From NCBI RefSeq assembly GCF_014200435.1, contig NZ_JACHBR010000001.1:558001-622000 (forward strand): a DNA stretch of 64,000 nt, given 5' to 3'. A program made the translations under genes and the position numbers. This document shows, piece by piece, positions 1 to 64,000 of this stretch (within the stretch, counting starts at the first letter, position 1; each line of letters begins with the position of its first letter). Below the pieces are notes generated by a model that did not search any database, was not told the DNA's origin, and saw only the letters and a list, made by a program, of their open reading frames with translations. Source of the DNA: Sphaerisporangium krabiense (GTDB lineage: Bacteria > Actinomycetota > Actinomycetes > Streptosporangiales > Streptosporangiaceae).

Positions 1-947
1 GCTACGCCGGGGCGGGCACCTGCGAGTTCCTGGTCGGCCAGGACGGCACCATCTCCTTCCTCGAGGTCAACACCCGCCTGCAGGTCGAGCATCCGGTCAG
101 CGAAGAGGTCACCGGCATCGACCTGGTGCGCGAGATGTTCCGCGTCGCCGACGGCGAGCCCATCGGCTACGGCGACCCCGAGGTGCGCGGCCACTCGATC
201 GAGTTCCGGATCAACGCCGAGGACGCCGGCCGCAACTTCCTGCCGAGCCCCGGCACGCTGACCGCCATGCGCGTCCCCGCCGGCCCCGGCGTCCGCCTGG
301 ACGCGGGGTACGAGCCGGGCATGACCGTGCCGCAGTCGTTCGACTCCCTGGTCGCCAAGCTGGTCATCACCGGCCGCACCCGCGAGGAGGCGCTGGCGCG
401 CTCGCGCCGCGCCCTGGCGGAGTTCGAGATCGAGGGCATGCCCACCGTCCTGCCGTTCCACCGCGCCGTCGTGACCGACCCGGCCTTCACCGGCGAGCCG
501 TTCGGCGTGCACACCCGGTGGATCGAGACCGAGTTCGCCGGCGCGATCGAGCCCTACGCCGGCGACGTCTCCGCCGAGGAGCCGTCCGAGCGCGAGCGCG
601 TGGTCGTCGAGGTCGGCGGCAAGCGCCTGGAGGTCGTGCTGCCCGCCGCCACCGCCGCGGCCCGGCAGCCCGCGGCCAGGAAGCCGGCCCGCCGCGCGGG
701 CGGCAGGGGCGCGGCGGCGGCCGCCGGGGGCGACGCCCTGGTCAGCCCGATGCAGGGCACGATCGTGAAGGTGGCGGCGTCCGACGGGGACGTCGTGCAG
801 GCCGGCGACGTCATCGTGGTACTCGAGGCCATGAAGATGGAGCAGCCGCTCACCGCGCACAAGGCGGGCGCCGTCACCGGGCTCGAAGCCGCCGTGGGGC
901 AGACCATCACGGCGGGCGCCGCGATCTGCGAAATCAAGGACGTCTGA
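1..947 (+). CDS. Acetyl/propionyl-CoA carboxylase alpha subunit, C-terminal part (biotin carboxylase + BCCP)
   Basis: The gene is cut by the window edge; the reading frame runs from base 3 to the TGA at 945-947 (314 residues visible). The first visible residues hold the biotin carboxylase signature [12 protein letters not shown] with its catalytic Arg and Glu. The carboxylase C-terminal domain, an Ala/Pro/Arg-rich linker and a biotinyl domain follow. The biotin acceptor motif is EAMKMEQ, with the lysine codon at 834-836. In the family this fused subunit carboxylates its own biotin from bicarbonate and ATP, and a separate beta subunit passes CO2 to acetyl- or propionyl-CoA for malonyl/methylmalonyl-CoA supply. 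Substrate preference cannot be read from this fragment. No beta subunit gene is in the window. Confidence 0.95.
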
Positions 948-1051
948 CCGCACCGGACGCGCACGCCGCGTTGTCCAGCGGATACGGTTGCCAATCGAGG
1001 AACCTTTGACGACCCCCCATTCGTCCTGTAGGGCGAAGGAGGCATATAGCC

Positions 1052-2464
1052 GTGACCACTCATTCGGTGCGCCGCGCGGCGGCCACAGTCGTGGCCGCCC
1101 TGGTCGGCCTTTTCACGCTGCTCGCGCTGGCGCCCTCGGCGCTGGCCGCGGCCCCGCCCGACCCGAACACGATCGTGGCGGGTTGGAAGAACAGCAAGGA
1201 CCATCTGTACGTGGGGCCGGGCGTCACATTGAGCTCCGACCAGCAATCCGGCATCCGTGACGCGCTGAAGGGCGCCGACAGCCCGATCTACGTCGCCGCG
1301 CTGGCCGACGGGACGGTGACCAGCAACTCGGCCGCCGGCAACCTGATCAGCGCGCTCGGGCAGGCGCTGGCCCGCGAGGGCAAGAACCGCGTCACCGTGG
1401 CGATCCTGGACGGCAACTCGCTGTTCGCGGGGTCCTCCGCGATCCGCAGGACCGGCCTCGCCGGGAACATCGCCGAGGCGGCCGTCGCGAACAACAAGGA
1501 CGTCGTCTCCGGCATGGAGGACTTCGTCAACCGCGTCGACAAGGCGGTCAGCGGCGACACCCGCGGCGCCCTGAAGACCGGCAGCGCCGCGGGCGGCGGC
1601 GGTGGCGGCGGCGTCCTCATCGGCATCCTGGTGCTCGCCGTCGCGGGGGGCCTGGGCATCTTCCTGATCTCGCGCAAGAAGAAGCGCGACCGGGAGCGCC
1701 GCGAGGCCGCCGAGCTGGCCGCCGTCAAGCAGACCGTCGAGGAGGACGTCACCAAGTTCGGCGAGGAGATCACCGCGCTGGACCTCGACGTCAAGGTGGC
1801 GGGCAACCGCGCCTCCGACCAGGACGACTGGCGCCAGGCCCTCGACTCCTACGAGCGGGCCAAGACCGAGCTCGCCGCGGTCAAGCGCGTGGACGAGCTG
1901 CGCGGCGTGACCACCGCGCTGGAGGAGGGGCGCTACGCCCTGGCCTGCGTGAAGGCCCGCGTGAACAACCAGCCGCTCCCCGAGCGGCGCGCGCCCTGCT
2001 TCTTCAACCCGCAGCACGGCCCCTCGGCCCGCGACGTGCGCTGGGCCCCGCCCGGCGGCGCGCCCCGTGACGTCCCGGCCTGCGCCGACGACGCCCGGCG
2101 CGTCGAGCAGGGCTTCGACCCGCAGATGCGCGAGGTCATGATCGACGGCCAGCGCCGTCCCTACTGGGACGCGGGCCCGGCCTACGCCCCCTACGCCTCC
2201 GGCTACTACGGCGGCTTCGGCGGCGACCTCATGACCGGCATGCTCATCGGCACCGTCCTCGGCAGCTCGTTCGGCGGCTGGGGCATGCACGGCGGCTACG
2301 GCGCGGGCTATGACGCCGGCTACGCCCAGGGCATGGACGCCGGTGCCGGCGACTTCAGCGGCGCCGGAGACTTCGGTGGCGGTGGCGGCGACTGGGGCGG
2401 CGGAGGCGGCGACTTCGGCGGGGGCGACTTCGGCGGGGGCGACTTCGGCGGAGGCGACTGGTAG
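1052..2464 (+). CDS. Exported single-pass membrane protein with Gly-rich C-terminus; paralogous cytoplasmic domain with the next gene
   Basis: GTG start preceded by AAGGAGG (1036-1042); 470 residues. Residues 1-33 form a signal peptide with a twin-Arg and AxA cleavage site. An alpha/beta extracytoplasmic domain (about 35-165) comes next, then a glycine run and one membrane helix (about 188-207) ended by RKKKRDRERR, which places the rest inside. Residues about 226-305 are a charged helical segment also found in the C-terminus of the next gene. A conserved-looking CFFNPQHGP / VPAC stretch (316-345) precedes a Gly/Tyr/Asp-rich tail of GGGDF/GGGDW repeats. Gly-rich tails after a charged membrane stop recall TPM-type proteins, but I cannot assign the N-terminal domain. 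Function unknown. A strong hairpin follows the gene, so it is probably transcribed alone. Confidence 0.85.
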   Translation: MTTHSVRRAAATVVAALVGLFTLLALAPSALAAAPPDPNTIVAGWKNSKDHLYVGPGVTLSSDQQSGIRDALKGADSPIYVAALADGTVTSNSAAGNLISALGQALAREGKNRVTVAILDGNSLFAGSSAIRRTGLAGNIAEAAVANNKDVVSGMEDFVNRVDKAVSGDTRGALKTGSAAGGGGGGGVLIGILVLAVAGGLGIFLISRKKKRDRERREAAELAAVKQTVEEDVTKFGEEITALDLDVKVAGNRASDQDDWRQALDSYERAKTELAAVKRVDELRGVTTALEEGRYALACVKARVNNQPLPERRAPCFFNPQHGPSARDVRWAPPGGAPRDVPACADDARRVEQGFDPQMREVMIDGQRRPYWDAGPAYAPYASGYYGGFGGDLMTGMLIGTVLGSSFGGWGMHGGYGAGYDAGYAQGMDAGAGDFSGAGDFGGGGGDWGGGGGDFGGGDFGGGDFGGGDW

Positions 2465-2515
2465 ACCCCGGTCCCGGCTGCATCGAGAGATCTCACGGCC
2501 AACGTACGACCCACG

Positions 2516-2545
2516 AGAGCCCCGGCGGACACCCGCCGGGGCTCT
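2516..2545 (+). terminator. Terminator hairpin after the Gly-rich membrane protein gene
   Basis: A perfect 13-bp GC-rich stem (2516-2528 with 2533-2545) around the loop ACAC, about 50 bases after the stop codon. There is no U-tract, as is usual for actinomycete terminators. Confidence 0.75.
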
Positions 2546-2578
2546 CCGGCGTCTCCGGCCGGTCGCGAGGCGCGGGGG

Positions 2579-2689
2579 GCACCGGACCACGGGGGGCGCC
2601 GGAGCGCGGGGGTCCGAGGTCGTGTTCGAGGTTCAGCAGGGCCGCGGAGGCGCACCGGACCGCAGGGGGGTGCGAGGTCGTGTTCGAGG
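2579..2689. repeat. Imperfect direct repeat in the 307-base gap between the paralogous genes
   Basis: Two diverged copies share the blocks gcaccggacc (2579-2588 and 2652-2661) and cgaggtcgtgttcgagg (2615-2631 and 2673-2689), with G-runs between them. The block spacing differs (36 against 21 bases), so one copy has lost material. The gap 2465-2771 otherwise holds the terminator hairpin and the ribosome binding site GAGGAGG (2758-2764) of the next gene; no small gene is convincing there. Confidence 0.6.
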
Positions 2690-2771
2690 GCGAAAGGGAT
2701 CTGCAAGGGACGTGCAACCCGGCGTATATGATCACCTGTCAGACTCGGCGTGATCGTCGAGGAGGCATGCG

Positions 2772-3998
2772 TTGCGTCGTTCCATCCCCCTGGTCCTGGT
2801 GTCGGGTCTCACCGGGCTGTTCCTGCTCACCGCGCCCGCGGGGCCCGCGGCGGAGGCCGCCGTGCTGGGGGCGCCCTGCAAGCCGGGTTCTGGCGTGAAG
2901 CTGCGCGGCAAGGACTTCACCGAGGGCGCCGCGCTCCCGGTGAACCTGCGGTGCGCCGACCTCACCGGCGCCAAGCTGGACGAGGTGGACCTCACCCAGA
3001 AGGACCTCACCGGGGCCCTGCTGAAGAACGCCTCGCTCAAGGAGGCCGACCTCACCCAGGCACGGCTGGAGTACGCCGACCTGACCGGCGCGGACCTCTC
3101 CAACGCCGACCTCGGCCAGATGCACGCCAAGCAGGCCACCCTGCGCGGGGCGATCCTGACGGACGCCGAGGCGGGCCAGGCCGAGTTCCCCCACGCGGAC
3201 CTCACCGGCGCGATCATGGCGAGGGCCGAGCTGACGCAGGCCGAGTTCACCGACGCCACGCTCGTCGACGCCGACCTCAACGAGGCGACCCTCGGCCAGG
3301 TCCAGGCCAGGAACGCCGACTTCACCCGCGCCAAGATGCGGGAGGTCAAGCTCGGGCAGGCCAAGCTCCAGTTCGCCGTGTTCAAGGGCGCCAACCTCAC
3401 CGAGGCGGAGTTCACCCAGGCCGAGCTGCGCGGGGCGGACCTGCACGGGGCCACGGTGCGGGGCGCGTCCTTCATCCAGGCCGACGACGTCAACCTGACC
3501 GGCGCGCTCGGCGAGCCGAAGGACGTCCCCGACGACGCGGTGGGCAGCACCTCCGACCTGCCGGAGGAGGACGTCGCCGCGGATTCCGGCGGCGACTCCG
3601 GCGACTCCGGCACGGGGGCGTCCACCGGCGGGCGCGGGGGTCTCGGGCTGGTCCTGATGATCCTCAGCGGGCTCGGGCTGAGCCTCACGCTGATCCTCTG
3701 GGGGCTGTCGTACCGGCGCAGGGTCGACCGGGCCAACCGGTTCGCCGCGGCCCGGCGCACCGCCGAGGAGGACGTGATCCGGCTCGGCGAGGAGATCGAC
3801 GCGCTGGACTTCGACTACAAGATCAACCACATGGACGGCGGCAGTGTCGACCAGGACTGGCGCCGGGCGCTGGACGCCTACGAGGCGGCCAAGGTGGCGC
3901 TGAGCGGGGCGCAGGACATCCCGCAGCTCGGCGGGGTGGCCGCGGCGATCCACCACGGGCGCGACGCGCTCGGCCGCGTGCGCTCCCGGCTCACCTGA
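2772..3998 (+). CDS. Exported pentapeptide-repeat protein with one membrane helix and a cytoplasmic domain shared with its neighbour
   Basis: TTG start set by GAGGAGG just upstream; 408 residues. After a signal peptide (about 1-29) residues about 40-245 are pentapeptide repeats, the A(D/N)LTx/AxFTx pattern that folds as a right-handed quadrilateral beta helix. An acidic Ser/Gly/Asp linker, one membrane helix (about 290-312) and YRRRVDR follow, so the repeat lies outside the cell and the tail inside. Residues 329-407 match residues 226-305 of the preceding gene, sharing EEDV, GEEI-ALD, DW-RALD-YE-AK and a spaced R-AL--V. Pentapeptide proteins are best known as DNA mimics (MfpA/Qnr), but an exported one cannot act that way. 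Role unknown. Confidence 0.88.
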   Translation: MRRSIPLVLVSGLTGLFLLTAPAGPAAEAAVLGAPCKPGSGVKLRGKDFTEGAALPVNLRCADLTGAKLDEVDLTQKDLTGALLKNASLKEADLTQARLEYADLTGADLSNADLGQMHAKQATLRGAILTDAEAGQAEFPHADLTGAIMARAELTQAEFTDATLVDADLNEATLGQVQARNADFTRAKMREVKLGQAKLQFAVFKGANLTEAEFTQAELRGADLHGATVRGASFIQADDVNLTGALGEPKDVPDDAVGSTSDLPEEDVAADSGGDSGDSGTGASTGGRGGLGLVLMILSGLGLSLTLILWGLSYRRRVDRANRFAAARRTAEEDVIRLGEEIDALDFDYKINHMDGGSVDQDWRRALDAYEAAKVALSGAQDIPQLGGVAAAIHHGRDALGRVRSRLT

Positions 3999-4013
3999 GC
4001 GGGGAGCGGGGGG

Positions 4014-5417
4014 TCAGATGACGGCGGAGGTGACCGGGAGCATGAGCCGCCGGGCGGCCTCGGTGATCGAGCCGGACAGCGAGGGGTAGACGGCGAAGGT
4101 GTGCGCGAGCTGGTCCACGGTCAGGCGGTGCTGGACGGCGACCGACAGGGCCAGGATCAGCTCGGAGGCGCGCGGCGCGACGACGACGCCGCCGAGGATG
4201 ATGCCGGTGTGCGGCCGGCAGAACAGTTTGACGAAACCGTCCTCGAAGCCCTGCATCTTGGCCCGCGCGTTGGTGGCCAGCGGCAGCTTGACGACGTTGG
4301 CCTCGACCTCGCCCTGCTCGATCTGCCGCTGGGACACGCCCACCGCGGCGATCTCGGGGTCGGTGAAGATCGTGGAGGCGACGGTCGCGAGGCGCAGCGG
4401 CTGGACGGCCTCGCCGAGCGCGTGCCAGACGGCGATGCGGCCCTGCATGGCGGCCACGGAGGCGAGCATGAGCACGCCGGTGCAGTCCCCGGCGGCGTAG
4501 ACGCCGGGCGCGGAGGTGCGGGAGACCTTGTCGACCTGGACGAACCCGTGCCGGTCGAGGGTGACCCCGCACTCCTGCAGGCCGATGCCGGAGGTGTTGG
4601 GGATCATGCCGACGGTCATGAGGCAGTGGCTGCCCTCGGCGGTGCGGCCGTCCTCCAGCGTGACGACCACGCCGTGCGCGGTGCGCTTGACGGAGGCGGC
4701 GCGGGACCTGCCCATGACGTTCATGCCGCGGCGCCGGTAGACCTCTTCGAGGACCTCGGCGGCGTCGGCGTCCTCGTTGGGCATCATGCGGTCGCGGGAG
4801 GAGACGAGCGTGACCTCCGAGCCGAGCGAGCGGTAGGCGCCGGCGAACTCGGCCCCGGTGACGCCGGAGCCGACGACGATCAGGTGCTCGGGCAGGTCCT
4901 TCAGGTCGTAGAGCTGGCGCCAGGTCAGCACGCGCTCGCCGTCGGGCTCGGCGCCGGGCAGCACGCGCGGCGTCGCGCCGGTGGCGACGATCACCACGTC
5001 CGCGTTGATCGTCTCGTCGCCCACCCGCACGACCTGCGGGTCGACCAGGCGGCCCGCGCCCTTGACGATGCGCACGCCCTCGGCGGTGAGCCGGGCGGCG
5101 ATGTCGTGGGACTGGGCGCGGGCGAGTTCCTTGACGCGTTCGTTGACCAGCGGGAGATCGACGTGGACGCCGCCCACGTCGCCGTCGGAACCGCCGGTGA
5201 AGTTGACCCCGAGCGACGAGCCGTCCAGCAGGGCCTGCTTGCGGACCGAGGTGGCGATCATGGTCTTGGACGGCACGCAGTCGGTCAGGACGCACGCGCC
5301 ACCAGGGCCGTCCTGTTCGACCACGGTGACCTCGGCTCCGAGCTGTGCGGCGACCAGCGCGGCCTCGTAGCCGCCGGGCCCGCCACCTATGATCACAATC
5401 GTCGTCACATACCCCAT
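4014..5417 (-). CDS. lpdA: NAD(P)H-quinone reductase of the flavoprotein disulfide reductase family (LpdA/Rv3303c type)
   Basis: About 467 residues from ATG 5417; GTG 5408 (MTTIVII...) is an equally good start. An FAD-binding GGGPGG lies at 11-16, a redox-like GGACVLTDCVPSK with two cysteines (about 42 and 47), a second NAD(P)-binding GSGVTG and an AAGDCTG FAD motif follow. The C-terminal interface has AVYPSLSGS where true dihydrolipoamide dehydrogenases have the catalytic His-Pro-x-x-x-Glu, so the His is missing. From memory, M. tuberculosis LpdA (Rv3303c) has the same loss, lacks one Cys of the pair, and reduces quinones rather than lipoamide. Quinone reduction in antioxidant defence is therefore the likelier role. 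The gene is monocistronic and converges on the pentapeptide gene. Confidence 0.88.
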   Translation of the reverse strand: MGYVTTIVIIGGGPGGYEAALVAAQLGAEVTVVEQDGPGGACVLTDCVPSKTMIATSVRKQALLDGSSLGVNFTGGSDGDVGGVHVDLPLVNERVKELARAQSHDIAARLTAEGVRIVKGAGRLVDPQVVRVGDETINADVVIVATGATPRVLPGAEPDGERVLTWRQLYDLKDLPEHLIVVGSGVTGAEFAGAYRSLGSEVTLVSSRDRMMPNEDADAAEVLEEVYRRRGMNVMGRSRAASVKRTAHGVVVTLEDGRTAEGSHCLMTVGMIPNTSGIGLQECGVTLDRHGFVQVDKVSRTSAPGVYAAGDCTGVLMLASVAAMQGRIAVWHALGEAVQPLRLATVASTIFTDPEIAAVGVSQRQIEQGEVEANVVKLPLATNARAKMQGFEDGFVKLFCRPHTGIILGGVVVAPRASELILALSVAVQHRLTVDQLAHTFAVYPSLSGSITEAARRLMLPVTSAVI

Positions 5418-5614
5418 TGTCCCGCATGGGGTGGGGTGCCCGGGGTCCAATGGCCAAGCAGAAGCGACGAACATCGGTAAAAACCCCGATACTGCGACGA
5501 AAACCCCTACCAAACCGCGGCTGCCGGGGGCGCACACCGGAAGAACGCGCGGCGCCCGCCACACCCCGGCGCGTGTTGCGTGCGGCGCGCCCGATGACCG
5601 GGCGGATCTTGGAT

Positions 5615-5620
5615 TACCCT
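5615..5620 (+). promoter_or_regulatory. -10 box TACCCT, possible leaderless start
   Basis: TACCCT ends 8 bases before the GTG at 5629 and no Shine-Dalgarno sequence is present, which fits transcription beginning at or next to the start codon. No clear -35 box. Confidence 0.4.
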
Positions 5621-5628
5621 TATATGCC

Positions 5629-6081
5629 GTGCCTGTTTACGCCGCCTATGGCAGCAACATGGATCCCAAGCAGATGGCTCAGCGCGCTCCGCACTCGCCC
5701 ATGCGCGGGACCGGCTGGTTGCAGGGCTGGCGCCTGACCTTCGGCGGCGAGGACGTCGGCTGGGAGGGCGCGCTCGCCACCATCGCGGAAGATCCCTATG
5801 AGCACGTCTTCGTCGTCCTGTACGACGTGCCCGAATGGGACGAGGAGCCCCTCGACCAGTGGGAGGGGGCCGCCCTCGGGCTCTACCACAAGGTCAAGCT
5901 GCGCGTGGCCACCCTCGACGGCGAGATCCTGGCGTGGTTCCACGTCCTGGACGACTACGAGGGCGGCCTGCCCTCGGCCCGCTACCTGGGCATCCTCGCC
6001 GACGCCGCCGAGAAGGCCGGCGCCCCCGACGACTACGTCACCGACCTGCGCACCCGCCCCTGCACCTCGCTCGGCGGCTGA
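5629..6081 (+). CDS. Gamma-glutamylcyclotransferase/AIG2-like protein
   Basis: About 150 residues from GTG 5629, chosen because the family begins almost directly with the substrate-binding YGSN motif (here VYAAYGSNMD). The sequence then gives RGTGWLQGWRLTFGG, a hydrophobic strand FVVLYDV and the acidic WDEEPLDQWEG typical of the GGCT-like fold. Family members turn gamma-glutamyl compounds into 5-oxoproline plus the free amino acid; many actinomycete members are uncharacterised. Translation upstream of GTG 5629 looks non-coding. Confidence 0.8.
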   Translation: MPVYAAYGSNMDPKQMAQRAPHSPMRGTGWLQGWRLTFGGEDVGWEGALATIAEDPYEHVFVVLYDVPEWDEEPLDQWEGAALGLYHKVKLRVATLDGEILAWFHVLDDYEGGLPSARYLGILADAAEKAGAPDDYVTDLRTRPCTSLGG

Positions 6082-6096
6082 GCCGCCCGCCGCGTC

Positions 6097-7281
6097 TCAG
6101 CCCCGTTCGGCCAGCAGGTCCGCCAGGGCGCGGGCGGCGCGCAGCGCGTCCCCGTAGGTCACGTACAGCGGGGCGAAGCCGAAGCGCAGCACGTCCGGCG
6201 GGCGGTAGTCGCCGATCACGTCGCGGGCGGTCAGCTCGGCGACCAGCGTGCTCGCGTCGTGGTGGCGCAGCGAGACCTGGTGGCCGCGCCACTCGCCGCG
6301 CGGCGTCACCACCTCGACCGCCCTCCCCAGCAGCTCGTCCACGCACTCGATGAAGAACCCGGTCAGCGCCAGCCCCTTGGCCCGCACGGCGGTCATGTCC
6401 ACGCCGTCCCAGACCTCCAGCGCCGCGTCCAGCGCCAGCAGCGACAAGATGTCGGGGGTTCCGGCGCGGGCCCGCGCGATGCCCGGCGCGGGGGCGTAGG
6501 ACGACTCCATCGCGAACGGGTCGCGGTGCCCGCCCCAGCCGGGCAGCGGCTGGTGGAATTCCGCCTGCAGGTGGTGCGGCACGTAGATGAACGCGGGCGA
6601 GCCGGGGCCGCCGTTGAGGAACTTGTAGGTGCACCCGACGGCCACGTCCACGCCCAGGGCGTCGAGCTCGATCGGCAGCACGCCCACGCTGTGGCACAGG
6701 TCCCACACCGCACGCGCGCCCGCCGCGTGGATCTTCTCGGTGGCAGCGGCCATGTCGTGCAGCCGCCCGGTCTTGTAGTCCACCTGGTTGAGCAGCACCA
6801 CCGCGGTCCGCTCGCTCAGCACGTCGTCGAGCTCGTCCACGACGGCCGGCACCACCATCGTCCCGGTCAGCTCGGCCGCCGACTCGGCCACGTACCCGTC
6901 GGTCGGGAAGGTCGTCGCGTCCACGACGATCTCACGGCGCCCCGGAGCCAGCCGCACCGCGCCCACCAGCGCCTTGAACACGTTGACGCTGGTCGAGTCC
7001 GCCACGACCACCTGCCCGGGCGCCGCGCCCACCAGCGGGGCGATCTTCTCGCCGACCCGCTCCGGCGCGACCCACCAGCGCTCCGGCCACGACCTGATCA
7101 GCCGCCGCCCCCACTGCTCCCTGACGACCTCCTCGACCCGCCCCGCGACCTGCCGCGGCGGCGCCCCGAGAGAGTTCCCGTCCAGGTAGACCACGGCGGG
7201 ATCGAGATCGAACTCGGCACGCAGGTACCCCAGCGGATCCTCCGCGTCCAGCTTCGCCGCCCGCGCGTTCAACTCCGTCAT
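6097..7281 (-). CDS. kynU: Kynureninase
   Basis: 394 residues from ATG 7281, with GGAGG nine bases upstream; GTG 7290 would overlap that site. PLP enzyme of aminotransferase fold class I that splits kynurenine into anthranilate and alanine in tryptophan breakdown. The motifs are in order: YLDGNSLG (32-39), the phosphate-site DSTSVN, FPTDGY (125-130), WDLCHS with the cofactor Asp (194) and VGCTYKFLNGGPG with the Schiff-base Lys220. The length equals the family norm. No kynA or kynB is nearby, so the other pathway genes must lie elsewhere. The anthranilate-forming reaction is not obviously tied to the aminohydroxybenzoate cluster 30 kb away. Confidence 0.95.
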   Translation of the reverse strand: MTELNARAAKLDAEDPLGYLRAEFDLDPAVVYLDGNSLGAPPRQVAGRVEEVVREQWGRRLIRSWPERWWVAPERVGEKIAPLVGAAPGQVVVADSTSVNVFKALVGAVRLAPGRREIVVDATTFPTDGYVAESAAELTGTMVVPAVVDELDDVLSERTAVVLLNQVDYKTGRLHDMAAATEKIHAAGARAVWDLCHSVGVLPIELDALGVDVAVGCTYKFLNGGPGSPAFIYVPHHLQAEFHQPLPGWGGHRDPFAMESSYAPAPGIARARAGTPDILSLLALDAALEVWDGVDMTAVRAKGLALTGFFIECVDELLGRAVEVVTPRGEWRGHQVSLRHHDASTLVAELTARDVIGDYRPPDVLRFGFAPLYVTYGDALRAARALADLLAERG

Positions 7282-7385
7282 GTCCCGCACCCTCCGCTCG
7301 GGCTCCGGCGGTCCCGGCGCTCCATGGTCGCCGGCTCACCGCCGGAAGACCATGCCGGGACCACGATCCGGATCCCACTTTCCCA

Positions 7386-7409
7386 GCCGCGCGGCTGATC
7401 ACGCGCGGC
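7386..7409 (-). terminator. Hairpin downstream of the RDD gene
   Basis: An 8-bp perfect stem GCCGCGCG/CGCGCGGC (7386-7393, 7402-7409) with an 8-base loop, 25 bases past the RDD stop codon. Confidence 0.5.
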
Positions 7410-7434
7410 GGCATGCCATGACCTTCGGCGCCGC

Positions 7435-7947
7435 CTAGTCCTGGATGACGACGGTGCCCGCCAGAAGGTCATGAAGGCACCTCTTGCCCGGGCCGACGAT
7501 CCACAGCTGGTCGGCGAGGGCGAGCGCGAGCCCGATGTAGGGCACCATCACCACCACCGAATAGGAAGCGGCCCGCACTCCGGCCTGCCGCGACGTCAAC
7601 GGGCCGCCGTCGAGGGAGACGACCTTGATGCCGCACAGCTTCTTGCCGAGCGTCCGCCCCCAGCGGACGTGCGTCCCCCAGAAGTAGAGCGCCGCGATGA
7701 CACTCAACAGGAGATCGGTGAACCAGTACGGATCGTGGAAGGGGTTGCCGAAGAAGAGCGCCAGCGATCCTCCGGAGGAGTCCGAATCCGCCCCGGCGGC
7801 CGAGCCGCCGAACAACCCCGGCTCCAGCAGGGCGATGAGGACGAGGTTGAGGAGGAAGAGCAGTACGCCGTCGATCAGCATCGCGAGCAACCGGTGTCGC
7901 CGGGCGGCCACGGCGGGGCCCGCCATCACGTCGAGGGGGAGCGTCAC
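7435..7947 (-). CDS. RDD family membrane protein
   Basis: About 170 residues from GTG 7947 (ATG 7926 is the alternative). The RDD hallmark is clear: RRHRLLAMLIDGVLL with Arg and Asp in the first helix, a second helix near FTDLLLSVIAALYFW, then RWGRTLGKKLCGIKVV between helices, a third helix VVVMVPYIGLALALA and the ending GPGKRCLHDLLAGTVV. RDD proteins are small polytopic membrane proteins, mostly of unknown role; a few take part in ion transport. GTG 7947 lies 7 bases past a CATAAT box with no Shine-Dalgarno, which suggests a leaderless message. Confidence 0.88.
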   Translation of the reverse strand: MTLPLDVMAGPAVAARRHRLLAMLIDGVLLFLLNLVLIALLEPGLFGGSAAGADSDSSGGSLALFFGNPFHDPYWFTDLLLSVIAALYFWGTHVRWGRTLGKKLCGIKVVSLDGGPLTSRQAGVRAASYSVVVMVPYIGLALALADQLWIVGPGKRCLHDLLAGTVVIQD

Positions 7948-7953
7948 CGGGCA

Positions 7954-7959
7954 ATTATG
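7954..7959 (-). promoter_or_regulatory. -10 box CATAAT before the RDD gene
   Basis: On the minus strand CATAAT (one mismatch to TATAAT) stands six bases before GTG 7947. No ribosome binding site is seen. A GGGACA lies further upstream but with a spacer of only 14 bases. Confidence 0.5.
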
Positions 7960-8031
7960 GCAGCCCACCGCAGTGTCCCCGGCGCCGTGAGCGGGCCCCG
8001 GCATGGGGTACGCGCCGCGTGCCGGACACGC

Positions 8032-9183
8032 TCACCGGGTGGCGCCGGTGGCGAAGGGGACTTCGAGGGGGGTGTCGGCGGGGGTCGTGGGGTGGGTCCA
8101 GTGGCCGGAGGCCGCCAGCAGGGGGAGAACGCCTTCGCCGAACCAGTACGCCTCCTCGACGTGGGGGTGGCCGGAGAGGATGAACTCGTCGATGCCGAGG
8201 CGGTGGTATTCGAGGACGCGTTCGGCCACCTCGGCGTGGCTGCCGACCAGGGCCGTGCCCGCGCCGCCGCGGACCAGGCCGATGCCGGCCCACAGGTTGG
8301 GTGAGACCTCCAGGTCGGTGGTGGCGCCGCCGTGCAGGGCGAGCATGCGGCGCTGCCCCTCGGACTCGCTGCGGGCCAGCCCGGCCTGGACGGCGCGGAC
8401 GGCCTCCGGGGAGAAGCCGTCCAGCAGGCGCCGCGCCTCGGCCCACGCCTCGGCCGCGGTGTCCCGGGTGATGACGTGCAGCCGGATGCCGAAGCGCGGC
8501 GTGCGCCCGGCCGCGGCGGCGAGCCCGCGCATCCAGTCCAGCTTCTTCTCCACGGCGGCGGGCGGCTCGCCCCAGGTCAGGTAGACGTCGCTGTGCCGGG
8601 CGGCGACCTCGCCCGCGGCCGGGGACGAGCCGCCGAAGTAGATCGGCGGGACCGGGTCGGGCAGGCGGGCGAGCCGGGCCTCCTCGACCTGGATGTGCTC
8701 GCCCTTCGCGGTCACCGTCTCCCCGCGCCACAGGGCACGGACGATGGACAGGAACTCTCCGGTGCGCGCGTAGCGGGCGTCCTTGTCGAGCCAGTCGCCG
8801 TACGCGCGCTGCTCGTGGCTCTCGCCGCCGGTGACCACGTTCAGCAGGAGCCGTCCGGGGGCGTACCGCTGGAAGGTGGCGGCCATCTGGGCGGCCAGGG
8901 TCGGGGAGACGACGCCGGGGCGGAACGCGACGAGGAACCTGAGCCGCTCGGTCTCCCGGGCGATCATGGCGGTGGTGAGCCAGGCGTCCTCGCACCAGGA
9001 CCCGGTGGGGGTCAGCGCGCCCTCGAAGCCGAGCTGCTCGGCGGCGCGGGCGATCTGGGTGAGGTAGCCGAGCGTCGCGGGCCGCTGCCCGCCCGCCGCC
9101 CCGGCCGGAAGCCCGTGGCCGCCTCCGACGACATGACGGCTGTCCCCGTAGGTGGGGAGGAACCAGTGGAAGACCAGACTCAT
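8032..9183 (-). CDS. ssuD: SsuD-type FMNH2-dependent alkanesulfonate monooxygenase
   Basis: 383 residues from ATG 9183 with AGGAG six bases ahead. The sequence has the SsuD start FHWFLPTYGDSR, then GALTPTGSWCEDAW, RFLVAFRPGVVSPTLAAQ, GRLLLNVVTGG, PPIYFGGSS and VYLTWGEPP, the bacterial luciferase-like TIM barrel that uses free FMNH2. It cleaves C-S bonds of alkanesulfonates to give an aldehyde and sulfite for sulfur supply. It is the last gene of a five-enzyme run on the minus strand that includes its own FMN reductase. No sulfonate ABC transporter (ssuABC) is in the window, so uptake is encoded elsewhere. Confidence 0.93.
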   Translation of the reverse strand: MSLVFHWFLPTYGDSRHVVGGGHGLPAGAAGGQRPATLGYLTQIARAAEQLGFEGALTPTGSWCEDAWLTTAMIARETERLRFLVAFRPGVVSPTLAAQMAATFQRYAPGRLLLNVVTGGESHEQRAYGDWLDKDARYARTGEFLSIVRALWRGETVTAKGEHIQVEEARLARLPDPVPPIYFGGSSPAAGEVAARHSDVYLTWGEPPAAVEKKLDWMRGLAAAAGRTPRFGIRLHVITRDTAAEAWAEARRLLDGFSPEAVRAVQAGLARSESEGQRRMLALHGGATTDLEVSPNLWAGIGLVRGGAGTALVGSHAEVAERVLEYHRLGIDEFILSGHPHVEEAYWFGEGVLPLLAASGHWTHPTTPADTPLEVPFATGATR

Positions 9184-9231
9184 GGAGATCTCCTGGAGGA
9201 AGAGGGCGGCGGACGGGGCGCGTACCGGAGG

Positions 9232-10431
9232 TCAGAGGAGGCCGTGGCGGGGCGGGAGCGTGCCGTTGAGGACGTAGCGGCCGATGTGCTGCACCTTCCA
9301 CCGCACGGGGTCGTGCAAGGTGTGGGTGCGGGCGTCGCGCCAGTGGCGGTGCAGATTGAGGCCGTCCAGGGCCGAGCGCGTGCCGCCCACCTCGAACAGC
9401 GCGTCCGCCGTCTCCACGGCGGCGACCGAGGTCTGCGCCTTCGCGGCGGCGACGGCGATCGACGCCTCGGCCGCGGTCGCGTCGGTGAGATCGGCGGTGG
9501 CGTCGTCGATCGCGCGGGCCGCCGCGGCGAGCAGGGCGTCGCCCGCGCGCACCTTCAGCGCGAGCTCGCCGAAGCGCTGGATGAGCAGCGGCTCCTGCGC
9601 CGCGGTGTCCAGGCCGCTCTCGAACCACGGCCGGCTCTTGGTGCGGACGAACGCGACGGCCTCCTCCAGCGCGGCCGCGGCGATGCCCGCGTCGATGGCG
9701 GCGTGCAGCAGTTGCGCCACCGCGCCGTGCACCTGGGGCCCCTGGAAGGTCAGGTGGTGCGGGACGACGCGGTCGGCGGGCACGGCGACGTCCTCCAGGC
9801 GGACGGTGCCGCTGGCGGTCGTGCGCTGCCCCATGCCGTCCCAGTCGTCCACGACGGTCAGGCCGGGGGCGTCGCGCGGGACGTAGGCGACGTGCAGCGC
9901 GTCGTCCTCGGCGCGGGCCAGGACGGGGATCCAGTGGGCGAACAGCGCGCCGGTCGAGTAGTGCTTGAGGCCGTTGAGCAGGTAGCCGCCGGCCGCCGGG
10001 GTGAGCCGGGTGCGGATGTCCTGGACGTGCCTGGTGCCCGCCTCGGACTGCGCGTTGCCGAAGCGGCGCCCGTCCAGCACCTCGCGGAAGAAGAACCGCC
10101 GCTGCTCGGGGGTGCCCTGGCGGCGCAGCACGTTGACGTAGACGAAGTGGCTCTGCGGGATCTGCGCCAGGCTCGCGTCACCCGCGGCGAGCAGGCGCAT
10201 GACCTCGGCGAGGACGCGCGCGGGGACGTCGGCTCCCCCGTGCGCGGCGGGGACCGTGACGCCGAGCAGCCCGCTGGCCGACAGGCGGTCCACCTCGGCG
10301 TGGGGCAGCTTACGCTGCGCGTCCCGTTCCGAGGCGCCGGCGCGGAACGCGGCGGACAGCTCGCGGGCGACGGCCAGGGCCTCGGCCTCGCCGGTGATCA
10401 CGTGGGCGGCCCTCGGGGTCGGCACGGGCAC
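9232..10431 (-). CDS. sfnB: SfnB-family acyl-CoA dehydrogenase-like sulfur acquisition oxidoreductase
   Basis: 399 residues from GTG 10431; AGGAGG seven bases upstream supports this start. The protein has the acyl-CoA dehydrogenase fold: helical N-terminus, middle beta domain (GNAQSEAGTRHVQDIRTRL, DDWDGMGQRTTASGTV) and C-terminal four-helix domain. It lacks the usual catalytic Glu setting and ends with RHWRDARTHTLHDPVRWK, the ending of the DszC/SfnB flavin-monooxygenase group. SfnB accompanies dimethylsulfone use in Pseudomonas; its exact reaction is not settled. Here it sits 48 bases before ssuD and 76 bases after the FMN reductase gene, so it is co-transcribed. Confidence 0.85.
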   Translation of the reverse strand: MPVPTPRAAHVITGEAEALAVARELSAAFRAGASERDAQRKLPHAEVDRLSASGLLGVTVPAAHGGADVPARVLAEVMRLLAAGDASLAQIPQSHFVYVNVLRRQGTPEQRRFFFREVLDGRRFGNAQSEAGTRHVQDIRTRLTPAAGGYLLNGLKHYSTGALFAHWIPVLARAEDDALHVAYVPRDAPGLTVVDDWDGMGQRTTASGTVRLEDVAVPADRVVPHHLTFQGPQVHGAVAQLLHAAIDAGIAAAALEEAVAFVRTKSRPWFESGLDTAAQEPLLIQRFGELALKVRAGDALLAAAARAIDDATADLTDATAAEASIAVAAAKAQTSVAAVETADALFEVGGTRSALDGLNLHRHWRDARTHTLHDPVRWKVQHIGRYVLNGTLPPRHGLL

Positions 10432-10507
10432 GGTATGCCTCCTGGGGTACGGGTCTGGACGGGCCGGGCGTGGAGCGGGGCGCGCTCGCCGGGCGGGCTC
10501 GGGAAGG

Positions 10508-11062
10508 TCAGCAGACCGGCGCGGCCAGCGCGGAGCGGCCGAGCGCGGCGGAGAACCCGTCGAGGACGTTGTCGAGGGCGAGCTGGGTGTCCGGCTCGAC
10601 CACGACGCCGCCGCCCTCCAGGACGGTGACGTGCCGGTCCAGCACGAACCAGCCCTGCACGACGTGCGACGCGCCCATGGACGACAGGACGGGCCGCAGC
10701 GCGTAGTCGATGGCGAGCACGTGCGCGGTCGTGCCGCCGGTGGCCAGCGGGAGCACGGTCTTGCCCGCGAGCGCGTACTGCGGCAGCAGGTCCAGCAGGC
10801 ATTTGAGCAGCCCGGAGTACGCCGCCTTGTACACGGGCGTCCCGATCACCAGGCCGTCGGCCCGGTCGATGAGCCTGCGGACCTCGGCGAGCGCCGGATG
10901 GTCGAAGTCGGCGCCGAGCAGCGCCTGCGGGGGCAGCAGGCGGACGTCCAGAGGGATCACCTGATGGTCTCGCGCGGCCAGCCCGGCGTCGAGGTGACGC
11001 AACAGACGGGCCGTGCGCGAGACCGGGGACGGGCTTCCCGAGACGGAGAGGACGGTGGCCAT
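10508..11062 (-). CDS. ssuE: NAD(P)H-dependent FMN reductase (SsuE/MsuE family)
   Basis: 184 residues from ATG 11062; GAGGTGA lies seven bases upstream. Flavodoxin-like fold: the N-terminal loop VSGSPSPVSRT binds FMN phosphate, GTPVYKAAYSGLLKCLLD is the second FMN-binding stretch, and LPLATGGTTAHVLAIDYALRP is the family signature that sets SsuE/MsuE apart from other reductases. It supplies FMNH2 to two-component monooxygenases. Its place in the middle of the run fits service to SsuD, the SfnG-like enzyme and the DszC-like enzyme together. Confidence 0.93.
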   Translation of the reverse strand: MATVLSVSGSPSPVSRTARLLRHLDAGLAARDHQVIPLDVRLLPPQALLGADFDHPALAEVRRLIDRADGLVIGTPVYKAAYSGLLKCLLDLLPQYALAGKTVLPLATGGTTAHVLAIDYALRPVLSSMGASHVVQGWFVLDRHVTVLEGGGVVVEPDTQLALDNVLDGFSAALGRSALAAPVC

Positions 11063-11186
11063 GGAGGATCACCTCGGTGACGAGCGGAACGGCGGGTGAG
11101 ACGGCGGGGGGCGAGGTGGTGCGCCGGACCGGCACGCCGTGCGCGCGGCGTGCCGGTCCGGCGTGCGGACGATCAGGAGGCGGTGG

Positions 11187-12404
11187 TCAGGAGTACCAGG
11201 TCGGCTCGGGAAGGTCGCCGGTGAGGACGTACCGGCCTACCTCGCGGCGCTTGTAGGCGACGGGGTCGTGCAGGGTGTGGGTGCGGACGTTGCGCCAGAA
11301 CCGGTCGAGGCCCTGGCCGGTGGCGGTGGCCCGCGCCCCGGTGACCTCGAAGATCCGGCTGGTGACCTCCAGGGCCACCTCGGTGCTGATCGCCTTGGCG
11401 GCGGCGACCCTGACCTCGAACCTGCCGCGGTCGGCCGGGGTGACCGCGTCGGGGTCGTCGTGCAGCGGCTGCCCTTCCTCCGCCACCCGGTCGGCCAGGG
11501 CCTCGGCGGCCCACAGCTTGGCCGTGAGGTCGCCGTAGGCGTCGATGACGTACGGCTCGTCGGTGGCCTTCTCGTACCCGCCGTGCAGCCAGGCGCGCGA
11601 GCGGGTGCGCGTGTAGGCGGCGGCGGTCTCCAGGGCGCCGGCGGCGATGCCGAGGTAGAAGTTGACGAAGACGAGCTGGATGATCGGCACGTTGAGCGTG
11701 TTGTAGACGCGGGGCCGGAACTCCTTGTCCACGTACCCGGCCGCGCCGGCCCACGGCGTGCGCACCCCGTCGAGGGTGACGCTGCCGCTCTCGGTGAGCC
11801 GCTGGCCGATGTTGTCCCAGTCGTCGTTGAAGGTCAGGCCGGGGCTGTCGGAGGGGACGATGGCGAAGACGTGCTTGTCGGTGCCGTCGAGCACGCCTTC
11901 CAGGACGGTGACGTCGGAGACCTTGCTGCCGGTGGAGAAGGACTTGTGCCCGCTGAACACCAGCGTGTCGCCCTCGTCGCGGACGACCACGTCGTCGTCG
12001 CGGGGGTTGACCGCGCCGCCGAAGAACCACCGGTCGCGCGCGGCCGCGGCCTCGACCTGCTCCCACTGCTCGCGGGTGCCGACGAGGCGGGCGGCCCAGT
12101 TCCACAGGTAGTGGTAGCCGAGCAACTGGCCGATCGAGCCGTCGGCCTTGGCGACCTCGCGGACCACCTTGTAGGCGGTGGGCCACTTCTGGCCGCCTCC
12201 GCCGTGCTCGGCGGGCCCGAGCAGGGTGACCAGGCCGGAGTCCTTGAGCAGGCGGATCTCCTCGTGCGGGGTGGCTCCGGCGCGGTCGCGGGCCGCGGCG
12301 TCCACGGCGAGGACGGCGGCCACCTCGGTCGCGCGCTTGATCCAGCCCTCGGGGTCGGTGGGGCCGGGGAGGGTCTTCCAGTCCGCGGGTGCGGCGATGC
12401 TCAT
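11187..12404 (-). CDS. DszC-like flavin-dependent monooxygenase (sulfide/sulfone oxidation)
   Basis: 405 residues from ATG 12404; GAGGAG six bases upstream. By eye it resembles dibenzothiophene monooxygenase DszC along its length: ERDRAG-like start (RDRAGATP), WPTAYKVVREVAKADGSIG, HYLWNW, HKSFSTGSKVSD, NDDWDNIGQRLTESGSV, QLVFVNFYLGIAAGALE, YTRTRSRAW and the ending FWRNVRTHTLHDPVAYK. The group uses FMNH2 from a partner reductase and oxidises sulfur stepwise to sulfoxide and sulfone. In this context the substrate is likelier a small sulfide/sulfoxide feeding SfnG than dibenzothiophene, since dszA/dszB are absent. It lies 47 bases after sfnG. Confidence 0.85.
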   Translation of the reverse strand: MSIAAPADWKTLPGPTDPEGWIKRATEVAAVLAVDAAARDRAGATPHEEIRLLKDSGLVTLLGPAEHGGGGQKWPTAYKVVREVAKADGSIGQLLGYHYLWNWAARLVGTREQWEQVEAAAARDRWFFGGAVNPRDDDVVVRDEGDTLVFSGHKSFSTGSKVSDVTVLEGVLDGTDKHVFAIVPSDSPGLTFNDDWDNIGQRLTESGSVTLDGVRTPWAGAAGYVDKEFRPRVYNTLNVPIIQLVFVNFYLGIAAGALETAAAYTRTRSRAWLHGGYEKATDEPYVIDAYGDLTAKLWAAEALADRVAEEGQPLHDDPDAVTPADRGRFEVRVAAAKAISTEVALEVTSRIFEVTGARATATGQGLDRFWRNVRTHTLHDPVAYKRREVGRYVLTGDLPEPTWYS

Positions 12405-12451
12405 GCGCGTCTCCTCGGATGTGAGGGGGTGTGAGGGAAAGGGATGGTGTG

Positions 12452-13582
12452 TCACACGCGCGCCGGCGCGGAGGCGCTTGTCTCCTCGGGAAGCCGTGAC
12501 TCCAGTTCGCGGACCAGCGGGAGGATCCGCGTGCCGAACTGCTCGACCTCCTCCAGGTAGTGCAGGAAGCCGAGCAGGAACAGGTCGACCCCGAGGCGCT
12601 TGTAGGCGACGATCCGCTCGGCGATCTGCTCGGGGGTGCCGATGAGGCCGGTGCGGAAGCCGTCGTTGTACTGGACCAGGTCGTCGAAGGTGGAGTCCTG
12701 CCACATGCCCTTGCCGTCGGCCGTGGACCGCCCCGCCTGCCGGACGGCGGCGCCGAAGCCGTGCACGGCCTCGGTGTCGGCCTTGGCCACGATCTCGCGC
12801 AGCACCTCGCGGGCCTCCGCCTCGGTGTCCCTGGCGATCAGGAAGGCGTTCAGCCCGAACCGGACGCGGCGGCCGGACGCCGCGGCGGAGGCGCCCACGT
12901 CGCGGAGCTGCTCGGTGACGCCGTCGAAGTCCTTGCCGTTGCTGAAGTACCAGTCGGAGACCCGGCCGGCCATGGCGCGGGCGGCGGTGGAGTTGCCGCC
13001 CTGGAAGATCTCCGGGTGCGGACGGCCCGGGACGGCGAGCGGCTTGGGCTTGAGCGAGAAGTCGCGGACGCGGTAGAAGTCGCCGGCCAGCTCGGCGTGG
13101 TCCTCGGTCCAGATGGCGCGCAGCGCGCGGATGAACTCCTCCGAGCGCCGGTAGCGCTCGTCGTGCTCCAGCCAGGGCTCGCCGAGCGCGGTGAACTCGG
13201 CCTTGAACCAGCCGCTGACGACGTTCACCGCGAAGCGCCCGCCCGACAGGTGGTCGGCGGTGGCGCCGAGTTTGGCCAGCACGCCGGGGTGCCACAGCCC
13301 GGGGTGGACGGCGGCGATGACCTTGAGCCGCTGCGTGGCGAGCAGCAGCGCCAGGCTGAAGCTGGTCGACTCGTGCTGGTACTCGGCGCCGTAGCTGGCC
13401 ATGTAGCGGACCTGGCTGAGCGCGTAGTCGAATCCGCTGTTCTCGGCGAGGACGGCCAGCTCGCGGTTGTAGTCGTACCCCCAGTCGGTGCGCTGCTCGA
13501 TCGTGCTCGTGACCAGGCCACCGCTGACGTTCGGGACCCAGTAGGCGAAGCGCAGGGGCTCTGCGGCCGGCTGGACGGACAT
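12452..13582 (-). CDS. sfnG: SfnG-type FMNH2-dependent dimethylsulfone monooxygenase
   Basis: 376 residues from ATG 13582, GGGAG six bases upstream. The match by eye to Pseudomonas SfnG is close: RFAYWVPNVSGGLVTS, IEQRTDW-YDYNRELA, FDYALSQVRY, GRFAVNVVSGWFKAEFTALG, EPWLEHDERYRRSEEFIR, PHPEIFQGGNS, RVSDWYFSNG and IGTPEQIAERIVAYK. The luciferase-like enzyme converts dimethylsulfone to methanesulfinate. It is the first enzyme gene after the leader peptide, separated by 137 bases that hold hairpins. Together with the other genes it makes a path from dimethyl sulfide/sulfone-type compounds and sulfonates to sulfite. Confidence 0.92.
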   Translation of the reverse strand: MSVQPAAEPLRFAYWVPNVSGGLVTSTIEQRTDWGYDYNRELAVLAENSGFDYALSQVRYMASYGAEYQHESTSFSLALLLATQRLKVIAAVHPGLWHPGVLAKLGATADHLSGGRFAVNVVSGWFKAEFTALGEPWLEHDERYRRSEEFIRALRAIWTEDHAELAGDFYRVRDFSLKPKPLAVPGRPHPEIFQGGNSTAARAMAGRVSDWYFSNGKDFDGVTEQLRDVGASAAASGRRVRFGLNAFLIARDTEAEAREVLREIVAKADTEAVHGFGAAVRQAGRSTADGKGMWQDSTFDDLVQYNDGFRTGLIGTPEQIAERIVAYKRLGVDLFLLGFLHYLEEVEQFGTRILPLVRELESRLPEETSASAPARV

Positions 13583-13659
13583 GGTTGACTCCCGGGCTGG
13601 TGAAGGAGGCATGAGGACGCGTGACGGGCATGCGCGGTGAGACGGCCGGGCGCGGCCGG

Positions 13660-13695
13660 GCCGCCGGCTCACGGGGTGTGCGCGGCACCGGCGGC
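13660..13695 (-). promoter_or_regulatory. Hairpin between leader peptide and sfnG (attenuator candidate)
   Basis: A perfect 8-bp stem (13660-13667 with 13688-13695) with a 20-base loop lies 25 bases beyond the leader stop codon; a second GC-rich inverted repeat (around 13644-13660) abuts it. Two mutually exclusive hairpins downstream of a Cys-containing leader are the layout expected for translation-coupled attenuation. That reading is inference. Confidence 0.4.
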
Positions 13696-13719
13696 GGGCG
13701 CGGCCGGGGGCGGGTGAGG

Positions 13720-13839
13720 TCAGGCCGAGGCGGTGCGGCGCGGCGTTCCGTGCCGGGCGCGGGGACGACAGAGGGCGCTGGAGACGCGGACGAGGTCGAC
13801 GTGGCGGCGGCAGGTGAGCTGTCGGGGACCCTTCTTCAT
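13720..13839 (-). CDS. Short Cys-containing leader peptide of the organosulfur operon
   Basis: 39 codons from ATG 13839, with GAGGAG eight bases upstream and a TGA stop at 13720-13722. The peptide contains RRHVDLVRVSSALC. I recognise this as the recurrent actinobacterial putative leader peptide pattern (RRH-DL-R--SA-C) found upstream of sulfonate, sulfate and cysteine metabolism genes. In related Cys-rich leaders of mycobacteria, ribosome stalling at Cys codons under cysteine shortage raises expression of the downstream genes. Here a single Cys lies near the middle. It sits 137 bases upstream of sfnG in the same direction. An overlapping ATG at 13847 runs only three codons (ATGA overlap with the leader start). 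Confidence 0.8.
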   Translation of the reverse strand: MKKGPRQLTCRRHVDLVRVSSALCRPRARHGTPRRTASA

Positions 13840-14028
13840 CGCGCCATCTCCTCGCGGCACATCGGTCGGTCCGGGCCGGCCCGCCTCGCGCGGGGGCTCG
13901 GGCTTCCCTGTCGATCTATTTGCCACTTTACCGGTAGGATAGCTTGGTAGTCGATTAGGTATCCGCGAATCGGTGATAGGGCGACCCTTGCACCGGGCCG
14001 CGGGCGATCGGCTGAGAGAGGCGGGCCC
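13840..14028. promoter_or_regulatory. Divergent control region between leader/sfnG operon and the LysR gene
   Basis: A local AT-rich island (about 13910-13980) within GC-rich DNA holds several TA-rich half-sites such as GATAGCTTGGTA and GATTAGGTATC, suited to LysR binding (T-N11-A motifs) and to promoters in both directions. I cannot fix exact -35/-10 boxes. Confidence 0.45.
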
Positions 14029-14955
14029 GTGCGCATCGAGCAGCTTGAGTACATCGCCGCCGTCACCCGCCTCGGGTCGCTGCGCCGCGCGGCCGAGGCG
14101 CTCCACCTGTCACAGCCGGCGCTGAGCGAGACCGTGCGCAACCTGGAGCGCGAGCTCGGCGTGGACATCCTGGACCGCAGGAGGTCCGGCGCGAAGATCA
14201 GCGACGAGGGCCGCGAGCTGCTGCCGCACATCATCGGCGTGCTGGACGCCGTCGACCGGCTGCGCCGCGCGGCCGGCGAGCAGCACCACAGCAGCCGCAT
14301 GGTCCGCCTCGGCACGGTGAACGCGGCCACCGTCCCGCTGCTCGTGCCGGTCGTCCGCGAGTTCCGCGCCACGCATCCGCGCACGCAGGTGGAGGTCGTC
14401 CAGGCGCAGCAGGCCGACATCCACCGGGGCCTGCTGGAGGGCGGCCTGGACCTGGGACTGGTCAACTACCTGGCGGGCGACGACCTGCCGCCCGGCTTCC
14501 ACACGACCGAGCTGCTGCGCGGCCGCCCGGTTGCGTGCGTGCGGGCCGGCAGCCCCCTGGCGGCGCTGCCCGCGCTCACCCCGGACGACCTGCTGACCGA
14601 GCCGCTGATCGCCATGCGGTCCGGGTACGTCATGCACCGGTACCTCCACCGCCTGCTGGAGGGCCGCCACCCGGCGTTCTCCTACTCCATGGACGGGGCC
14701 GAGATGGGCAAGCTGATGGTCGCGGAAGGGCTCGGCGTCACGGTCCTGCCGGACTTCAGCGTCCTGGACGACCCGCTGGAGCGGTGCGGGGCGATCACCT
14801 CCCGTCCCATCGAGGGGGACGACACCGAGGTGCTGCTGGTGCTCCAGCGGCCCCTGGCCGGGTCGGCGCCGCGCGCCGCCCGCGACCTGCACGCGATCTT
14901 CGTGGCCACCGCCGCCGCGCAGGCCTCCCGTACCGCGCGCACGGCCGCCCCCTGA
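14029..14955 (+). CDS. LysR-family transcriptional regulator
   Basis: 308 residues from GTG 14029, preceded by GAGAGAGG. The N-terminal winged helix-turn-helix is typical: MRIEQLEYIAAVTRLGSL, RRAAEALHLSQPALSETVRNLERELG. A linker helix and a periplasmic-binding-protein-like effector domain follow (VRLGTVNAATVPLLVPVV, GGLDLGLVNY, GLGVTVLPDF). It is divergent from the organosulfur run and is the probable regulator of that operon; the effector could be a sulfur metabolite as for CysB/Cbl, but this is inferred from position only. Confidence 0.92.
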   Translation: MRIEQLEYIAAVTRLGSLRRAAEALHLSQPALSETVRNLERELGVDILDRRRSGAKISDEGRELLPHIIGVLDAVDRLRRAAGEQHHSSRMVRLGTVNAATVPLLVPVVREFRATHPRTQVEVVQAQQADIHRGLLEGGLDLGLVNYLAGDDLPPGFHTTELLRGRPVACVRAGSPLAALPALTPDDLLTEPLIAMRSGYVMHRYLHRLLEGRHPAFSYSMDGAEMGKLMVAEGLGVTVLPDFSVLDDPLERCGAITSRPIEGDDTEVLLVLQRPLAGSAPRAARDLHAIFVATAAAQASRTARTAAP

Positions 14956-14994
14956 CCGCGCGCGGGTCCCGTGCGGATCGGCGCGATCGCCCGG

Positions 14995-15000
14995 TAGCCT
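14995..15000 (+). promoter_or_regulatory. -10-like TAGCCT before the purine nucleoside phosphorylase gene
   Basis: TAGCCT ends eight bases before GTG 15009 and only two before GTG 15003. With no Shine-Dalgarno present this favours 15009 as a leaderless start. Confidence 0.35.
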
Positions 15001-15008
15001 CGGTGAAC

Positions 15009-15812
15009 GTGAGCAATGACGCGTATGCCCTCGCCGCGGAGGCCGCGGTCGCGCTGAAGGAACTGACCGGGGTCGACTCCTTCGACGTGGCCCTCGTCAT
15101 GGGGTCGGGCTGGGTCCCGGCCGCCGACGCGATCGGGACGACGATCTCCGAGCACCGGGTGACCGAGCTGCCCGGTTTCAGCGCGCCGTCCGTGGCCGGC
15201 CATTCCGGGGTGATCCGCGCCGTGGACACCGAGTCCGGGCGCAAGGCCCTCATCTTCCTCGGCCGCACCCACCTGTACGAGGGCAGGGGCGTGGACCCGG
15301 TCGTGCACGGGGTGCGGACCGCCATCGCCGCCGGGGTGGAGACCGTCGTGCTCACCAACGCCGCCGGAGGTCTGCGGCCGGAGGTCCAGAACGTCGGCGA
15401 CCCGGTGCTGATCAGCGACCACATCAACCTCACCGGCGCCAACCCGATCACCGGGGCGACGTTCGTGGACCTGACCGAGGTCTACTCGCGGCGGCTGCGC
15501 GAGCTGGCCCGCGAGGCCGATCCGTCGCTGGCGGAGGGGGTTTACGTCGCGTTCCGCGGCCCGACGTACGAGACCCCGGCCGAGATCCGCATGCTGCGCG
15601 CGCTGGGCGGCGACCTGGTCGGCATGTCCACCGTCCTGGAGGCCATCGCGGCGCGGGAGGGCGGGGCCGAGGTGCTCGGCGTCTCGCTGGTGACCAACCC
15701 CGCCGCCGGGCTGGCCGGGACGCCGCTCGACCACCAGGACGTGCTGGCGGTGGGCCGGGCGACCGCGGCCCGCATGGGCGTGCTGCTCGGCAAGGTCGTC
15801 GGCAAGCTCTGA
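15009..15812 (+). CDS. deoD: Purine nucleoside phosphorylase
   Basis: About 267 residues; GTG 15009 is preferred, GTG 15003 possible. The trimeric (class I) PNP signatures are all present: LVMGSGW phosphate loop, FLGRTHLYEG, VVLTNAAGGL, VGDPVLISDHINLTG, YVAFRGPTYETPAEI and the substrate-binding EVLGVSLVTNPAAG. It splits (deoxy)inosine and (deoxy)guanosine into base and (deoxy)ribose-1-phosphate. The gene is followed within 82 bases by a phosphohexomutase-family gene that may use the sugar phosphate, and an adenosine deaminase lies close by, so this is a purine salvage group. M. tuberculosis calls its orthologue deoD although it is the trimeric type. Confidence 0.93.
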   Translation: MSNDAYALAAEAAVALKELTGVDSFDVALVMGSGWVPAADAIGTTISEHRVTELPGFSAPSVAGHSGVIRAVDTESGRKALIFLGRTHLYEGRGVDPVVHGVRTAIAAGVETVVLTNAAGGLRPEVQNVGDPVLISDHINLTGANPITGATFVDLTEVYSRRLRELAREADPSLAEGVYVAFRGPTYETPAEIRMLRALGGDLVGMSTVLEAIAAREGGAEVLGVSLVTNPAAGLAGTPLDHQDVLAVGRATAARMGVLLGKVVGKL

Positions 15813-15893
15813 CGCCCTGCCGGACGACGGGGCGTGCCGCGCCTCGGGGCGACCTGTTGCGACATTTGCACATTCATGCGATTAAGGGCGGCG

Positions 15894-17543
15894 ATGACAG
15901 ATCTCGTGCGGCGGGCCGAGGAGTGGCTGGCGCAGGACCCGGACCCCGAGACGCGCGAGGAGCTGCGCCGCGTCCTCGACGACGGCGACACCGCGGCGCT
16001 TCAGGACCGTTTCGGGGCCAAGCTGGAGTTCGGCACCGCCGGGCTGCGCGGCGAGCTCGGCGCCGGGCCCAACCGCATGAACCGCGTGACCGTGATGCGC
16101 GCCGCCGCCGGGCTGGCCGCGCGGCTCGGTCCCGGCCGGCACGTCGTCATCGGCCACGACGCCCGGCACAACTCCGACGTCTTCGCCCGTGACTCGGCCG
16201 CGGTGCTCACCGGGGCCGGGCTGCGGGTCTCGCTGATGGACGACCACCAGCCGACCCCCGTGCTCGCCTTCGCCGTGCGGCACCTCGGCGCCGACGCCGG
16301 GATCATGGTCACCGCCTCGCACAACCCGCCCCGGGACAACGGCTACAAGGTCTACTGGGGCGACGGCTCGCAGATCGTCCCGCCGCTGGACGAGGAGATC
16401 TCGGCCGCCATCGACGCGGTCGGCCCGGTCGGCGCGCTGCCGCTCGGCGGCGCGTGGGAGACGCTGAGCGACGCGGCGATCACCGAACCGTACCTGGCCG
16501 CCGTCACCGCGCTGCCGCTGGGCGAGGCGCGTGACCTGAGGGTCGCCTACACGCCCATGCACGGCGTGGGCGGCGAGCTGCTGCTGCGCGCGTTCGCCGC
16601 CGCCGGGTTCGCGGCCCCGTCCGTCGTCGAGGCCCAGTTCACGCCGGACCCGGACTTCCCCACGGTCGCCTTCCCCAACCCGGAGGAACCCGGCGCGATG
16701 GACCTGGCGCTGGAGCTCGCCGCCAAGACCGGGGCCGACCTGGTCATCGCCAACGACCCCGACGCCGACCGCTGCGCCGTGGGCGTGCCGCTGCCCGGCG
16801 GCGGGTACCGCATGCTGACCGGTGACGAGGTGGGCGGCCTGCTGGGCGAGTACGTCATCACCCGCACCTCCGGCCCGGGACGGCTGGTCGCCGCGTCCAT
16901 CGTGTCGTCGTCCCTGCTCGGGAAGATCGCCGAGGCGCACGGGGTGCGGCACGCCGAGACGCTCACCGGCTTCAAGTGGATCGTCAAGGCCGGGGACGGG
17001 CTGGTCTACGGGTACGAGGAGGCGCTCGGGTACACGGTCGGCGGCGACGGGGGGCTGCCGGTGCGGGACAAGGACGGCGTCGGGGCCGCACTCATGATCG
17101 CCGCGCTGGCGGCCGGGGCGCGGCGCGACGGGCTGACGCTGCTCGACCTGCTGGACCGGCAGGCGCGGGCGTACGGGCTGCACGCGACCGCGCAGCTCTC
17201 GGTGCGCGTGGACGATCTGTCGCTCATCGCCGGCGCCATGGCGCGGCTGCGCTCCGCCCCGCCCGCGAAACTCGGCGACCACGTGGTGGTGTCCGCCGAG
17301 GACCTCGCCGCGGGCGTCGACGGCCTGCCCCCGACGGACGGCCTGCGCTACCGCCTGTCCGGCGGCGCGCGCGTGGTGATCCGCCCCTCGGGCACCGAGC
17401 CCAAGCTGAAGTGCTACCTGGAGGTGGTCCTGCCCGCCGGGAACGCCGGGGCCCCCGGGGGCGCGGTGGCCGACGCCCGCGCCCGCGCGGAGGACGCCCT
17501 GTCCTCGCTGCGCGCGGCGGTCGCGGCGACCCTGGCGCTCTGA
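15894..17543 (+). CDS. Phosphohexomutase family protein (phosphoglucomutase/phosphomannomutase or phosphopentomutase)
   Basis: 549 residues from ATG 15894 with AAGGGCGG just upstream; an in-frame extension back to 15834 looks non-coding. Domain order of alpha-D-phosphohexomutases: N-terminal KLEFGTAGLRGELG, the phosphoserine loop TASHNPP (Ser142), metal-binding DPDADR, sugar-binding GYEEALGY and the C-terminal phosphate-binding RPSGTEPK. Its length of about 550 matches the PGM2-like clade, some members of which act on deoxyribose- or ribose-1-phosphate. Its place straight after the purine nucleoside phosphorylase supports a phosphopentomutase role, but the sugar cannot be read from the sequence. 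Confidence 0.9.
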   Translation: MTDLVRRAEEWLAQDPDPETREELRRVLDDGDTAALQDRFGAKLEFGTAGLRGELGAGPNRMNRVTVMRAAAGLAARLGPGRHVVIGHDARHNSDVFARDSAAVLTGAGLRVSLMDDHQPTPVLAFAVRHLGADAGIMVTASHNPPRDNGYKVYWGDGSQIVPPLDEEISAAIDAVGPVGALPLGGAWETLSDAAITEPYLAAVTALPLGEARDLRVAYTPMHGVGGELLLRAFAAAGFAAPSVVEAQFTPDPDFPTVAFPNPEEPGAMDLALELAAKTGADLVIANDPDADRCAVGVPLPGGGYRMLTGDEVGGLLGEYVITRTSGPGRLVAASIVSSSLLGKIAEAHGVRHAETLTGFKWIVKAGDGLVYGYEEALGYTVGGDGGLPVRDKDGVGAALMIAALAAGARRDGLTLLDLLDRQARAYGLHATAQLSVRVDDLSLIAGAMARLRSAPPAKLGDHVVVSAEDLAAGVDGLPPTDGLRYRLSGGARVVIRPSGTEPKLKCYLEVVLPAGNAGAPGGAVADARARAEDALSSLRAAVAATLAL

Positions 17544-17598
17544 CCGGCCCCGCGGCCAACGCCGCGTGCCGGTGCCCCACCCGGCGCGAGCGAGCCGG

Positions 17599-18219
17599 TC
17601 AGGTGACGATGAGGGCGGCGATGACGAAGACGAAGGCGGCGGCGAGCGCGGACAGGGCCGACGGGGACCAGGACATGGTCAGCGGACGGCGTTCGCCGGG
17701 GTCGCGGGACTTCTTCTCTGCCGTCTCGGTGAGCTGCTGGGCCACCCAGTCGGCGTGGGTGCGGCCCGCCATCGCCGTGAGCGCGGCCTGCTCGGCCTTG
17801 GAGACCTGCGGCTGACTCGTCGGGTAGCGCCCCTGCTTGGCGGGGGTGGCGACCGTCCCGCGCCGCACGGCCTTGGCCCGCTCGCGCGCCGACGCCTGCG
17901 GCGTCCAGCAGCGGACGCTGGTGTCGCCGGACTCGATGGTGATCGCGTGCGAGACCTGGACGCCGTCCACGGCCTTCCACGGCACGAAGACGTTGCGCAG
18001 CGGGTTGCGCACGAGGACGCCGTCCTCGCGGGGGACGATGGCCGGGCGCAGGCAGCCGACGAAGACGGCCGCGGTGAGCACCGCGAGGACCGCGCCCGCC
18101 ACCATGGCCGACGGGATGCGGCCGTTGAGGATCAGGTCGACGCCGTTGAACGCGGCGAAGGCCATCCACACCCAGCCGAGAACCCAGGCCGTCTTGGAAC
18201 GGAAAATCTGGGGCTTCAC
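17599..18219 (-). CDS. Membrane protein with bacterial PH-like domain
   Basis: 206 residues from GTG 18219. Two N-terminal membrane helices (about 11-30 and 39-57) come first. A short beta-rich segment (PAIVPREDGVLVRNPLRNVFVPWKAV) then has the DGVLVRN-x(5)-VPW pattern of bacterial PH-like domains. A charged, Ala-rich region follows and a final helix lies at about 186-204. Such proteins are common in actinomycetes with unknown function. It converges on the phosphohexomutase gene and lies downstream of adenosine deaminase on the same strand. Confidence 0.75.
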   Translation of the reverse strand: MKPQIFRSKTAWVLGWVWMAFAAFNGVDLILNGRIPSAMVAGAVLAVLTAAVFVGCLRPAIVPREDGVLVRNPLRNVFVPWKAVDGVQVSHAITIESGDTSVRCWTPQASARERAKAVRRGTVATPAKQGRYPTSQPQVSKAEQAALTAMAGRTHADWVAQQLTETAEKKSRDPGERRPLTMSWSPSALSALAAAFVFVIAALIVT

Positions 18220-18241
18220 CGCTCGCTCACCGTCACCCTTC

Positions 18242-18281
18242 CGCTTCGCCGTGCGGTCACCACGGTAACGCCTGCGAAGCG
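18242..18281 (-). terminator. Hairpin downstream of adenosine deaminase
   Basis: An 8-bp stem CGCTTCGC/GCGAAGCG (18242-18249, 18274-18281) with an inner CCGTG/CACGG pairing, starting 15 bases past the add stop codon. It could separate add from the PH-domain gene. Confidence 0.4.
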
Positions 18282-18295
18282 ATGCTCAGGCCCGC

Positions 18296-19375
18296 TCACG
18301 CCTGCCATTTGAGCTGCGCGAAGCCGGGCTTGATGACACCGTTGATCAGCGCGAGACGCTCGTCGAACGGGATGAAGGCGGACTTCATGGCGTTGACCGT
18401 GAACCACTGCAGGTCATCCCACCCGTACCCGAAGGTCTCGACCAGCCGGGCGAACTCCCGGGACACGCTGGTGTCGCTCATCAGCCGGTTGTCGGTGTTG
18501 ACGGTGACGCGGAAATAGAGCCGGCGCAGCAGGCCGATCGGGTGCTCGGCGAGCGAGGTGGCCGCGCCGGTCTGCAGGTTGGACGTCGGGCACATCTCCA
18601 GCGGGATGCGCTTGTCGCGGACGTAGGCGGCCAGCCGGCCGAGCTTGGCCGTGCCGTCCTCGGCGACCTGGATGTCGTCGATGATGCGCACGCCGTGGCC
18701 GAGCCGGTCGGCGCCGCACCACTGGATGGCCTGCCAGATCGACGGCAGGCCGAAACCCTCGCCGGCGTGGATGGTGAAGTGCGCGTTCTCGCGCTGGAGG
18801 TACTCGAAGGCGTCCAGGTGGCGGGTGGGAGGGTAGCCCGCCTCTGCGCCGGCGATGTCGAAGCCGACCACGCCCACGTCGCGGTACCGGACGGCCAGTT
18901 CGGCGATCTCCATGGACCTGGCCTGGTGGCGCATCGCGGTGAGCAGCGCGCCGACGCGGATGCCCCGGCCCTCCGAGCCCTGCCGGAACCCTTCGAGCAC
19001 GGCCTCGACGACCTGGTCCAGGCTGAGCCCGCCGGAGGTGTGCAGCTCGGGGGCGTACCGCACCTCGGCGTAGACGACGCCGTCGTCCGCCAGGTCCTCG
19101 GCGCACTCGGCGGCGACGCGCACGAGGGCGGCGCGGGTCTGCATCACGCCGACGGTGTGGGCGAAGGTCTCCAGGTAGCGCTCCAGCGACCCGGAGTCGG
19201 ACGCCTCGCGGAACCACGCGCGCAGTTCCTCGACGTCGCCGGTCGGGAGGCCGTCGTAGCCGGTCTCACGCGCGAGGTCGATGACGGTCTCCGGCCGGAC
19301 GCCGCCGTCGAGGTGGTCGTGGAGCAGGACCTTGGGCGCCTTGCGGATCTCGTCGAGCGTGGGCTGGTGGGTCAT
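18296..19375 (-). CDS. add: Adenosine deaminase
   Basis: 359 residues from ATG 19375. The metal ligands HDH (His19, His21) lie in [19 protein letters not shown] and HAGEGFG hold the catalytic Glu, DRLGHGVRI the second-sphere His, EMCPTSN follows, and VTVNTDNR stands at the place of the metal-binding Asp motif, where many family members have NTDDP; the first Asp is kept. The amidohydrolase-fold enzyme turns adenosine into inosine, which the nearby purine nucleoside phosphorylase then splits. The start codon follows a TAGGAT box by six bases with no Shine-Dalgarno. Confidence 0.94.
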
Positions 19376-19381
19376 CGCAAC

Positions 19382-19387
19382 ATCCTA
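19382..19387 (-). promoter_or_regulatory. -10 box TAGGAT before add
   Basis: On the minus strand TAGGAT, then GTTGCG, then ATG 19375: the spacing expected for a leaderless transcript. Confidence 0.5.
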
Positions 19388-19388
19388 A

Positions 19389-19413
19389 GCAGTGCCCCCC
19401 GGCAGTGCCCCCC
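19389..19413. repeat. Two 12-base direct repeats directly upstream of the add -10 box
   Basis: gcagtgcccccc occurs at 19389-19400 and again at 19402-19413 (13-base period). The copies cover the region where the add -35 element should lie, so they could be a binding site or a duplication in the promoter. Confidence 0.6.
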
Positions 19414-19467
19414 ACGGCGGCCGCGGACGGCGCGCGGCGTCGCCCCCGCCGTGGCGGACGGGGCGGG

Positions 19468-19821
19468 TCACGCCTCGCGGCCCGCCGTCTCGGGCGAGAA
19501 GGCGGGCAGGCACACCGCGATGTACTCGGCGCCGTCCGGCCCGGCCGAGTAGCGGATCTTCTCGCCCGGGTGGCTGACGAACGCCTCGCCCGCGCCGACC
19601 TCGGTCACGCCGTCCTCGTGCTCGACGACGACCATGCCGCGCAGCACGAGGGTGTACTCGGCGAACTCCGGGGTCTGGGCGGGTTCCTCCCAGCCGGCGG
19701 GGGCCACCATGCGGGCGATGGACACCTCGGCGTCGCCGCTGTTGACGCGGCCGACGTACTCGTCGATGACCTTGCCGCCGGGCACCGGGACGCGGGTCGC
19801 CCCCGCTATTTTGCGCACCAC
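19468..19821 (-). CDS. Small cupin-domain protein
   Basis: 117 residues from GTG 19821. The double-stranded beta helix pattern is readable: EEPAQTPEFAEYTLVLRGMVVVEHEDGVTEVGAGEAFVSHPGEKI, with a cupin 2-like G-(D/E)-x-x-x-HPG second motif; the first motif lacks the usual HxH, so metal binding is uncertain. Such lone small cupins bind sugars, metals or small acids; the ligand is unknown. The start is preceded by a TAGACT box at leaderless spacing. Confidence 0.75.
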   Translation of the reverse strand: MVRKIAGATRVPVPGGKVIDEYVGRVNSGDAEVSIARMVAPAGWEEPAQTPEFAEYTLVLRGMVVVEHEDGVTEVGAGEAFVSHPGEKIRYSAGPDGAEYIAVCLPAFSPETAGREA

Positions 19822-19827
19822 GCGGCC

Positions 19828-19833
19828 AGTCTA
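19828..19833 (-). promoter_or_regulatory. -10 box TAGACT before the cupin gene
   Basis: TAGACT on the minus strand ends six bases before GTG 19821, with no Shine-Dalgarno between. Confidence 0.45.
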
Positions 19834-19862
19834 GACCGCGCCCGCGGCCGGTCGCCGCCGCG

Positions 19863-20519
19863 CTAGTGGGCGACGTCGATGACCAGGCGGTACGGCGCGG
19901 CCTGTTCGTCGACCCGGAAGGCCGCGCGGTGGCGCAGCACCAGGCCGATGGTGACGGCGCCCTCGAAGTCGCCGGTCCGCACGACGCTCTGGAGGTTCGG
20001 CAGCCCGGCGCGCAGGATCCGCTCCCACGTCGGCTTGCCGTCCTCGGTGTGCGCGCCGGCGGGGCTGAGGGAGACCTGGAGGTAGGCGCCGCCCTTGACG
20101 GGGACGGGGTCGCCCGAGCCGTCCTGCAGCAGTTGGGCGACCCAGCGGACGCGGTAGCCGGTGGGGGCGCCCCGCAGGTCGATGACCGCCCGGTCGTACC
20201 CCTCGTGGCCGGCGAAGCGGACGCCCGTGACCAGGGGCGGGCTCGCGGGGCTGCGCTTGACCTGGACGGGCTCGCCGCGGGTGGGCGGCGGCTGGTCGGG
20301 CGTGGCGGCCGTGTGGCTGCGCGACGGGGTGACCGGCGCCTCAGAAGGGGTCGCGGCGGGGGTCGCGGCGGGGGTCACCGGGGCGCCGGACCCGGAGGTG
20401 GAAGGGGTGACGGAGACGGTCGCGGTGACCGTGGCGCCGGGGGGCGGGCCGGCGTTGTTCCCGCACGCCGCGAGGAGCGCGAGCGGGGCGATGGCGATGG
20501 CGGCGGCGGTCCTTCTCAT
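19863..20519 (-). CDS. Lipoprotein with AMIN-like domain
   Basis: 218 residues from ATG 20519, AGGAGG eight bases upstream. The signal ends in LLAAC, a lipobox with the acylated Cys at 19. A Thr/Pro/Ala-rich linker (about 25-85) spans the wall. The rest is a single beta-rich domain starting at GVRFAGHEGYDRAVIDL and ending YRLVIDVAH, the AMIN-like fold often found on actinomycete lipoproteins that may bind peptidoglycan or other glycans. Exact role unknown. It is 41 bases upstream of the cupin start, possibly separately transcribed. Confidence 0.82.
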   Translation of the reverse strand: MRRTAAAIAIAPLALLAACGNNAGPPPGATVTATVSVTPSTSGSGAPVTPAATPAATPSEAPVTPSRSHTAATPDQPPPTRGEPVQVKRSPASPPLVTGVRFAGHEGYDRAVIDLRGAPTGYRVRWVAQLLQDGSGDPVPVKGGAYLQVSLSPAGAHTEDGKPTWERILRAGLPNLQSVVRTGDFEGAVTIGLVLRHRAAFRVDEQAAPYRLVIDVAH

Positions 20520-20741
20520 GGCCTCGACCTCCTGGGATCGTCGGTCCGTGGGAACGGTCCCGCCGTGTGCGGCCGGGCCCGGACTCCACCGGTGCCGCGA
20601 CCGCGGGCGGTCCCGTGCGCTGGTCCCCGGGGCGCGGCCGGTTTCCGCTACGTGATTTCTTTGATGCCGAGAATGCCTCAGGCGTTCGGCGGGAAACGTC
20701 AGATCCCGAAAATGTGTCCGATGTGCCCGGTAACAAGGGTG

Positions 20742-20772
20742 GAGCCCCCGGCGCGCGCGGCGCCGGGGGCTC
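20742..20772 (-). terminator. Strong terminator hairpin downstream of the MFS gene
   Basis: A perfect 13-bp stem (20742-20754 with 20760-20772) with a 5-base loop, 78 bases past the MFS stop codon. With the tandem repeat at 20795-20848 it is the content of the 331-base gap 20520-20850; no gene was seen there. Confidence 0.75.
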
Positions 20773-20794
20773 GTCGGTGGCCCCGTGCGGGGCC

Positions 20795-20848
20795 GGTCGG
20801 TGCGGTGACCGTGGTCGGTGCGGTCGGTGCGGTCGGTGCGGTCGGTGC
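20795..20848. repeat. Six-unit 9-bp tandem repeat after the MFS stop codon
   Basis: The unit ggtcggtgc occurs perfectly at 20795-20803 and four times in a row at 20813-20848, with one degenerate unit (20804-20812) between them. The array ends two bases before the MFS stop codon at 20851-20853, so it lies in the 3' untranslated region between the gene and its terminator. Confidence 0.85.
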
Positions 20849-20850
20849 GG

Positions 20851-22296
20851 TCAGATGGTCTCCAGCACCTTGGCGTCCTCGGCCGCGGAGGCGGTCTCCT
20901 TCGCGTCCGGCGTCCGGGTGCGGATCAGGCCGGTGAGGGCGATGCCGAGCCCGGCGAGGGCGATGACGGCGCAGACGACGAAGGATGACCGGACGGCCGT
21001 CATGGTGACCGCGCCCCCGTCGGCGGTCGCCACGGCGGTCACGATGGCCAGCACGAGCGCGCCGCCGACCTGGCCCGAGGTGTTGAGCAGCCCGGAGGCC
21101 AGCCCCTGCTCGTCGTCCGGCACCCCGGCCGTCGCCTGGATGTTCAGGGACGGGAAGGTGAGCGCGAAGGCGATGCCCAGCAGGACCATGCCGGGGATGA
21201 CCATCGTGGCGAGGCTCGGGTGGTCGCCGGCGCGCAGGAACACGACGTACCCTCCGGCCAGCGCCAGCGAGCCGATGGCGATCAGCCGGGCGGTGCCGAA
21301 CCGGTCGGCGAGGTCGCCCATCTTGGTGGAGGTGACGGCGACGAGGAGCCCCGCGGGGAGGAACGCCAGCGCGGTCTGCAGGGCGGACCAGCCGAGCAGG
21401 TTCTGGAAGTACTGCATCGCGACGAACTGGAAGCCGACGTAGGACCCGAAGAGGATCACGAGCCCCAGGTTGGCGCGGACGAGCGGGCCGGACCTGAGGA
21501 TGCCGAACCTGACCAGCGGGTGCTTGACGCGCAGTTCGGCGGCGATGAAGAGGGCGAGCAGGACCACGGCGCCCACGACGCCGCCGAGCGTGCGGGCCGA
21601 GGTCCATCCGGCCTCGGGCGCCTGGACGACGGTGAACACGAACAGCAGCATCGAGCCGGTGATGGTGGCCGCGCCGATGAGGTCGTAGCCGCCGGTGGCG
21701 CGCTCCTCCCCCGAGTGCCGGGGCAGCAGCTTGAGGCCCGCCACGAGCGCGATGATCGCGACCGGCACCGGCATGAGGAACGTCCAGCGCCAGCCGAGCT
21801 CGGTGAGGAAGCCGGACAGCACGAGGCCGAGCGAGAACCCGCTCGCCCCGCAGGCGGTGAAGATGCTCAGCGCCCGGTTGCGCGCCGGCCCTTCGTGGAA
21901 GGTGGTGGTGATGATGGACAGCGCGGCCGGCGCGGTGAACGCGGCGCTGATGCCCTTGACGAACCGGGCGGCGATCAGCAGGGCGCCGTCGTCGACGATG
22001 CCGCCGAGCAGCGAGGCCACGGCGAAGACGACGAGCGCGATGAGGAACACGCGGCGGCGTCCGAGCAGGTCGGCGGTGCGCCCGCCGAGGAGCAGCAGCC
22101 CGCCGTACCCCAGGACGTAGCCGCTGACCACCCATTGCAGGGACGAAGTGCTGAGGCCGAGGTCGGCCTGGATCGACGGAAGGGCCACTCCGACCATAGA
22201 GACATCGAGGGCGTCGAGGAAGACGACGGCGCACAGCACGGTCAGCGCCCCCCAGAGGCGCGCATCCCATCGTTGGCTTGGTGAGGAGGGGATCAT
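20851..22296 (-). CDS. MFS transporter, DHA2 (EmrB/QacA-like) drug exporter family
   Basis: 481 residues from ATG 22296; ATG 22323 gives a 9-residue extension but overlaps the operator region. The length and helix number (about 14) suit the DHA2 group. Motif A lies in GGRTADLLGRRRVF, the family motif in LDALDVSMVGVALPSIQADLG, and motif C-like glycines in GFSLGLVLSGFLTELGWRW. It probably exports hydrophobic drugs by proton antiport. It is divergent from a MarR regulator with palindromes between them, so it is likely repressed by that regulator and induced by a ligand. Minus-strand TAGTGT (22305-22310) is a -10 box eight bases ahead of the ATG. Confidence 0.9.
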   Translation of the reverse strand: MIPSSPSQRWDARLWGALTVLCAVVFLDALDVSMVGVALPSIQADLGLSTSSLQWVVSGYVLGYGGLLLLGGRTADLLGRRRVFLIALVVFAVASLLGGIVDDGALLIAARFVKGISAAFTAPAALSIITTTFHEGPARNRALSIFTACGASGFSLGLVLSGFLTELGWRWTFLMPVPVAIIALVAGLKLLPRHSGEERATGGYDLIGAATITGSMLLFVFTVVQAPEAGWTSARTLGGVVGAVVLLALFIAAELRVKHPLVRFGILRSGPLVRANLGLVILFGSYVGFQFVAMQYFQNLLGWSALQTALAFLPAGLLVAVTSTKMGDLADRFGTARLIAIGSLALAGGYVVFLRAGDHPSLATMVIPGMVLLGIAFALTFPSLNIQATAGVPDDEQGLASGLLNTSGQVGGALVLAIVTAVATADGGAVTMTAVRSSFVVCAVIALAGLGIALTGLIRTRTPDAKETASAAEDAKVLETI

Positions 22297-22304
22297 GGGG
22301 AACG

Positions 22305-22334
22305 ACACTACATGCACACGCATTCAATGCACAA
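22305..22334 (-). promoter_or_regulatory. MFS gene promoter overlapping the MarR operator
   Basis: Minus-strand -10 TAGTGT (22305-22310) and a weak -35 TTGTGC (22329-22334), spacer 18. The -35 lies inside the palindrome at 22326-22339, so bound regulator would block polymerase. Confidence 0.5.
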
Positions 22335-22339
22335 GCATT
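22312..22339. promoter_or_regulatory. Two ATGC-N4-GCAT palindromes, probable MarR operators
   Basis: ATGCACACGCAT (22312-22323) and AATGCACAAGCATT (22326-22339) are near-identical palindromes 14-15 bases apart centre to centre. A further GTGCAT half-site lies at 22349-22354 and TGCATGC at 22364-22370, next to the MarR gene's own -10 box. Confidence 0.65.
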
Positions 22340-22370
22340 TAATTCGCGTGCATCTATTGTTCGTGCATGC

Positions 22371-22376
22371 TATAGT
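22371..22376 (+). promoter_or_regulatory. -10 box TATAGT of the MarR gene (leaderless)
   Basis: TATAGT, six bases, then ATG 22383. There is no room for a ribosome binding site after the expected transcription start. Confidence 0.6.
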
Positions 22377-22382
22377 CCGGTC

Positions 22383-22772
22383 ATGGAAGACACGGATGTC
22401 GTGAACTCCTGGCGCGAGCTGCTCGCCCGCCACGCGACGACGTGGTGCGCGCTGGAGCGTGAGCTGCACGACAGGCACGGACTCGGCGTCAGCGACTTCG
22501 AGGTCCTCGACCGGATGTCGGAGTCCGAGCACGGCAAGTACCGTGTCCAGGAACTGGCCGACGCGGTGCACCTCAGCCAGAGCGCGCTGTCACGCCTGAT
22601 CTCCCGGCTAGAGCGAGCCGGGCTGGTGTGCCGCAACATGTGCCCCGACGACCGGCGCGGGGTCTTCGTCCAGATCACCGAGGACGGCCGCCGCCGCCAC
22701 GCCGAGGCGCTCCCCACCCATCGCGCCGTCCTCAACCAGAACCTTCCCGCCCGGGACCCGGCCGCCCTCTGA
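22383..22772 (+). CDS. MarR-family transcriptional regulator
   Basis: 129 residues from ATG 22383. Typical MarR layout: N-terminal dimer helix, then GLGVSDFEVLDRMSESEHGKYRVQELADAV, recognition helix in LSQSALSRLISRLERAGLV, and the wing with CPDDRRGVFVQITEDGRRRH, where the Asp-Arg pair is the family wing motif. Cysteines at the start of the wing (VCRNMC) could make it redox-sensitive, which is speculation. It is the likely repressor of the divergent MFS exporter and of itself. Confidence 0.93.
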   Translation: MEDTDVVNSWRELLARHATTWCALERELHDRHGLGVSDFEVLDRMSESEHGKYRVQELADAVHLSQSALSRLISRLERAGLVCRNMCPDDRRGVFVQITEDGRRRHAEALPTHRAVLNQNLPARDPAAL

Positions 22773-22792
22773 GCCCTCCGGCTCCCCCACGG

Positions 22793-22811
22793 CGCCCGCC
22801 CCGCGCGGGCG
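22793..22811. terminator. Hairpin between the convergent MarR and PPOX genes
   Basis: A 7-bp stem (22793-22799 with 22805-22811) and a 5-base loop, 21 bases after the MarR stop. It may serve both genes. Confidence 0.4.
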
Positions 22812-22869
22812 GCGTCCGTACCCCTCACGCCACGCCGCCCACGGGTGCGAAACCTCTCCCCGGGCGCCG

Positions 22870-23301
22870 TCAGCGCAGCTTGCGGCCGTAGACGCGCTCC
22901 ACCGTCATCGTCATGAGCACCCTGCGGTCGGACACCATCACCGACCGGTACTCCTCCCAGTCCGGGTGCTCCCCCGCGGCGCTGCGGTAGTAGCCCACCA
23001 GGGCCTCGACCTCGGGACCGTGCGGGTCGGTCCCCGGCCCGACCAGCGTCGCCGTCCCCTCGGCGGTGGCCCACGACCCGCCGTCCGGGCCGGTGACCTC
23101 CAGCGACACCCGGGGGTCCCTGCGCAGGTTCGCCGTCTTGGCGCGTCCTTCGGTCATCGAGACGTAGACGACGCCCGCCTCCCGGTCGTAGTACGGCGTG
23201 ACCGGGGAGAGCTGGGGACGGCCGTCCTTCTTGATCGTGGCGAGCACGCCCAGCCTGCTCTCGGCGAGCAGCGCGTGCGGGTCGAATGCGGTGGCGGTCA
23301 T
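22870..23301 (-). CDS. PPOX-class split-barrel flavin/F420-dependent oxidoreductase
   Basis: 143 residues from ATG 23301; GTG 23307, better spaced from a GGGGG, is an alternative. The FMN/F420-binding split barrel is readable: LLAESRLGVLATIKKDGRPQLSPVTPYYD, VYVSMTEGRAKTANLRRDPRVSLEV, GGSWATAEGTATLVGPG. Members of this actinomycete group reduce or oxidise small substrates with F420H2 or FMN; the substrate is unknown. It lies about 100 bases downstream of the second rpoB on the same strand but behind a hairpin. Confidence 0.85.
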   Translation of the reverse strand: MTATAFDPHALLAESRLGVLATIKKDGRPQLSPVTPYYDREAGVVYVSMTEGRAKTANLRRDPRVSLEVTGPDGGSWATAEGTATLVGPGTDPHGPEVEALVGYYRSAAGEHPDWEEYRSVMVSDRRVLMTMTVERVYGRKLR

Positions 23302-23345
23302 GTCCACGGTCAACCCCCGCCGCGCCGCCGGCTATTCCGCGCGGC

Positions 23346-23368
23346 GCGCGGCCGAAGTCCGGCCGCGC
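23346..23368 (-). terminator. Terminator hairpin downstream of rpoB
   Basis: A perfect 8-bp stem GCGCGGCC/GGCCGCGC (23346-23353, 23361-23368) with a 7-base loop, 30 bases past the rpoB stop codon. Confidence 0.6.
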
Positions 23369-23398
23369 TCCGCGCGGGGGCCGCGACGGGCCCGTCGC

Positions 23399-26300
23399 TC
23401 ACACGTCGTCGATGGTCAGGGCGCCTTCGTTGGGACGGCGGGTGAGGTCGATGCCGAGCTCCTCCGCGGCGCGGAAGACGTCCTCGTCGGTGTCGCGCAT
23501 CTCGATGGACATGCCGTCGCTGGAGAGCACCTCGACGTTGAGGCACAGCGACTGCATCTCCTTGATGAGCACCTTGAAGGACTCAGGGATACCCGGCTCG
23601 GGGATGTTCTCGCCCTTGACGATCGCCTCGTAGACCTTCACCCGGCCGACGACGTCGTCGGACTTGATGGTCAGCAGCTCCTGCAGGGCGTAGGCGGCGC
23701 CGTAGGCCTCCAGCGCCCACACCTCCATCTCACCGAAACGCTGGCCGCCGAACTGGGCCTTACCGCCCAGCGGCTGCTGAGTGATCATGGAGTACGGACC
23801 GGTCGACCGCGCGTGCAGCTTGTCGTCCACCAGGTGGTTGAGCTTGAGGATGTACATGTACCCGACCGCGATGGGGTGGTCGAACGGCTCGCCGGTACGG
23901 CCGTCGAACAGCCGCGCCTTGCCGTTGACGCCGACCATGCGCTCGCCGTCCCGGTTGGGGATGGTGTGGTCGAACAGGCCGATGATCTCCTGCTCCTCCG
24001 CGCCGTCGAAGACGGGGGTGGCCACGTTGGTACGCGGCTCCACCTGACCGAACCCCTTGTCGCGCAACCGCTCGGCCCAGGCCTCCTGGATCCCCGAGAT
24101 GTCCCAGCCCCGCGCGGCGATCCACCCCAGATGGGTCTCCAGCACCTGACCCACGTTCATCCGGCCCGGCACACCCAGCGGGTTGAGGATGATGTCCACC
24201 GGCGTGCCGTCCTCCAGGAACGGCATGTCCTCCACCGGCAGGATCTTGGAGATCACACCCTTGTTGCCGTGCCGGCCCGCCAGCTTGTCCCCATCGGTGA
24301 TCTTCCGCTTCTGCGCCACGTACACCCGCACAAGCTCGTTCACCCCCGGCGGCAACTCGTCGCCGTCCTCACGGGAGAACACCCGCACCCCGATGACCTT
24401 GCCCATCTCACCGTGCGGCACCTTCAGCGAGGTGTCACGCACCTCACGCGCCTTCTCCCCGAAGATCGCCCGCAGCAGCCGCTCCTCCGGCGTCAGCTCG
24501 GTCTCCCCCTTCGGAGTCACCTTGCCCACCAGGATGTCTCCCGGCGTCACCTCGGCGCCGATGCGGATGATCCCGCGCTCGTCGAGGTCGGCCAGGACCT
24601 CCTCCGAGACGTTGGGGATGTCGCGGGTGATCTCCTCGGGACCCAGCTTGGTGTCCCGGGCGTCGACCTCGTGCTCCTCGATGTGGATCGAGGACAGCAC
24701 ATCGTCCTGCACCAGACGCTGCGACAGGATGATCGCGTCCTCGTAGTTGTGCCCCTCCCACGGCATGAACGCCACCAGGAGGTTCTTACCGAGCGCCATC
24801 TCACCGTTGTCCGTGGAGGGACCGTCGGCGATGACCTGCCCGCGCTCGACCCTCGCCCCCTCGTCCACGATGGGCTTCTGGTTGAAGGACGTGCCCTGGT
24901 TGGAGTGCTTGAACTTGGCCAGGCGGTAGGTGATCCGGGTGGCGTCGTCGTTGTGCACGGTGACGTAGTCGGCGGAGACCTCCTCCACCACGCCCGCCTT
25001 CTCGGCGGTGATGACGTCACCCGAGTCGGTGGCGGCGCGGTACTCCATGCCCGTGCCGACCAGCGGCGACTCCGCCCGCAGCAACGGCACCGACTGGCGC
25101 TGCATGTTCGCGCCCATCAGCGCGCGGTTGGCGTCGTCGTGCTCCAGGAACGGGATCATCGCGGTGGCGACCGACACCATCTGGCGTGGCGACACGTCGA
25201 TGTAGTCGACCTCGCCGGCGCGGACCAGTTCGGTCTCGCCGCCCTTGATGCGCACCAGGACGCGCGGCTCGGCGAACGTCCCGTCCGGGGCGAGCAGGGA
25301 GTTGGCCTGCGCGATGACGTGCCTGTCCTCCTCGTCGGCGGTCAGGTAGTCGACCTCGTCGGTCACGCGCCCCTCGACGACCTTGCGGTACGGCGTCTCG
25401 ACGAACCCGAACGAGTTCACCCGGGCGTAACAGGCGAGGTAGCCGATGAGGCCGATGTTCGGGCCTTCCGGCGTCTCGATCGGGCACATGCGGCCGTAGT
25501 GGGACGGGTGCACGTCCCGGACCTCCACGCCGGCCCGTTCCCGGGACAGACCGCCGGGACCGAGGGCGGACAGACGCCGCCGGTTCGTCAGCCCGGCCAG
25601 CGGGTTGACCTGGTCCATGAACTGCGACATCTGGGAGGTGCCGAAGAACTCCTTCATCGACGCCACCACGGGGCGGATGTTGATCAGGCTCTGCGGCGTG
25701 ATCGCCTCGACGTCCTGGGTGGTCATGCGCTCGCGCACCACCCGCTCCATGCGGGCCAGACCCAGGCGCACCTGGTTCTGGATCAGCTCGCCGACGGTTC
25801 GCACGCGGCGGTTGCCGAGGTGGTCGATGTCGTCGGTCTCGACGATCAGCGTTCCCCCGCCGCCCGGCATCTCGGCCTCGCCCGCGTGGAGGCGGACGAT
25901 GTACTCGATCGCGGTGACGATGTCGTCGTCGGTGAGGGTGGCCTGCGTGATCTCGGCGTCCACGCCGAGCTTCTTGTTGATCTTGTACCGGCCGACCTTC
26001 GCCAGGTCGTAACGCTTGGGGTTGAAGTACAGGTTCTCCAGCAGCGTCTGCGCCGACTCCTTGGTCGGCGGCTCGCCCGGACGCAGCTTGCGGTAGATGT
26101 CCAGCAACGCGTCGTCCTGACCGGAGGTGTGATCCTTCTCCAGCGTCGCCCGCATCGACTCGTACTGACCGAACCGCTCGAGAATCTGATCGCTGGTCCA
26201 GCCCAGCGCCTTCAGCAGCACCGTCACGGCCTGCTTGCGCTTACGGTCCACGCGGACGCCGACGCTGTCGCGCTTGTCGATCTCGAATTCCAGCCACGCG

Positions 26301-26875
26301 CCCCTGGAGGGGATGACCCGGCAGCCGAAGAGGTCCTTGCCCGACACCTTGTCCACGGTGCGCTCAAAGTAGACGCCGGGCGAGCGGACGAGCTGGGAGA
26401 CGACGACGCGCTCGGTGCCGTTGATGATGAAGGTGCCCTTGGGCGTCATGAGCGGGAAGTCGCCCATGAACACCGTCTGGCTCTTGATCTCACCGGTGGT
26501 GTTATTGATGAACTCCGCCGTGACGAACATCGGGGCGGAGAAGGTCATGTCCTTGTCTTTGCACTCATCGACCGAGTACTTGGGCGGCTCGAACCGGTGA
26601 TCACGGAACGACAAGGACATCGTCCCGGAGAAGTCCTCGATCGGACTGATCTCCTCAAAGATCTCTTCGAGACCGGACTGGGCCGGAACGTCCTTGCGCC
26701 CGGCCTGGCGAGCCGCCTCCACCCGCGACCGCCATCTTTCGTTGCCCAGCAGCCAGTCGAACGACTCGGTCTGCAGGGCGAGAAGATCGGGAACTTCCAA
26801 CGGCTCCTGAATGCGCGCGAAAGAAACGCGGCGGGGACCGGCGGGTACGGCGAAGGCGTTGCGCGAGGCTGCCAA
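23399..26875 (-). CDS. rpoB: Second RNA polymerase beta subunit, rifampicin-resistant type (rpoB(R)-like)
   Basis: 1158 residues from TTG 26875, fixed by GGAAGGA (26882-26888) and by the usual start LAASRN. The protein is full length and looks intact, from [24 protein letters not shown] to the active-site [19 protein letters not shown] and the C-terminal [20 protein letters not shown]. The rifampicin region differs from the consensus: Met416, Val423, Asn431, Arg432 and Val450 stand where E. coli numbering has L511, N518, H526, K527 and F545, and Tyr479 replaces S574. The H526N-type change is the hallmark of the rpoB(R) paralog of Nonomuraea. There is no rplJL upstream and no rpoC downstream, unlike the housekeeping locus. 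It has its own promoter. Confidence 0.95.
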
Positions 26876-26973
26876 CAGATGTCCTTCCGAGGGCGCGGAC
26901 CGGCTGCGCGTGCCGAAAACCTCGCGACGTGGGCAAGCATCGCGGGTCGTCAAAAAGGGCAGCGCGAGGAGTC

Positions 26974-27003
26974 AATATAGCCCGGAAGGCAAAAAGCCGT
27001 CAA
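26974..27003 (-). promoter_or_regulatory. Promoter of the second rpoB
   Basis: Minus-strand -35 TTGACG (26998-27003), an 18-base spacer and -10 TATATT (26974-26979). The expected transcription start near 26967 leaves a leader of about 90 bases before TTG 26875. This is among the most consensus-like vegetative promoters in the window. Confidence 0.7.
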
Positions 27004-27266
27004 CACGTTACCATGAGAGTCAATCTCCTGGTCGCCATCAGGATGACAGACGACCAACGAACCGTCAAGCGCACCGGCCCCCGCGATCGTCCGCGCATCC
27101 GCCCGTCCAGACCGGCGAGAAGGCCGTCCCCGAGTGTAGACGGCCTGCCCGCGGCCCGGCGCCTAGTGAACTCCTAGTCGGTCCCAAACCATCCACAACC
27201 GCGCCGCGAGAGCCTGCGGAGTGAACGGCGCCGACGACGGCGCCCGCAACGAGCAGGAGATCAAGC
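27004..27266. other. Intergenic region between rpoB(R) and the first FAD oxidase gene
   Basis: The divergent gap 26876-27266 is 391 bases. Its left part holds the rpoB leader and promoter. The rest shows no convincing small gene. The plus-strand promoter of the oxidase gene is not obvious; only its ribosome binding site AGGAGA (about 27255-27260) is clear. Confidence 0.5.
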
Positions 27267-28619
27267 GTGACATCCATCGGCACCGACCTTCGCCGCGCCG
27301 TACGCGGCCGGATCCTCGTGCCCGGCGACGACGCCTTCGAGACCGCCCGGCTGCCCTGGAACCGCGCGGTCGACCAGCGGGTCGCGGCGGTCGTGGAGAT
27401 CGAGGACGCCGCCGACGCCGCGGCCGTCGTCCGGTACGCCGGGCAGGCGGGGCTCGGCGTCGCCGCGCAGGCGACCGGGCACGGCGCGACCTCGCGCCTG
27501 AACGGGACGATCCTGGTGCGCACCGGCCGGCTGCGCGGGATCGAGGTGGATCCGGAACGGCGGACCGCCCGCGTGGAGGCGGGCGCGCAGTGGGGCGACC
27601 TGCTGGCCGTGACCGCCAAGCACGGGCTGACCGGCCTTGCGGGCAGCTCTCCGGTCGTCGGCGTCACCGGCTACACCCTCGGCGGCGGGATGAGCTGGTT
27701 CGGCCGCCGCCACGGCCTGGCCGCCGACGCCGTGCGCGCCGTCGAGGTCGTCGACGCGGGCGGCGTCCCGGCGCGGGTGACGGCGGAGTCCGACCCGGAC
27801 CTGTTCTGGGCGCTGCGCGGCGGAGGCGGCGACTTCGCGCTGGTGACGGCGATGGAGCTCGACCTGCAGCCGGCGCCCGCGCTGTACGGCGGGCGGGTGC
27901 TGTGGCCGGCCGGCCGCGCCCCCGAGGTCCTGGCCGCGTTCCGCGAGGTGACCGCCTCGGCTCCGGAGGAGCTGACGGTGTGGTTCACCATGCTCGCCTT
28001 TCCCCCGCTCCCCCAGGTCCCCGAGCCGCTCCGCGGCCTCACCGCCGTCGCGATCGACACGACGTTCCTCGGCGGGGAAGAGGAGGCGCGGGCCCTGCTC
28101 CAGCCCTTCGCGCGCATCCCGGGGGCGCTTCTGGACACCCGCGCGGCCATGGCCGTGGACACGCTCGGCGACATCTGCGCCGAGCCGACCGAGCCGATGC
28201 CCGGCACGCAGCGGGGCGAGCTGCTGACCGGCCTCGGCGAGGACGTGGCCGGCGCCCTGCTCGACGCGGTGGGCGCGGTCGCGCCGCTGGCCTCGGTGCA
28301 GGTCCGCCACCTGGGCGGCGCGATGAGCCGCCCGGCGCCCGGCTCCGGCGCGAGCGGCCACGTCGCGGAACCGTACCTGCTGGGCATGGTCGGGCCCGCC
28401 CCCACCCCGGAGTTCGCCGAGGCGGTCAAGCTGCGGCAGGCGGAGATCGCCCGCGCGCTGACGCCGCACACCACCGGCCGCAAGCCGTTCAACTACCTGG
28501 GCAAGGAGGAGACGGCCGCCTCCGCGTTCTCCCGCGACGTGCTGGAGCGGCTGCGCGGCGTCAAGCGCGACCGGGACCCGGCGGGGGTCTTCCGCGCGAG
28601 CCAGCCCGTGCTCCCCTAG
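27267..28619 (+). CDS. FAD-linked oxidase, BBE/6-hydroxynicotine oxidase type (copy 1)
   Basis: 450 residues from GTG 27267. The PCMH-type FAD domain comes first: DQRVAAVVEIEDAADAAAVVRYA, then QATGHGATS with His72, the usual site of covalent FAD attachment, and GVTGYTLGGGMSWFGRRHGLAAD. The second FAD-linking Cys of bicovalent enzymes is absent (GSSPVVG), so a single covalent bond is expected. The C-terminus has a weak FRASQP where the BBE motif FRxNxNI normally stands. Such enzymes oxidise alcohols, amines or C-H bonds, often closing rings in natural products. It is divergent from rpoB(R), converges on the SARP gene, and has a clear paralog at 31717-33132, so it probably belongs to the adjacent cluster. 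Confidence 0.88.
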   Translation: MTSIGTDLRRAVRGRILVPGDDAFETARLPWNRAVDQRVAAVVEIEDAADAAAVVRYAGQAGLGVAAQATGHGATSRLNGTILVRTGRLRGIEVDPERRTARVEAGAQWGDLLAVTAKHGLTGLAGSSPVVGVTGYTLGGGMSWFGRRHGLAADAVRAVEVVDAGGVPARVTAESDPDLFWALRGGGGDFALVTAMELDLQPAPALYGGRVLWPAGRAPEVLAAFREVTASAPEELTVWFTMLAFPPLPQVPEPLRGLTAVAIDTTFLGGEEEARALLQPFARIPGALLDTRAAMAVDTLGDICAEPTEPMPGTQRGELLTGLGEDVAGALLDAVGAVAPLASVQVRHLGGAMSRPAPGSGASGHVAEPYLLGMVGPAPTPEFAEAVKLRQAEIARALTPHTTGRKPFNYLGKEETAASAFSRDVLERLRGVKRDRDPAGVFRASQPVLP

Positions 28620-28704
28620 CGCACCGGGCCGTCTCCGCCCGTGGCGGCGGGCTCCTGCGGTGAGCCGGTCGATCCCCGAGGGCGGCCGGGCTCGCCGAGA
28701 GGCG

Positions 28705-29511
28705 TCACATCCTCACGCCGGCCTTCAGCGGGGACCGGGACTCCTCCAGCAGCCGCGCGGCGCCCTCCCCGTTGAGAATGAGCCGTTGCACCTCGCGGAG
28801 GCTTTCCGCAGGTTCGATGCCGAGGTGCTGGGAGAAGCGCCGCCGGAGTTGCCGGTACACCTCCAGGGCGTCCGCCGAACGCCCCGATCCCTGCAACGCG
28901 ATCATGAGCTGGGCGGCGCCGCTCTCCCGGTACGGGTTCTCCGCGACGAAGCTCGTCAGCTCTCCGGTGATCCGGCGGTGACGTCCCAGTTGTAACTCCA
29001 CGTCGAAGTATTCCTCGGCCACCAGAAGGCGTTCCTCTTCCTCCTTGCGCGCGATGGACGTCAGCGGCCGGCTTTCCAGTCCTTCGCAGAGCGGACCGCG
29101 CCACAGGTCCAGCGCCGTTCTCATGAGGGCCGCCGCCGATTCGAGCGGACCCGTCTCAAGAGCCTTTCGCGCCCGCGCCATCGTGTGGCGGAAGGTGTGG
29201 AGATCGAGCGTGCCCTCGGCCACGTGGATCAGGTAACCGGAGGAATGGGTCTCGATGTGTCCCGGCAGCCGGTGCGCGCGCAGCAGGCGGCGGAGGCCGG
29301 AGGTGCAGATCCGTAGCTGGCTGCCGACCGAGGCGGGGGGCTCGTCGCCCCAGATGGCGTCGACGAGCCGCTCGCAGCTCACGACATGGTCGGCGCGCAC
29401 CAGCAGCATCGCGAGCAGCACCTGCATGCGCATGCTTCTGACTTTTATACGGTTACCGGAATTCCATAATTCAAGGGGGCCGAGAACTCTGAACTGATGC
29501 TGGACATTCAC
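28705..29511 (-). CDS. SARP-family pathway-specific activator
   Basis: 268 residues from GTG 29511, GGGGAG nine bases upstream (TTG 29520 would sit on the ribosome site). An OmpR-like winged helix fills the N-terminus (FRVLGPLELWNSG, RMQVLLAMLLVRADHVVSCERLVDAIWGDEPP, LRICTSGLRRLL, GYLIHV). A bacterial transcriptional activation domain follows (DLHTFRHTMARARKAL, LDLWRGPLCEG, ELTSFVAENPYRES, ALEVYRQLRRRFSQHLGIEPAESLREV). Proteins of this size switch on antibiotic clusters by binding heptamer repeats near -35 boxes. It is the likely activator of the cluster to its right. Confidence 0.93.
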   Translation of the reverse strand: MNVQHQFRVLGPLELWNSGNRIKVRSMRMQVLLAMLLVRADHVVSCERLVDAIWGDEPPASVGSQLRICTSGLRRLLRAHRLPGHIETHSSGYLIHVAEGTLDLHTFRHTMARARKALETGPLESAAALMRTALDLWRGPLCEGLESRPLTSIARKEEEERLLVAEEYFDVELQLGRHRRITGELTSFVAENPYRESGAAQLMIALQGSGRSADALEVYRQLRRRFSQHLGIEPAESLREVQRLILNGEGAARLLEESRSPLKAGVRM

Positions 29512-29692
29512 CTGCGACAACTCCCCGGACGGCCGTGCGACAGATTCTGTTCCACATGTTCCGGTGGGATGGCATCGGTCCCGTAATTCGTCCTTCGCAC
29601 ACGGGTGAACGTCACACCCATAAGAAAACGGTGAGGAAACCCCGTAAGAAATTTTAATGACCGATGACGCCGGACACCCGATTCGAGAAATT

Positions 29693-29721
29693 AACGTAAC
29701 CTATCCGAATGTGCATGTCAA
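29693..29721 (-). promoter_or_regulatory. Promoter upstream of the SARP gene
   Basis: Minus-strand -35 TTGACA (29716-29721, perfect), 17-base spacer, -10 TACGTT (29693-29698). It would give an untranslated leader of about 175 bases running through an unusually AT-rich stretch (about 29590-29720). The gap 29512-29797 holds no other feature. Confidence 0.65.
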
Positions 29722-29797
29722 CGCGCATTGATTTAGGGCCGGTCTGGTTCCGCGACCGATTATGCCGACCGCCGATATCGGCCGCGGCCAATGGGGC

Positions 29798-30994
29798 TCA
29801 CCCGGCCCGGGAGGCTTCGGCGGCGGGCTCGGTCACCGTCCTCGCGGCGGCCGGCCGCCTGGTGATCCGCAGGGACACGGCGAGCACGGCGAGTGCGGCC
29901 AGGCCGACCGCCAGCGCGGCGTAGCCCACTCCGTGCGCGCCCCCCAGCGTGAATCCCACGGCCCCCGCCACGCCTCCGGTGCTGATGCCGACATAGATCG
30001 TGCTCTGGTGGAGTCCGAGAACGAGCGGGGCGGACCCCGGCGCGGCGGCGGCGACCCGGATCTGCTGGGGAACGTTCACCATCCAGTGGAACACGCCCCA
30101 GACGACGGCGAGCGCCAGCGCGGCGAGGAAGGTCCCCGACAGCAGCGGGGCCGCCGTGGCGGCGACGACCAGCAGGGGCGCCGCGTACGTGATGGTCCTC
30201 GCGGGTCCGAGACGGTCGGTGAGGCGGCCGGTCAGAAGGTTTCCCGTCACCGCGCCGACGCCGAAGCTCAGCAGCACGAAGGACGTCTTCGCGGCGTCCC
30301 CGCCGGTCGCCTCCCGGGTGATCTGGTCGACGTAGGTGTAGACGGTCCAGCTCGTGCTCAGGCACAGCCAGGTCGCCATCAGGGTGATCAGCACCGCGGG
30401 CCGGGAGAGCGGCGCGAGCCGGGCCCGCAGCGAGGTCGCGGCCTGTCCCGCCAGCGGCGGAAGCGTGGTCGCGATGCCCGCCGCCGCGACCGCGGTGAGC
30501 GCGACGACGACCCAGAGGGTCGGCCGCCAGCCCACGTTCGCGCCGAGCCACGCCCCGAGGGGCAGGCCGAGCACGATCGCCGTGGTCAGGCCCCCGACCA
30601 CGGTCGCGGTGGCGCGTCCGCTCCGTTCGGGGGGAGCCATCGCGCGGGCCACGGCGAGGGCGTTGGCCGTGTACATCGACGCCCCCGCCCCGGCGACGAC
30701 GCGGCCGAGCATCCCCACCCAGTAGCCGGGCGCGACCGCGGTCAGCACGTTCCCGGCGGCGAACACGGTGAGGGCGGCCAGCAGCAGGGGGCGCGGCGAC
30801 CGGTGACCGGTCAGGGCGGCCAGCAGCGGGCCGCACACGGCGTAGGCGAGGGCGAACCCGGTGATCAGCCACCCGGCGGTGGTACGGCTCACCGTGAAGT
30901 CCCTCGCCATCGGGTCGAGGATCGGAGCGATGACGAAGGTGTCGACACCCATGGCGAAGTTGCCGAGTGCCAGGATGAGCAGGCGAAGACGCAT
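29798..30994 (-). CDS. MFS transporter, DHA1 drug exporter type
   Basis: 398 residues from ATG 30994, about 12 membrane helices. The N-terminal LALGNFAMGVDTFVIAPILDPMARDF is the AraJ/CmlR-like start of the 12-helix DHA1 group; GRVVAGAGASMYTANALAVARAM and GLPLGAWLGANVGWRPTLW hold the motif B and C-like residues. It sits between the oxidase/reductase pair and the SARP gene on one strand and is the best candidate exporter for the cluster product. Confidence 0.9.
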   Translation of the reverse strand: MRLRLLILALGNFAMGVDTFVIAPILDPMARDFTVSRTTAGWLITGFALAYAVCGPLLAALTGHRSPRPLLLAALTVFAAGNVLTAVAPGYWVGMLGRVVAGAGASMYTANALAVARAMAPPERSGRATATVVGGLTTAIVLGLPLGAWLGANVGWRPTLWVVVALTAVAAAGIATTLPPLAGQAATSLRARLAPLSRPAVLITLMATWLCLSTSWTVYTYVDQITREATGGDAAKTSFVLLSFGVGAVTGNLLTGRLTDRLGPARTITYAAPLLVVAATAAPLLSGTFLAALALAVVWGVFHWMVNVPQQIRVAAAAPGSAPLVLGLHQSTIYVGISTGGVAGAVGFTLGGAHGVGYAALAVGLAALAVLAVSLRITRRPAAARTVTEPAAEASRAG

Positions 30995-31093
30995 GATCGT
31001 CCTTTGTTCTGTCGCGGGTGGGCGGTCTGCCGGCCGGCGCGCGGCGCGCGCCGGCCGGTGGTGGGCCGGCGCGGTTCCCCGGCCGGCCCCGGG

Positions 31094-31720
31094 TCACCAG
31101 GTGGGCAGGAACTTCATGGCGGCCTGCGGGCGCAGGCCCAGCCGGGTGATGAGCTCGACGCAGAGCACCGCCATCTGCTCCAGGGCCCTGGCGTTGCGCA
31201 ACCCCCCGGAGTCCAGCGCGCGCAGTCCGGTCCGGTCCACGATCTCGATGACCGTGGCCTTGGCGGCGTCGTCGTCCGCGGCGACGAACACGTCCGGCTG
31301 GGCGTCGTCGATGCTCCCCGCCAGCAGGGCCGCGGCGCAGAGGGTGTTGAACGCCTTGACCACCGAGGTCCGCGGAGCCGCCCGCGCGAGCCGTTCGGCG
31401 ACGCTGAACGCGCCGTGCCGGTCCGGCCCGGCGGCGAAGCCGTCGAACGGGTTGGTGGTGTCCACCAGCACCAGGCCGGTCAGCCCGGAGCTGTGCGCGG
31501 TGACGAGGTCGAGGGCTTCGCGGTATCCGAGGGCGAGGGTGACGACGTCCGCGCGCAGCGCGGCCCGGACGTCGGTCACCATTTCGGCCCCCGTCTCCGC
31601 CGCGACCCGGATCGCGCGGTCGGCCCGCAGGTCCGTCAGGATGACCCGCTCTCCGGCGAGGACGTACCGGTGGGCGATCGCGCGGCCCATGGCCCCGGCT
31701 CCGATGACGCTGACCGTCAT
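31094..31720 (-). CDS. NADPH-dependent F420 reductase-like Rossmann protein
   Basis: 208 residues from ATG 31720, overlapping the stop of the preceding oxidase gene by ATGA, so the two are translationally coupled. The N-terminus VSVIGAGAMGRAIAHRY is an NADP-binding Rossmann loop; LVLVDTTNPFDGF and SVVKAFNTL follow the F420-dependent NADP reductase (NpdG/Fno) pattern. True members move hydride between NADPH and F420; here it may instead act on a pathway intermediate or feed the coupled FAD enzyme. Function in the cluster is unproven. Confidence 0.82.
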   Translation of the reverse strand: MTVSVIGAGAMGRAIAHRYVLAGERVILTDLRADRAIRVAAETGAEMVTDVRAALRADVVTLALGYREALDLVTAHSSGLTGLVLVDTTNPFDGFAAGPDRHGAFSVAERLARAAPRTSVVKAFNTLCAAALLAGSIDDAQPDVFVAADDDAAKATVIEIVDRTGLRALDSGGLRNARALEQMAVLCVELITRLGLRPQAAMKFLPTW

Positions 31721-33132
31721 CGCGCCACCGCGCAGCGGACCGCCGGAGGGATGTTGTGGTTGAGGCGGAACACGTTGTCCGGGTCGTACGCGGCCTTGAG
31801 CCCGGCCAGCCGCTCGTAGGTCCCCGGCGCGTAGGCCGCGCGCACGTCGTCGGGGGTCGCCGAGGCGTCCAGGAAGTTGAGGTACCGGCCTCCGGTGGAC
31901 CAGCGCCGCATCCGCTTCAGCAGCAGGTCGTCCGCGTGCCCGCGTCCGTCGCGTGGCCCGCCGGGCGCGACGGTGAACAGGCAGTACCGCGCCTCGCGGT
32001 TCCCCACGGCGTTGCCTCCCGCCGGCGCCCGCCCGAGCGCGCCGCCCAGATGCCGCAGTTCCACGAGCCCGAGGCTGCGGTCGGCTCCGGGGCCGGCGAC
32101 CCCGAGCAGGACGCCGGCCGCGTCCTGGTCCAGGTCGCGCGTCATCATGGTGCGTTCGTGGTAGGAGTACGGCCGCACCGGGTCCGCGTGAATGGACGCG
32201 ACGTCGGTGTAGGGCATCTCCGCGACGGTGTCCAGGACGCGCGGGGCGATGCCGCGTAACGGGGCGACCAGCGCCGCGCCGAGGTCCGCGGGGCCGGCGA
32301 AGGCGATCCGGACCTGCGTGAGGAAGCGACCGCGCAGCTCCGTCCTGATGCCGGGGTCGTCGGGCAGGCGCACGAGCGCGATCGAGGAGTTCATCTCCTC
32401 GGGAACCCCCGCCGTCCATTCCAGCCACCGCCCCAGCACCTCGGGCGCGGACGCGCCGGCGAAGGTCAGCGTCCCTCCGTACAGGCGGCTGACCGGCACC
32501 AGCCCGACCTCGATCGAGGTGACGACGCCGAAGTTCCCCTTCCCGCCGCGCAGGCCCCAGAAAAGGTCCGGCTCGCGCTCGGCGTCGACCTGGCGCGGGA
32601 CGCCGTCGGCGGTCACGATGTCGACGGCGCGCACGTGGTCGGCGGCGTAGCCGAACGTGCGGGCCAGCACCCCGAGCCCGCCGCCCAGCGTGTAGGAGAC
32701 GGCGCCGACGAGCGGGGACGAGCCGTTGAGCGGGGCCAGTCCGAACGCGGCGGCCTCGTGGATGACCTTCTCCCAGCGCACCCCGGCCTCGATGCGCGCG
32801 GTGCGCCGGTGCGGGTCGACGCGCAGGCCCGTCATCCGGCGGGTGGAGACCAGCACGGCGTCGTCGAGCGGCGCGGCGGCCCCGTGCCCGGTCGCCTGGA
32901 CCGCCACCGGCAGCCCGTGCGCGGTGGCGAAGCGCACGGCGGCCACCACGTCCCTGGTGCCGGTCACGCCGACGATCAGCCGCGGGCGGTGGTCGAGCAG
33001 GGTGTTGAACCCCTGCCGCTCGACGTCGTAGCCGTCCCGTCCGGGGAGGAACACCGGCCCGCGGACCTCCGCGGCGAGCGACGCCGGGTCGAGCGAACGA
33101 GCGGAAGCCACGCTCCGGACAGCGGTTCCCAT
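31717..33132 (-). CDS. FAD-linked oxidase, BBE type (copy 2)
   Basis: 471 residues from ATG 33132 (GAGAGG eight bases upstream); ATG 33138 adds two residues. Same build as copy 1: RLIVGVTGTRDVVAAVRFA, VQATGHGAAAP with the FAD-linking His83, no partner Cys (NGSSPLVGAVSYTLGGGLG), GLRGGKGNFGVVTSIEV, and here a proper BBE C-terminus VFRLNHNIPP. It is coupled to the F420-reductase-like gene and divergent from the LuxR regulator. The two oxidases share motifs closely enough to be paralogs, but they sit in separate transcription units, suggesting successive steps. Confidence 0.9.
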   Translation of the reverse strand: MGTAVRSVASARSLDPASLAAEVRGPVFLPGRDGYDVERQGFNTLLDHRPRLIVGVTGTRDVVAAVRFATAHGLPVAVQATGHGAAAPLDDAVLVSTRRMTGLRVDPHRRTARIEAGVRWEKVIHEAAAFGLAPLNGSSPLVGAVSYTLGGGLGVLARTFGYAADHVRAVDIVTADGVPRQVDAEREPDLFWGLRGGKGNFGVVTSIEVGLVPVSRLYGGTLTFAGASAPEVLGRWLEWTAGVPEEMNSSIALVRLPDDPGIRTELRGRFLTQVRIAFAGPADLGAALVAPLRGIAPRVLDTVAEMPYTDVASIHADPVRPYSYHERTMMTRDLDQDAAGVLLGVAGPGADRSLGLVELRHLGGALGRAPAGGNAVGNREARYCLFTVAPGGPRDGRGHADDLLLKRMRRWSTGGRYLNFLDASATPDDVRAAYAPGTYERLAGLKAAYDPDNVFRLNHNIPPAVRCAVAR

Positions 33133-33384
33133 GGTCATCGCCTCTCGTGAACAGGTGGCCGTTCGCCCGGACGTCCCGCCCGGGCCGAAGGGTTCGCAAC
33201 AGACACATGCATGGTCCGGCGGCGCCGGGCCGGCGCGGTATCCCGAGATCGGGCTGTTGCCGGATCGGACGTATCCCTCAAACGGGGGGTGTGCCGGCGG
33301 CCGGGGAGTCACGCACCATAGGGAGGGAACGCCGTGATTGCGCGCGAAGGGGCGCCAAGGGCGCCAAGGGGAGGGAACTCGCTC

Positions 33385-34539
33385 ATGAGCGGTAACGGCG
33401 GACTGCCCGTGGCCGTGGCGCGGAAGGTGACGGCACTGGCGCGCGAGCTCGACGAGGTGCCCGACGCGCTGACGCTGTTCTCGCGCGCCTCGGAGCACCT
33501 GCGCGCGATCGTCCCCTTCGACGCGGCGGTGTGGCGGGCGACCGACCCGATGACCGGCATGATGACCTCGCCGATCCGGGTGGAGAACCTCAGCCAGGAC
33601 GGCTGCTCGGTGTACTGGGAGTCCGAGCTGCTGACCGAGAACGTCAACCTCTTCAGCGACCTGGCGCGCGCCGAGGTCCCCGCGGCCGGGTTGCACGCGG
33701 CGACCGGCGGGCTGCCCGGTCGCAGCACCCTGTACCAGGCGTTCCTGCGGCCGCGCGGCCTCAAGGACGAGCTGCGCGCGGTGGCGCGGACGGACGGGCA
33801 CCCGTGGGGGCAGATCAGCCTGTTCCGCGCGGACGGCAACCGCGTCTTCGGAGCCGACGACCTGGCCGTCCTGCACCGGGTGTCGGCGATCATGGCCCGC
33901 CGGCTGCGGTCGTTCGCCGAACCGCGGGTGGACCCCGAGGCCGGGCCGACGCCCAGCGACGGGCTCGGCCCCGGGTTGCTGTGCTTCGACCCGTCGGGAC
34001 GGCTGGTGTCCATCAACGACGAGGCGCACGGCTTCCTGCGCGAGATCGCCGAGCTCGGCGCGGAACCGGCCAGTCCCACCGCCCTCGGCGTGACGGTGCC
34101 CGCGTGGATCCACAGCACGGTGAGCAAGGCCCGGGCCATCGCCGCGGGCCGGGACAAGGGATGCGCGCGCCTCAGGGTCCGGGGCCGGCACGGCCGGTGG
34201 CTGGTGTGCCACGCCTCCTGCCTGCGCGGCGCGGACGGCGAGCTGGGCGCCTCGGTGGTGGTGATCGAGCGCGCTCCGATCTCGGAGGTCGCGTCGTTGA
34301 TGGTGCGCGCGTACCAGCTCACCGACCGCGAACTGGAGATCACTCAGCTCATCGCGCGGGGCATGGGGACCGTGGAGATCTGCGAGAAGCTGTTCATCTC
34401 CCCGCACACGGTCCGCGACCACGTGAAGTCCATCTTCCAGAAGGTGCGGGTCACCAGCCGCGGCGAGCTCGTCGCCAAGCTGTTCACCGAGCACTACGCC
34501 CCGCTGAGCGAGGGCAGGGAACAGCGCGTCTTCGGCTGA
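33385..34539 (+). CDS. LuxR-family transcriptional regulator
   Basis: 384 residues from ATG 33385 (GGGAGG ten bases upstream). GTG 33334 has an equally good GGGAGGG and would add 17 residues, so the start is open. The first 200 residues look like a GAF-type sensor (LARELDEVPDALTLFSRASEHLRAIVPFDAAVWR; LFRADGNRVFGADDLAVLHRVSAIMARRLR), followed by a PAS-like part (LLCFDPSGRLVSINDEAHGFL). The C-terminus is a LuxR helix-turn-helix: LTDRELEITQLIARGMGTVEICEKLFISPHTVRDHVKSIFQKVRV. No receiver or kinase partner is present. It stands between the two arms of the cluster and is divergent from oxidase 2. Confidence 0.9.
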   Translation: MSGNGGLPVAVARKVTALARELDEVPDALTLFSRASEHLRAIVPFDAAVWRATDPMTGMMTSPIRVENLSQDGCSVYWESELLTENVNLFSDLARAEVPAAGLHAATGGLPGRSTLYQAFLRPRGLKDELRAVARTDGHPWGQISLFRADGNRVFGADDLAVLHRVSAIMARRLRSFAEPRVDPEAGPTPSDGLGPGLLCFDPSGRLVSINDEAHGFLREIAELGAEPASPTALGVTVPAWIHSTVSKARAIAAGRDKGCARLRVRGRHGRWLVCHASCLRGADGELGASVVVIERAPISEVASLMVRAYQLTDRELEITQLIARGMGTVEICEKLFISPHTVRDHVKSIFQKVRVTSRGELVAKLFTEHYAPLSEGREQRVFG

Positions 34540-34560
34540 GACGTCCCCCGCCCCCACCGG

Positions 34561-36201
34561 TCACGGCCTCGGCGGCCAGCCGATCTCGTCCCAGAAACGC
34601 AGCTGCCCGGCCTTCCCTGTCCTCGCCACGCGCGGCCCGCCGGGCTCCCCGAGCACCAGGGTGCTGGGCCGGTCAGGAGAGAACACGGGCCACCGCGGCA
34701 GCGATCCCGACGACGGCGTCCCCGTACGGGCGAAGGACGCGACGACGTCGATGAACGCGTCGCTCACCCGCCGTCGCACGGGCCCGTCGCCGCACGCCGC
34801 GACGTTCTCGGGAAGGCCGTAGGTCCCGAAGAGGAACTTCGAGGTCGCCTCGTGCGGGGTGCCGGACCACGGGGCGCGGAACGGGAACGCGAACTCCATG
34901 ACGTACTGCGGTGCGGCGCTCGCGTGGGCGTGCCGTTCGCTCAGCCGCACGATCGGGTGACGGAACAGGGCGTCACCCCAGACCTCCGTCCACAACGAGA
35001 ACGGGTCGCCCGGCAGGCCGTCAGCGGCCGCCGCCGCCCGGTAGGCGCCGACGCACTCCTCCACCAGGCGCTCCGGCACCCGGTACAGCCCTTTGCCGAG
35101 CACGCGCCGCACCGCCGTCCGCAGGGAGGCGTCGTCGACCGGCGGCGGCGACGGGATCGGCGAGCCCGGCCCGGTGTAGAAGGATCCCTCGGTGCGCGTG
35201 TAGATCACCAGGAGGGGCCGTCCGGGCGTGGGCGACCGGTGGTCGAAGTCGCGCATCCACCGCCCGTCCGGCACCGGCCCCCGGTACTCGCGGCCGCTCG
35301 GCACCACGTGACCGTCCGGCGGACCGGCGAACATCCGCCGCCACTCCCGGTCGATCGCGGCCGCCGGCAGCCCGCGCAGACCCGCGACGGTGACGCCGAG
35401 CCGGGAGGCCAGCGTCTCGAACGCGCGCACGGAGTCGCGCCGGGTGAACGCCGTGGCCGGGCTCCAGACGTGACAGGCGCTGATGGGGATCGCCCGGCGC
35501 ACGAGGTCGCGTGTCTCGGGCAGGAGCGTGAGCTGCCAGGCCGAGGCGCCGCCGGCCGACGTGCCGCACAGCGTGACGTTGTGCGGGTCGCCGCCGAAGG
35601 CCGGCGCGTTGTCCCTGACCCAGCGAAGGAGCGCGATCTGGTCCTGCAGGCCCCAGTTCGCGCACGACCCGGTGGCGTCGTCCCCCAGTTCCTCGTGCAG
35701 GCCGAACCCGAAGGGGCCGAGCCGGTAGTTGAAGGTGACGACGACCAGGTCTCCCCGGACGGCGAGCCGCGCGCCGTCGTAGGTGGGCAGGCTCCCGGAG
35801 CCGACCTGCCAGCCGCCGCCGTGGACGTAGACGAGCACCGGGCGGCGGCCATGCGGGTCCGGGGTCCAGGCGTCGGCGTAGAGGGCGTCCTCGCGGCTGG
35901 AGGCGTCGTCCTGCTGGAGGAACGCGGGAGCGGGACGGCTCGCGTCGCGGACCGCCCGCCAGGGGCGCGGGGGCCTCGGCGAGGCGAAGCGCAGCGGCCC
36001 GACGGGCGCGGCGGCGTACGGCAGGCCCCGGAACACGGCGCACCCGCCGGCGCGCACGCCCGCCACCGGTCCCGCGGTGGTGCGCACCACCACGGGACCG
36101 GTCGCCGCGGCCCGGCCCGGCCACCCGGCGGGGGGTACGGCCGCGGCGGCCGTCGCGCCCGCCGCCGCGAGGAACGCGCGCCGCGGCCATCTCGGCGCCA
36201 T
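34561..36201 (-). CDS. Tat-exported type-B carboxylesterase
   Basis: 546 residues from ATG 36201, one base after the preceding stop codon. The N-terminus RRAFLAAAG is a twin-arginine signal. The alpha/beta hydrolase core has FRGLPYAAAP (57-66), oxyanion-hole HGGGW (127-131), NYRLGPFGF and nucleophile elbow GTSAGG (Ser215). The usual EDCLYLN signature reads EDALYAD, so one conserved Cys is lost. Family members hydrolyse carboxylic esters, occasionally amides. As last gene of the seven-gene biosynthetic run, an extracytoplasmic trimming, transfer or detoxifying step is possible; no such gene is known to me from the gri or nsp clusters. Confidence 0.88.
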   Translation of the reverse strand: MAPRWPRRAFLAAAGATAAAAVPPAGWPGRAAATGPVVVRTTAGPVAGVRAGGCAVFRGLPYAAAPVGPLRFASPRPPRPWRAVRDASRPAPAFLQQDDASSREDALYADAWTPDPHGRRPVLVYVHGGGWQVGSGSLPTYDGARLAVRGDLVVVTFNYRLGPFGFGLHEELGDDATGSCANWGLQDQIALLRWVRDNAPAFGGDPHNVTLCGTSAGGASAWQLTLLPETRDLVRRAIPISACHVWSPATAFTRRDSVRAFETLASRLGVTVAGLRGLPAAAIDREWRRMFAGPPDGHVVPSGREYRGPVPDGRWMRDFDHRSPTPGRPLLVIYTRTEGSFYTGPGSPIPSPPPVDDASLRTAVRRVLGKGLYRVPERLVEECVGAYRAAAAADGLPGDPFSLWTEVWGDALFRHPIVRLSERHAHASAAPQYVMEFAFPFRAPWSGTPHEATSKFLFGTYGLPENVAACGDGPVRRRVSDAFIDVVASFARTGTPSSGSLPRWPVFSPDRPSTLVLGEPGGPRVARTGKAGQLRFWDEIGWPPRP

Positions 36202-36202
36202 C

Positions 36203-38062
36203 TCAGCGGACCCTGCCGGCCGGCCGGACGCCGTCCTCGCGGAACCACAGGTCCAGGTCGATGAGGCGCTCCAGGACGGCGCGTGCGCTGTAGGGCCCGC
36301 CGATGGCGAACGCGCCCGGCGGGCGGTCCAGCAGCCCGCGCAGCCCGCGGCGGTCGACCAGGTCGAAGACCGGGGAGTCGCTCGCGGCGAGCGCGGCGAC
36401 GCGCTCCCGTAACGCGGACTCGTAGGCCACGTCCTGCGTGGAGGGATAGGGACTCTTCTTGCGCTCGACGACGGACCGCGGCAGCAGGTCCTCGGTGGCC
36501 GCGCGCAGCAGGCTCTTCTCCCTGCCGTCGAAGGTCTTCATCGCCCAGGGCGCGTTGAAGACGTACTCGACGAGCCTGTGGTCGCAGAACGGGACGCGGA
36601 CCTCCAGCCCGGTCGCCATGCTGACGCGGTCCTTGCGGTCCAGCAGGAAGGTGACGAAGCGCGTCAGGTGCAGGTAGCCGATCTCGCGCATGCGCGCCTC
36701 GTCCGGCGACTCGCCGTCCAGGTCGGGGATCTCCGCGATGGCCTCCTTGTACCGCTGCTCGATGTGGCTCTCCAGCTCCAGGGCGTCCCACAGCCCGATC
36801 GCGCGCAGCGCCTCCTGGCCTCCGGCCCGCCGGAACGGAAGGTGCCAGGGGAACGTCGCCGACCGGAGCACCGCGGGGTCGTGGAAGTGGTTGTAGCCGC
36901 CGAACAGCTCGTCGGCGGACTCGCCGGACAGCGCCACGGTGGACCTCTTGCGTACCGCCTGGAAGAGCAGGTAGAGGGAGTACTCCATGTCCCCGGTGAC
37001 CGTGGGCAGGTCCAGTGCCCTGCGCACCGCCCCGCGCACGCCCGGGCTCAGCAGGTCGGCGTTGTCCAGGACGATGTCCTCGTGGTCGGCGCCGATGTGC
37101 CGCACCGCGTCCGCGACGTACGGCGCGTCCGGGCTCTCCCACACCGCGTTCGGCCGGAAGCGTTCGCTGTGCCCGGCGAAGTCGACGGAGAAGGTGCGCA
37201 CCTTCCTCCCCGTCTCGTCGGCCAGGCCGCGCGCGGCCAGCGCGGTCACCGCGCTGGAGTCCAGGCCGCCGGAGAGCAGCGAACACAGCGGCACGTCGGC
37301 GATGAGCTGCCGCCGGACGGTGTCCTCCAGGATCTCGCGGACGGTGCGGACGGTGGTGGCGAGGTCGTCGGTGTGCCGGCGCGACTCGAGCCGCCAGTAC
37401 CGGGTCTTGCGCACACCGCCGCGGGAGACGCGCACGATCCCGCCCGGCCGCACCGCGCGCACGTCGCGCAGGACGGCGTGCTCCGGTGTCATGGTGAGCC
37501 CGAACACCTCGCGCAGGCCGTCCAGGTCCACCACCGCCTCGGCCGCCGGATGGGCGAGGATCGCCTTGTGCTCCGAGCCGAACAGGACGCCGTCCTCGGT
37601 GACGTGGTAGAAGAGCGGCTTGACCCCCATCCGGTCGCGGACCAGCAGCAGTTCCTCGGTCCGCGCGTCCCAGATCGCGAAGGCGAACATCCCGTTCAGG
37701 CGCTCGGCGAAGCCCACGCCCCACTCCAGGTACGCGCGCAGGACGACCTCGGTGTCACTGGCCGTGCGGAAGCCGTGGCCCCGGCGGCGCAGTTCGTCAC
37801 GCAGCTCGCGGAAGTTGTACACCTCGCCGCTGTAGGTGATGACCGCCGAGACCTGCCCGGCGTCCTCGGCCGCCATCGGCTGCGCGCCGCCCTCCAGGTC
37901 GATGACGGCCAGCCGCCGATGCCCCAGCGCGGCGTGCGGGCCGCGCCACACCCCGCCGGCGTCGGGTCCGCGAAGGGCCATCGTCGCGACCATGGCGTCG
38001 AGTTCGCCGGGATGCCTCGTCAGATCTCGCGAGTAGGAGACCCAGCCGGCTATTCCACACAT
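36203..38062 (-). CDS. Glutamine-dependent amidotransferase, asparagine synthetase type (NspN-like)
   Basis: 619 residues from ATG 38062, chosen because the class II glutaminase needs Cys2 at the mature N-terminus (MCGIAGW); ATG 38071 would bury it. LRGPDAGGVW, ITYSGEVYNFRELR and DRMGVKPLFY belong to the glutaminase domain; the ATP pyrophosphatase loop LLSGGLDSSAV and LSGESADELFGGYN lie in the synthetase domain. In the nsp cluster of Streptomyces murayamaensis (from memory) NspN of this family amidates 3-amino-4-hydroxybenzoate to the benzamide. The setting between a copper oxidase and 3,4-AHBA genes argues for the same job here rather than asparagine supply. Confidence 0.9.
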   Translation of the reverse strand: MCGIAGWVSYSRDLTRHPGELDAMVATMALRGPDAGGVWRGPHAALGHRRLAVIDLEGGAQPMAAEDAGQVSAVITYSGEVYNFRELRDELRRRGHGFRTASDTEVVLRAYLEWGVGFAERLNGMFAFAIWDARTEELLLVRDRMGVKPLFYHVTEDGVLFGSEHKAILAHPAAEAVVDLDGLREVFGLTMTPEHAVLRDVRAVRPGGIVRVSRGGVRKTRYWRLESRRHTDDLATTVRTVREILEDTVRRQLIADVPLCSLLSGGLDSSAVTALAARGLADETGRKVRTFSVDFAGHSERFRPNAVWESPDAPYVADAVRHIGADHEDIVLDNADLLSPGVRGAVRRALDLPTVTGDMEYSLYLLFQAVRKRSTVALSGESADELFGGYNHFHDPAVLRSATFPWHLPFRRAGGQEALRAIGLWDALELESHIEQRYKEAIAEIPDLDGESPDEARMREIGYLHLTRFVTFLLDRKDRVSMATGLEVRVPFCDHRLVEYVFNAPWAMKTFDGREKSLLRAATEDLLPRSVVERKKSPYPSTQDVAYESALRERVAALAASDSPVFDLVDRRGLRGLLDRPPGAFAIGGPYSARAVLERLIDLDLWFREDGVRPAGRVR

Positions 38063-38083
38063 CGCAGCCAACCTTTCCGTGAG

Positions 38084-39001
38084 TCAGGCGTACCTGTAGT
38101 ACGGGGTGTGGTCGATGAGGTCGCGAACCCTCTTGGTGTGCCACGGGAAGAGCGACGTGGTGACGTCGGGGACCTCCGGGGTCGGCTCCACGGGAAGGTA
38201 GTGCGGCACGCCGGGGTGGCGTGCCTGCCAGTCCGCCCAGCACTTGTCGATGAAGCAGTGGTGGAGGAAGAACACCGGGTCGTTGGGCGAGGCGATGTAC
38301 ATCATGTGCCCGCCCACCCACTGGTGGCCGGCGCCGTGCAACTTGCCGGCGGCCGGCTCCCACGGGAAGTTCGTGTACCCCTCCAGATGGTTGCGGAAGC
38401 TGTTGTACGGAGCCACCCCGCCCGAGGTGTAGTCCCAGGGGTCGCAGTCGTACACGGGCAGGTCCAGGGTCTGGCCCAACTGCTCGGGGGTGGGAAGCCG
38501 GGAGATCTTCTGTCCGATGCGGCGGATCAGGAACTCGCGGTCGTCGACGGTGTAATGGCCGTTGAGCGCCGGGTCCTCGGTCCCGGCGGGCTGCACGTTG
38601 ACCTTCAGCTTCCAGCCGTTGGGGTAGGCGAACGGGCCGGTCATGACCATGCCGTCCTCGGGCCTGCCGTCGCCGCCCATGAAGTCGTCGGCCCATAAGG
38701 GGGAGTCCCTGGACTGGTCCGTGGTCCAGTCCCAGTAGGGAAGCGTGACCGACGGGTCCACCCGGCGGAGCTGGTTCTCCAGCTCCAGCAGGTATTGGCG
38801 GTGCCAGGGCAGGAAGCCGGGATTGATGTGCCCGACCCGCTTCCCGGTGTCCTTGTCGATGTAGTCCTTGGAGTTGACGTCGACGTGCAGCTGCACGAAC
38901 CGGTCGTAGACGCCGCGGCGCTTGATCTCCAGGACGGCGCCGATGAAACGGCGCCGCTCCTCCGGAGTCATGTCCAGGTGGTTCTTGCGAATGCGGCCCA
39001 T
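38084..39001 (-). CDS. Tyrosinase-like binuclear copper oxidase (GriF/NspF-like)
   Basis: 305 residues from ATG 39001. CuA ligands are His39 (QLHVDVNS), His58 and His67 ([15 protein letters not shown]); CuB ligands are His222 and His226 ([12 protein letters not shown]) and His248 ([10 protein letters not shown]). LPYWDWT and the CuB context are standard bacterial tyrosinase. Two cysteines (249, 254) flank the last ligand where MelC2 has Ala and Leu, and a short insertion lies between the first two CuA ligands. Relatives in 3,4-AHBA clusters are o-aminophenol oxidase (GriF, phenoxazinone formation) and NspF (amino to nitroso). There is no signal peptide of its own; the neighbouring chaperone carries one. 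Confidence 0.9.
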
Positions 39002-39018
39002 GGCTGCCGTGTCCTTTC

Positions 39019-39396
39019 TCACGCCGTGTGGGCGCCGTGCCCGGCCCCGAGATCCAGCAGCTTCGCGCCGTCCAGCTCGTTCACCGCGGCCCGCGCGGCC
39101 TGCAGGGGGCTGCGGAGGATCTCGTAGTGACACATGGAGCTCAGGTAGGCGCCCTCGCCGAGCCTCATCAGGTGCAGCCGCGTGCCGTCCACGTAGACCT
39201 CGGGACCGGACGCCTTCTCGTGGACCTCTATGGCGCGGCCCTTGTACCGCTCCGCGTACACGGGCGCGGAGTGAGCGGCCCGGGGGTCCGCGGCCGCAGG
39301 GCCGTCCACGGCCCTGAGGTAGCCGATGGTTCCGATGCCTCCCACGCCGGCCGCCAGCGCGGCCCCCCGCAGGATGACCTCTCGTCTGTTGAGCAT
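39019..39396 (-). CDS. MelC1-like copper chaperone for the copper oxidase (GriE/NspE-like)
   Basis: 125 residues from ATG 39396. The N-terminus [16 protein letters not shown] is a twin-arginine-like export signal. The body [58 protein letters not shown] matches the caddie protein MelC1, which inserts copper into tyrosinase and covers its active site; the usual His-rich tract is missing. Met and Cys in SSMCHY may handle Cu(I). It is directly upstream of its oxidase (17 bases), as melC1 precedes melC2. Both proteins may leave the cell together through Tat. Confidence 0.9.
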
Positions 39397-39464
39397 GCGA
39401 ACCGTCCTTCTCGCGATGGGACCGGGAGCGGCGCCGGCTTCGGGGCCGCTCCCGGAGCCGGAGG

Positions 39465-40571
39465 TCATTTCTCCAGGCAGAACTCGCTGATCGGATAACC
39501 GACGTGCCGGTCCTCGCTCGGCAGGTAGCCCAGCACCACGTCGCCCGGCCTGAGCTCGGTGCTGTTGAGGACGGCGCCGCCGGGCCCGAGGACCCGGACG
39601 TGCCAGTCGTCCTGGAGGATCAGGTTGACCTCCTGGCCGTTCGGGGCGACCGCGTCGATGGAGATCAGCGGGCGGGTCTCGATCTTGACGCGGCCGACGG
39701 TGACCATCCGGGTCTGGCCCTTGACGTCCACGGCCAGCACCTTGCTGCCGGCCTTCAGCTCGCTGAGGTAGTGCGTGCGTTCGTCCTTGGACAGGGTGTA
39801 GGAGTGGATCGCGCCGGCGTTGACCCGGAAGGGACGGGTCGGCATGTAGGGCAGAGGGTGGGTCTCGCTGACGCACAGGATCATGCCCTTGGAGTGCGAG
39901 CCCACCAGGATGCCCTCGTCCTCCCGGAAGTACGTGCAGGTGTCCACGCAGGCGCGCTCGCCCATGCCGATGTGCTCGGTCCTGCGCACCTCCAGCTCCA
40001 CCAGGCCGAGGGCCGGGGTCTCGGCCTGGGCGGCGGCCTTGAGCCGCGCCGCGTCGCCGACCTGGGCGGGGGCCATCATGACGCCGTCCGATCCGTGCTC
40101 GAGCACGCCGAAGATGATCTCGGCCTCGGGCACGTCCTGGGCGACGGTGACGATGTTGCCGCTCGCCCGGGCCGCCGCCGCGATCACGATCTCCAGCGGG
40201 ATCTTGGTCGGGTCGCGGAACAGCAGCACGCTCCACTTCTCGGTGCGGGCCGCGTCGTTGGCCTCCTCCAGCGTCGGCGCGTCGACGATCTCCACGAACC
40301 GGCCGAACTCGACGTCCGGGTGCCGCACGGCGAGCTCCGCCGGCGTGGTCCCGTGGGTCCTCGGATCGACGATGACGACCGAGGCGTCGCCGAACTCGGC
40401 CGGCATCTCCCCCGGGCGGGGGAACAGCACCTTGGTGACCGTCGGGGGCAGGTCCGCCAGATCGGCGGTGTCGTCCGCCACGACGCCGTCGAGGCGGTGG
40501 TGCAGGGCCTCCTGCAGGATCGCCTCGCGGGCCTCGCCCAGGGAGCGGATGTCGAGCCAACTCAGCTTCAT
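39465..40571 (-). CDS. 3-Dehydroquinate synthase II-like enzyme, 3-amino-4-hydroxybenzoate synthase (GriH/NspH-like)
   Basis: 368 residues from ATG 40571; GAGGAG eight bases upstream. The protein carries the DHQ synthase II signature set: [85 protein letters not shown] (given as consecutive conserved blocks), and the C-terminal beta domain ending in [11 protein letters not shown]. In Streptomyces griseus GriH turns the C7 aldol product of GriI into 3-amino-4-hydroxybenzoate. Pairing with a GriI homologue 39 bases upstream supports this over the archaeal shikimate role. Confidence 0.92.
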
Positions 40572-40610
40572 CGCAAGTCTCCTCAAGTGGTCGGGGGGAT
40601 CGGCCGGCGT

Positions 40611-41423
40611 CTACGCCGCCGGTGACGTCACGGCGCCCACGCCGGTGAGCCGGTGCGGGTGGATCCGGTCGGCGATCTTCGCCGCCATCACGCCGGGCTC
40701 GGGAGCGAGAAAGATGTTGCGGCCCATCGCGACGCCGGCGGCCCCGCCGCGCAGCGCGTCGTCCACGTACGCCAGCACGTTGTCGGCGTCGGGATCCCGC
40801 GGACCGCCGACGACGACGACCGGGATCGGCGACAGGCTCGTGACGGCCCGCATGTCGGAGACCGCCTCGGGGCAGACGGTCTTGACGATGTCGGCCCCGA
40901 GGTCCGCGGCGAGCGTGACCGCGTGCGCGACCAGCTCGGCCTTGCGCGGGTCGGCGATGTGCGGGCCGCGCGGGTACATCATCGCCAGCAGCGGCACGTT
41001 CCAGCGGTCGCACGCCTCGGCGACGGCCGCCATGTCGGCGATCTGCCGCCGTTCCTCCTCCGACCCGAGGTTGACGTGGACGCTGACCGCGTCGGCGCCG
41101 AGCCTGAGGCTCTCCTCGACGCTGGCGACCAGGTACTTGGCGTTGGGATCGGGCGCGTGCACGGTGCTCGCGCTGAGGTGCACGATGAGGGACATGCGCG
41201 TGAACCGCTCGGGGGCGACGTAGCGCAGGCTTCCCTTGTGCAGGACCACCGCGTCGACGCCGTTGCCGGCGAGCAGGCCGAGCAGCCGGTCGAGATCGCG
41301 TCCCCCGGTCACCGGCCCCTCGGTCACCGAGTGGTCCAGCGGGACGATGAAGAGCCCGTCGTCCCCGCCGCGGTGCATCCGGCGCAGCCGCACCTCACGA
41401 GCGAACGGATTGCTCACCCTCAT
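40611..41423 (-). CDS. DhnA-type class I aldolase, C7N precursor synthase (GriI/NspI-like)
   Basis: 270 residues from ATG 41423. The TIM-barrel shows FIVPLDHSVTEGP, DAVVLHKGSLR, DAVSVHVNLGSEEE, LLAMMYPRGP and the Schiff-base lysine in GADIVKTVCPE (Lys181), then VVVVGGPR and GGAAGVAMGRNIF for phosphate binding. Archaeal relatives make the shikimate precursor ADH from aspartate semialdehyde; GriI condenses aspartate-4-semialdehyde with dihydroxyacetone phosphate for 3,4-AHBA. The aspartokinase gene just upstream would raise the semialdehyde supply. Confidence 0.92.
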   Translation of the reverse strand: MRVSNPFAREVRLRRMHRGGDDGLFIVPLDHSVTEGPVTGGRDLDRLLGLLAGNGVDAVVLHKGSLRYVAPERFTRMSLIVHLSASTVHAPDPNAKYLVASVEESLRLGADAVSVHVNLGSEEERRQIADMAAVAEACDRWNVPLLAMMYPRGPHIADPRKAELVAHAVTLAADLGADIVKTVCPEAVSDMRAVTSLSPIPVVVVGGPRDPDADNVLAYVDDALRGGAAGVAMGRNIFLAPEPGVMAAKIADRIHPHRLTGVGAVTSPAA

Positions 41424-41462
41424 GGTCTTCTCTCCTCACTTGTCCGCCGGGTGGTGGCAGGG

Positions 41463-42749
41463 TCAGACCGGCACCGGGGAGGTGAACCCCGCGCCGGCGC
41501 CGAGCGACTCGAGGCCGAACTCCCGGTGCAGCAGCCGCGCCGCCCGCGCGGCGGCCCCGGCGGGCACGGTCATCGAGATGCGCAGTTGCGAGGTCGCGAC
41601 CGCGTTCGTGGCGATGTCGGCGCGGCGCAGGCGCCGCAGGGCGCGCGCCGCGCACTCCGGGCTCGTGAGCAGCCCTTGGCCGACGACGGAGACCTTGGCG
41701 ACGCCGCCGTCGATCTCCGGCGGGCCGCCGTGGAAGGCGGAGGTGACGAACGCCCGCAGCGCGTCGACGTCCGCGTCCGCCACCGTCAGTCCGACCCGGA
41801 TCCCGTCGTCCACGTCGTGCAGCGTCGCCATGTCGACGAAAATGGATTCGCGGGCGAAGAAATCGAACAACTGTGCCGTCGCCTCCGCGTCGGGCAGAAG
41901 CAGGCCGACGCGGGCGACCTTGGTGTCGACCGCGACGCCGGTGACGAATCCGCTGGACTCCAGCATGTCTCTCCTGTCGTCGTCACGGGCCGCGATCACG
42001 CTTCCCGGACCCGGTCTCGTCGAATGGAGAACGTGAATGTCCACGCCGTGCACGGCCGCGAGATCGACGGCACGGGAGTGCAGGACCTGGGCGCCCGCCA
42101 ATGACATTTCGGCCATCACGTCCACGTCGATGAAAGGGACGCGCGAGGCCGACGGGATGAGCCTGGGGTCGGCGGTGTAAACGCCGTCGACGTCCGTGTA
42201 GATCTCACACCGGCCGGCGCCGAGCTCCGCGGCGATCGCGACCGCCGTGGTGTCGGAGCCGCCCCGTCCCAGCGTGATGAGGTCGAGCCGCTCGTTCATC
42301 CCCTGGAACCCGGCGACCACGGCGACCGCCTCCGAGGCGAGCACGCGGGCGATCGGCTCGGTGTCGACGGCGACGATGACCCCGCGTCCGTATGCTCCGG
42401 TGGCGAGGATGCCGGTCTGGACGCCGCTCAGGGAGTGGGCGGGAACCCCGGCTCCGCGCAGGGCGAGGGCCAGCAGCGCCGCCGACGTCGTCTCGCCCGT
42501 GCCGAGGAGCTGGTCGACCTCGCGGCCGGTTCGCGCCGCGCCGATCTCACCCGCGAGCCGGAGCAGGTCGTCGGTCGTGTCCCCACGGGCCGAGACGACG
42601 ACGACAACGGAGTTTTCCACGGCGCTCTCGCGCACGCGGTTCGCCACGGCCTGGATCTGCTCCAGCGTGGCGAGTGAACTTCCACCGTATTTCTGAACGA
42701 TAGGAACTCTGAGCGAACTCCACTGTTCTGTTCCGTGCGAGCGAGGCAT
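41463..42749 (-). CDS. Cluster-encoded aspartate kinase
   Basis: 428 residues from ATG 42749 (GAGGGAG upstream); the in-frame starts 42770 and 42782 lack a ribosome site. Kinase domain: VQKYGGSSLA, VVVVSARGDTTDDLL, GRGGSDTTAVAIAAELGAGRCEIYTDVDGVYTADPR. Two ACT domains follow (GVAVDTKVARVGLL; VAKVSVVGQGLLTSPECAARALRRL). It phosphorylates aspartate, the first step to aspartate semialdehyde. As first gene of the 3,4-AHBA run it is presumably a dedicated, perhaps feedback-relaxed copy; the second ACT domain keeps few of the consensus inhibitor-site residues, but this needs an alignment. No asd gene is next to it. Confidence 0.9.
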   Translation of the reverse strand: MPRSHGTEQWSSLRVPIVQKYGGSSLATLEQIQAVANRVRESAVENSVVVVVSARGDTTDDLLRLAGEIGAARTGREVDQLLGTGETTSAALLALALRGAGVPAHSLSGVQTGILATGAYGRGVIVAVDTEPIARVLASEAVAVVAGFQGMNERLDLITLGRGGSDTTAVAIAAELGAGRCEIYTDVDGVYTADPRLIPSASRVPFIDVDVMAEMSLAGAQVLHSRAVDLAAVHGVDIHVLHSTRPGPGSVIAARDDDRRDMLESSGFVTGVAVDTKVARVGLLLPDAEATAQLFDFFARESIFVDMATLHDVDDGIRVGLTVADADVDALRAFVTSAFHGGPPEIDGGVAKVSVVGQGLLTSPECAARALRRLRRADIATNAVATSQLRISMTVPAGAAARAARLLHREFGLESLGAGAGFTSPVPV

Positions 42750-43025
42750 CGGCAGCTCCCTCTTTTCCATCAACGAGGACAACTCTGCCGAAGTACCGCA
42801 TCACACGTATATCAAGAAAATATTAGCTAATAGCGCAAACTCCGATTTACCACGCCATAACGGCGGAACGCACTCCTCGTGCGGCGGCCTCCCGGCCCGG
42901 AACGCGCTGGATGGTTCGCCTCCGCCGGTATTCCCGGGCAGGGCCGACGGTCATATCCGAGGTATAAAGCCGTATGTGCTCGTATCTACCCGGTTAACGG
43001 AATAGTGGCGCGTGTTACGTGTGGT
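42750..43025. other. Intergenic region upstream of the aspartokinase run
   Basis: Between the aspartokinase start and the deoA terminator. The stretch 42790-42860 is strikingly AT-rich and holds the palindrome at 42821-42832; a second AT-rich patch (about 42950-43010) reads GGTATAAAGCC and TTAACGGAATAG. The promoter of the seven-gene run must lie here, but no clean -35/-10 pair stands out. No small gene was seen. Confidence 0.5.
42821..42832. promoter_or_regulatory. Perfect palindrome TATTAGCTAATA, operator candidate
   Basis: A 12-base perfect palindrome about 72 bases upstream of the aspartokinase start, in a GC-poor island of an otherwise GC-rich window. It suits a dimeric regulator; which one is unknown. 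Confidence 0.5.
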
Positions 43026-43054
43026 GCCGCGCGCCCGCGACGAGGGCGCGCGGC
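43026..43054 (-). terminator. Terminator hairpin after deoA
   Basis: A perfect 11-bp stem GCCGCGCGCCC/GGGCGCGCGGC (43026-43036, 43044-43054) with a 7-base loop, 17 bases past the deoA stop codon. Confidence 0.75.
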
Positions 43055-43071
43055 GGTGGAAGCGCCGCCGG

Positions 43072-44358
43072 TCAGGCGGTGACGCGGTCGATCACCAAGG
43101 GCAGCAGGGTCGGGTCCGCCTGGGTCCCGACCTCGTAGGCGCCCTCCAGCGCCTCCAGGGCCCGGGGGAAGCGGCCCGGGTCGTCGGCGTGCAGGGTGAG
43201 CAGCGGCCGGCCCTCCTGGACGGTGTCGCCGGGCTTGGCGTGCAGGGTCACCCCGGCCCCCGCGGAGACCGCGTCCTCCTTGCGGGCGCGCCCGGCTCCG
43301 AGGCGCCACGCCGCGAGCCCGACCGCGTAGGCGTCCAGCCGGGACAGCACGCCGGACGCGGGCGCGGCGACCTCAACGGTCTCGGCGGCCACGGGCAGCG
43401 GCGCGCCGGGGTCTCCGCCCTGGGCGCGGATCATGCGCCGCCAGGAGTCCATCGCCGAGCCGTCCTTCAGCGCGGTCTCGGGGTCCTTGCCGGACACCCC
43501 GGCGGCGGCGAGCATCTCGCGGGCGAGCCGCACGGTCAGCTCCACCACGTCGGACGGCCCGCCGCCCGCCAGCACCTCGACCGACTCGGCCACCTCCAGG
43601 GCGTTGCCGACGGCCAGGCCGAGGGGGCGGTCCATGGCGGTGAGCAGCGCGACGGTGGCCACCCCGTGGTCGGTGCCGAGGTCGACCATCGTGCGCGCCA
43701 GCTCGCGTGCCATGGTGGTGTCCTTCATGAACGCGCCGGAGCCGACCTTGACGTCCAGCACGAGCGCGCCCGTGCCCTCGGCGATCTTCTTGGACATGAT
43801 GGACGAGGCGATGAGCGGGATGGACTCCACGGTGCCGGTGACGTCGCGCAGCGCGTACAGCTTCTTGTCGGCGGGGGCGAGGCCGTCCCCGGCCGCGCAC
43901 ACCACCGCGCCCGCCTCGCGCAGCACGGCGAGCATCTCGTCGTTGGACAGGGACGCCCGCCAGCCGGGGATGGACTCCAGCTTGTCGAGCGTGCCGCCGG
44001 TGTGGCCGAGGCCGCGGCCGGAGAGCTGCGGGACGTAGGCCCCGCAGGCGGCGACGAGCGGCGCCAGCGGCAGGGTGATCTTGTCGCCGACGCCGCCGGT
44101 GGAGTGCTTGTCGGTGGTCGGGCGGTCCAGGCCGGACCAGTCCATGCGCGAGCCCGAGCGGATCATGGCGTCGGTCCACCGGCCGATCTCGCCGCGCTCC
44201 ATGCCGCGCAGCAGGATCGCCATGGCCAGCGCGGACATCTGCTCGTCCGCGACCTCGCCCCGGGTGTAGGCGTCGACCACCCAGGCGATCTGCTCGGCGG
44301 ACAGCGCGCGGCCGTCCCGTTTGGTGCGGATGACGTCGATCGCGTCCATGAACTCCAT
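43072..44358 (-). CDS. deoA: Thymidine phosphorylase
   Basis: 428 residues from ATG 44358; ATG 44349, three codons in, is just as possible. Signatures: VIRTKRDG, DEQMSALAMAILLRGM, DKHSTGGVGDKITLPLAPLVAACGAYVPQLSGRGLGHTGGTLDKLE (conserved as short blocks with the family motif SGRGLGHTGGTLDKLE), and VLDVKVGSGAFMK. It splits thymidine or deoxyuridine to base and deoxyribose-1-phosphate. It is last in the nucleoside operon, 37 bases after cdd. Confidence 0.95.
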   Translation of the reverse strand: MEFMDAIDVIRTKRDGRALSAEQIAWVVDAYTRGEVADEQMSALAMAILLRGMERGEIGRWTDAMIRSGSRMDWSGLDRPTTDKHSTGGVGDKITLPLAPLVAACGAYVPQLSGRGLGHTGGTLDKLESIPGWRASLSNDEMLAVLREAGAVVCAAGDGLAPADKKLYALRDVTGTVESIPLIASSIMSKKIAEGTGALVLDVKVGSGAFMKDTTMARELARTMVDLGTDHGVATVALLTAMDRPLGLAVGNALEVAESVEVLAGGGPSDVVELTVRLAREMLAAAGVSGKDPETALKDGSAMDSWRRMIRAQGGDPGAPLPVAAETVEVAAPASGVLSRLDAYAVGLAAWRLGAGRARKEDAVSAGAGVTLHAKPGDTVQEGRPLLTLHADDPGRFPRALEALEGAYEVGTQADPTLLPLVIDRVTA

Positions 44359-44395
44359 GCTCTCCGAAATATCCCCGAGGTCGCGCCGCGGGCGG

Positions 44396-44800
44396 TCAGG
44401 CTCCCCGGGACAGGTCGTCGGGGCCGAAGGCGAGCGGCAGGATCCGCGCCATCGTCCACGGCCCCTCGGGGGTGTCCACGAGCAGTTCGAGGCCGCCGTG
44501 CTCGAACAGCAGCTGCCGGCAGCGCCCGCACGGCATGAGCGGCTCGCCGTGCCCGTCCACGCAGGCGAAGGCGACCAGACGGCCCCCGCCCGAGGCGTGC
44601 AGCGCGGAGACGAGGCCGCACTCGGCGCACAGGCCGACGCCGAAGGAGGCGTTCTCCACGTTGCAGCCGGTCACCACGCGGCCGTCGTCCACCAGCGCGG
44701 CGGCGCCGACGGGGAACTTGGAGTACGGCGCGTAGGCGTGCGTCATCGCCTCCGCCGCGTGGCGGCGCAGCGCCTCCCAGTCGACCTCTTCAGGACTCAC
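44396..44800 (-). CDS. cdd: Cytidine deaminase
   Basis: 134 residues from GTG 44800, backed by GGGAGGGGGG six bases upstream; ATG 44818 is the alternative. Zinc ligands Cys58 (in LCAE with catalytic Glu60), Cys91 and Cys94 (PCGRC) and the substrate loop GCNVENASF are all present, as is YSKFPVGAAAL. Homotetrameric type by length. It converts cytidine and deoxycytidine to uridine forms, which deoA can then cleave in part. It lies 43 bases after the second permease gene. Confidence 0.95.
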   Translation of the reverse strand: MSPEEVDWEALRRHAAEAMTHAYAPYSKFPVGAAALVDDGRVVTGCNVENASFGVGLCAECGLVSALHASGGGRLVAFACVDGHGEPLMPCGRCRQLLFEHGGLELLVDTPEGPWTMARILPLAFGPDDLSRGA

Positions 44801-44843
44801 CTCTGACCCCCCTCCCATGGGAACGCCTCTTCCTGACCTACCC

Positions 44844-46115
44844 TCACGTGGCCTGTCCCTTGCGGTACGGCAGCCCGTCGGCGGCCGGCATGCGCAGCCG
44901 CTGGGAGGCCAGCGCCAGCACCAGCAGCGTCGTCAGGTGCGGGGTGAACGAGGTGAACTGCTCGGGCACGGTGCTGGTACGGGCGAAGACCACGAACACC
45001 GCGACCGCGAAGACGGCCGTCACCAGCGCGGCGCGGTTCCGGTGCTGCCCGGCGAGCTGGTAGACGGCGAAGGCGGCCAGCAGCATCGCCACCACCAGCA
45101 GCAGGGCGTGCACCGAGGTGCCGCCCTGGCGCAGTTGCAGCGCGTCGGTGTACCCGAACAGCAGCGCGCCGCTGGCCAGGCCGCCCGGCCGCCAGTTGCC
45201 GAAGATCATCGCGGCGAGGCCGATGAAGCCCCGGCCGCCGGTCTGGCCCTGGCGGTAGATGCCCGCGGCGACGATGGACAGGTAGGCGCCGCCGAGCCCG
45301 GCGAGCGCGCCGGAGGCGACGACCGCGACGTACTTGTAGAAGTACACGTTGACGCCGAGCGACTCGGCCGCGACGGGGCGCTCGCCGCAGGACCGCAGGC
45401 GCAGGCCGAAGGCCGTGCGCCACAGCAGGTAGAAGCTGAGCGGCACCAGCAGCACCGCCACGATCGTGAAGAGGGAGACGCCCTGGGTGAGACCGCGCAC
45501 GACGCCGGCCAGGTCCGACACCAGGAAGGTGTGCCCGCTCTCCAGGCCCCGCAGCCAGGCGTCGATCGCTCCGACACCGACGTCGCCGGGGGGCACGACG
45601 CGCGGGGACTGGGTCTCGCCGCCGCCCGGCATGTCGACGAAGACCAGCTTCGACAGGTAGGGGGTGATGCCCTCGCCGAGGATGTTGATCGCGACGCCGG
45701 AGATGATGTGGTCGACGCCGAACGTCACGGTCGCCACCGCGTGCAGCAGGCCGCCGAGGGCTCCGCCGATCGCGCCCGCGAGCACTCCGGCCCAGGGGTT
45801 GTGGAAGGTGATCGCGCCCCAGGCGCCGAACCAGGTGCCGAGGATCATCATGCCTTCGAGGCCGATGTTCACCACGCCCGCGCGCTCGGACCACAGCCCG
45901 CCGAGCGCGGCGAGCCCGATGGGCACCGCCCAGGCGAGGGCCGTCCCGATCGTGCCGCCGGAGGTGATGTCGTTGGCGCCGGTGACCACGCGCGCGATCG
46001 ACAGCATGAACAGCAGGGCGATGGCGCCGAGCAGGAGGACCCGCCAGTCCACGCGGAACCGCCGGCGAGCGGCGGAGGACGCGGCGGGCGCGGGGGGCGC
46101 TTGGGTGACGGTCAC
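44844..46115 (-). CDS. ABC transporter permease, nucleoside type (second)
   Basis: 423 residues from GTG 46115, overlapping the previous stop codon by four bases. About ten hydrophobic helices; GLAALGGLWSERAGVVNIGLEGMMILG is the permease signature of BMP-type nucleoside importers (NupQ/YufQ class), followed by GALGGLLHAVATVTFGVDHIISGVAINILGEGI. It forms the membrane pore with the other permease. The N-terminal 40 residues are cytoplasmic and Ala-rich. Confidence 0.92.
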   Translation of the reverse strand: MTVTQAPPAPAASSAARRRFRVDWRVLLLGAIALLFMLSIARVVTGANDITSGGTIGTALAWAVPIGLAALGGLWSERAGVVNIGLEGMMILGTWFGAWGAITFHNPWAGVLAGAIGGALGGLLHAVATVTFGVDHIISGVAINILGEGITPYLSKLVFVDMPGGGETQSPRVVPPGDVGVGAIDAWLRGLESGHTFLVSDLAGVVRGLTQGVSLFTIVAVLLVPLSFYLLWRTAFGLRLRSCGERPVAAESLGVNVYFYKYVAVVASGALAGLGGAYLSIVAAGIYRQGQTGGRGFIGLAAMIFGNWRPGGLASGALLFGYTDALQLRQGGTSVHALLLVVAMLLAAFAVYQLAGQHRNRAALVTAVFAVAVFVVFARTSTVPEQFTSFTPHLTTLLVLALASQRLRMPAADGLPYRKGQAT

Positions 46116-47239
46116 GCCGCCGCTCCTTCCACGGGCGTGGCGAGCCGGCGGCTCACCCGGCGTCGCTCGGCCGTCGCGCGGTAGCGGTGGACGAGCTCGT
46201 AGGCGATGACCACCGACAGGACGATCGCGCCCTGCATGATGATCACGATCTCCTGGGGGATGTCGTTGATGCCCAGGATCTCACCGGCGTTGTTCAGGAA
46301 GCTCCACAGCAGCGCGCCGAGGGCGATGCCGATCGGGTTGTTGCGGCCGAGCAGGGCGATGGAGATGCCGATGAAGCCGAGCCCCGGCGGGAAGTCCAGG
46401 CTGTAGGTGTAGGCCTCGCCGAGGAGTTGCGGCATGCCGACCAGGCCGGCGACCGCGCCGGAAAGGATCATGGTCAGCACGACCATCCTCCCGACCCGCA
46501 CCCCGCTGGCCACCGCCGCCGTCTCCGAGCGTCCCGTGGCGCGCAGGTCGAACCCGAAGCGCGTCCGGTTGAGCAGGACGTGGTAGCCGACGCCGAGCAG
46601 CACCGCGACGAGCAGGAAGCCGTAGACCTTGCTGGGCGAGCCCGGCACCAGCGAGATCCCGGGGACCTGGCCGGACGGCGGGATCGGCTTGGTGCCGATG
46701 TTGTTGCTGCTGAGCGACACCGCGAGCCGGTCGGTGGTGAGCAGCCAGGCGCCGAGGCCGGTCGCGACCGCGTTCAGCATGATCGTGGAGATGACCTCGC
46801 TGACGCCGCGGGCCGCCTTCAGCACGGCCGCGATGGACGCCCACAGGCCGCCGACCGCCACCGCGACCAGGACGGTGACGCCGACGTGCAGCGGCGCCGG
46901 AAGCGAGATCGCGCCGCCGACCGCCGCCGCGAGCAGGGCCGCCAGACGGTACTGGCCGTCCACGCCGATGTTGAACAGGTTCATGCGGAACCCGATCGCG
47001 ACGGCGAGCGCGGAGATGTAGTAGGTGGTCGCCGAGTTGAGGATCAGCACCTGCGTGCGCGGCGCGGCGCCGTACTCCACCAGCAGCAGCAGCGTGTGCA
47101 ACGGATCGCTGCCGTTCAGCAGCAGGACGATCGAGGTCATGACGCCGGCGAACACGACGGCGAGCAGGGGGGCCGCGACGGCGAGCAGGCCGCTGAGCCT
47201 GACCCTGCCGAGCAGGCGGTCGGTGAACGACGAGCTCAT
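46112..47239 (-). CDS. ABC transporter permease, nucleoside type (first)
   Basis: 375 residues from ATG 47239, overlapping the ATPase stop by four bases. Hydrophobic throughout; FRMNLFNIGVDGQYRLAALLAA carries the N-I-G-x-(D/E)-G-Q signature of this permease family (NupP/YufP class), and FIGISIALLGRNNPIGIALGALLWSFL lies near the C-terminus. It works with the second permease and the double ATPase to import nucleosides delivered by the BMP lipoprotein. Confidence 0.92.
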   Translation of the reverse strand: MSSSFTDRLLGRVRLSGLLAVAAPLLAVVFAGVMTSIVLLLNGSDPLHTLLLLVEYGAAPRTQVLILNSATTYYISALAVAIGFRMNLFNIGVDGQYRLAALLAAAVGGAISLPAPLHVGVTVLVAVAVGGLWASIAAVLKAARGVSEVISTIMLNAVATGLGAWLLTTDRLAVSLSSNNIGTKPIPPSGQVPGISLVPGSPSKVYGFLLVAVLLGVGYHVLLNRTRFGFDLRATGRSETAAVASGVRVGRMVVLTMILSGAVAGLVGMPQLLGEAYTYSLDFPPGLGFIGISIALLGRNNPIGIALGALLWSFLNNAGEILGINDIPQEIVIIMQGAIVLSVVIAYELVHRYRATAERRRVSRRLATPVEGAAA

Positions 47240-48882
47240 GCTTCCTCCCCGGCCTCGGGCTCGCGGCCCGGCCGTCCGGATGCGGGGGCGTCCTCGGCGA
47301 GCGCCACGGACGCGTCGGCGGCGGGGGTGTCCGGCCCCGCGCCGGTCATCGCGGAGCCGAGACGCTCGGGCGTCACCTCGGCCGGGTCGACGTCGGCGAC
47401 CATGCGGCCGCGCAGGATCACCTTGAGGGAGTCGGACAGGCCGATCAGCTCGTCCAGGTCCGCCGAGATCAGCAGGACGGCGAGGCCCGCGGCGCGGGCG
47501 GCGCGCAGGTGGTCCCAGATGGCGGCCTGGGCGCCGACGTCCACGCCGCGCGTCGGGTGGGAGGCGATGAGGACGGCGGGCTCACCGCTCATCTCCCGCC
47601 CGACGATCAGCTTCTGCTGGTTGCCGCCGGACAGGGCCGCCGCCACGACGTCGATGCCGGGGGTGCGGACGTCGTACTCGCGGACGATGCGCTCGGTGTC
47701 GGCGCGGGCGCCGGACCTGTCGATCCAGAAGCCCCTGACGTTGGGCCTGCGGGTCTGGTGGCCGAGGACGCGGTTCTCCCAGAGCGGGGCCTCCAGCAGC
47801 AGGCCGTGCCGCTGGCGGTCCTCGGGGATGTAGCCGATGCCGCCCTCGCGCCTGCGCAGCGTGGACCAGGAGGAGATGTCGCGCCCGCCCAGGTTGACGA
47901 CGCCCTCCGCGGGCCGCATGCCCATGATGGCCTCGACCAGCTCGGCCTGCCCGTTGCCCTCCACGCCGGCGATGCCGAGCACCTCGCCCTTGTGGATCTC
48001 GAACGACACGTCGTCCACGACCGGGCGCCCGTCGGCCGCGCGGACGGTGAGGCCGCGCACGGCGAGCGCGACCTGGTCGGTCACCGTGGACTCGCGGGTC
48101 TCCGGGCTCGGCAGCTCGCTGCCCACCATGAGCTCGGCGAGCTTGCCCGCGGTGACCTCCGTGGGGTCCACCTCGGCGACGGTCGTGCCGCGCCGGATCA
48201 CGGTGATGGCGTCGGCGACCGACAGCACCTCGTCCAGCTTGTGGGAGATGAAGATGATGGTCAGGCCCTCGCGGACCAGCCCGCGCAGGTTGTCGAAGAG
48301 CTCCTCGACCTCCTGGGGCACCAGGACGGCGGTGGGCTCGTCCAGGATGAGGATGCGCGCCCCCCGGTAGAGGACCTTGAGGATCTCCACCCGCTGCCGC
48401 GCGCCCACGCCCAGGTCCTCGACCGGGGAGTCCGGGCTGACGCCGAGCCCGTAGGCGTCGGAGATCTCCTTGATCCTGCGGCGGGCGGCGGCGAAGTCGA
48501 CGCCGATCCCGAACCTGCGCGGCTCGCTGCCGAGGATGATGTTCTCGAGGACGGTCAGGTTGTCGGCGAGCATGAAGTGCTGGTGCACCATGCCGATGCC
48601 GGCGGCGATGGCGTCGGCGGGGGTGCGGAAGTTGACGGGCCTGCCGTCCACGCGGATCACGCCCTCGTCCGGCCGCTGCATGCCGTAGAGGATCTTCATG
48701 AGCGTGGACTTGCCCGCGCCGTTCTCGCCGACGATGGCGTGCACGTGGCCGCGGCGCACGCTCAGGCCGATGTCGCGGTTGGCGACCACACCGGGGAATC
48801 TCTTGGTGATGCCCTCAAGCTCGACGGCGGGGCTGGTTGCGGACTCGGTGGCGGGCATCGAAGGTGTCGAGGTGCTGATCAC
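47236..48882 (-). CDS. ABC transporter ATP-binding protein with two nucleotide-binding domains, nucleoside type
   Basis: 548 residues from GTG 48882, GGAGG five bases upstream. The first domain has Walker A GENGAGKST, Q-loop MVHQHFML, signature LGVGARQRVEI and Walker B ILILDEPTAVL. The second has a degenerate P-loop GVEGNGQAEL, signature LSGGNQQK, and SHPTRGVD in place of Walker B, so it is probably catalytically poor. This is the NupO/YufO build. The Ala/Glu-rich C-terminal tail (about 510-548) is extra. Confidence 0.93.
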   Translation of the reverse strand: MISTSTPSMPATESATSPAVELEGITKRFPGVVANRDIGLSVRRGHVHAIVGENGAGKSTLMKILYGMQRPDEGVIRVDGRPVNFRTPADAIAAGIGMVHQHFMLADNLTVLENIILGSEPRRFGIGVDFAAARRRIKEISDAYGLGVSPDSPVEDLGVGARQRVEILKVLYRGARILILDEPTAVLVPQEVEELFDNLRGLVREGLTIIFISHKLDEVLSVADAITVIRRGTTVAEVDPTEVTAGKLAELMVGSELPSPETRESTVTDQVALAVRGLTVRAADGRPVVDDVSFEIHKGEVLGIAGVEGNGQAELVEAIMGMRPAEGVVNLGGRDISSWSTLRRREGGIGYIPEDRQRHGLLLEAPLWENRVLGHQTRRPNVRGFWIDRSGARADTERIVREYDVRTPGIDVVAAALSGGNQQKLIVGREMSGEPAVLIASHPTRGVDVGAQAAIWDHLRAARAAGLAVLLISADLDELIGLSDSLKVILRGRMVADVDPAEVTPERLGSAMTGAGPDTPAADASVALAEDAPASGRPGREPEAGEEA

Positions 48883-48969
48883 GGCCTCCTCCAAGCGGAC
48901 GGCCTCGGCGCGGGCGTACCGGACGGCGGCCGAGGGGGCTCGCGACGGCGAGCCCCCTCGGCGCGGCGG

Positions 48970-50055
48970 TCACTCGCTGGGGACCTTGATCTCGCCGTTG
49001 ATGATCTTGTCCTTGTACTTGTCGAGGTCGAGCTTGATGTCGTCGACCTTGCCGCCGGTGGTGGAGAAGTCCACTCCCCCGGCCTTGAGGTCGTACACCT
49101 TCGCACCGGCCTTGACCGTGCCGTCGGCGAAGCTCTTGAGGAAGTCGAACACCGCGACGTCGACCTTCTTGAGCATGGAGGTCAGGATGACGTCGCGCAC
49201 GCCCGGGTCCGCCGTGAGGGCCTGGTCGGAGTCGACGCCGATCGCCAGCGCCTTGGCGGCCTTGGCCGCCTCGAAGACGCCGCCCCCGGAGCCGCCCGCC
49301 GCCTGGTAGACGATGTCGGCGCCGGCGTCGAACATGCCCTGCGCCGCGGCCTTGCCCTTGGCGGGGTCGTTGAAGCCGGTGAACTCCGGCGGCTGGCTGA
49401 GGTACTTGACGTCGATCTTGATGTCCGGCTTGACGGACTGCGCGCCCTTGGTGAAGCCGAGCTCGAACTTCTTGATCAGCGGGACGGCGACGCCGCCGAC
49501 GAAGCCGATGTGCTCCTTCTTGGTCTTCATCGCCGCCGCCGCGCCGACGAGGAAGGACCCCTCGTTCTCGGCGAACACCAGGTTGGTGATGTTCGGGCCC
49601 GCCGCGGCGTCGTCGACGATCGCGAACTTGGTGTCGGGGAACTCCTGGGCGACCTTCTTGATGGCCTCGGAGTAGGCGAAGCCGACCGCGATGACCGGGT
49701 TGTAGCCGCTCTGGGCGAGCAGGCGCAGGCGCTGCTCCTTCTGCCCGCCGGTCTCGCCCGCCTTGGCCTCCAGTTCCTTGGTCTCGGCGAGGTTCAGCTC
49801 GGCCTTGGCCTTCTCCAGGCCGGCCGCGGCGGCGTCGTTGAAGGACTGGTCGCCCCGGCCGCCGATGTCGTACGCGAGACCGACCTTGGCGCCGGCGGCC
49901 GCGGGCGCGGAGGACCCGCCGGCCCCACCGGACGCGGCGGGCGTCGCCGAGTCGGTTCCCGTGCCGGTGTCGCTGCCACCGCACGCGGCCGCGGCCATGA
50001 GCATGGCCCCGGCCGCCACCGTGGCGGCCAACTTGCTTGCGTGATCGCGGAGCAA
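48970..50055 (-). CDS. BMP-family nucleoside-binding lipoprotein
   Basis: 361 residues from TTG 50055, set by AAGGAG five bases upstream. The signal ends LMAAAAC, followed by GGSDTG, a loose lipobox. The mature part is the PnrA/Med-type basic membrane protein fold: KVGLAYDIGGRGDQSFNDAAAAGLEKA, PVIAVGFAYSEAIKKVAQEFPDTKFAIVDD, NEGSFLVGAAAAMKTK, GFVGGVAVPLIKKFELGF, DIVYQAAGGSGGGVFEAAK, GVDSDQ. Family members bind purine or pyrimidine nucleosides. It heads the operon running to deoA. Confidence 0.94.
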   Translation of the reverse strand: MLRDHASKLAATVAAGAMLMAAAACGGSDTGTGTDSATPAASGGAGGSSAPAAAGAKVGLAYDIGGRGDQSFNDAAAAGLEKAKAELNLAETKELEAKAGETGGQKEQRLRLLAQSGYNPVIAVGFAYSEAIKKVAQEFPDTKFAIVDDAAAGPNITNLVFAENEGSFLVGAAAAMKTKKEHIGFVGGVAVPLIKKFELGFTKGAQSVKPDIKIDVKYLSQPPEFTGFNDPAKGKAAAQGMFDAGADIVYQAAGGSGGGVFEAAKAAKALAIGVDSDQALTADPGVRDVILTSMLKKVDVAVFDFLKSFADGTVKAGAKVYDLKAGGVDFSTTGGKVDDIKLDLDKYKDKIINGEIKVPSE

Positions 50056-50122
50056 GATGACTCCTTCCGTGTCTTCGCCGTCCGTGTGCACGCGCGAAGG
50101 AACGCACGGCAACCCTGCACGG

Positions 50123-50151
50123 AAGATAGTTGTTAGGCCCGTCTTGGCCAA
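50123..50151 (-). promoter_or_regulatory. Promoter of the nucleoside transport operon
   Basis: Minus-strand -35 TTGGCC (50146-50151), 17-base spacer, -10 TATCTT (50123-50128), leaving about 60 untranslated bases before TTG 50055. The rest of the gap 50056-50270 shows nothing clear. Confidence 0.55.
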
Positions 50152-50270
50152 ACCGCAGCCTGGGTCCGAAACAGGTCCGTTATGCAGCTCACTCCACCCT
50201 GTGACCTGCGAAACCTCGCCATCTCACGCCGGGGACGCCTGGTCACGGGCCCCCGGCGGAGCGGCCGGGC

Positions 50271-51509
50271 TCAGGCGGTGACGGGCTGCGCGGCCTCGTC
50301 GGCCGGGGCGCGGCAGCCGTCCCACAGGGCCGTGAGCGCGGTGGCGGACAGCACGCCGACCCCGGCCGCGATGCACTTCTCGTCCACGTCGAAGGTGCCC
50401 TGGTGGATGTCGACCGTGCTGGTGTCGCCGGGGGTGCGCACGCCGAGCCGGGCGTAGGCGCCGGGGACCGACTCCAGGTACCAGCCGAAGTCCTCGCCGC
50501 CGAGGGACTGCGGGGTGGGGACGGCCGCGTCCGGGCCGAGCACCCGGCCGGCGGCGTCGCGGAGCATCTGGACGCTGGTCGCCTCGTTGATGGTCGGGGG
50601 GACGCCGCGCACGTAGTTCATCTCGGCCTCGACGCCGTAGGCGATGGCCACCGAGTCGAGCAGCGACTTGAACAGGTCGGGGGCCTCGTGCCACGCCTGC
50701 TCGTCCAGGCAGCGGATCGTGCCCTCGGCCACGCCGTCGTCGGGGATGGCGTTGGCCACCGAGCCCGCCTGGACGCGTCCCCACACCAGCGACAGCGACG
50801 AGCGCGGGTCCACGCGCCTGCTGAGCGCGGCGGGGAGCTCGGTGACGATCTTGGCGAGGGCGAAGACGAGGTCGGCGGTGAGGTGGGGGCGCGCGGTGTG
50901 GCCGCCGGGGCCGGCGACGCGGACGGCGACCTTGTCGCAGGCGCCGGTGATCGGGCCGACGCGCAGGCCGAGCCGGCCGACCTCGAGCCGGGGGTCGCAG
51001 TGCAGGCCGAAGATGCGGTCGACGCCGTTGATGCCCCCGGCCTCCAGCACGCGCAGCGCGCCGCCGGGCATGACCTCCTCGGCGGGCTGGAAGATCAGGC
51101 GCACCCGGCCGGGCAGCAGGCCGGCCCGTGCCTGCCTGGCCAGGAACAGGCCGGTGCCGAGCACGATGGCGGTGTGGACGTCGTGACCGCAGGCGTGGCA
51201 GACGCCGTTGACGGTCGAGCGGTAGGGGACGTCCTTCTCGTCCGGCAGGGGAAGCGCGTCGATGTCGGCGCGCAGGGCGACGGTGGGGCCGTCGCCGTTG
51301 CCGATGTCGCAGATCAGGCCCGTGCCGCGGGGCAGGGGAACCGGGTCGAGCCCGGCCTCGGTGAGCCGGGCGGCGATGCGCCCGGTGGTGCGGTGCTCGA
51401 CGAACCCGAGTTCGGGGTGCGCGTGGAGGTCGCGCCGGAAATCGATGAGAGGGCGCTCGTGCACCCTCAGGAAAGCGTCGAGTTCCCCCCGTAGATCATG
51501 TGCCGGCAT
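50271..51509 (-). CDS. M20-family amidohydrolase
   Basis: 412 residues from ATG 51509. Metal-site motifs: LRADIDALPL, HACGHDVH, FQPAEEVMPGG, the dimer-domain GPGGHTARPH and the late SLGGEDFGWY. This is the M20D/aminoacylase-hippurate hydrolase group, which cleaves N-acyl or N-carbamoyl amino acids or similar amides. The gene start overlaps the end of the carboxylate-amine ligase gene by 14 bases, so the two are co-translated; one makes and the other breaks amide bonds, which is odd unless they act on different compounds. Confidence 0.92.
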   Translation of the reverse strand: MPAHDLRGELDAFLRVHERPLIDFRRDLHAHPELGFVEHRTTGRIAARLTEAGLDPVPLPRGTGLICDIGNGDGPTVALRADIDALPLPDEKDVPYRSTVNGVCHACGHDVHTAIVLGTGLFLARQARAGLLPGRVRLIFQPAEEVMPGGALRVLEAGGINGVDRIFGLHCDPRLEVGRLGLRVGPITGACDKVAVRVAGPGGHTARPHLTADLVFALAKIVTELPAALSRRVDPRSSLSLVWGRVQAGSVANAIPDDGVAEGTIRCLDEQAWHEAPDLFKSLLDSVAIAYGVEAEMNYVRGVPPTINEATSVQMLRDAAGRVLGPDAAVPTPQSLGGEDFGWYLESVPGAYARLGVRTPGDTSTVDIHQGTFDVDEKCIAAGVGVLSATALTALWDGCRAPADEAAQPVTA

Positions 51510-52677
51510 GGCCGATCGCCCCGTTCGACGTCCTCAGATTGGTGGTGACGAAGCGGTCCTCTTTGAGCTCGGCGATCGTGGCGTCCACGATGTCGTCGAG
51601 AGAGCCGCCTCCGGTGAATATCGCGCGCTGGCGCTCGCAGGAGTTCCCCGTTTCCAGCACGTCCGACACGACGGCGAGTTCGTCGGCGCAGCCGAGCCGC
51701 TCGGACATGGGGGCCAGCTCGCGGGTGAGCTCGTACAGCATGTCGCGCACGGGCGCGGTGGTCCCGTTGTCGTCGGTGATCACGGTGGCGTCCAGGCCGT
51801 AGCGCGTGGCACGCCACTTGTTGTCGCGCACGACCCAGGGAGCGGGGTGGGGCAGGCGGTACCCTCGGTCGAGCTGCTGATCGAACTGCTGGATCAGACA
51901 CTGCGACAACGCCGTCACCATCCCGACCTCTCTGAGGGTCGGTATGCCGTCGAACATTCGTATCTCAATCGTGCCGAAGTCGGGATGTGGCCGGATATCC
52001 CACCACACCTCTTTAATGCTTTTTATGGTCCCCGCTCGTTTGAGCGTGTCCATGTACTCCTCGAACTCGGCCCAGTCCGCAAGCATCTGCGGCGGCCCTG
52101 CGGTCGGCAGCGCGCCGAATACTATGGCCCGGCTGGAGGCGAGCCCGGTGTCCTGGCCGCCCCAGTACGGGCTGGAGGCCGTCAGTGCGAGGAAATGCGG
52201 CAGGTAGGCCGCGAGCGCGTTGACGATGGGGATGACTTTATCCCTTTCCCGCACCCCGACGTGCACATGTACGCCAAATGTTTGGATCCTCCACGCCAGC
52301 CACTGCATCTCTTCGACGAGTTCGGTGTAGCGCTGGACGGGCGCGTACACCGCGTCGCGCCAGTCACTGATGGCGTGGGTGCCGGTGCAGGCGAGCGCCA
52401 TGCCGCGCGGCTCGACGACCTCCCGGAGCCGGTCGATCGTACGCCGCAGGTCCTCGACGGCCTCCGACGCGGTGTGGCAGACGTCCGTGATCACCTCGAG
52501 CTGGGACTGCATCAGCTCGTGCATGACCTTGGGACGCGCGGTCTCGCTCAGCTCGGGAACGGCTTCGAGAACTTTGAGCGCGTCCTGGCGCAGGTGCCGG
52601 GTTCGCGTGTCGACAAGCTGGAGCTCCCATTCGACGCCCAGTGTCGGACCGCGCGAGGGGTTGAACTCGATTGTCAC
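51496..52677 (-). CDS. YbdK-type carboxylate-amine ligase (glutamate-cysteine ligase family 2)
   Basis: 393 residues from GTG 52677, GGAGG six bases upstream. Motifs of the GCS2/YbdK fold: PTLGVEWELQLVD, HELMQSQLEVITDVCHTASEA, QTFGVHVHVGV, FLALTASSPYWGGQDTGLASSRA, EVWWDIRPHPDFGTIEIRMFDG. Family members join glutamate to an amine donor with ATP; E. coli YbdK has weak glutamate-cysteine ligase activity and the true substrates are mostly unknown. Actinomycetes use mycothiol, so glutathione synthesis is unlikely. Confidence 0.9.
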   Translation of the reverse strand: MTIEFNPSRGPTLGVEWELQLVDTRTRHLRQDALKVLEAVPELSETARPKVMHELMQSQLEVITDVCHTASEAVEDLRRTIDRLREVVEPRGMALACTGTHAISDWRDAVYAPVQRYTELVEEMQWLAWRIQTFGVHVHVGVRERDKVIPIVNALAAYLPHFLALTASSPYWGGQDTGLASSRAIVFGALPTAGPPQMLADWAEFEEYMDTLKRAGTIKSIKEVWWDIRPHPDFGTIEIRMFDGIPTLREVGMVTALSQCLIQQFDQQLDRGYRLPHPAPWVVRDNKWRATRYGLDATVITDDNGTTAPVRDMLYELTRELAPMSERLGCADELAVVSDVLETGNSCERQRAIFTGGGSLDDIVDATIAELKEDRFVTTNLRTSNGAIGHAGT

Positions 52678-52865
52678 CGCACGCCTCCAAGGCCATGGTC
52701 CCAGGCCGAGTTTCCGCCAGACGACGTAATCGGCCAACCCGTAGGGTCACCCCAGCACTCCGTCACTTACGCCCCTCCACCTGACCACCGAAGCGGAGAT
52801 CGTTCGCAAGCATGCACGGTCAACCGCAAAACGGTCGTTCAAGGTCTCTGCCCGCACAGGGCGGC

Positions 52866-53078
52866 TTATATGCCGCGTTCCCGTCCGGCGGCCCGCCAGG
52901 CACGCCAGCCGAGAACCGCGAGCACGACGGCCAGGAGCACATTGACGCCGATGAGGACGCCGTGCACCACATAGAAGCCCGTGGGGTGGCCGTCCGCGAG
53001 GTTGAAGCCGAGGTTGATCCACTCGACGACCATGAATGCGGCAAGGACCAGGAGGAACGCGGCGACGCGTCGGGTCAT
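52866..53078 (-). CDS. Small two-helix membrane protein (SCO4848-like)
   Basis: 70 residues from ATG 53078, with the very strong ribosome site AAGGAGGTGA immediately upstream. Helix 1 spans about 5-25 and helix 2 about 38-60; the link contains DGHPTGFYVVH, like the DGRPTAYFWVH I recall from the SCO4848 family. As in Streptomyces coelicolor (SCO4847-SCO4848) it sits beside a D-Ala-D-Ala carboxypeptidase gene. Role unknown. The 188 bases to the ligase gene hold no other gene. Confidence 0.78.
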   Translation of the reverse strand: MTRRVAAFLLVLAAFMVVEWINLGFNLADGHPTGFYVVHGVLIGVNVLLAVVLAVLGWRAWRAAGRERGI

Positions 53079-53183
53079 CTTCACCTCCTTCATCCTACCG
53101 CCGACGGTTCCTGACCAGCACCTTCGCGATCTTTGTCGTGTCTTGCCCCGCAGGAAATCCGACAAAGCTACGCTGATTTCCCT

Positions 53184-54323
53184 ATGGGGATGAAGCACGT
53201 AGCAGTAGCCACTGCGCTCATCGGGGGACTGGCGTTCGTCACCCCCGGTCAGGCCGGCGCGGCGTCGGGCACGCGGGCGTCCGACGACGGCGCGCCCGTC
53301 GGCGGCGCGCTGCTCGGACAGCGCGGTGTGATCGTCGGCGCGGGGGCCAAGCCGCCGCCGAAGAGCGAGGCCGCCTCGTTCGTCGTCGCCGACGCCGACA
53401 CCGGCGAGGTGCTCGCGGCCAAGGACCCGCACGGCCGCCACGCGCCCGCCAGCACCCTGAAGATCCTCACGGCCGTCACCCTCATCCCCCGGCTGAACAA
53501 GAACAAGCTCGTCAAGCCCAGCGCCGACGCGTGCAACGTCGAGGGCAGCGCCGTCGGGCTCACCCAGCACAAGATCTACAAGGTCCACGACCTGCTGCGC
53601 GCGCTCATGATGGTCTCCGGCAACGACGCGGCCGTGGCGCTGGCCGAGGCCAACGGCGGCCTCCCGCGCACGCTGGCCGACATGAACGCCGAGGCCAAGC
53701 GGCTGCAGGCGCTCGACACCGTGGCCAAGACCCCGAACGGGCTCGACGCGCCCGGCCAGAGCAGCTCGGCCTACGACCTGGCGCTGATCGCCCGCGCGGG
53801 CCTGGGCGGCGCCGACTTCCGCGAGTACGTGGGCACCAAGATCGCCAAGTTTCCCGCCCCGGCGGGCAAGTACTACGAGATCGCCAACCACAACAGGCTG
53901 CTCGGCCGCTACCCCGGCATGATCGGCGTCAAGAACGGCTATACGACCAAGGCCCTCGGCAGCTTCGTCGGAGCCGCCCGCCGCGACGGCCACACGATCA
54001 TCGTCGCGGTCATGCGCCACGAGGGCTCGTTCTGGGGCGAGGTGCAGGAACTGCTCGACTGGGGCTTCGCGGCGCGCGGGCGCGTCCAGCCCGTCGGCAC
54101 GCTCGTCGCGCCGGTCCCGGAGCCCAAGCCCACCAAGCCCGTCGGCGGCCCCGCCAAGGTCGGGCCCGCGCCGGGCAAGCCGGTCGAGGTCGCGCACGAC
54201 TCGCCGCTGGTGGGCATCGGGGCCGGGGTGGTCGCGGTCGCGCTGCTCGGCGGCGCGGCCTGGGTGGTGTACGGCGTGCGCCGCCGCGCGCGGGCGAACG
54301 CGATCCCCGGGGACGCGCCCTGA
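53184..54323 (+). CDS. D-alanyl-D-alanine carboxypeptidase, membrane anchored
   Basis: 379 residues from ATG 53184 (ATG 53190 possible). Signal peptide 1-27 (AGA cleavage). Penicillin-binding motifs: SxxK at Ser90-Lys93 (STLK), SxN at 145-147 (SGN), and KTG replaced by KNG at 250-252, common in actinomycete low-mass enzymes. A Pro/Lys linker and a C-terminal helix (about 342-362) with VRRRAR anchor it. It trims the pentapeptide stem of peptidoglycan (family S11). A TACGCT box lies nine bases before the start and no Shine-Dalgarno is visible. Confidence 0.93.
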   Translation: MGMKHVAVATALIGGLAFVTPGQAGAASGTRASDDGAPVGGALLGQRGVIVGAGAKPPPKSEAASFVVADADTGEVLAAKDPHGRHAPASTLKILTAVTLIPRLNKNKLVKPSADACNVEGSAVGLTQHKIYKVHDLLRALMMVSGNDAAVALAEANGGLPRTLADMNAEAKRLQALDTVAKTPNGLDAPGQSSSAYDLALIARAGLGGADFREYVGTKIAKFPAPAGKYYEIANHNRLLGRYPGMIGVKNGYTTKALGSFVGAARRDGHTIIVAVMRHEGSFWGEVQELLDWGFAARGRVQPVGTLVAPVPEPKPTKPVGGPAKVGPAPGKPVEVAHDSPLVGIGAGVVAVALLGGAAWVVYGVRRRARANAIPGDAP

Positions 54324-54327
54324 CCCT

Positions 54328-55278
54328 TCACTCGTACCCGCTCGCCGGGGCCGGGGTGGGTTCCGGCGGCGGCGCGCCGTCGGAGGTGGCGGTCCACGCC
54401 GCGACGTACAGCGACAGGCGGGCGGCCAGGTTGATCCAGATCAGCAGGCCGACGACCACGGCGAACGCGCCGTAGATCGGGTTGGCCAGCGTGCGGGCCA
54501 GCAGAAGCGTGGCGACCTGCTTGAGCGCCTCGAACCCGATCGCGCCGATCAGCGCGCCCGCGAGGATGGCCCGCAACGGCCTGCGTATCCTGGCCAGCCA
54601 GCGCAGGATCACCAGGAACACCAGCACGTCGCCGCCGATGCCGATGAGCACGCCCGCCGTGCGGACCAGCGCCGCCGCCACGATCGACTCGCGCGCGCCG
54701 AACCACCCGAGGATCGTCCCGGTCGCCTGGACGGCGAACCCGCTCACCGCCACCGACAGCACCAGCGTGAGGCCGATCAGCACCAGCGCCACCAGGTCGC
54801 GGAGCCGGGCGACGAACCAGTTCATCGGCGGCTCGCAGCTCACGCACACCTCGTGCAGCGCCTCGCGCAGCGCGTCCACCGCGCCGATGCCCGCGTACGC
54901 CAGGCCCAGCAGGCCGATCAGCCCGGCGCCCGCGCGGGCCTCGGCCAGCCGCCTGACCTCCAGCCGCCCGGCCAGTCCCGGGAGCTGCTGGTTGATCGCG
55001 GCCTCCAGGGTCTTCAGCGCGTCGGGGTTGACCACCAGGAAGTAGCCGAAGACGGCGAAGGCCAGCGCCATGAGCGGGAAGAACGACAGGAACGCGAAGT
55101 AGGTCACCGCGCCCGCGAGCCGGTCGCCCCTGACGCTCTGGTAGCGGTGGACGGTGCGGATCAGATGGTCCAGCCACGGCCAGCGGACACGGGAGCGCGC
55201 GGTGACGCCCCTGCCCCACGCCTTTACGGCGTCCACGCGCCGCAGCAGCGCGGCCCACACGCGTCCCATCCTCGCCAT
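54328..55278 (-). CDS. YihY/BrkB-family inner membrane protein
   Basis: 316 residues from ATG 55278. After a basic N-terminus the family pattern starts: RYQSVRGDRLAGAVTYFAFLSFFPLMALAFAVFGYFL, then six hydrophobic helices in all, with FFGARE-like GWFGARESIV and the late LANPIYGAFAVVVGLLIWINLAARLSLYVAAW. Formerly called ribonuclease BN in error; the function is unknown, perhaps lipid or envelope related. It converges on the carboxypeptidase gene. Confidence 0.9.
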   Translation of the reverse strand: MARMGRVWAALLRRVDAVKAWGRGVTARSRVRWPWLDHLIRTVHRYQSVRGDRLAGAVTYFAFLSFFPLMALAFAVFGYFLVVNPDALKTLEAAINQQLPGLAGRLEVRRLAEARAGAGLIGLLGLAYAGIGAVDALREALHEVCVSCEPPMNWFVARLRDLVALVLIGLTLVLSVAVSGFAVQATGTILGWFGARESIVAAALVRTAGVLIGIGGDVLVFLVILRWLARIRRPLRAILAGALIGAIGFEALKQVATLLLARTLANPIYGAFAVVVGLLIWINLAARLSLYVAAWTATSDGAPPPEPTPAPASGYE

Positions 55279-55366
55279 CTACCCACCAGGCGTACGGTAT
55301 GCGGACAGCGGCGGTCATCGGACGGGGAAGAATCCCGTCCGGACCAGGGCGTGGCGGCCGGTGGGC

Positions 55367-56371
55367 TCAGCGCCGGGGCAGGAACCCGAGGCGGTCGCGG
55401 ACGACCTCCATGGTCTCGCGGGCGACCGCCGAGGCGCGGCGGGCGCCGACGTCGAGCATGCGGTCCAGCTCGGCCTCGTCGGCGAGCAGCTTCTCGGTGC
55501 GCTCGCGGATCGGCGCGAAGGCGTCCGTGATGACCTGGGCCACCTCCTTCTTGAAGGTGCCGTAGCCCTCGCCCGCGTACCGGGCCTCCAGGTCGGGGAC
55601 CGGGGTGCCGGTCAGGGCGGACTGGATGCGCAGCAGGTTGGTGACGCCCGGCTTGTTCTCCGGGTCGGCGACGACCTCGGAGCCGGTGTCGGTGACCGCG
55701 CGCATGATCTTCTTGCGGAGCGACCCCGGCTCGTCCAGCACGTCCAGGATGCCCTGCGGGCTGGAGGACGACTTGGACATCTTCGCCGAAGGGTCCTGGA
55801 GGTCGGCGATGCGCTCGACCTCCTGGAGGATGTAGGGCTCCGGCACGGTGAAGGTGGGCCCGTAGCGGGTGTTGAAGCGGCGGGCCAGCTCGCGGGTCAG
55901 CTCGATGTGCTGCTTCTGGTCGGCGCCCACGGGGACCTGGTCGGCCTGGTAGAGCAGGATGTCGGCCGCCTGCAGGATGGGGTAGGTGAACAGGCCGACC
56001 CCGGCGGAGTTCTCGCCCGAGCGGGCCGCCTTGTCCTTGAACTGGGTCATGCGCGCGGCCTCGCCCATGCCGGTGTTGCAGCTCAGCACCCAGGTCAGCT
56101 CGCTGTGCTCGCGGACGTGGCTCTGCACGAACAACGTGCTGCGCTCGGGGTCGATGCCGACGGCGAAGAGCTGGGCGGCCGAGACGCGGGTGCGCCGCCG
56201 CAGCTCGGCGGGCGTGGGGCCGACGGTGATCGCGTGCAGGTCGGCGATGAACCAGAACGCCTCGTGCGTCTCCTGCATGCCGACCCACTGGCGCACGGCG
56301 CCGAGCAGGTTGCCGAGGTGGAAGGAGTCGGCGGTGGGCTGGATTCCGGAGAGCACGCGAGGTGTGGCCAT
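55367..56371 (-). CDS. trpS: Tryptophanyl-tRNA synthetase
   Basis: 334 residues from ATG 56371. Class I synthetase signatures: FHLGN (17-21) as the HxGH variant, KMSKS at 197-201, and the tryptophan pocket blocks [45 protein letters not shown]. The length is that of a normal bacterial TrpS. It may be one of two copies in this genus; nothing around it suggests an antibiotic-resistance paralog. The start has a CACAAT box eight bases upstream and no Shine-Dalgarno. Confidence 0.96.
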
Positions 56372-56414
56372 AGAACATAATTGTGGCAGCCGCCGGCGGT
56401 GGTCCGCGAATCCG

Positions 56415-57731
56415 TCACCCTTCCTGTGGGGGCGCGGGCTCGGGCGGCAGGGGCCGTCTGATCACCCGCACCCGGGCGACCCTGCGGCCGTCCATCTCGG
56501 TGACCACGAGCGCGTACCCCGGGCCCTCGACCCGCTCCCCCGCCTCGGGCAGGTGGCCGAGCGCCGCCATGACGTGGCCGCCGAGCGTCTCGTACGGCCC
56601 CGCCTGGAGCCGGATCCCGGTCTCGGCCGCGAAGTCGTCCAGGTTGGTCAGGCCCTCGATCTCCATCTCGCCGGCCACGAGCCGCACGGCGTGCCCGTCG
56701 TCGTCGTACTCGTCGCGGATGTCGCCGATGAGCTGTTCGACCAGGTCCTCCATGGTGACGATGCCCGCCGTGCCGCCGTACTCGTCCATGACGATGGCCA
56801 GGTGCTGCCCATCGTCGCGCATCTCGGTCAGCGTGGCGATGACCCGCTTGCTGGCGGGCAGGAGCTTGACGGGCCTGATGGGCACCAGCTCGCTGATCGG
56901 CTCGATGCGGCCGGTCAGCACCGGGTCCAGCAGATCGCGCACGTGGATGAAGCCCACGATGTCGTCGTAGGAGTCGCGGTAGACGGGGAAGCGGGAGTGC
57001 GGCATGGCGGCGGCCAGGATCGCCGCCTCCGCCAGCGGCGTGTCCGCGGCCATGAACTCGACCTCGGTGCGGGGCAGCATGACCTCGCGCAGGTGGCGCT
57101 TGCCCGCGGTGAACACCTCGGCGATCAGGTCGCGCTCGTCCTGGGTGAGGTCGTGGTGGGCGACGACCATGTCGCGCAGTTCCTCGGTGGTCATCGCGGC
57201 GCGGTCGGCCTCGGGGTTGCCGCCGAGCAGCCGCACGATGCCGTCCGTGGACTTCGACAGCACCCAGATGACCGGCCGCGACAGCGCGGCGAGCCGGTCC
57301 AGCAGGGGCGCGACCAGCAGCGACAGGCCCTCGGCGCGCTGGCGGGCCAGGCGCTTCGGGGCCAGCTCGCCGAGCACGAGCGTGACGTAGGAGATCGCCA
57401 GGGTGACCAGGACCAGCGACACCGGGCGGGCGACGCCCGAGGGCATCCACGACAGGGCGGCGATGACCGGTTCGAGCTGCCCGGCGAGGGTGTCGGCGCC
57501 GACGGCGGCGGACAGCGCGGTGGCGACGGTCACGCCGATCTGGACGGCCGACAGGAAACGGTTCGGATCGCGGGCCAGCTTGGCGACGCGCGCGCCGCGC
57601 CGCCCTCCGTCGGCGAGTCTGCGAACCTGGCTCTCACGCAGCGAGACCATGGCCATCTCGGCCGCGGCGAAGAACCCGCCGATCAGCACGAAGAGCAGGA
57701 CAAGGAGGATGTTAGCCGCGACGTTGTGCAC
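56415..57731 (-). CDS. CNNM/CorC-family membrane protein with CBS pair
   Basis: 438 residues from GTG 57731. DUF21 membrane domain first ([52 protein letters not shown]), then two CBS domains ([15 protein letters not shown]..., [49 protein letters not shown]) and the C-terminal CorC_HlyC domain ([13 protein letters not shown]). Family members export or import magnesium/cobalt or act as ion sensors; the old name hemolysin C is misleading. It may be co-transcribed with trpS, 43 bases downstream. Confidence 0.92.
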
Positions 57732-57838
57732 GTCGATCGCAGTCCGTTCGCACGAGGCCCAAGTCGATGATCTGGTCAGCGTACCCGCTGAACGCCGTGC
57801 CGCCGGTGTTCAGAGCCGCGTAAGCTGGGCAAAGAGCA

Positions 57839-57844
57839 TACAAT
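57839..57844 (+). promoter_or_regulatory. -10 box TACAAT upstream of galE
   Basis: TACAAT in a GC-poor stretch (57835-57875) that also holds two near copies of CAACATYWYCCAAC; about 40 bases upstream of GTG 57888. No clear -35. Confidence 0.4.
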
Positions 57845-57887
57845 TTTCAACATCACCCAACATTTTCCAACGAAAGGGACCAGTCGC

Positions 57888-58847
57888 GTGAAGCTGCTCG
57901 TCACCGGGGGCGCGGGCTACATCGGAAGCGCCGTGGCCGCACAGCTCGTCGAGGCGGGGCACGAGGTCACCGTCCTGGACGACCTCTCCACCGGCCACGC
58001 AGACGCCGTCCCGTCCGGGGCCGCCTTCGTCGAGGCGCCGCTCACCGAGGCCGGCAAGGTCCTGTCCCCTTCGTTCGACGGCGTGCTCCACTTCGCCGCG
58101 CGGTCACTGGTCGGCGAGTCGGTGGAGAAGCCGGGCCTGTACTGGTCCGCCAACCTCGGCGGCGCGCTCGCCCTGCTCGACGCCATGCGCGAGTCGGGCG
58201 TGCCGCGCATCGTCTTCTCCTCCACCGCCGCCACCTACGGCGAGCCGGAGGCCACGCCCATCCCCGAGACCGCGCCCACCCGGCCGACCAACCCCTACGG
58301 CGCCTCCAAGCTCGCCGTGGACACGGCGCTGACGGCGTACGCGGGCCTGCACGACCTCGGGGCCGTCAGCCTGCGCTACTTCAACGTGGCGGGCGCCCAC
58401 ACCGCCGCCGACGGGCGCGTGTACGCCGAGCGGCACGCCGTCGAGACCCACCTCATCCCGAACGTCCTGGCCGTCGCGCTCGGCCGGCGCGAGTCGGTGA
58501 ACGTCTTCGGCGCCGACTACCCGACCCCCGACGGCACCTGCGTCCGCGACTACATCCACATCACCGACCTGGCCCGCGCGCACCTGCTGGCCCTGGACGC
58601 CTGCCGTCCCGGCACGCACGCCGTCTACAACCTCGGCAGCGGCACCGGGTTCTCGGTGCGCGAGGTCCTCGACGTCTGCCGCGAGGTGACCGGGCATCCG
58701 ATCCCGGCGGTGCTCGCCGAGCGCCGGCCCGGCGACCCCGCGGTGCTGGTGGCCTCCTCCGAGCTGATCCGGCGCGAGCTCGGCTGGACGGCCGAGCACG
58801 CGGACCTGCGCGAGATCGTCGCCGACGCCTGGTCCGCCCTGCGCTGA
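57888..58847 (+). CDS. galE: UDP-glucose 4-epimerase
   Basis: 319 residues from GTG 57888, with GAAAGGGA upstream. Extended SDR: NAD loop TGGAGYIG (6-13), catalytic Ser near SSTAATYG and YGASK (Tyr137, Lys141), substrate-binding [10 protein letters not shown], and [18 protein letters not shown]. It interconverts UDP-glucose and UDP-galactose for cell-wall and exopolysaccharide sugars. It stands alone and is followed by a hairpin. Confidence 0.94.
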
Positions 58848-58880
58848 CGGCCCTGCGCGGGCTCGGCGAGCGCCCGGAGA

Positions 58881-58910
58881 CCGTGCCGGTCGGCCGCCCG
58901 GCCGGCACGG
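58881..58910 (+). terminator. Terminator hairpin after galE
   Basis: A perfect 9-bp stem CCGTGCCGG/CCGGCACGG (58881-58889, 58902-58910) with further pairing in the loop, 33 bases past the galE stop. Confidence 0.7.
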
Positions 58911-58977
58911 GTTGCGAATGTGAATCACTCTCCGCGAACCTGACATTCCGGTGCGCGATCTGTGATGGGGTTCCCCC

Positions 58978-59484
58978 GTGATGCCCGCAGGACGTCGTCT
59001 CCCCCCGCTCGCCATCAAGGCCGGCGCCGCGGCCCTGATCCTGGTGTGCGCGGGGCTGGCCGCCGCGGGCGCGGTGTTCGCCACCACGCGGCCGTCCGGC
59101 CCGGCGGCCCGCCCCTCCTGCACGGGCTCCCCCGCCCGGTACGGCGACTACAAGAGATACGGCAAGCCCGGCCGGATCCCCCAGGGCCGGCCGCCCTCGG
59201 ACCGGCCTCCCGGCCACCCGCCCGCCGGCCAGGTCCCCCCGGGCTACCCATCCCCCGAATACCCGCCGTCCGGATACTCCCCCGAATACCCGCCGCCCGG
59301 ATACCGGCCCCCGCCCGGGTACCCACCGCCGGGGTACCCACCGCCTCCGCCGCCGGGGTACCCGCCGCCATGGCCGCCGCCCGGTTATCCGCCGCCTCCG
59401 GGGTACGGCCCGTCCCCGGCGCCGTCCACGGCCCGCCCGCCGTCCACGTCGGCCGGCTACCCGACGCCCGCTCCCCCGACCTAG
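58978..59484 (+). CDS. Membrane-anchored proline-rich protein
   Basis: 168 residues from GTG 58978, or 167 from the adjacent ATG 58981. One N-terminal helix (about 11-36) is followed by a long low-complexity outer region of PPGYPP/PxYPP repeats (about 75-150), rich in Pro, Gly and Tyr, with a single Cys. Such tails span the cell wall or stay disordered. No catalytic domain is visible. The codon pattern fits a real gene (third positions nearly all G or C), but function is unknown. Confidence 0.7.
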   Translation: MMPAGRRLPPLAIKAGAAALILVCAGLAAAGAVFATTRPSGPAARPSCTGSPARYGDYKRYGKPGRIPQGRPPSDRPPGHPPAGQVPPGYPSPEYPPSGYSPEYPPPGYRPPPGYPPPGYPPPPPPGYPPPWPPPGYPPPPGYGPSPAPSTARPPSTSAGYPTPAPPT

Positions 59485-59521
59485 CCGCGCGGCCCGGGCC
59501 GCTCCCGACCTGCCGGGCGGG

Positions 59522-60364
59522 TCAGCCCCGGCCGGGTGAGACCCGCATGCGGGCCCGGTTGTTGCCGGGCCGCCGGTCGCCGAGCCTGGCCGAGTACACC
59601 GTCGCCGCGACCTCGCCCGCGCCGTCGCGGGGCACCTGGAAGACCAGGCTGAGCGTGCCGCCCGCCCCCGAGCCGATCGGGCGCAGCGCGCAGCCGACCT
59701 TCCCGTGCCGGGCCGAGCACCGGCCGCCCTTGGCCGACAGGAACCGCGCGCCGTGCTCGGTGAAGTACACCCGCGCGTCCGGCACGCGCCGCGGGCCCTT
59801 GTTCCGCACGGCGGCCCGCACCGTGAAGCGCCCGCCCGGCCGCGCCGTGTGGCGGGCCGGGGACAGCCGGACGGCGAGGTCCGCGCCCTCGTCCACCCGC
59901 GTGGTGGCCTCCGCGCGGTTGTCGGCCTCGTTCTCGTCCACGACCTCGGACGACAGCACGGCCGAGGCGCGCAGCGGTCCCTTCGCCCCGGTGCGGACGA
60001 CCCCGAGGATCGTGACCGCGCCGGACCCGCCGGCCCGGATGTCCACCGGGGAGGGACACACCACCTCGTTGCGCGAGCGCCCGGAACGGCAGCTCGCGAC
60101 GTTCACGGCGGTGATCTCCACCTCGTCCGGCACCCGGATCGTGAGCACGGGCAGCACCGCGTCCCCGGGCCCGGCGTTGCGCACCCTGACCTCGTACGAC
60201 AGCCACTGCCCCGGCTGGGCGACCCTCGGCGCGGCGGTCAGCCGTACGGACAGGTCGGCCCCTCCCCAGCCGCCGGACGCCCGGGCGGCGTTCGCCACCA
60301 CCGGGGCGCCGGTGACGAGGAACAGGACGAGACCGGCGGCGATTCCCGTCGAGAACAAACCCAT
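59522..60364 (-). CDS. Exported protein with two DUF11/CARDB-like beta domains
   Basis: 280 residues from ATG 60364, with GGGGGG nine bases upstream. Signal peptide about 1-27 (ANA). Two Ig-like repeats follow: GADLSVRLTAAPRVAQPGQWLSYEVRVRNAGPGDA and GADLAVRLSPARHTARPGGRFTVRAAVRNKGPRRV, each ending in a DNEADNRA / PGNNRAR strand, the DUF11 pattern. Each repeat has a Cys pair. The protein lacks an anchor, so it is probably secreted. Role unknown, likely an adhesive or structural wall protein. Confidence 0.82.
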   Translation of the reverse strand: MGLFSTGIAAGLVLFLVTGAPVVANAARASGGWGGADLSVRLTAAPRVAQPGQWLSYEVRVRNAGPGDAVLPVLTIRVPDEVEITAVNVASCRSGRSRNEVVCPSPVDIRAGGSGAVTILGVVRTGAKGPLRASAVLSSEVVDENEADNRAEATTRVDEGADLAVRLSPARHTARPGGRFTVRAAVRNKGPRRVPDARVYFTEHGARFLSAKGGRCSARHGKVGCALRPIGSGAGGTLSLVFQVPRDGAGEVAATVYSARLGDRRPGNNRARMRVSPGRG

Positions 60365-60484
60365 TGCTGTGCGCCCCCCAAGCTTCGCGATCAATTCAAG
60401 CCCCGGGACGCACGGCCCGCCCGCCCGACACGCGGGCTCCGGCGCAGGTCAATCCCACGGATGGGCAAAACCTGCGTGCGAGGG

Positions 60485-61987
60485 TCACTCGGCGAGGACC
60501 GCCGCGGGGACGTCCCGCCGGACCCGCGGGAGCGTGCGGTCGGGCAGGAACACCAGCGCCAGCATCGCGACCACGGCGCCCACGGCCGCGAGCCAGGGGA
60601 TGACCGTGGCCGCGGCGGCCGCGTGCGCGTCCACCAGGCTCGCGTGCCCGGCCGCCCGGTCGTGGACGACCGTGGTGTAGACGGTCCCGGCGACGGCCAG
60701 GGCCACCGACCCGCCGATCTGCCGGAAGAAGGTGAGGTTCGCGCTGGCCGTCCCGATGTGCTGGGGCGGCACGGAGGTCTGGACGGCGACGGTGAGCCCC
60801 GAGAGCATGGGGCCGACGCCGAGGCCGATCAGCGCCATCCAGGCCGTCAGCGCCCAGAACGGCGTCTGCGCCGTGAGCCCCGCGCACAGCAGCGCCCCGG
60901 CCACGCCGAACAGCGGCGCGCCGAGCACCCATGGCTTGTAGCGCAGGGTCCTGGTGATGAGCACGCCGGTCAGGACGCTGCCGGCGAGCATGGCGAGCAT
61001 GAGCGGGTAGATGTGCAGGCCGGAGGAGGTCGCGCTCTGGCCCTGCGCCTGCTGGAAGTAGCGGGACAGGAAGACGACCCCGGCGTACAGGCAGGCCGCG
61101 CTGCAGAACGACGCGACGTTGACGACCGTGTAGGTGCGGTCGCGGAACAGCTCCAGCGGGATGATCGGCTGGGTGGCCCGCCGCTCGACCAGGACGAACG
61201 CCACGAGCAGCACCGCCGAGGCGATCAGCGGGAGCACCACCGCGGGGCTGGTCCAGGTGTGGCCGTCCAGGCCGTGCTCGGTCAGGCCGATGAGCAGGGA
61301 GCTGATCGCGGCGGTGAACACGGCGATGCCCAGGTAGTCCGGACGCGAGCCTCCGGTGCCGGGCACCCGGGGCAGGCGCCGCACGATGACCGCCAGCAGG
61401 ACCGCCCCGATGGGGAGGTTCACGAAGAACGCCCACCGCCAGCTCGTGTGATCGGTGAAGAGGCCGCCGAGCAGCGGCCCGGCGACGTAGCTGGCCGCCA
61501 TGATGCCGCCGAGCGCGCCCTGCACCTTGCCGCTCTTCTCGGGCGGGAACAGGTCGGCGACCAGCGCGAGCGACAGCGGCAGCAGCGCGCCCGCGCCCAG
61601 CCCCTGCACGCCGCGGAAGGCGATGAGCTGGGTCATGTCCTGGGCGGCGCCGCTCAGCGCCGATCCGGCCAGGAACACCGTGACGCCGACGAGCAGCAGC
61701 GGCTTGCGGCCGTACACGTCCGAGAGCCTGCCGTACAGGGGGACGGTGACGGTCGAGGTGAGCAGGTAGGCGGTGACCACCCAGGTGTAGAGCCCGTTCT
61801 CGCCGCCCAGCTCGGCGGTGATGCGCGGGAGCGCGGTGCCGACGATCGTCTGGTCGAGCATCGCCAGGAACATCCCGCCGAGCACGGCGGCGAGCAGCGG
61901 ACCCGTCCCCTTTCCGCCCGGCGGCGCCCACGTGGGCCTCGCCGGCACGCCGGGCGGCGCGGCGGCCGTGGAGCCGTTCATCGTCAT
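60485..61987 (-). CDS. MFS transporter, DHA2 (EmrB/QacA) family
   Basis: 500 residues from ATG 61987 (GGGAG upstream); ATG 61981 is the alternative. About 14 helices. MFLAMLDQTIVGTALPRITAELGG is the DHA2 motif D1, GRLSDVYGRKPLLL motif A, and LLGGLFTDHTSWRWAFFVNLPIG motif C. Multidrug or metabolite export by proton antiport. It is divergent from a PadR repressor with three palindromes between them, so export is probably induced by the substrate. Confidence 0.92.
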   Translation of the reverse strand: MTMNGSTAAAPPGVPARPTWAPPGGKGTGPLLAAVLGGMFLAMLDQTIVGTALPRITAELGGENGLYTWVVTAYLLTSTVTVPLYGRLSDVYGRKPLLLVGVTVFLAGSALSGAAQDMTQLIAFRGVQGLGAGALLPLSLALVADLFPPEKSGKVQGALGGIMAASYVAGPLLGGLFTDHTSWRWAFFVNLPIGAVLLAVIVRRLPRVPGTGGSRPDYLGIAVFTAAISSLLIGLTEHGLDGHTWTSPAVVLPLIASAVLLVAFVLVERRATQPIIPLELFRDRTYTVVNVASFCSAACLYAGVVFLSRYFQQAQGQSATSSGLHIYPLMLAMLAGSVLTGVLITRTLRYKPWVLGAPLFGVAGALLCAGLTAQTPFWALTAWMALIGLGVGPMLSGLTVAVQTSVPPQHIGTASANLTFFRQIGGSVALAVAGTVYTTVVHDRAAGHASLVDAHAAAAATVIPWLAAVGAVVAMLALVFLPDRTLPRVRRDVPAAVLAE

Positions 61988-62001
61988 GTCACGCTCCCTC
62001 T

Positions 62002-62053
62002 TCACATGTCAGGGTAAACACGTAGAAGATGACATGTCTGTAGTGACATGTCA
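62002..62053. promoter_or_regulatory. Three TGACATGTCA-type palindromes, PadR operators
   Basis: TCACATGTCA (62002-62011), TGACATGTCT (62030-62039) and TGACATGTCA (62044-62053, perfect). Centres are 28 and 14 bases apart, so all three share one 14-base phase. They fill the gap between the divergent MFS and PadR genes. Confidence 0.75.
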
Positions 62054-62062
62054 ATGCGAAGA

Positions 62063-62068
62063 TAGGAT
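62063..62068 (+). promoter_or_regulatory. -10 box TAGGAT of the PadR gene (leaderless)
   Basis: TAGGAT, six bases, then ATG 62075, with no ribosome binding site. The nearest palindrome ends ten bases upstream, over the -35 region, fitting autorepression. Confidence 0.55.
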
Positions 62069-62074
62069 GCCGTC

Positions 62075-62617
62075 ATGTCCCTGCGGATCGCGCTTCTCGG
62101 CCTGCTCAGCACCTCCGGCCCCGGCAGCGGCTACGACCTGGCCAAGGCGTTCGAGAGGTCGATCAACTACGTCTGGCACGCCGGGCACAGCCAGATCTAT
62201 CCGGAGCTGGCCAAGATGGCCGCAGACGGCCTCGTCACGGTCGAGGCGCAGGGCACGCGCGGGCGCAAGACGTACGCGATCACCGACCAGGGCTCGGAGG
62301 AACTGCACCGCTGGCTCACCGGACACCGGCCCGCGCCGCCCGTGCGCAGCGAGGGCGCGCTGCTGGCGTTCCTGCTCCCGCTCCTGGACCCGGCCGAGGC
62401 GATCGGCGTGCTGAGCACCCTGGAGGCGGAGATGACCGCGCGGCTCCACGAGCTGGAGCAGCTCCGCGCCCTCAAGCGGTCGGCCCAGGTCCCGCCGCGA
62501 GGCGGCCTCTACGCCCTGGACTTCGGCATCAGGAGCGCCCGCACGGGCCTGGAGTGGATCCGCGCCACCGCCGACGACATCGCCGCCCGGGCCACCCCCG
62601 GCGACGCGGGCGCCTGA
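62075..62617 (+). CDS. PadR-family transcriptional regulator
   Basis: 180 residues from ATG 62075. Winged helix typical of PadR: SLRIALLGLLSTSGPGSGYDLAKAFERSINYVWHAGHSQIYPELAKMAADGLVTVEAQGTRGRKTYAITDQGSEELHRWL (conserved in short blocks such as GSGYDL, SQIYPEL, GRKTYAIT). A C-terminal helical Vir/PadR-C domain serves dimerisation (PLLDPAEAIGVLSTLEAEM, GLEWI). It should repress the divergent exporter through the palindromes between them. Confidence 0.93.
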   Translation: MSLRIALLGLLSTSGPGSGYDLAKAFERSINYVWHAGHSQIYPELAKMAADGLVTVEAQGTRGRKTYAITDQGSEELHRWLTGHRPAPPVRSEGALLAFLLPLLDPAEAIGVLSTLEAEMTARLHELEQLRALKRSAQVPPRGGLYALDFGIRSARTGLEWIRATADDIAARATPGDAGA

Positions 62618-62632
62618 GCCCGCGCGCGCCCG

Positions 62633-64000
62633 TCAGTCGCAGCTCACCGGCACGGGCATCTGGGTCTCCGGCGTGAAGTGGACCTTCGAGAAGTACTTCT
62701 CGAGCAGCGACCTCACCGTGCCGTCCTGGTACATGCGGTTGATGGCCCCCCGCACCGCCTTGCACGTCCGGGTGTCGCCCCGCTTGATCGCCACCGCGTA
62801 CCGCTCGTCGGAGAGCTTGGCGCCCATGACGCGGTACCGGATGTTCTCGCGGTCGGCGAACCCGGCGAGCAGCAGGTCGTCGCCGGGGACGGCGTCCACG
62901 GTCCCCTGCCGCAGCATGTTCATGCAGTCGGTGTAGTTGTCCGCGGCCACCAGCCGCACCTTGACGACGTCCTGCACCATGCCGATCGAGACGTTCGTCC
63001 CCGGCGCGCACAAATTGTGCCCCTTGAGATCCTGGATCTTGGTGAACGGGTCGCCGTCGCGGACCAGGACGTCCACGTGCGCGGTGTAGTACGGGCCGGC
63101 GAACGTCACCCGCTCGTCGTCGTTGATCGAGTAGGTCGCGATCACGAGGTCGGCCTCGCCGGAGTTCAGCATGGACACCCGCTCGTTGACGCCGGACTCG
63201 GCGAACGTCACGCCGCTCGCCGGCACCCCGAGCTGTCCGGCGATGTAGGCGCCGAGCTCGACCTCGAAGCCGCGCCAGCTGTCCCCCGAGCCGAGCGCGA
63301 TGCCCGGCAGCATGTTGCGCATGGCGATCGTCAGCTTGTGCGTCTTCGCCGCCTTGTCCACGACGGAGGTGAACCGGGGCGGCTGCGGCACCCTGGCCGA
63401 GGAGGTCTCGGTGGGCTCCGGGAGCGACCGGCCCCTCAGCTCGGCCCAGAGGTCGGGCGCGAACCGCCGCACGGCCATGACGCCCCCGCCCGCGAGCACG
63501 GCGACCGCGAGCACGGCGGCGATCCACCTGCCGGGGCCGGACCTCCGGGCGGGGACCGGGTTGTCCGCCACCCCGGCGGCGGCCCCGCCGCCGTCCCTGG
63601 CCGTCGTCCTTCGCCCCCACACCCCGCTCCGCGGGCGCGTGACCGTCTCGCGGGCGGCCAGTTCGGCGCCCTGGCTGAGCACGGCCGTGGACGCCCCGGC
63701 CTCCTCGTGCCGGCCGAGCAGCCGCAGCAGGATGTGGTCGGCGGTCGGGCGTTCCACCGGCTTCTTGTTCAGGCAGGCGCGGACCACGCCGCGCAGCGGC
63801 TCGGGGAGTCCGCCGACCTCGACCTCGTCGTTGAGCACGCGGTTCAGCACCACCGCGATGGAGTTCCCTCCGAAGGGCACCTCGCCGGTGGCGGCGAACG
63901 CGACCGTCGCGCCCCAGGCGAAGACGTCGGCGGGCGGGCCCACCTCGCCGCCCGAGATCTGCTCGGGCGCCATGTAGGCGGGCGTGCCGACGGCCCTGCT
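62633..64000 (-). CDS. Ser/Thr protein kinase fused to an extracellular solute-binding domain (3' part)
   Basis: The gene enters from the right edge; about 455 residues are visible. They begin with the end of a Hanks-type kinase: GTPAYMAPEQ, DVFAWGATVAFAATGEVPFGG, RPTADHILLRLLG. A Pro/Arg/Gly juxtamembrane stretch and one helix (WIAAVLAVAVLAGGGVMAV) follow. The outer domain is a family 3 solute-binding fold: LPGIALGSGDSWRGFEVELGAYIAGQLGV, NSGEADLVIATYSINDDERVTFAGPYYTAHVDVLV, RQGTVDAVPGDDLLLAGFA, ending in VPVSCD. Amino-acid sensing coupled to phosphorylation is the natural reading. Typical PASTA repeats are absent. Confidence 0.93.
   Translation of the reverse strand, partial: SRAVGTPAYMAPEQISGGEVGPPADVFAWGATVAFAATGEVPFGGNSIAVVLNRVLNDEVEVGGLPEPLRGVVRACLNKKPVERPTADHILLRLLGRHEEAGASTAVLSQGAELAARETVTRPRSGVWGRRTTARDGGGAAAGVADNPVPARRSGPGRWIAAVLAVAVLAGGGVMAVRRFAPDLWAELRGRSLPEPTETSSARVPQPPRFTSVVDKAAKTHKLTIAMRNMLPGIALGSGDSWRGFEVELGAYIAGQLGVPASGVTFAESGVNERVSMLNSGEADLVIATYSINDDERVTFAGPYYTAHVDVLVRDGDPFTKIQDLKGHNLCAPGTNVSIGMVQDVVKVRLVAADNYTDCMNMLRQGTVDAVPGDDLLLAGFADRENIRYRVMGAKLSDERYAVAIKRGDTRTCKAVRGAINRMYQDGTVRSLLEKYFSKVHFTPETQMPVPVSCD

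Follow-up and report, generated by a model that had tools for sequence, protein, structure and literature searches.

The 64-kb stretch of DNA analyzed here (the window), from a soil-type actinobacterium, contains an inserted island that very probably carries an nsp-type gene cluster, i.e., one leading to 4-hydroxy-3-nitrosobenzamide as in Streptomyces murayamaensis (nsp, AB530136). The island combines the features by which such a cluster is recognized: an enzyme pair of the GriI/GriH type for 3-amino-4-hydroxybenzoate (3,4-AHBA), an NspF-type oxidase with its caddie, and an AsnB-type amidotransferase within the operon. On the minus strand, positions 34561-42749 hold seven intact reading frames head to tail, separated from kinase to esterase by 39, 39, 68, 17, 21, and 1 bases (Table 1). 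A sequence-only reading had described this one-strand run, with gaps of 1-68 bases, and had named its gene families; the run is as claimed and the families are borne out by Pfam and NCBIfam matches. The seventh gene of the run, the esterase, had been given no role. As a full unit, however, the run was drawn too short, as a SARP activator, an MFS exporter, an F420-reductase-like protein, a FAD oxidase and a LuxR regulator (28705-34539) are also part of the cluster. Family searches covered all 12 island genes with Pfam and 10 of the 12 with NCBIfam. The NCBIfam models of the ferroverdin and bagremycin proteins (fev/bag) are the best family matches for several of them, yet all these matches score under the curated cut-offs, and the cluster proteins are therefore classed by sequence as relatives of the bag/fev proteins outside those narrow families.

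Table 1. Features of the island (positions in the window; E-values from family or structure searches).
Feature	Position	Strand	Best match
Whole inserted island holding the nsp-type cluster, 14,439 bp	28623-43061	.	Comparison with congener G221
SARP-family activator (NspR/GriR/FevR-type)	28705-29520	-	Pfam BTAD 8e-38 + Trans_reg_C
MFS exporter, probably for pathway intermediate or product	29798-30994	-	Pfam MFS_1 1e-50
NADPH:F420 reductase-like oxidoreductase	31094-31720	-	TIGR01915 npdG 2e-22, under family cut-off
FAD-dependent BBE-type oxidase (NspA/GriA/FevA-type)	31717-33138	-	NF041226 BagK_FevA1 1e-164
LuxR-family regulator (NspT/GriT/FevT-type)	33409-34539	+	NF041232 BagY_FevT 8e-139
Carboxylesterase, Tat-like signal	34561-36201	-	COesterase 3e-79
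AsnB-type glutamine amidotransferase, NspN-like (predicted)	36203-38062	-	Asn_synthase 4e-89 + GATase_7
o-Aminophenol oxidase (type-III copper), predicted C-nitrosation	38084-39001	-	BagH-FevF 3e-142; PDB 9T62 8e-183
MelC1-like copper caddie (NspE/GriE/FevE-type), Tat-like signal	39019-39396	-	MelC1 4e-17; BagZ-FevE 6e-28
GriH/NspH-type 3,4-AHBA synthase, DHQ synthase II family	39465-40571	-	DHQS-II/BagC-FevH NF041224 1e-210
GriI/NspI-type aldolase (aspartate semialdehyde + DHAP, predicted)	40611-41423	-	DhnA aldolase/BagB-FevI NF041223 8e-123
Aspartate kinase, pathway-specific precursor supply (predicted)	41463-42749	-	PRK06635 2e-113

The borders of the island are defined by congener G221 (94-96% identical), where the sequence of window positions 1-28622 directly adjoins that from 43062 onward, so that the island is a single insertion. 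It is missing at this site in all seven congeners inspected (of 10), and nucleotide homology to Microbispora siamensis (80-86%) spans 28704-42824 with a gap at 29543-29802; the gene set was apparently acquired from elsewhere. A second FAD oxidase gene (27267-28619, plus strand) was rejected as a cluster member, being outside the insertion and also present in congener G221. At the left border, a remnant of the 3'-end of a deoA-like gene scores 61 as opposed to at most 56 for 1986 random pieces; it is degenerate and no proof of a mechanism. The kinase starts with the ATG at 42749, preceded by GGGAG. The start of the SARP gene could be either the TTG at 29520 or the ATG at 29433, and that of the FAD oxidase was placed via reading frame and homologues, with coding extending upstream.

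Related loci were sought by viewing at most about 10 kb to the left and right of GriH genes, for the best 80 of 117 GriH relatives; of the 23 other genomes of the order with a GriH-family match, all but G030, G065, G079, and G333 were covered at length. The cluster set recurs in Microbispora siamensis, S. melanogenes, Streptomyces sp. CBMA152, Streptomyces sp. ERV7, and genome G981. It is carried by four Streptomyces, one of which (Streptomyces sp. ERV7) lacks a whole esterase, the gene having shrunk to its signal part. The SARP gene occurs in every nsp-type locus seen, as does the F420-reductase-like gene, which is also found in most gri-order loci, and the MFS proteins of nsp-type loci are about 75-86% identical. 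Here and in M. siamensis the kinase-to-esterase block precedes the LuxR/FAD/F420/MFS/SARP block, whereas the Streptomyces relatives have the reverse order. The likeness to nsp noted in the sequence-only reading extends to gene order, as the Streptomyces arrangement T-A-x-MFS-R-AK-I-H-E-F fits the nsp accession order BAJ08165-BAJ08174 (PMC6692506, Table 1). That table also lists nsp counterparts for the regulators, the FAD oxidase, the aldolase, the synthase, the caddie, and the oxidase; nsp orf2, marked “not similar” to the fev transporter in the same table (PMC6692506), is equated with the island MFS gene by position. The island differs from nsp in its reversed blocks and in its host, which belongs to the family of Microbispora.

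By analogy with characterized relatives, the pathway would start with the aspartate kinase, which would raise the supply of aspartate semialdehyde. The aldolase would condense this compound with DHAP and the synthase would cyclize and aromatize the aldol product to 3,4-AHBA. The AsnB-type enzyme would then activate the carboxyl group with ATP and amidate it with glutamine-derived ammonia, giving 3-amino-4-hydroxybenzamide. Once the caddie has loaded two coppers into the o-aminophenol oxidase, the latter is predicted to convert the amino group to a nitroso group, and the resulting 4-hydroxy-3-nitrosobenzamide would be a green Fe(II) chelator. SARP and LuxR proteins are the likely regulators and the MFS protein the likely exporter. 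Not everything fits this scheme: the FAD oxidase, the F420-reductase-like protein and the esterase stand outside its steps, the substrate of the amidotransferase is not readable from sequence, and its nearest solved relative transfers hydroxylamine, not ammonia.

The kinase shares 38% identity with its nearest other homologue in the genome and leads the operon, and for these reasons a role as a primary-metabolism gene was set aside. The aldolase finds its best PDB relative in MJ0400 (5e-62); a PDB search with the GriH-type synthase gave no useful relative. For the aldolase/synthase pair, the alternative of a shikimate-type locus was tested against the claim of a 3,4-AHBA type, and the claim held: of the 117 GriH relatives found, the best 80 (all named) were kept, and each of these 80 has a GriI-type aldolase in its locus. 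In the GriH tree, the island synthase groups with those of other amidotransferase-bearing loci (SH-aLRT 91).

The oxidase is closest in the PDB to 9T62 (SmNspF). All six copper-ligand histidines (39/58/67/222/226/248; residues per PMC12982950) are kept, as are the three loop insertions that occur in o-aminophenol oxidases and are absent from tyrosinases (PMC12982950), the protein aligning without gaps to 9T62 through PL1-PL3. It carries Asn43, the residue tied to nitroso formation and described as the activity selector of o-aminophenol oxidases in PMC12184298, together with the Gln227 and His247 of SmNspF and not the Val227 and Asn247 of SgGriF (PMC12982950). The protein thus has the sequence hallmarks of an o-aminophenol oxidase (EC 1.10.3.4), and a nitroso-forming activity is predicted. 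The oxidase of S. melanogenes is nearly identical to SmNspF (714 bits, 305 residues). Gln227 is found in six of six distinct amidotransferase-bearing loci versus none of 26 others, although these loci probably form one clade. The caddie and the esterase both have Tat-like signals at their N-termini (that of the esterase reads MAPRWPRRAFLAAAGATAAAAVPP, and three other genomes have similar ones on the esterase), so the final oxidation may occur outside the cytoplasm. The amidotransferase, which begins MCGIAGW, follows the oxidase gene in six of six nsp-type loci from two families, and within about 10 kb of a GriH gene it was found only in loci with nsp-type neighbors. The nsp-type interpretation of the earlier reading is thus supported by both enzymes. 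In the S. murayamaensis cluster, the corresponding gene is presumably that of NspN.

For comparison, the grixazone (gri) cluster of S. griseus (AB259663) has seven homologous genes in common (PMC6692506, Table 1) and, as described in PMC10179220, contains a carboxylic acid reductase, GriC/GriD; no GriC/GriD-type, AMP-binding or carboxylate reductase family was found among the 12 island genes. Unlike the island, gri-order loci showed no amidotransferase of its type over the roughly 10 kb viewed around GriH. The earlier reading had left open a nitroso or a phenoxazinone end, and the latter is the less likely. Phenoxazinones would arise if the oxidase made quinone imines that couple, and SmNspF and SgGriF both also form them in vitro (PMC12982950), but this outcome is quite unlikely here since a GriC/GriD-type gene is absent from the 12 genes of the island, an amidotransferase stands where carboxylate reduction would, and residues 227/247 are NspF-like; furthermore, the oxidase clusters with those of other amidotransferase-bearing loci (100/99). 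In ferroverdin and bagremycin biosynthesis, 3,4-AHBA is condensed with vinylphenol, according to the account in PMC6692506. No tyrosine ammonia-lyase or bagremycin synthetase family was found among the 12 island genes, and fev-order loci differ in having Thr227 oxidases and in showing no island-type AsnB over the same span of about 10 kb around GriH.

The role of the amidotransferase invites further alternatives. It exceeds the asparagine synthase cut-off (TIGR01536) and shares 58-61% identity with eight AsnB orthologues from the genus, as would be expected of an ordinary asparagine synthetase lying in the cluster by chance; the product would then be 4-hydroxy-3-nitrosobenzoate or another 3,4-AHBA derivative, and SmNspF does oxidize 3,4-AHBA itself well (PMC12982950). 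This is highly improbable given its constant position after the oxidase gene, its own five-member clade (100/99) apart from the genus orthologues, and three more full-length AsnB homologues elsewhere in the genome. Its best PDB relative is the hydroxyamidotransferase 7YLZ (2.5e-197), which we take to be TsnB9. Such AsnB-like enzymes (TsnB9/SaHAT) act on free carboxylates, and one uses free benzoic acid directly (PMC13418202), so that the island enzyme could form 3-amino-4-hydroxybenzohydroxamic acid as in the trichostatin and benzohydroxamate pathways and the final chelator would be a nitrosophenol hydroxamate. We regard this as very unlikely, as the route requires a glutamine amide oxygenase pair (TsnB6/7 or SaAmOx/SaAmOx-AS), of which family searches found none among the 12 island genes, and 7YLZ sits on a long branch whose kinship to the island clade is without support. 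The amide of the nsp-type pathway thus stays the preferred product of this step, and the precedent of an AsnB-type relative that works on free benzoic acid speaks for it too.

Regulation was considered as well. The sequence TTAGGTTAGSCTAACCTAA, taken as the iron-box consensus, had no match with up to three mismatches across the 64-kb window, and control by iron through such a site is therefore not supported. The search for SARP-binding direct repeats in three intergenic stretches gave two-copy repeats only, none convincing. On a more speculative note, it is conceivable, though rather doubtful, that the pathway is compartmentalized: the amide would be made inside the cell, the copper oxidase exported on its Tat-targeted caddie, and the nitroso chelator formed only outside, where the co-operonic Tat-type esterase would also work, e.g., on an ester or masked chelator. 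In this reading, Gln227 would be tuned to the carboxamide tail, and not to a carboxylate as proposed from kinetics, so that one residue would report the tailoring enzyme, and the 14-kb island would pass as a single piece from one actinobacterial family to another.

Enzymatic C-nitrosation is rare and attracts interest in biocatalysis and in work on iron chelators. Streptomyces already provides known examples of this pathway type, and the island is a further, well-delimited case whose exact borders make it ready for cloning. The six amidotransferase-bearing loci provide a test set in which a single residue of the oxidase, Gln227, accompanies the tailoring enzyme. The pathway also brings along two redox proteins and an esterase of secreted type, to which the cited papers assign no step, and the predicted nsp-type C-nitrosation now extends beyond Streptomyces to two genomes from the family of Microbispora.

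The seven-gene run that a sequence-only reading had placed here, with the logic of 3-amino-4-hydroxybenzamide or nitrosobenzamide biosynthesis, is real: all seven genes are present and intact, with gaps of 39, 39, 68, 17, 21 and 1 bases, and the comparison with gri and nsp genes made there was correct on every main point. Pfam and NCBIfam identify an aspartate kinase, a DhnA/DeoC-type aldolase (nearest model BagB/FevI), a DHQ synthase II-type protein (BagC/FevH), a MelC1-like copper chaperone or caddie (BagZ/FevE), a tyrosinase-family oxidase (BagH/FevF), an AsnB-type amidotransferase and a type-B carboxylesterase. Every match to the Bag/Fev models lies below the curated cut-off, and the cluster proteins are thus relatives rather than members of those narrow sets. 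Past the esterase lie five extra genes: two for regulators, of the LuxR (BagY/FevT) and SARP activator types, one for an FAD oxidase (BagK/FevA1), one for a protein resembling F420 reductase and one for an MFS transporter. Family searches of the island's 12 genes returned no integrase or transposase match. Aldolase and synthase had been read as a 3,4-AHBA pair, unless their relatives lay in shikimate loci. A profile built from nine GriH-type proteins found 117 relatives in a named genome collection; among the best 80 of these, none points to a shikimate locus and all 80 have a GriI-type aldolase in the GriH locus, which marks the two as the 3,4-AHBA pair.

The borders of the island are sharp. 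In the congener G221 (94–96% identical), window positions 1–28622 join directly to 43062 onward, so that the cluster constitutes one 14,439-base difference. It is also absent at this site in G214, G216, G219, G220, G222 and G223, the inspection covering seven of the ten congeners (all but G215, G217 and G218). In five of these six, no more than about 230 bases separate window ~22.73 kb from 43.07 kb, while G216 carries an inverted piece about 170 bases from 43.07 kb; all six therefore also lack, at this site, the rpoB-like gene and the second FAD oxidase that flank the island on its left. A family search for GriH-type genes in all ten congeners matched only G215, with two distant proteins 48% and 41% identical to that of the window. 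Homology to the M. siamensis cluster (80–86%) has nearly the extent of the island. The simplest reading is a gain in the S. krabiense lineage, although the cluster may instead have been lost in all other lineages.

Features at and around the island
Feature	Position	Strand	Remark
Insertion hot spot	22730-43070		between a MarR/MFS pair and a deoA-like gene
MFS piece inverted in G216	20921-22733		
rpoB-like gene	23399-26800	-	second, complete RNA polymerase beta-subunit gene
Other rpoB copy	C1:760397-763765		92% identical to the rpoB-like gene
Second BBE/FAD-type oxidase	27267-28619	+	directly outside the island
Island	28623-43061		
Degenerate deoA-like 3' end	28644-28739		left island border
deoA-like gene 3' end	43064-43166		
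M. siamensis homology	28704-42824		gap 29543-29802
ERV7 esterase remnant	L052:14407-16026		

In six congeners the hot spot is near-empty; in G221 it contains the rpoB-like block, and in the window this block together with the cluster. The rpoB-like gene, shared with G221 at this site and absent there in the six other congeners, differs from the other copy in the rifampicin-binding stretch and resembles the rpoB(R) duplicates of Nonomuraea. Its neighbor, the second FAD-type oxidase, is a distant relative of the cluster's own. The degenerate deoA-like end is possibly a trace of the island's entry.

The island AsnB-type protein retains the N-terminal MCG, which carries the nucleophile of class-II glutamine amidotransferases, and SGGLDSS. 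Three other full-length relatives in the genome are 51–60% identical, with partial matches on a second contig; the island type forms a clade (100/99) separate from eight AsnB orthologues of the genus, which are 58–61% identical. Among solved structures, the hydroxyamidotransferase 7YLZ is its closest relative, and an enzyme of this sort is described as using ATP to act directly on benzoic acid in its free form (PMC13418202), which makes amidation of 3,4-AHBA by an AsnB-type enzyme plausible. The same two observations raise the rival reading of a hydroxamate instead of an amide, but the partner oxygenases of that route are missing from the island.

The window oxidase has SmNspF (9T62) as its best solved relative, and the S. 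melanogenes oxidase is almost the same protein as SmNspF. Described positions are the ligands His39, His58, His67, His222, His226 and His248, the activity selector Asn43, and Gln227/His247 in SmNspF as against Val227/Asn247 in SgGriF (PMC12982950); nitroso formation by SgGriF is reported to be controlled by Asn43 (PMC12184298). The window oxidase keeps the six ligands, Asn43, Gln227 and His247. Asn43 occurs in 23 of 23 distinct oxidases compared and is thus no marker of the nsp type. Gln227 occurs in 5/5 distinct amidotransferase loci of this first set and in 0/18 others, which show Val227 with Asn247 (gri-order loci and the locus L060), Thr227 with His247 (fev-order loci), Val227 with His247 (two Nocardiopsis loci and L081) or Arg227 (L082). 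A second sample of nine further distinct genomes (1/1 with the amidotransferase, 0/8 without) brings the count to 6/6 versus 0/26. Since the five of these oxidases placed in the tree form one clade (100/99) and the sixth is 97–99% identical to two of them, the association represents a single evolutionary event rather than six. A role of Gln227 in serving the amide is thereby predicted but not proven; the residue has been attributed to carboxylate preference (PMC12982950).

The oxidase of L082 (Streptantibioticus rubrisoli), encoded beside GriI/GriH, sits on a long branch, carries Gly234 as well as Arg227, has a loop 1 that is shorter by two residues, and falls outside the assigned oxidase types. 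Two Streptomyces loci, L193 and L196, pair an oxidase (Ala227 or Arg227) with a caddie and show no GriH/GriI match in the 20 kb covered; these oxidases possibly act on other substrates.

Tyrosinases exit the cell on MelC1. Of the 23 distinct oxidase loci, all but L070 have a caddie that passes the coverage filter, and pattern matching finds a twin-arginine and hydrophobic N-terminus in 21 of these 22; the remaining one, from Streptomyces sp. ERV7 (L052), shows MLNRRDVIKRGAVVATVA. The same matching found no such stretch at the oxidase N-termini. Tat-like signals are also present on the esterase in all four loci examined, those of the window, M. siamensis, S. melanogenes and Streptomyces sp. CBMA152. 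With low confidence, these signals suggest that nitrosation and the esterase step may occur outside the cytoplasm. In ERV7 only the signal part of the esterase gene is left, the rest reading as unrelated sequence, and the esterase is thus not needed to keep a cluster.

Within the stretch examined, an oxidase accompanies 22 of the best 80 of 117 GriH relatives, and an AsnB-type gene four of the 22: M. siamensis (L050), ERV7, S. melanogenes (L053) and CBMA152 (L054). Of 392 Streptomyces genomes sampled separately, 12 have the oxidase (E <= 1e-110) and two of these are nsp-type, ERV7 and G981; the G981 locus shares 93.7% identity with its S. melanogenes counterpart. When 394 genomes were drawn evenly across the class, five had such an oxidase, two being nsp-type (S. 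krabiense and M. siamensis); the genus of M. siamensis has the cluster in 1/15 genomes. Across the order, 24 of 345 genomes, S. krabiense included, match the GriH family, and M. siamensis alone has an amidotransferase near GriH among 19 neighborhoods examined from the 23 others. Titles and abstract openings of open-licence literature yielded no nsp-type cluster outside Streptomyces, a report elsewhere being possible; a different 3,4-AHBA product, bagremycin A, is reported from Micromonospora (PMC11093986).

The precedent is the nsp cluster of S. murayamaensis (PMC6891451; PMC11608171). Streptomyces members read LuxR (-), FAD oxidase, F420-reductase-like, MFS, SARP, kinase, aldolase, synthase, caddie, oxidase, AsnB and esterase, ERV7 likewise except for its lost esterase. 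The listed accessions are nspT (BAJ08165), nspA (08166), orf2 (08168), nspR (08169), nspI (08171), nspH (08172), nspE (08173) and nspF (08174; PMC6692506 Table 1). Read from these numbers, the Streptomyces order fits nsp, and 08167 and 08170 would be the genes for the F420-reductase-like protein and the kinase. The two gene blocks are swapped, by contrast, in M. siamensis and in the window. The cluster type is already known, and what is new is this cleanly delimited, rearranged locus.
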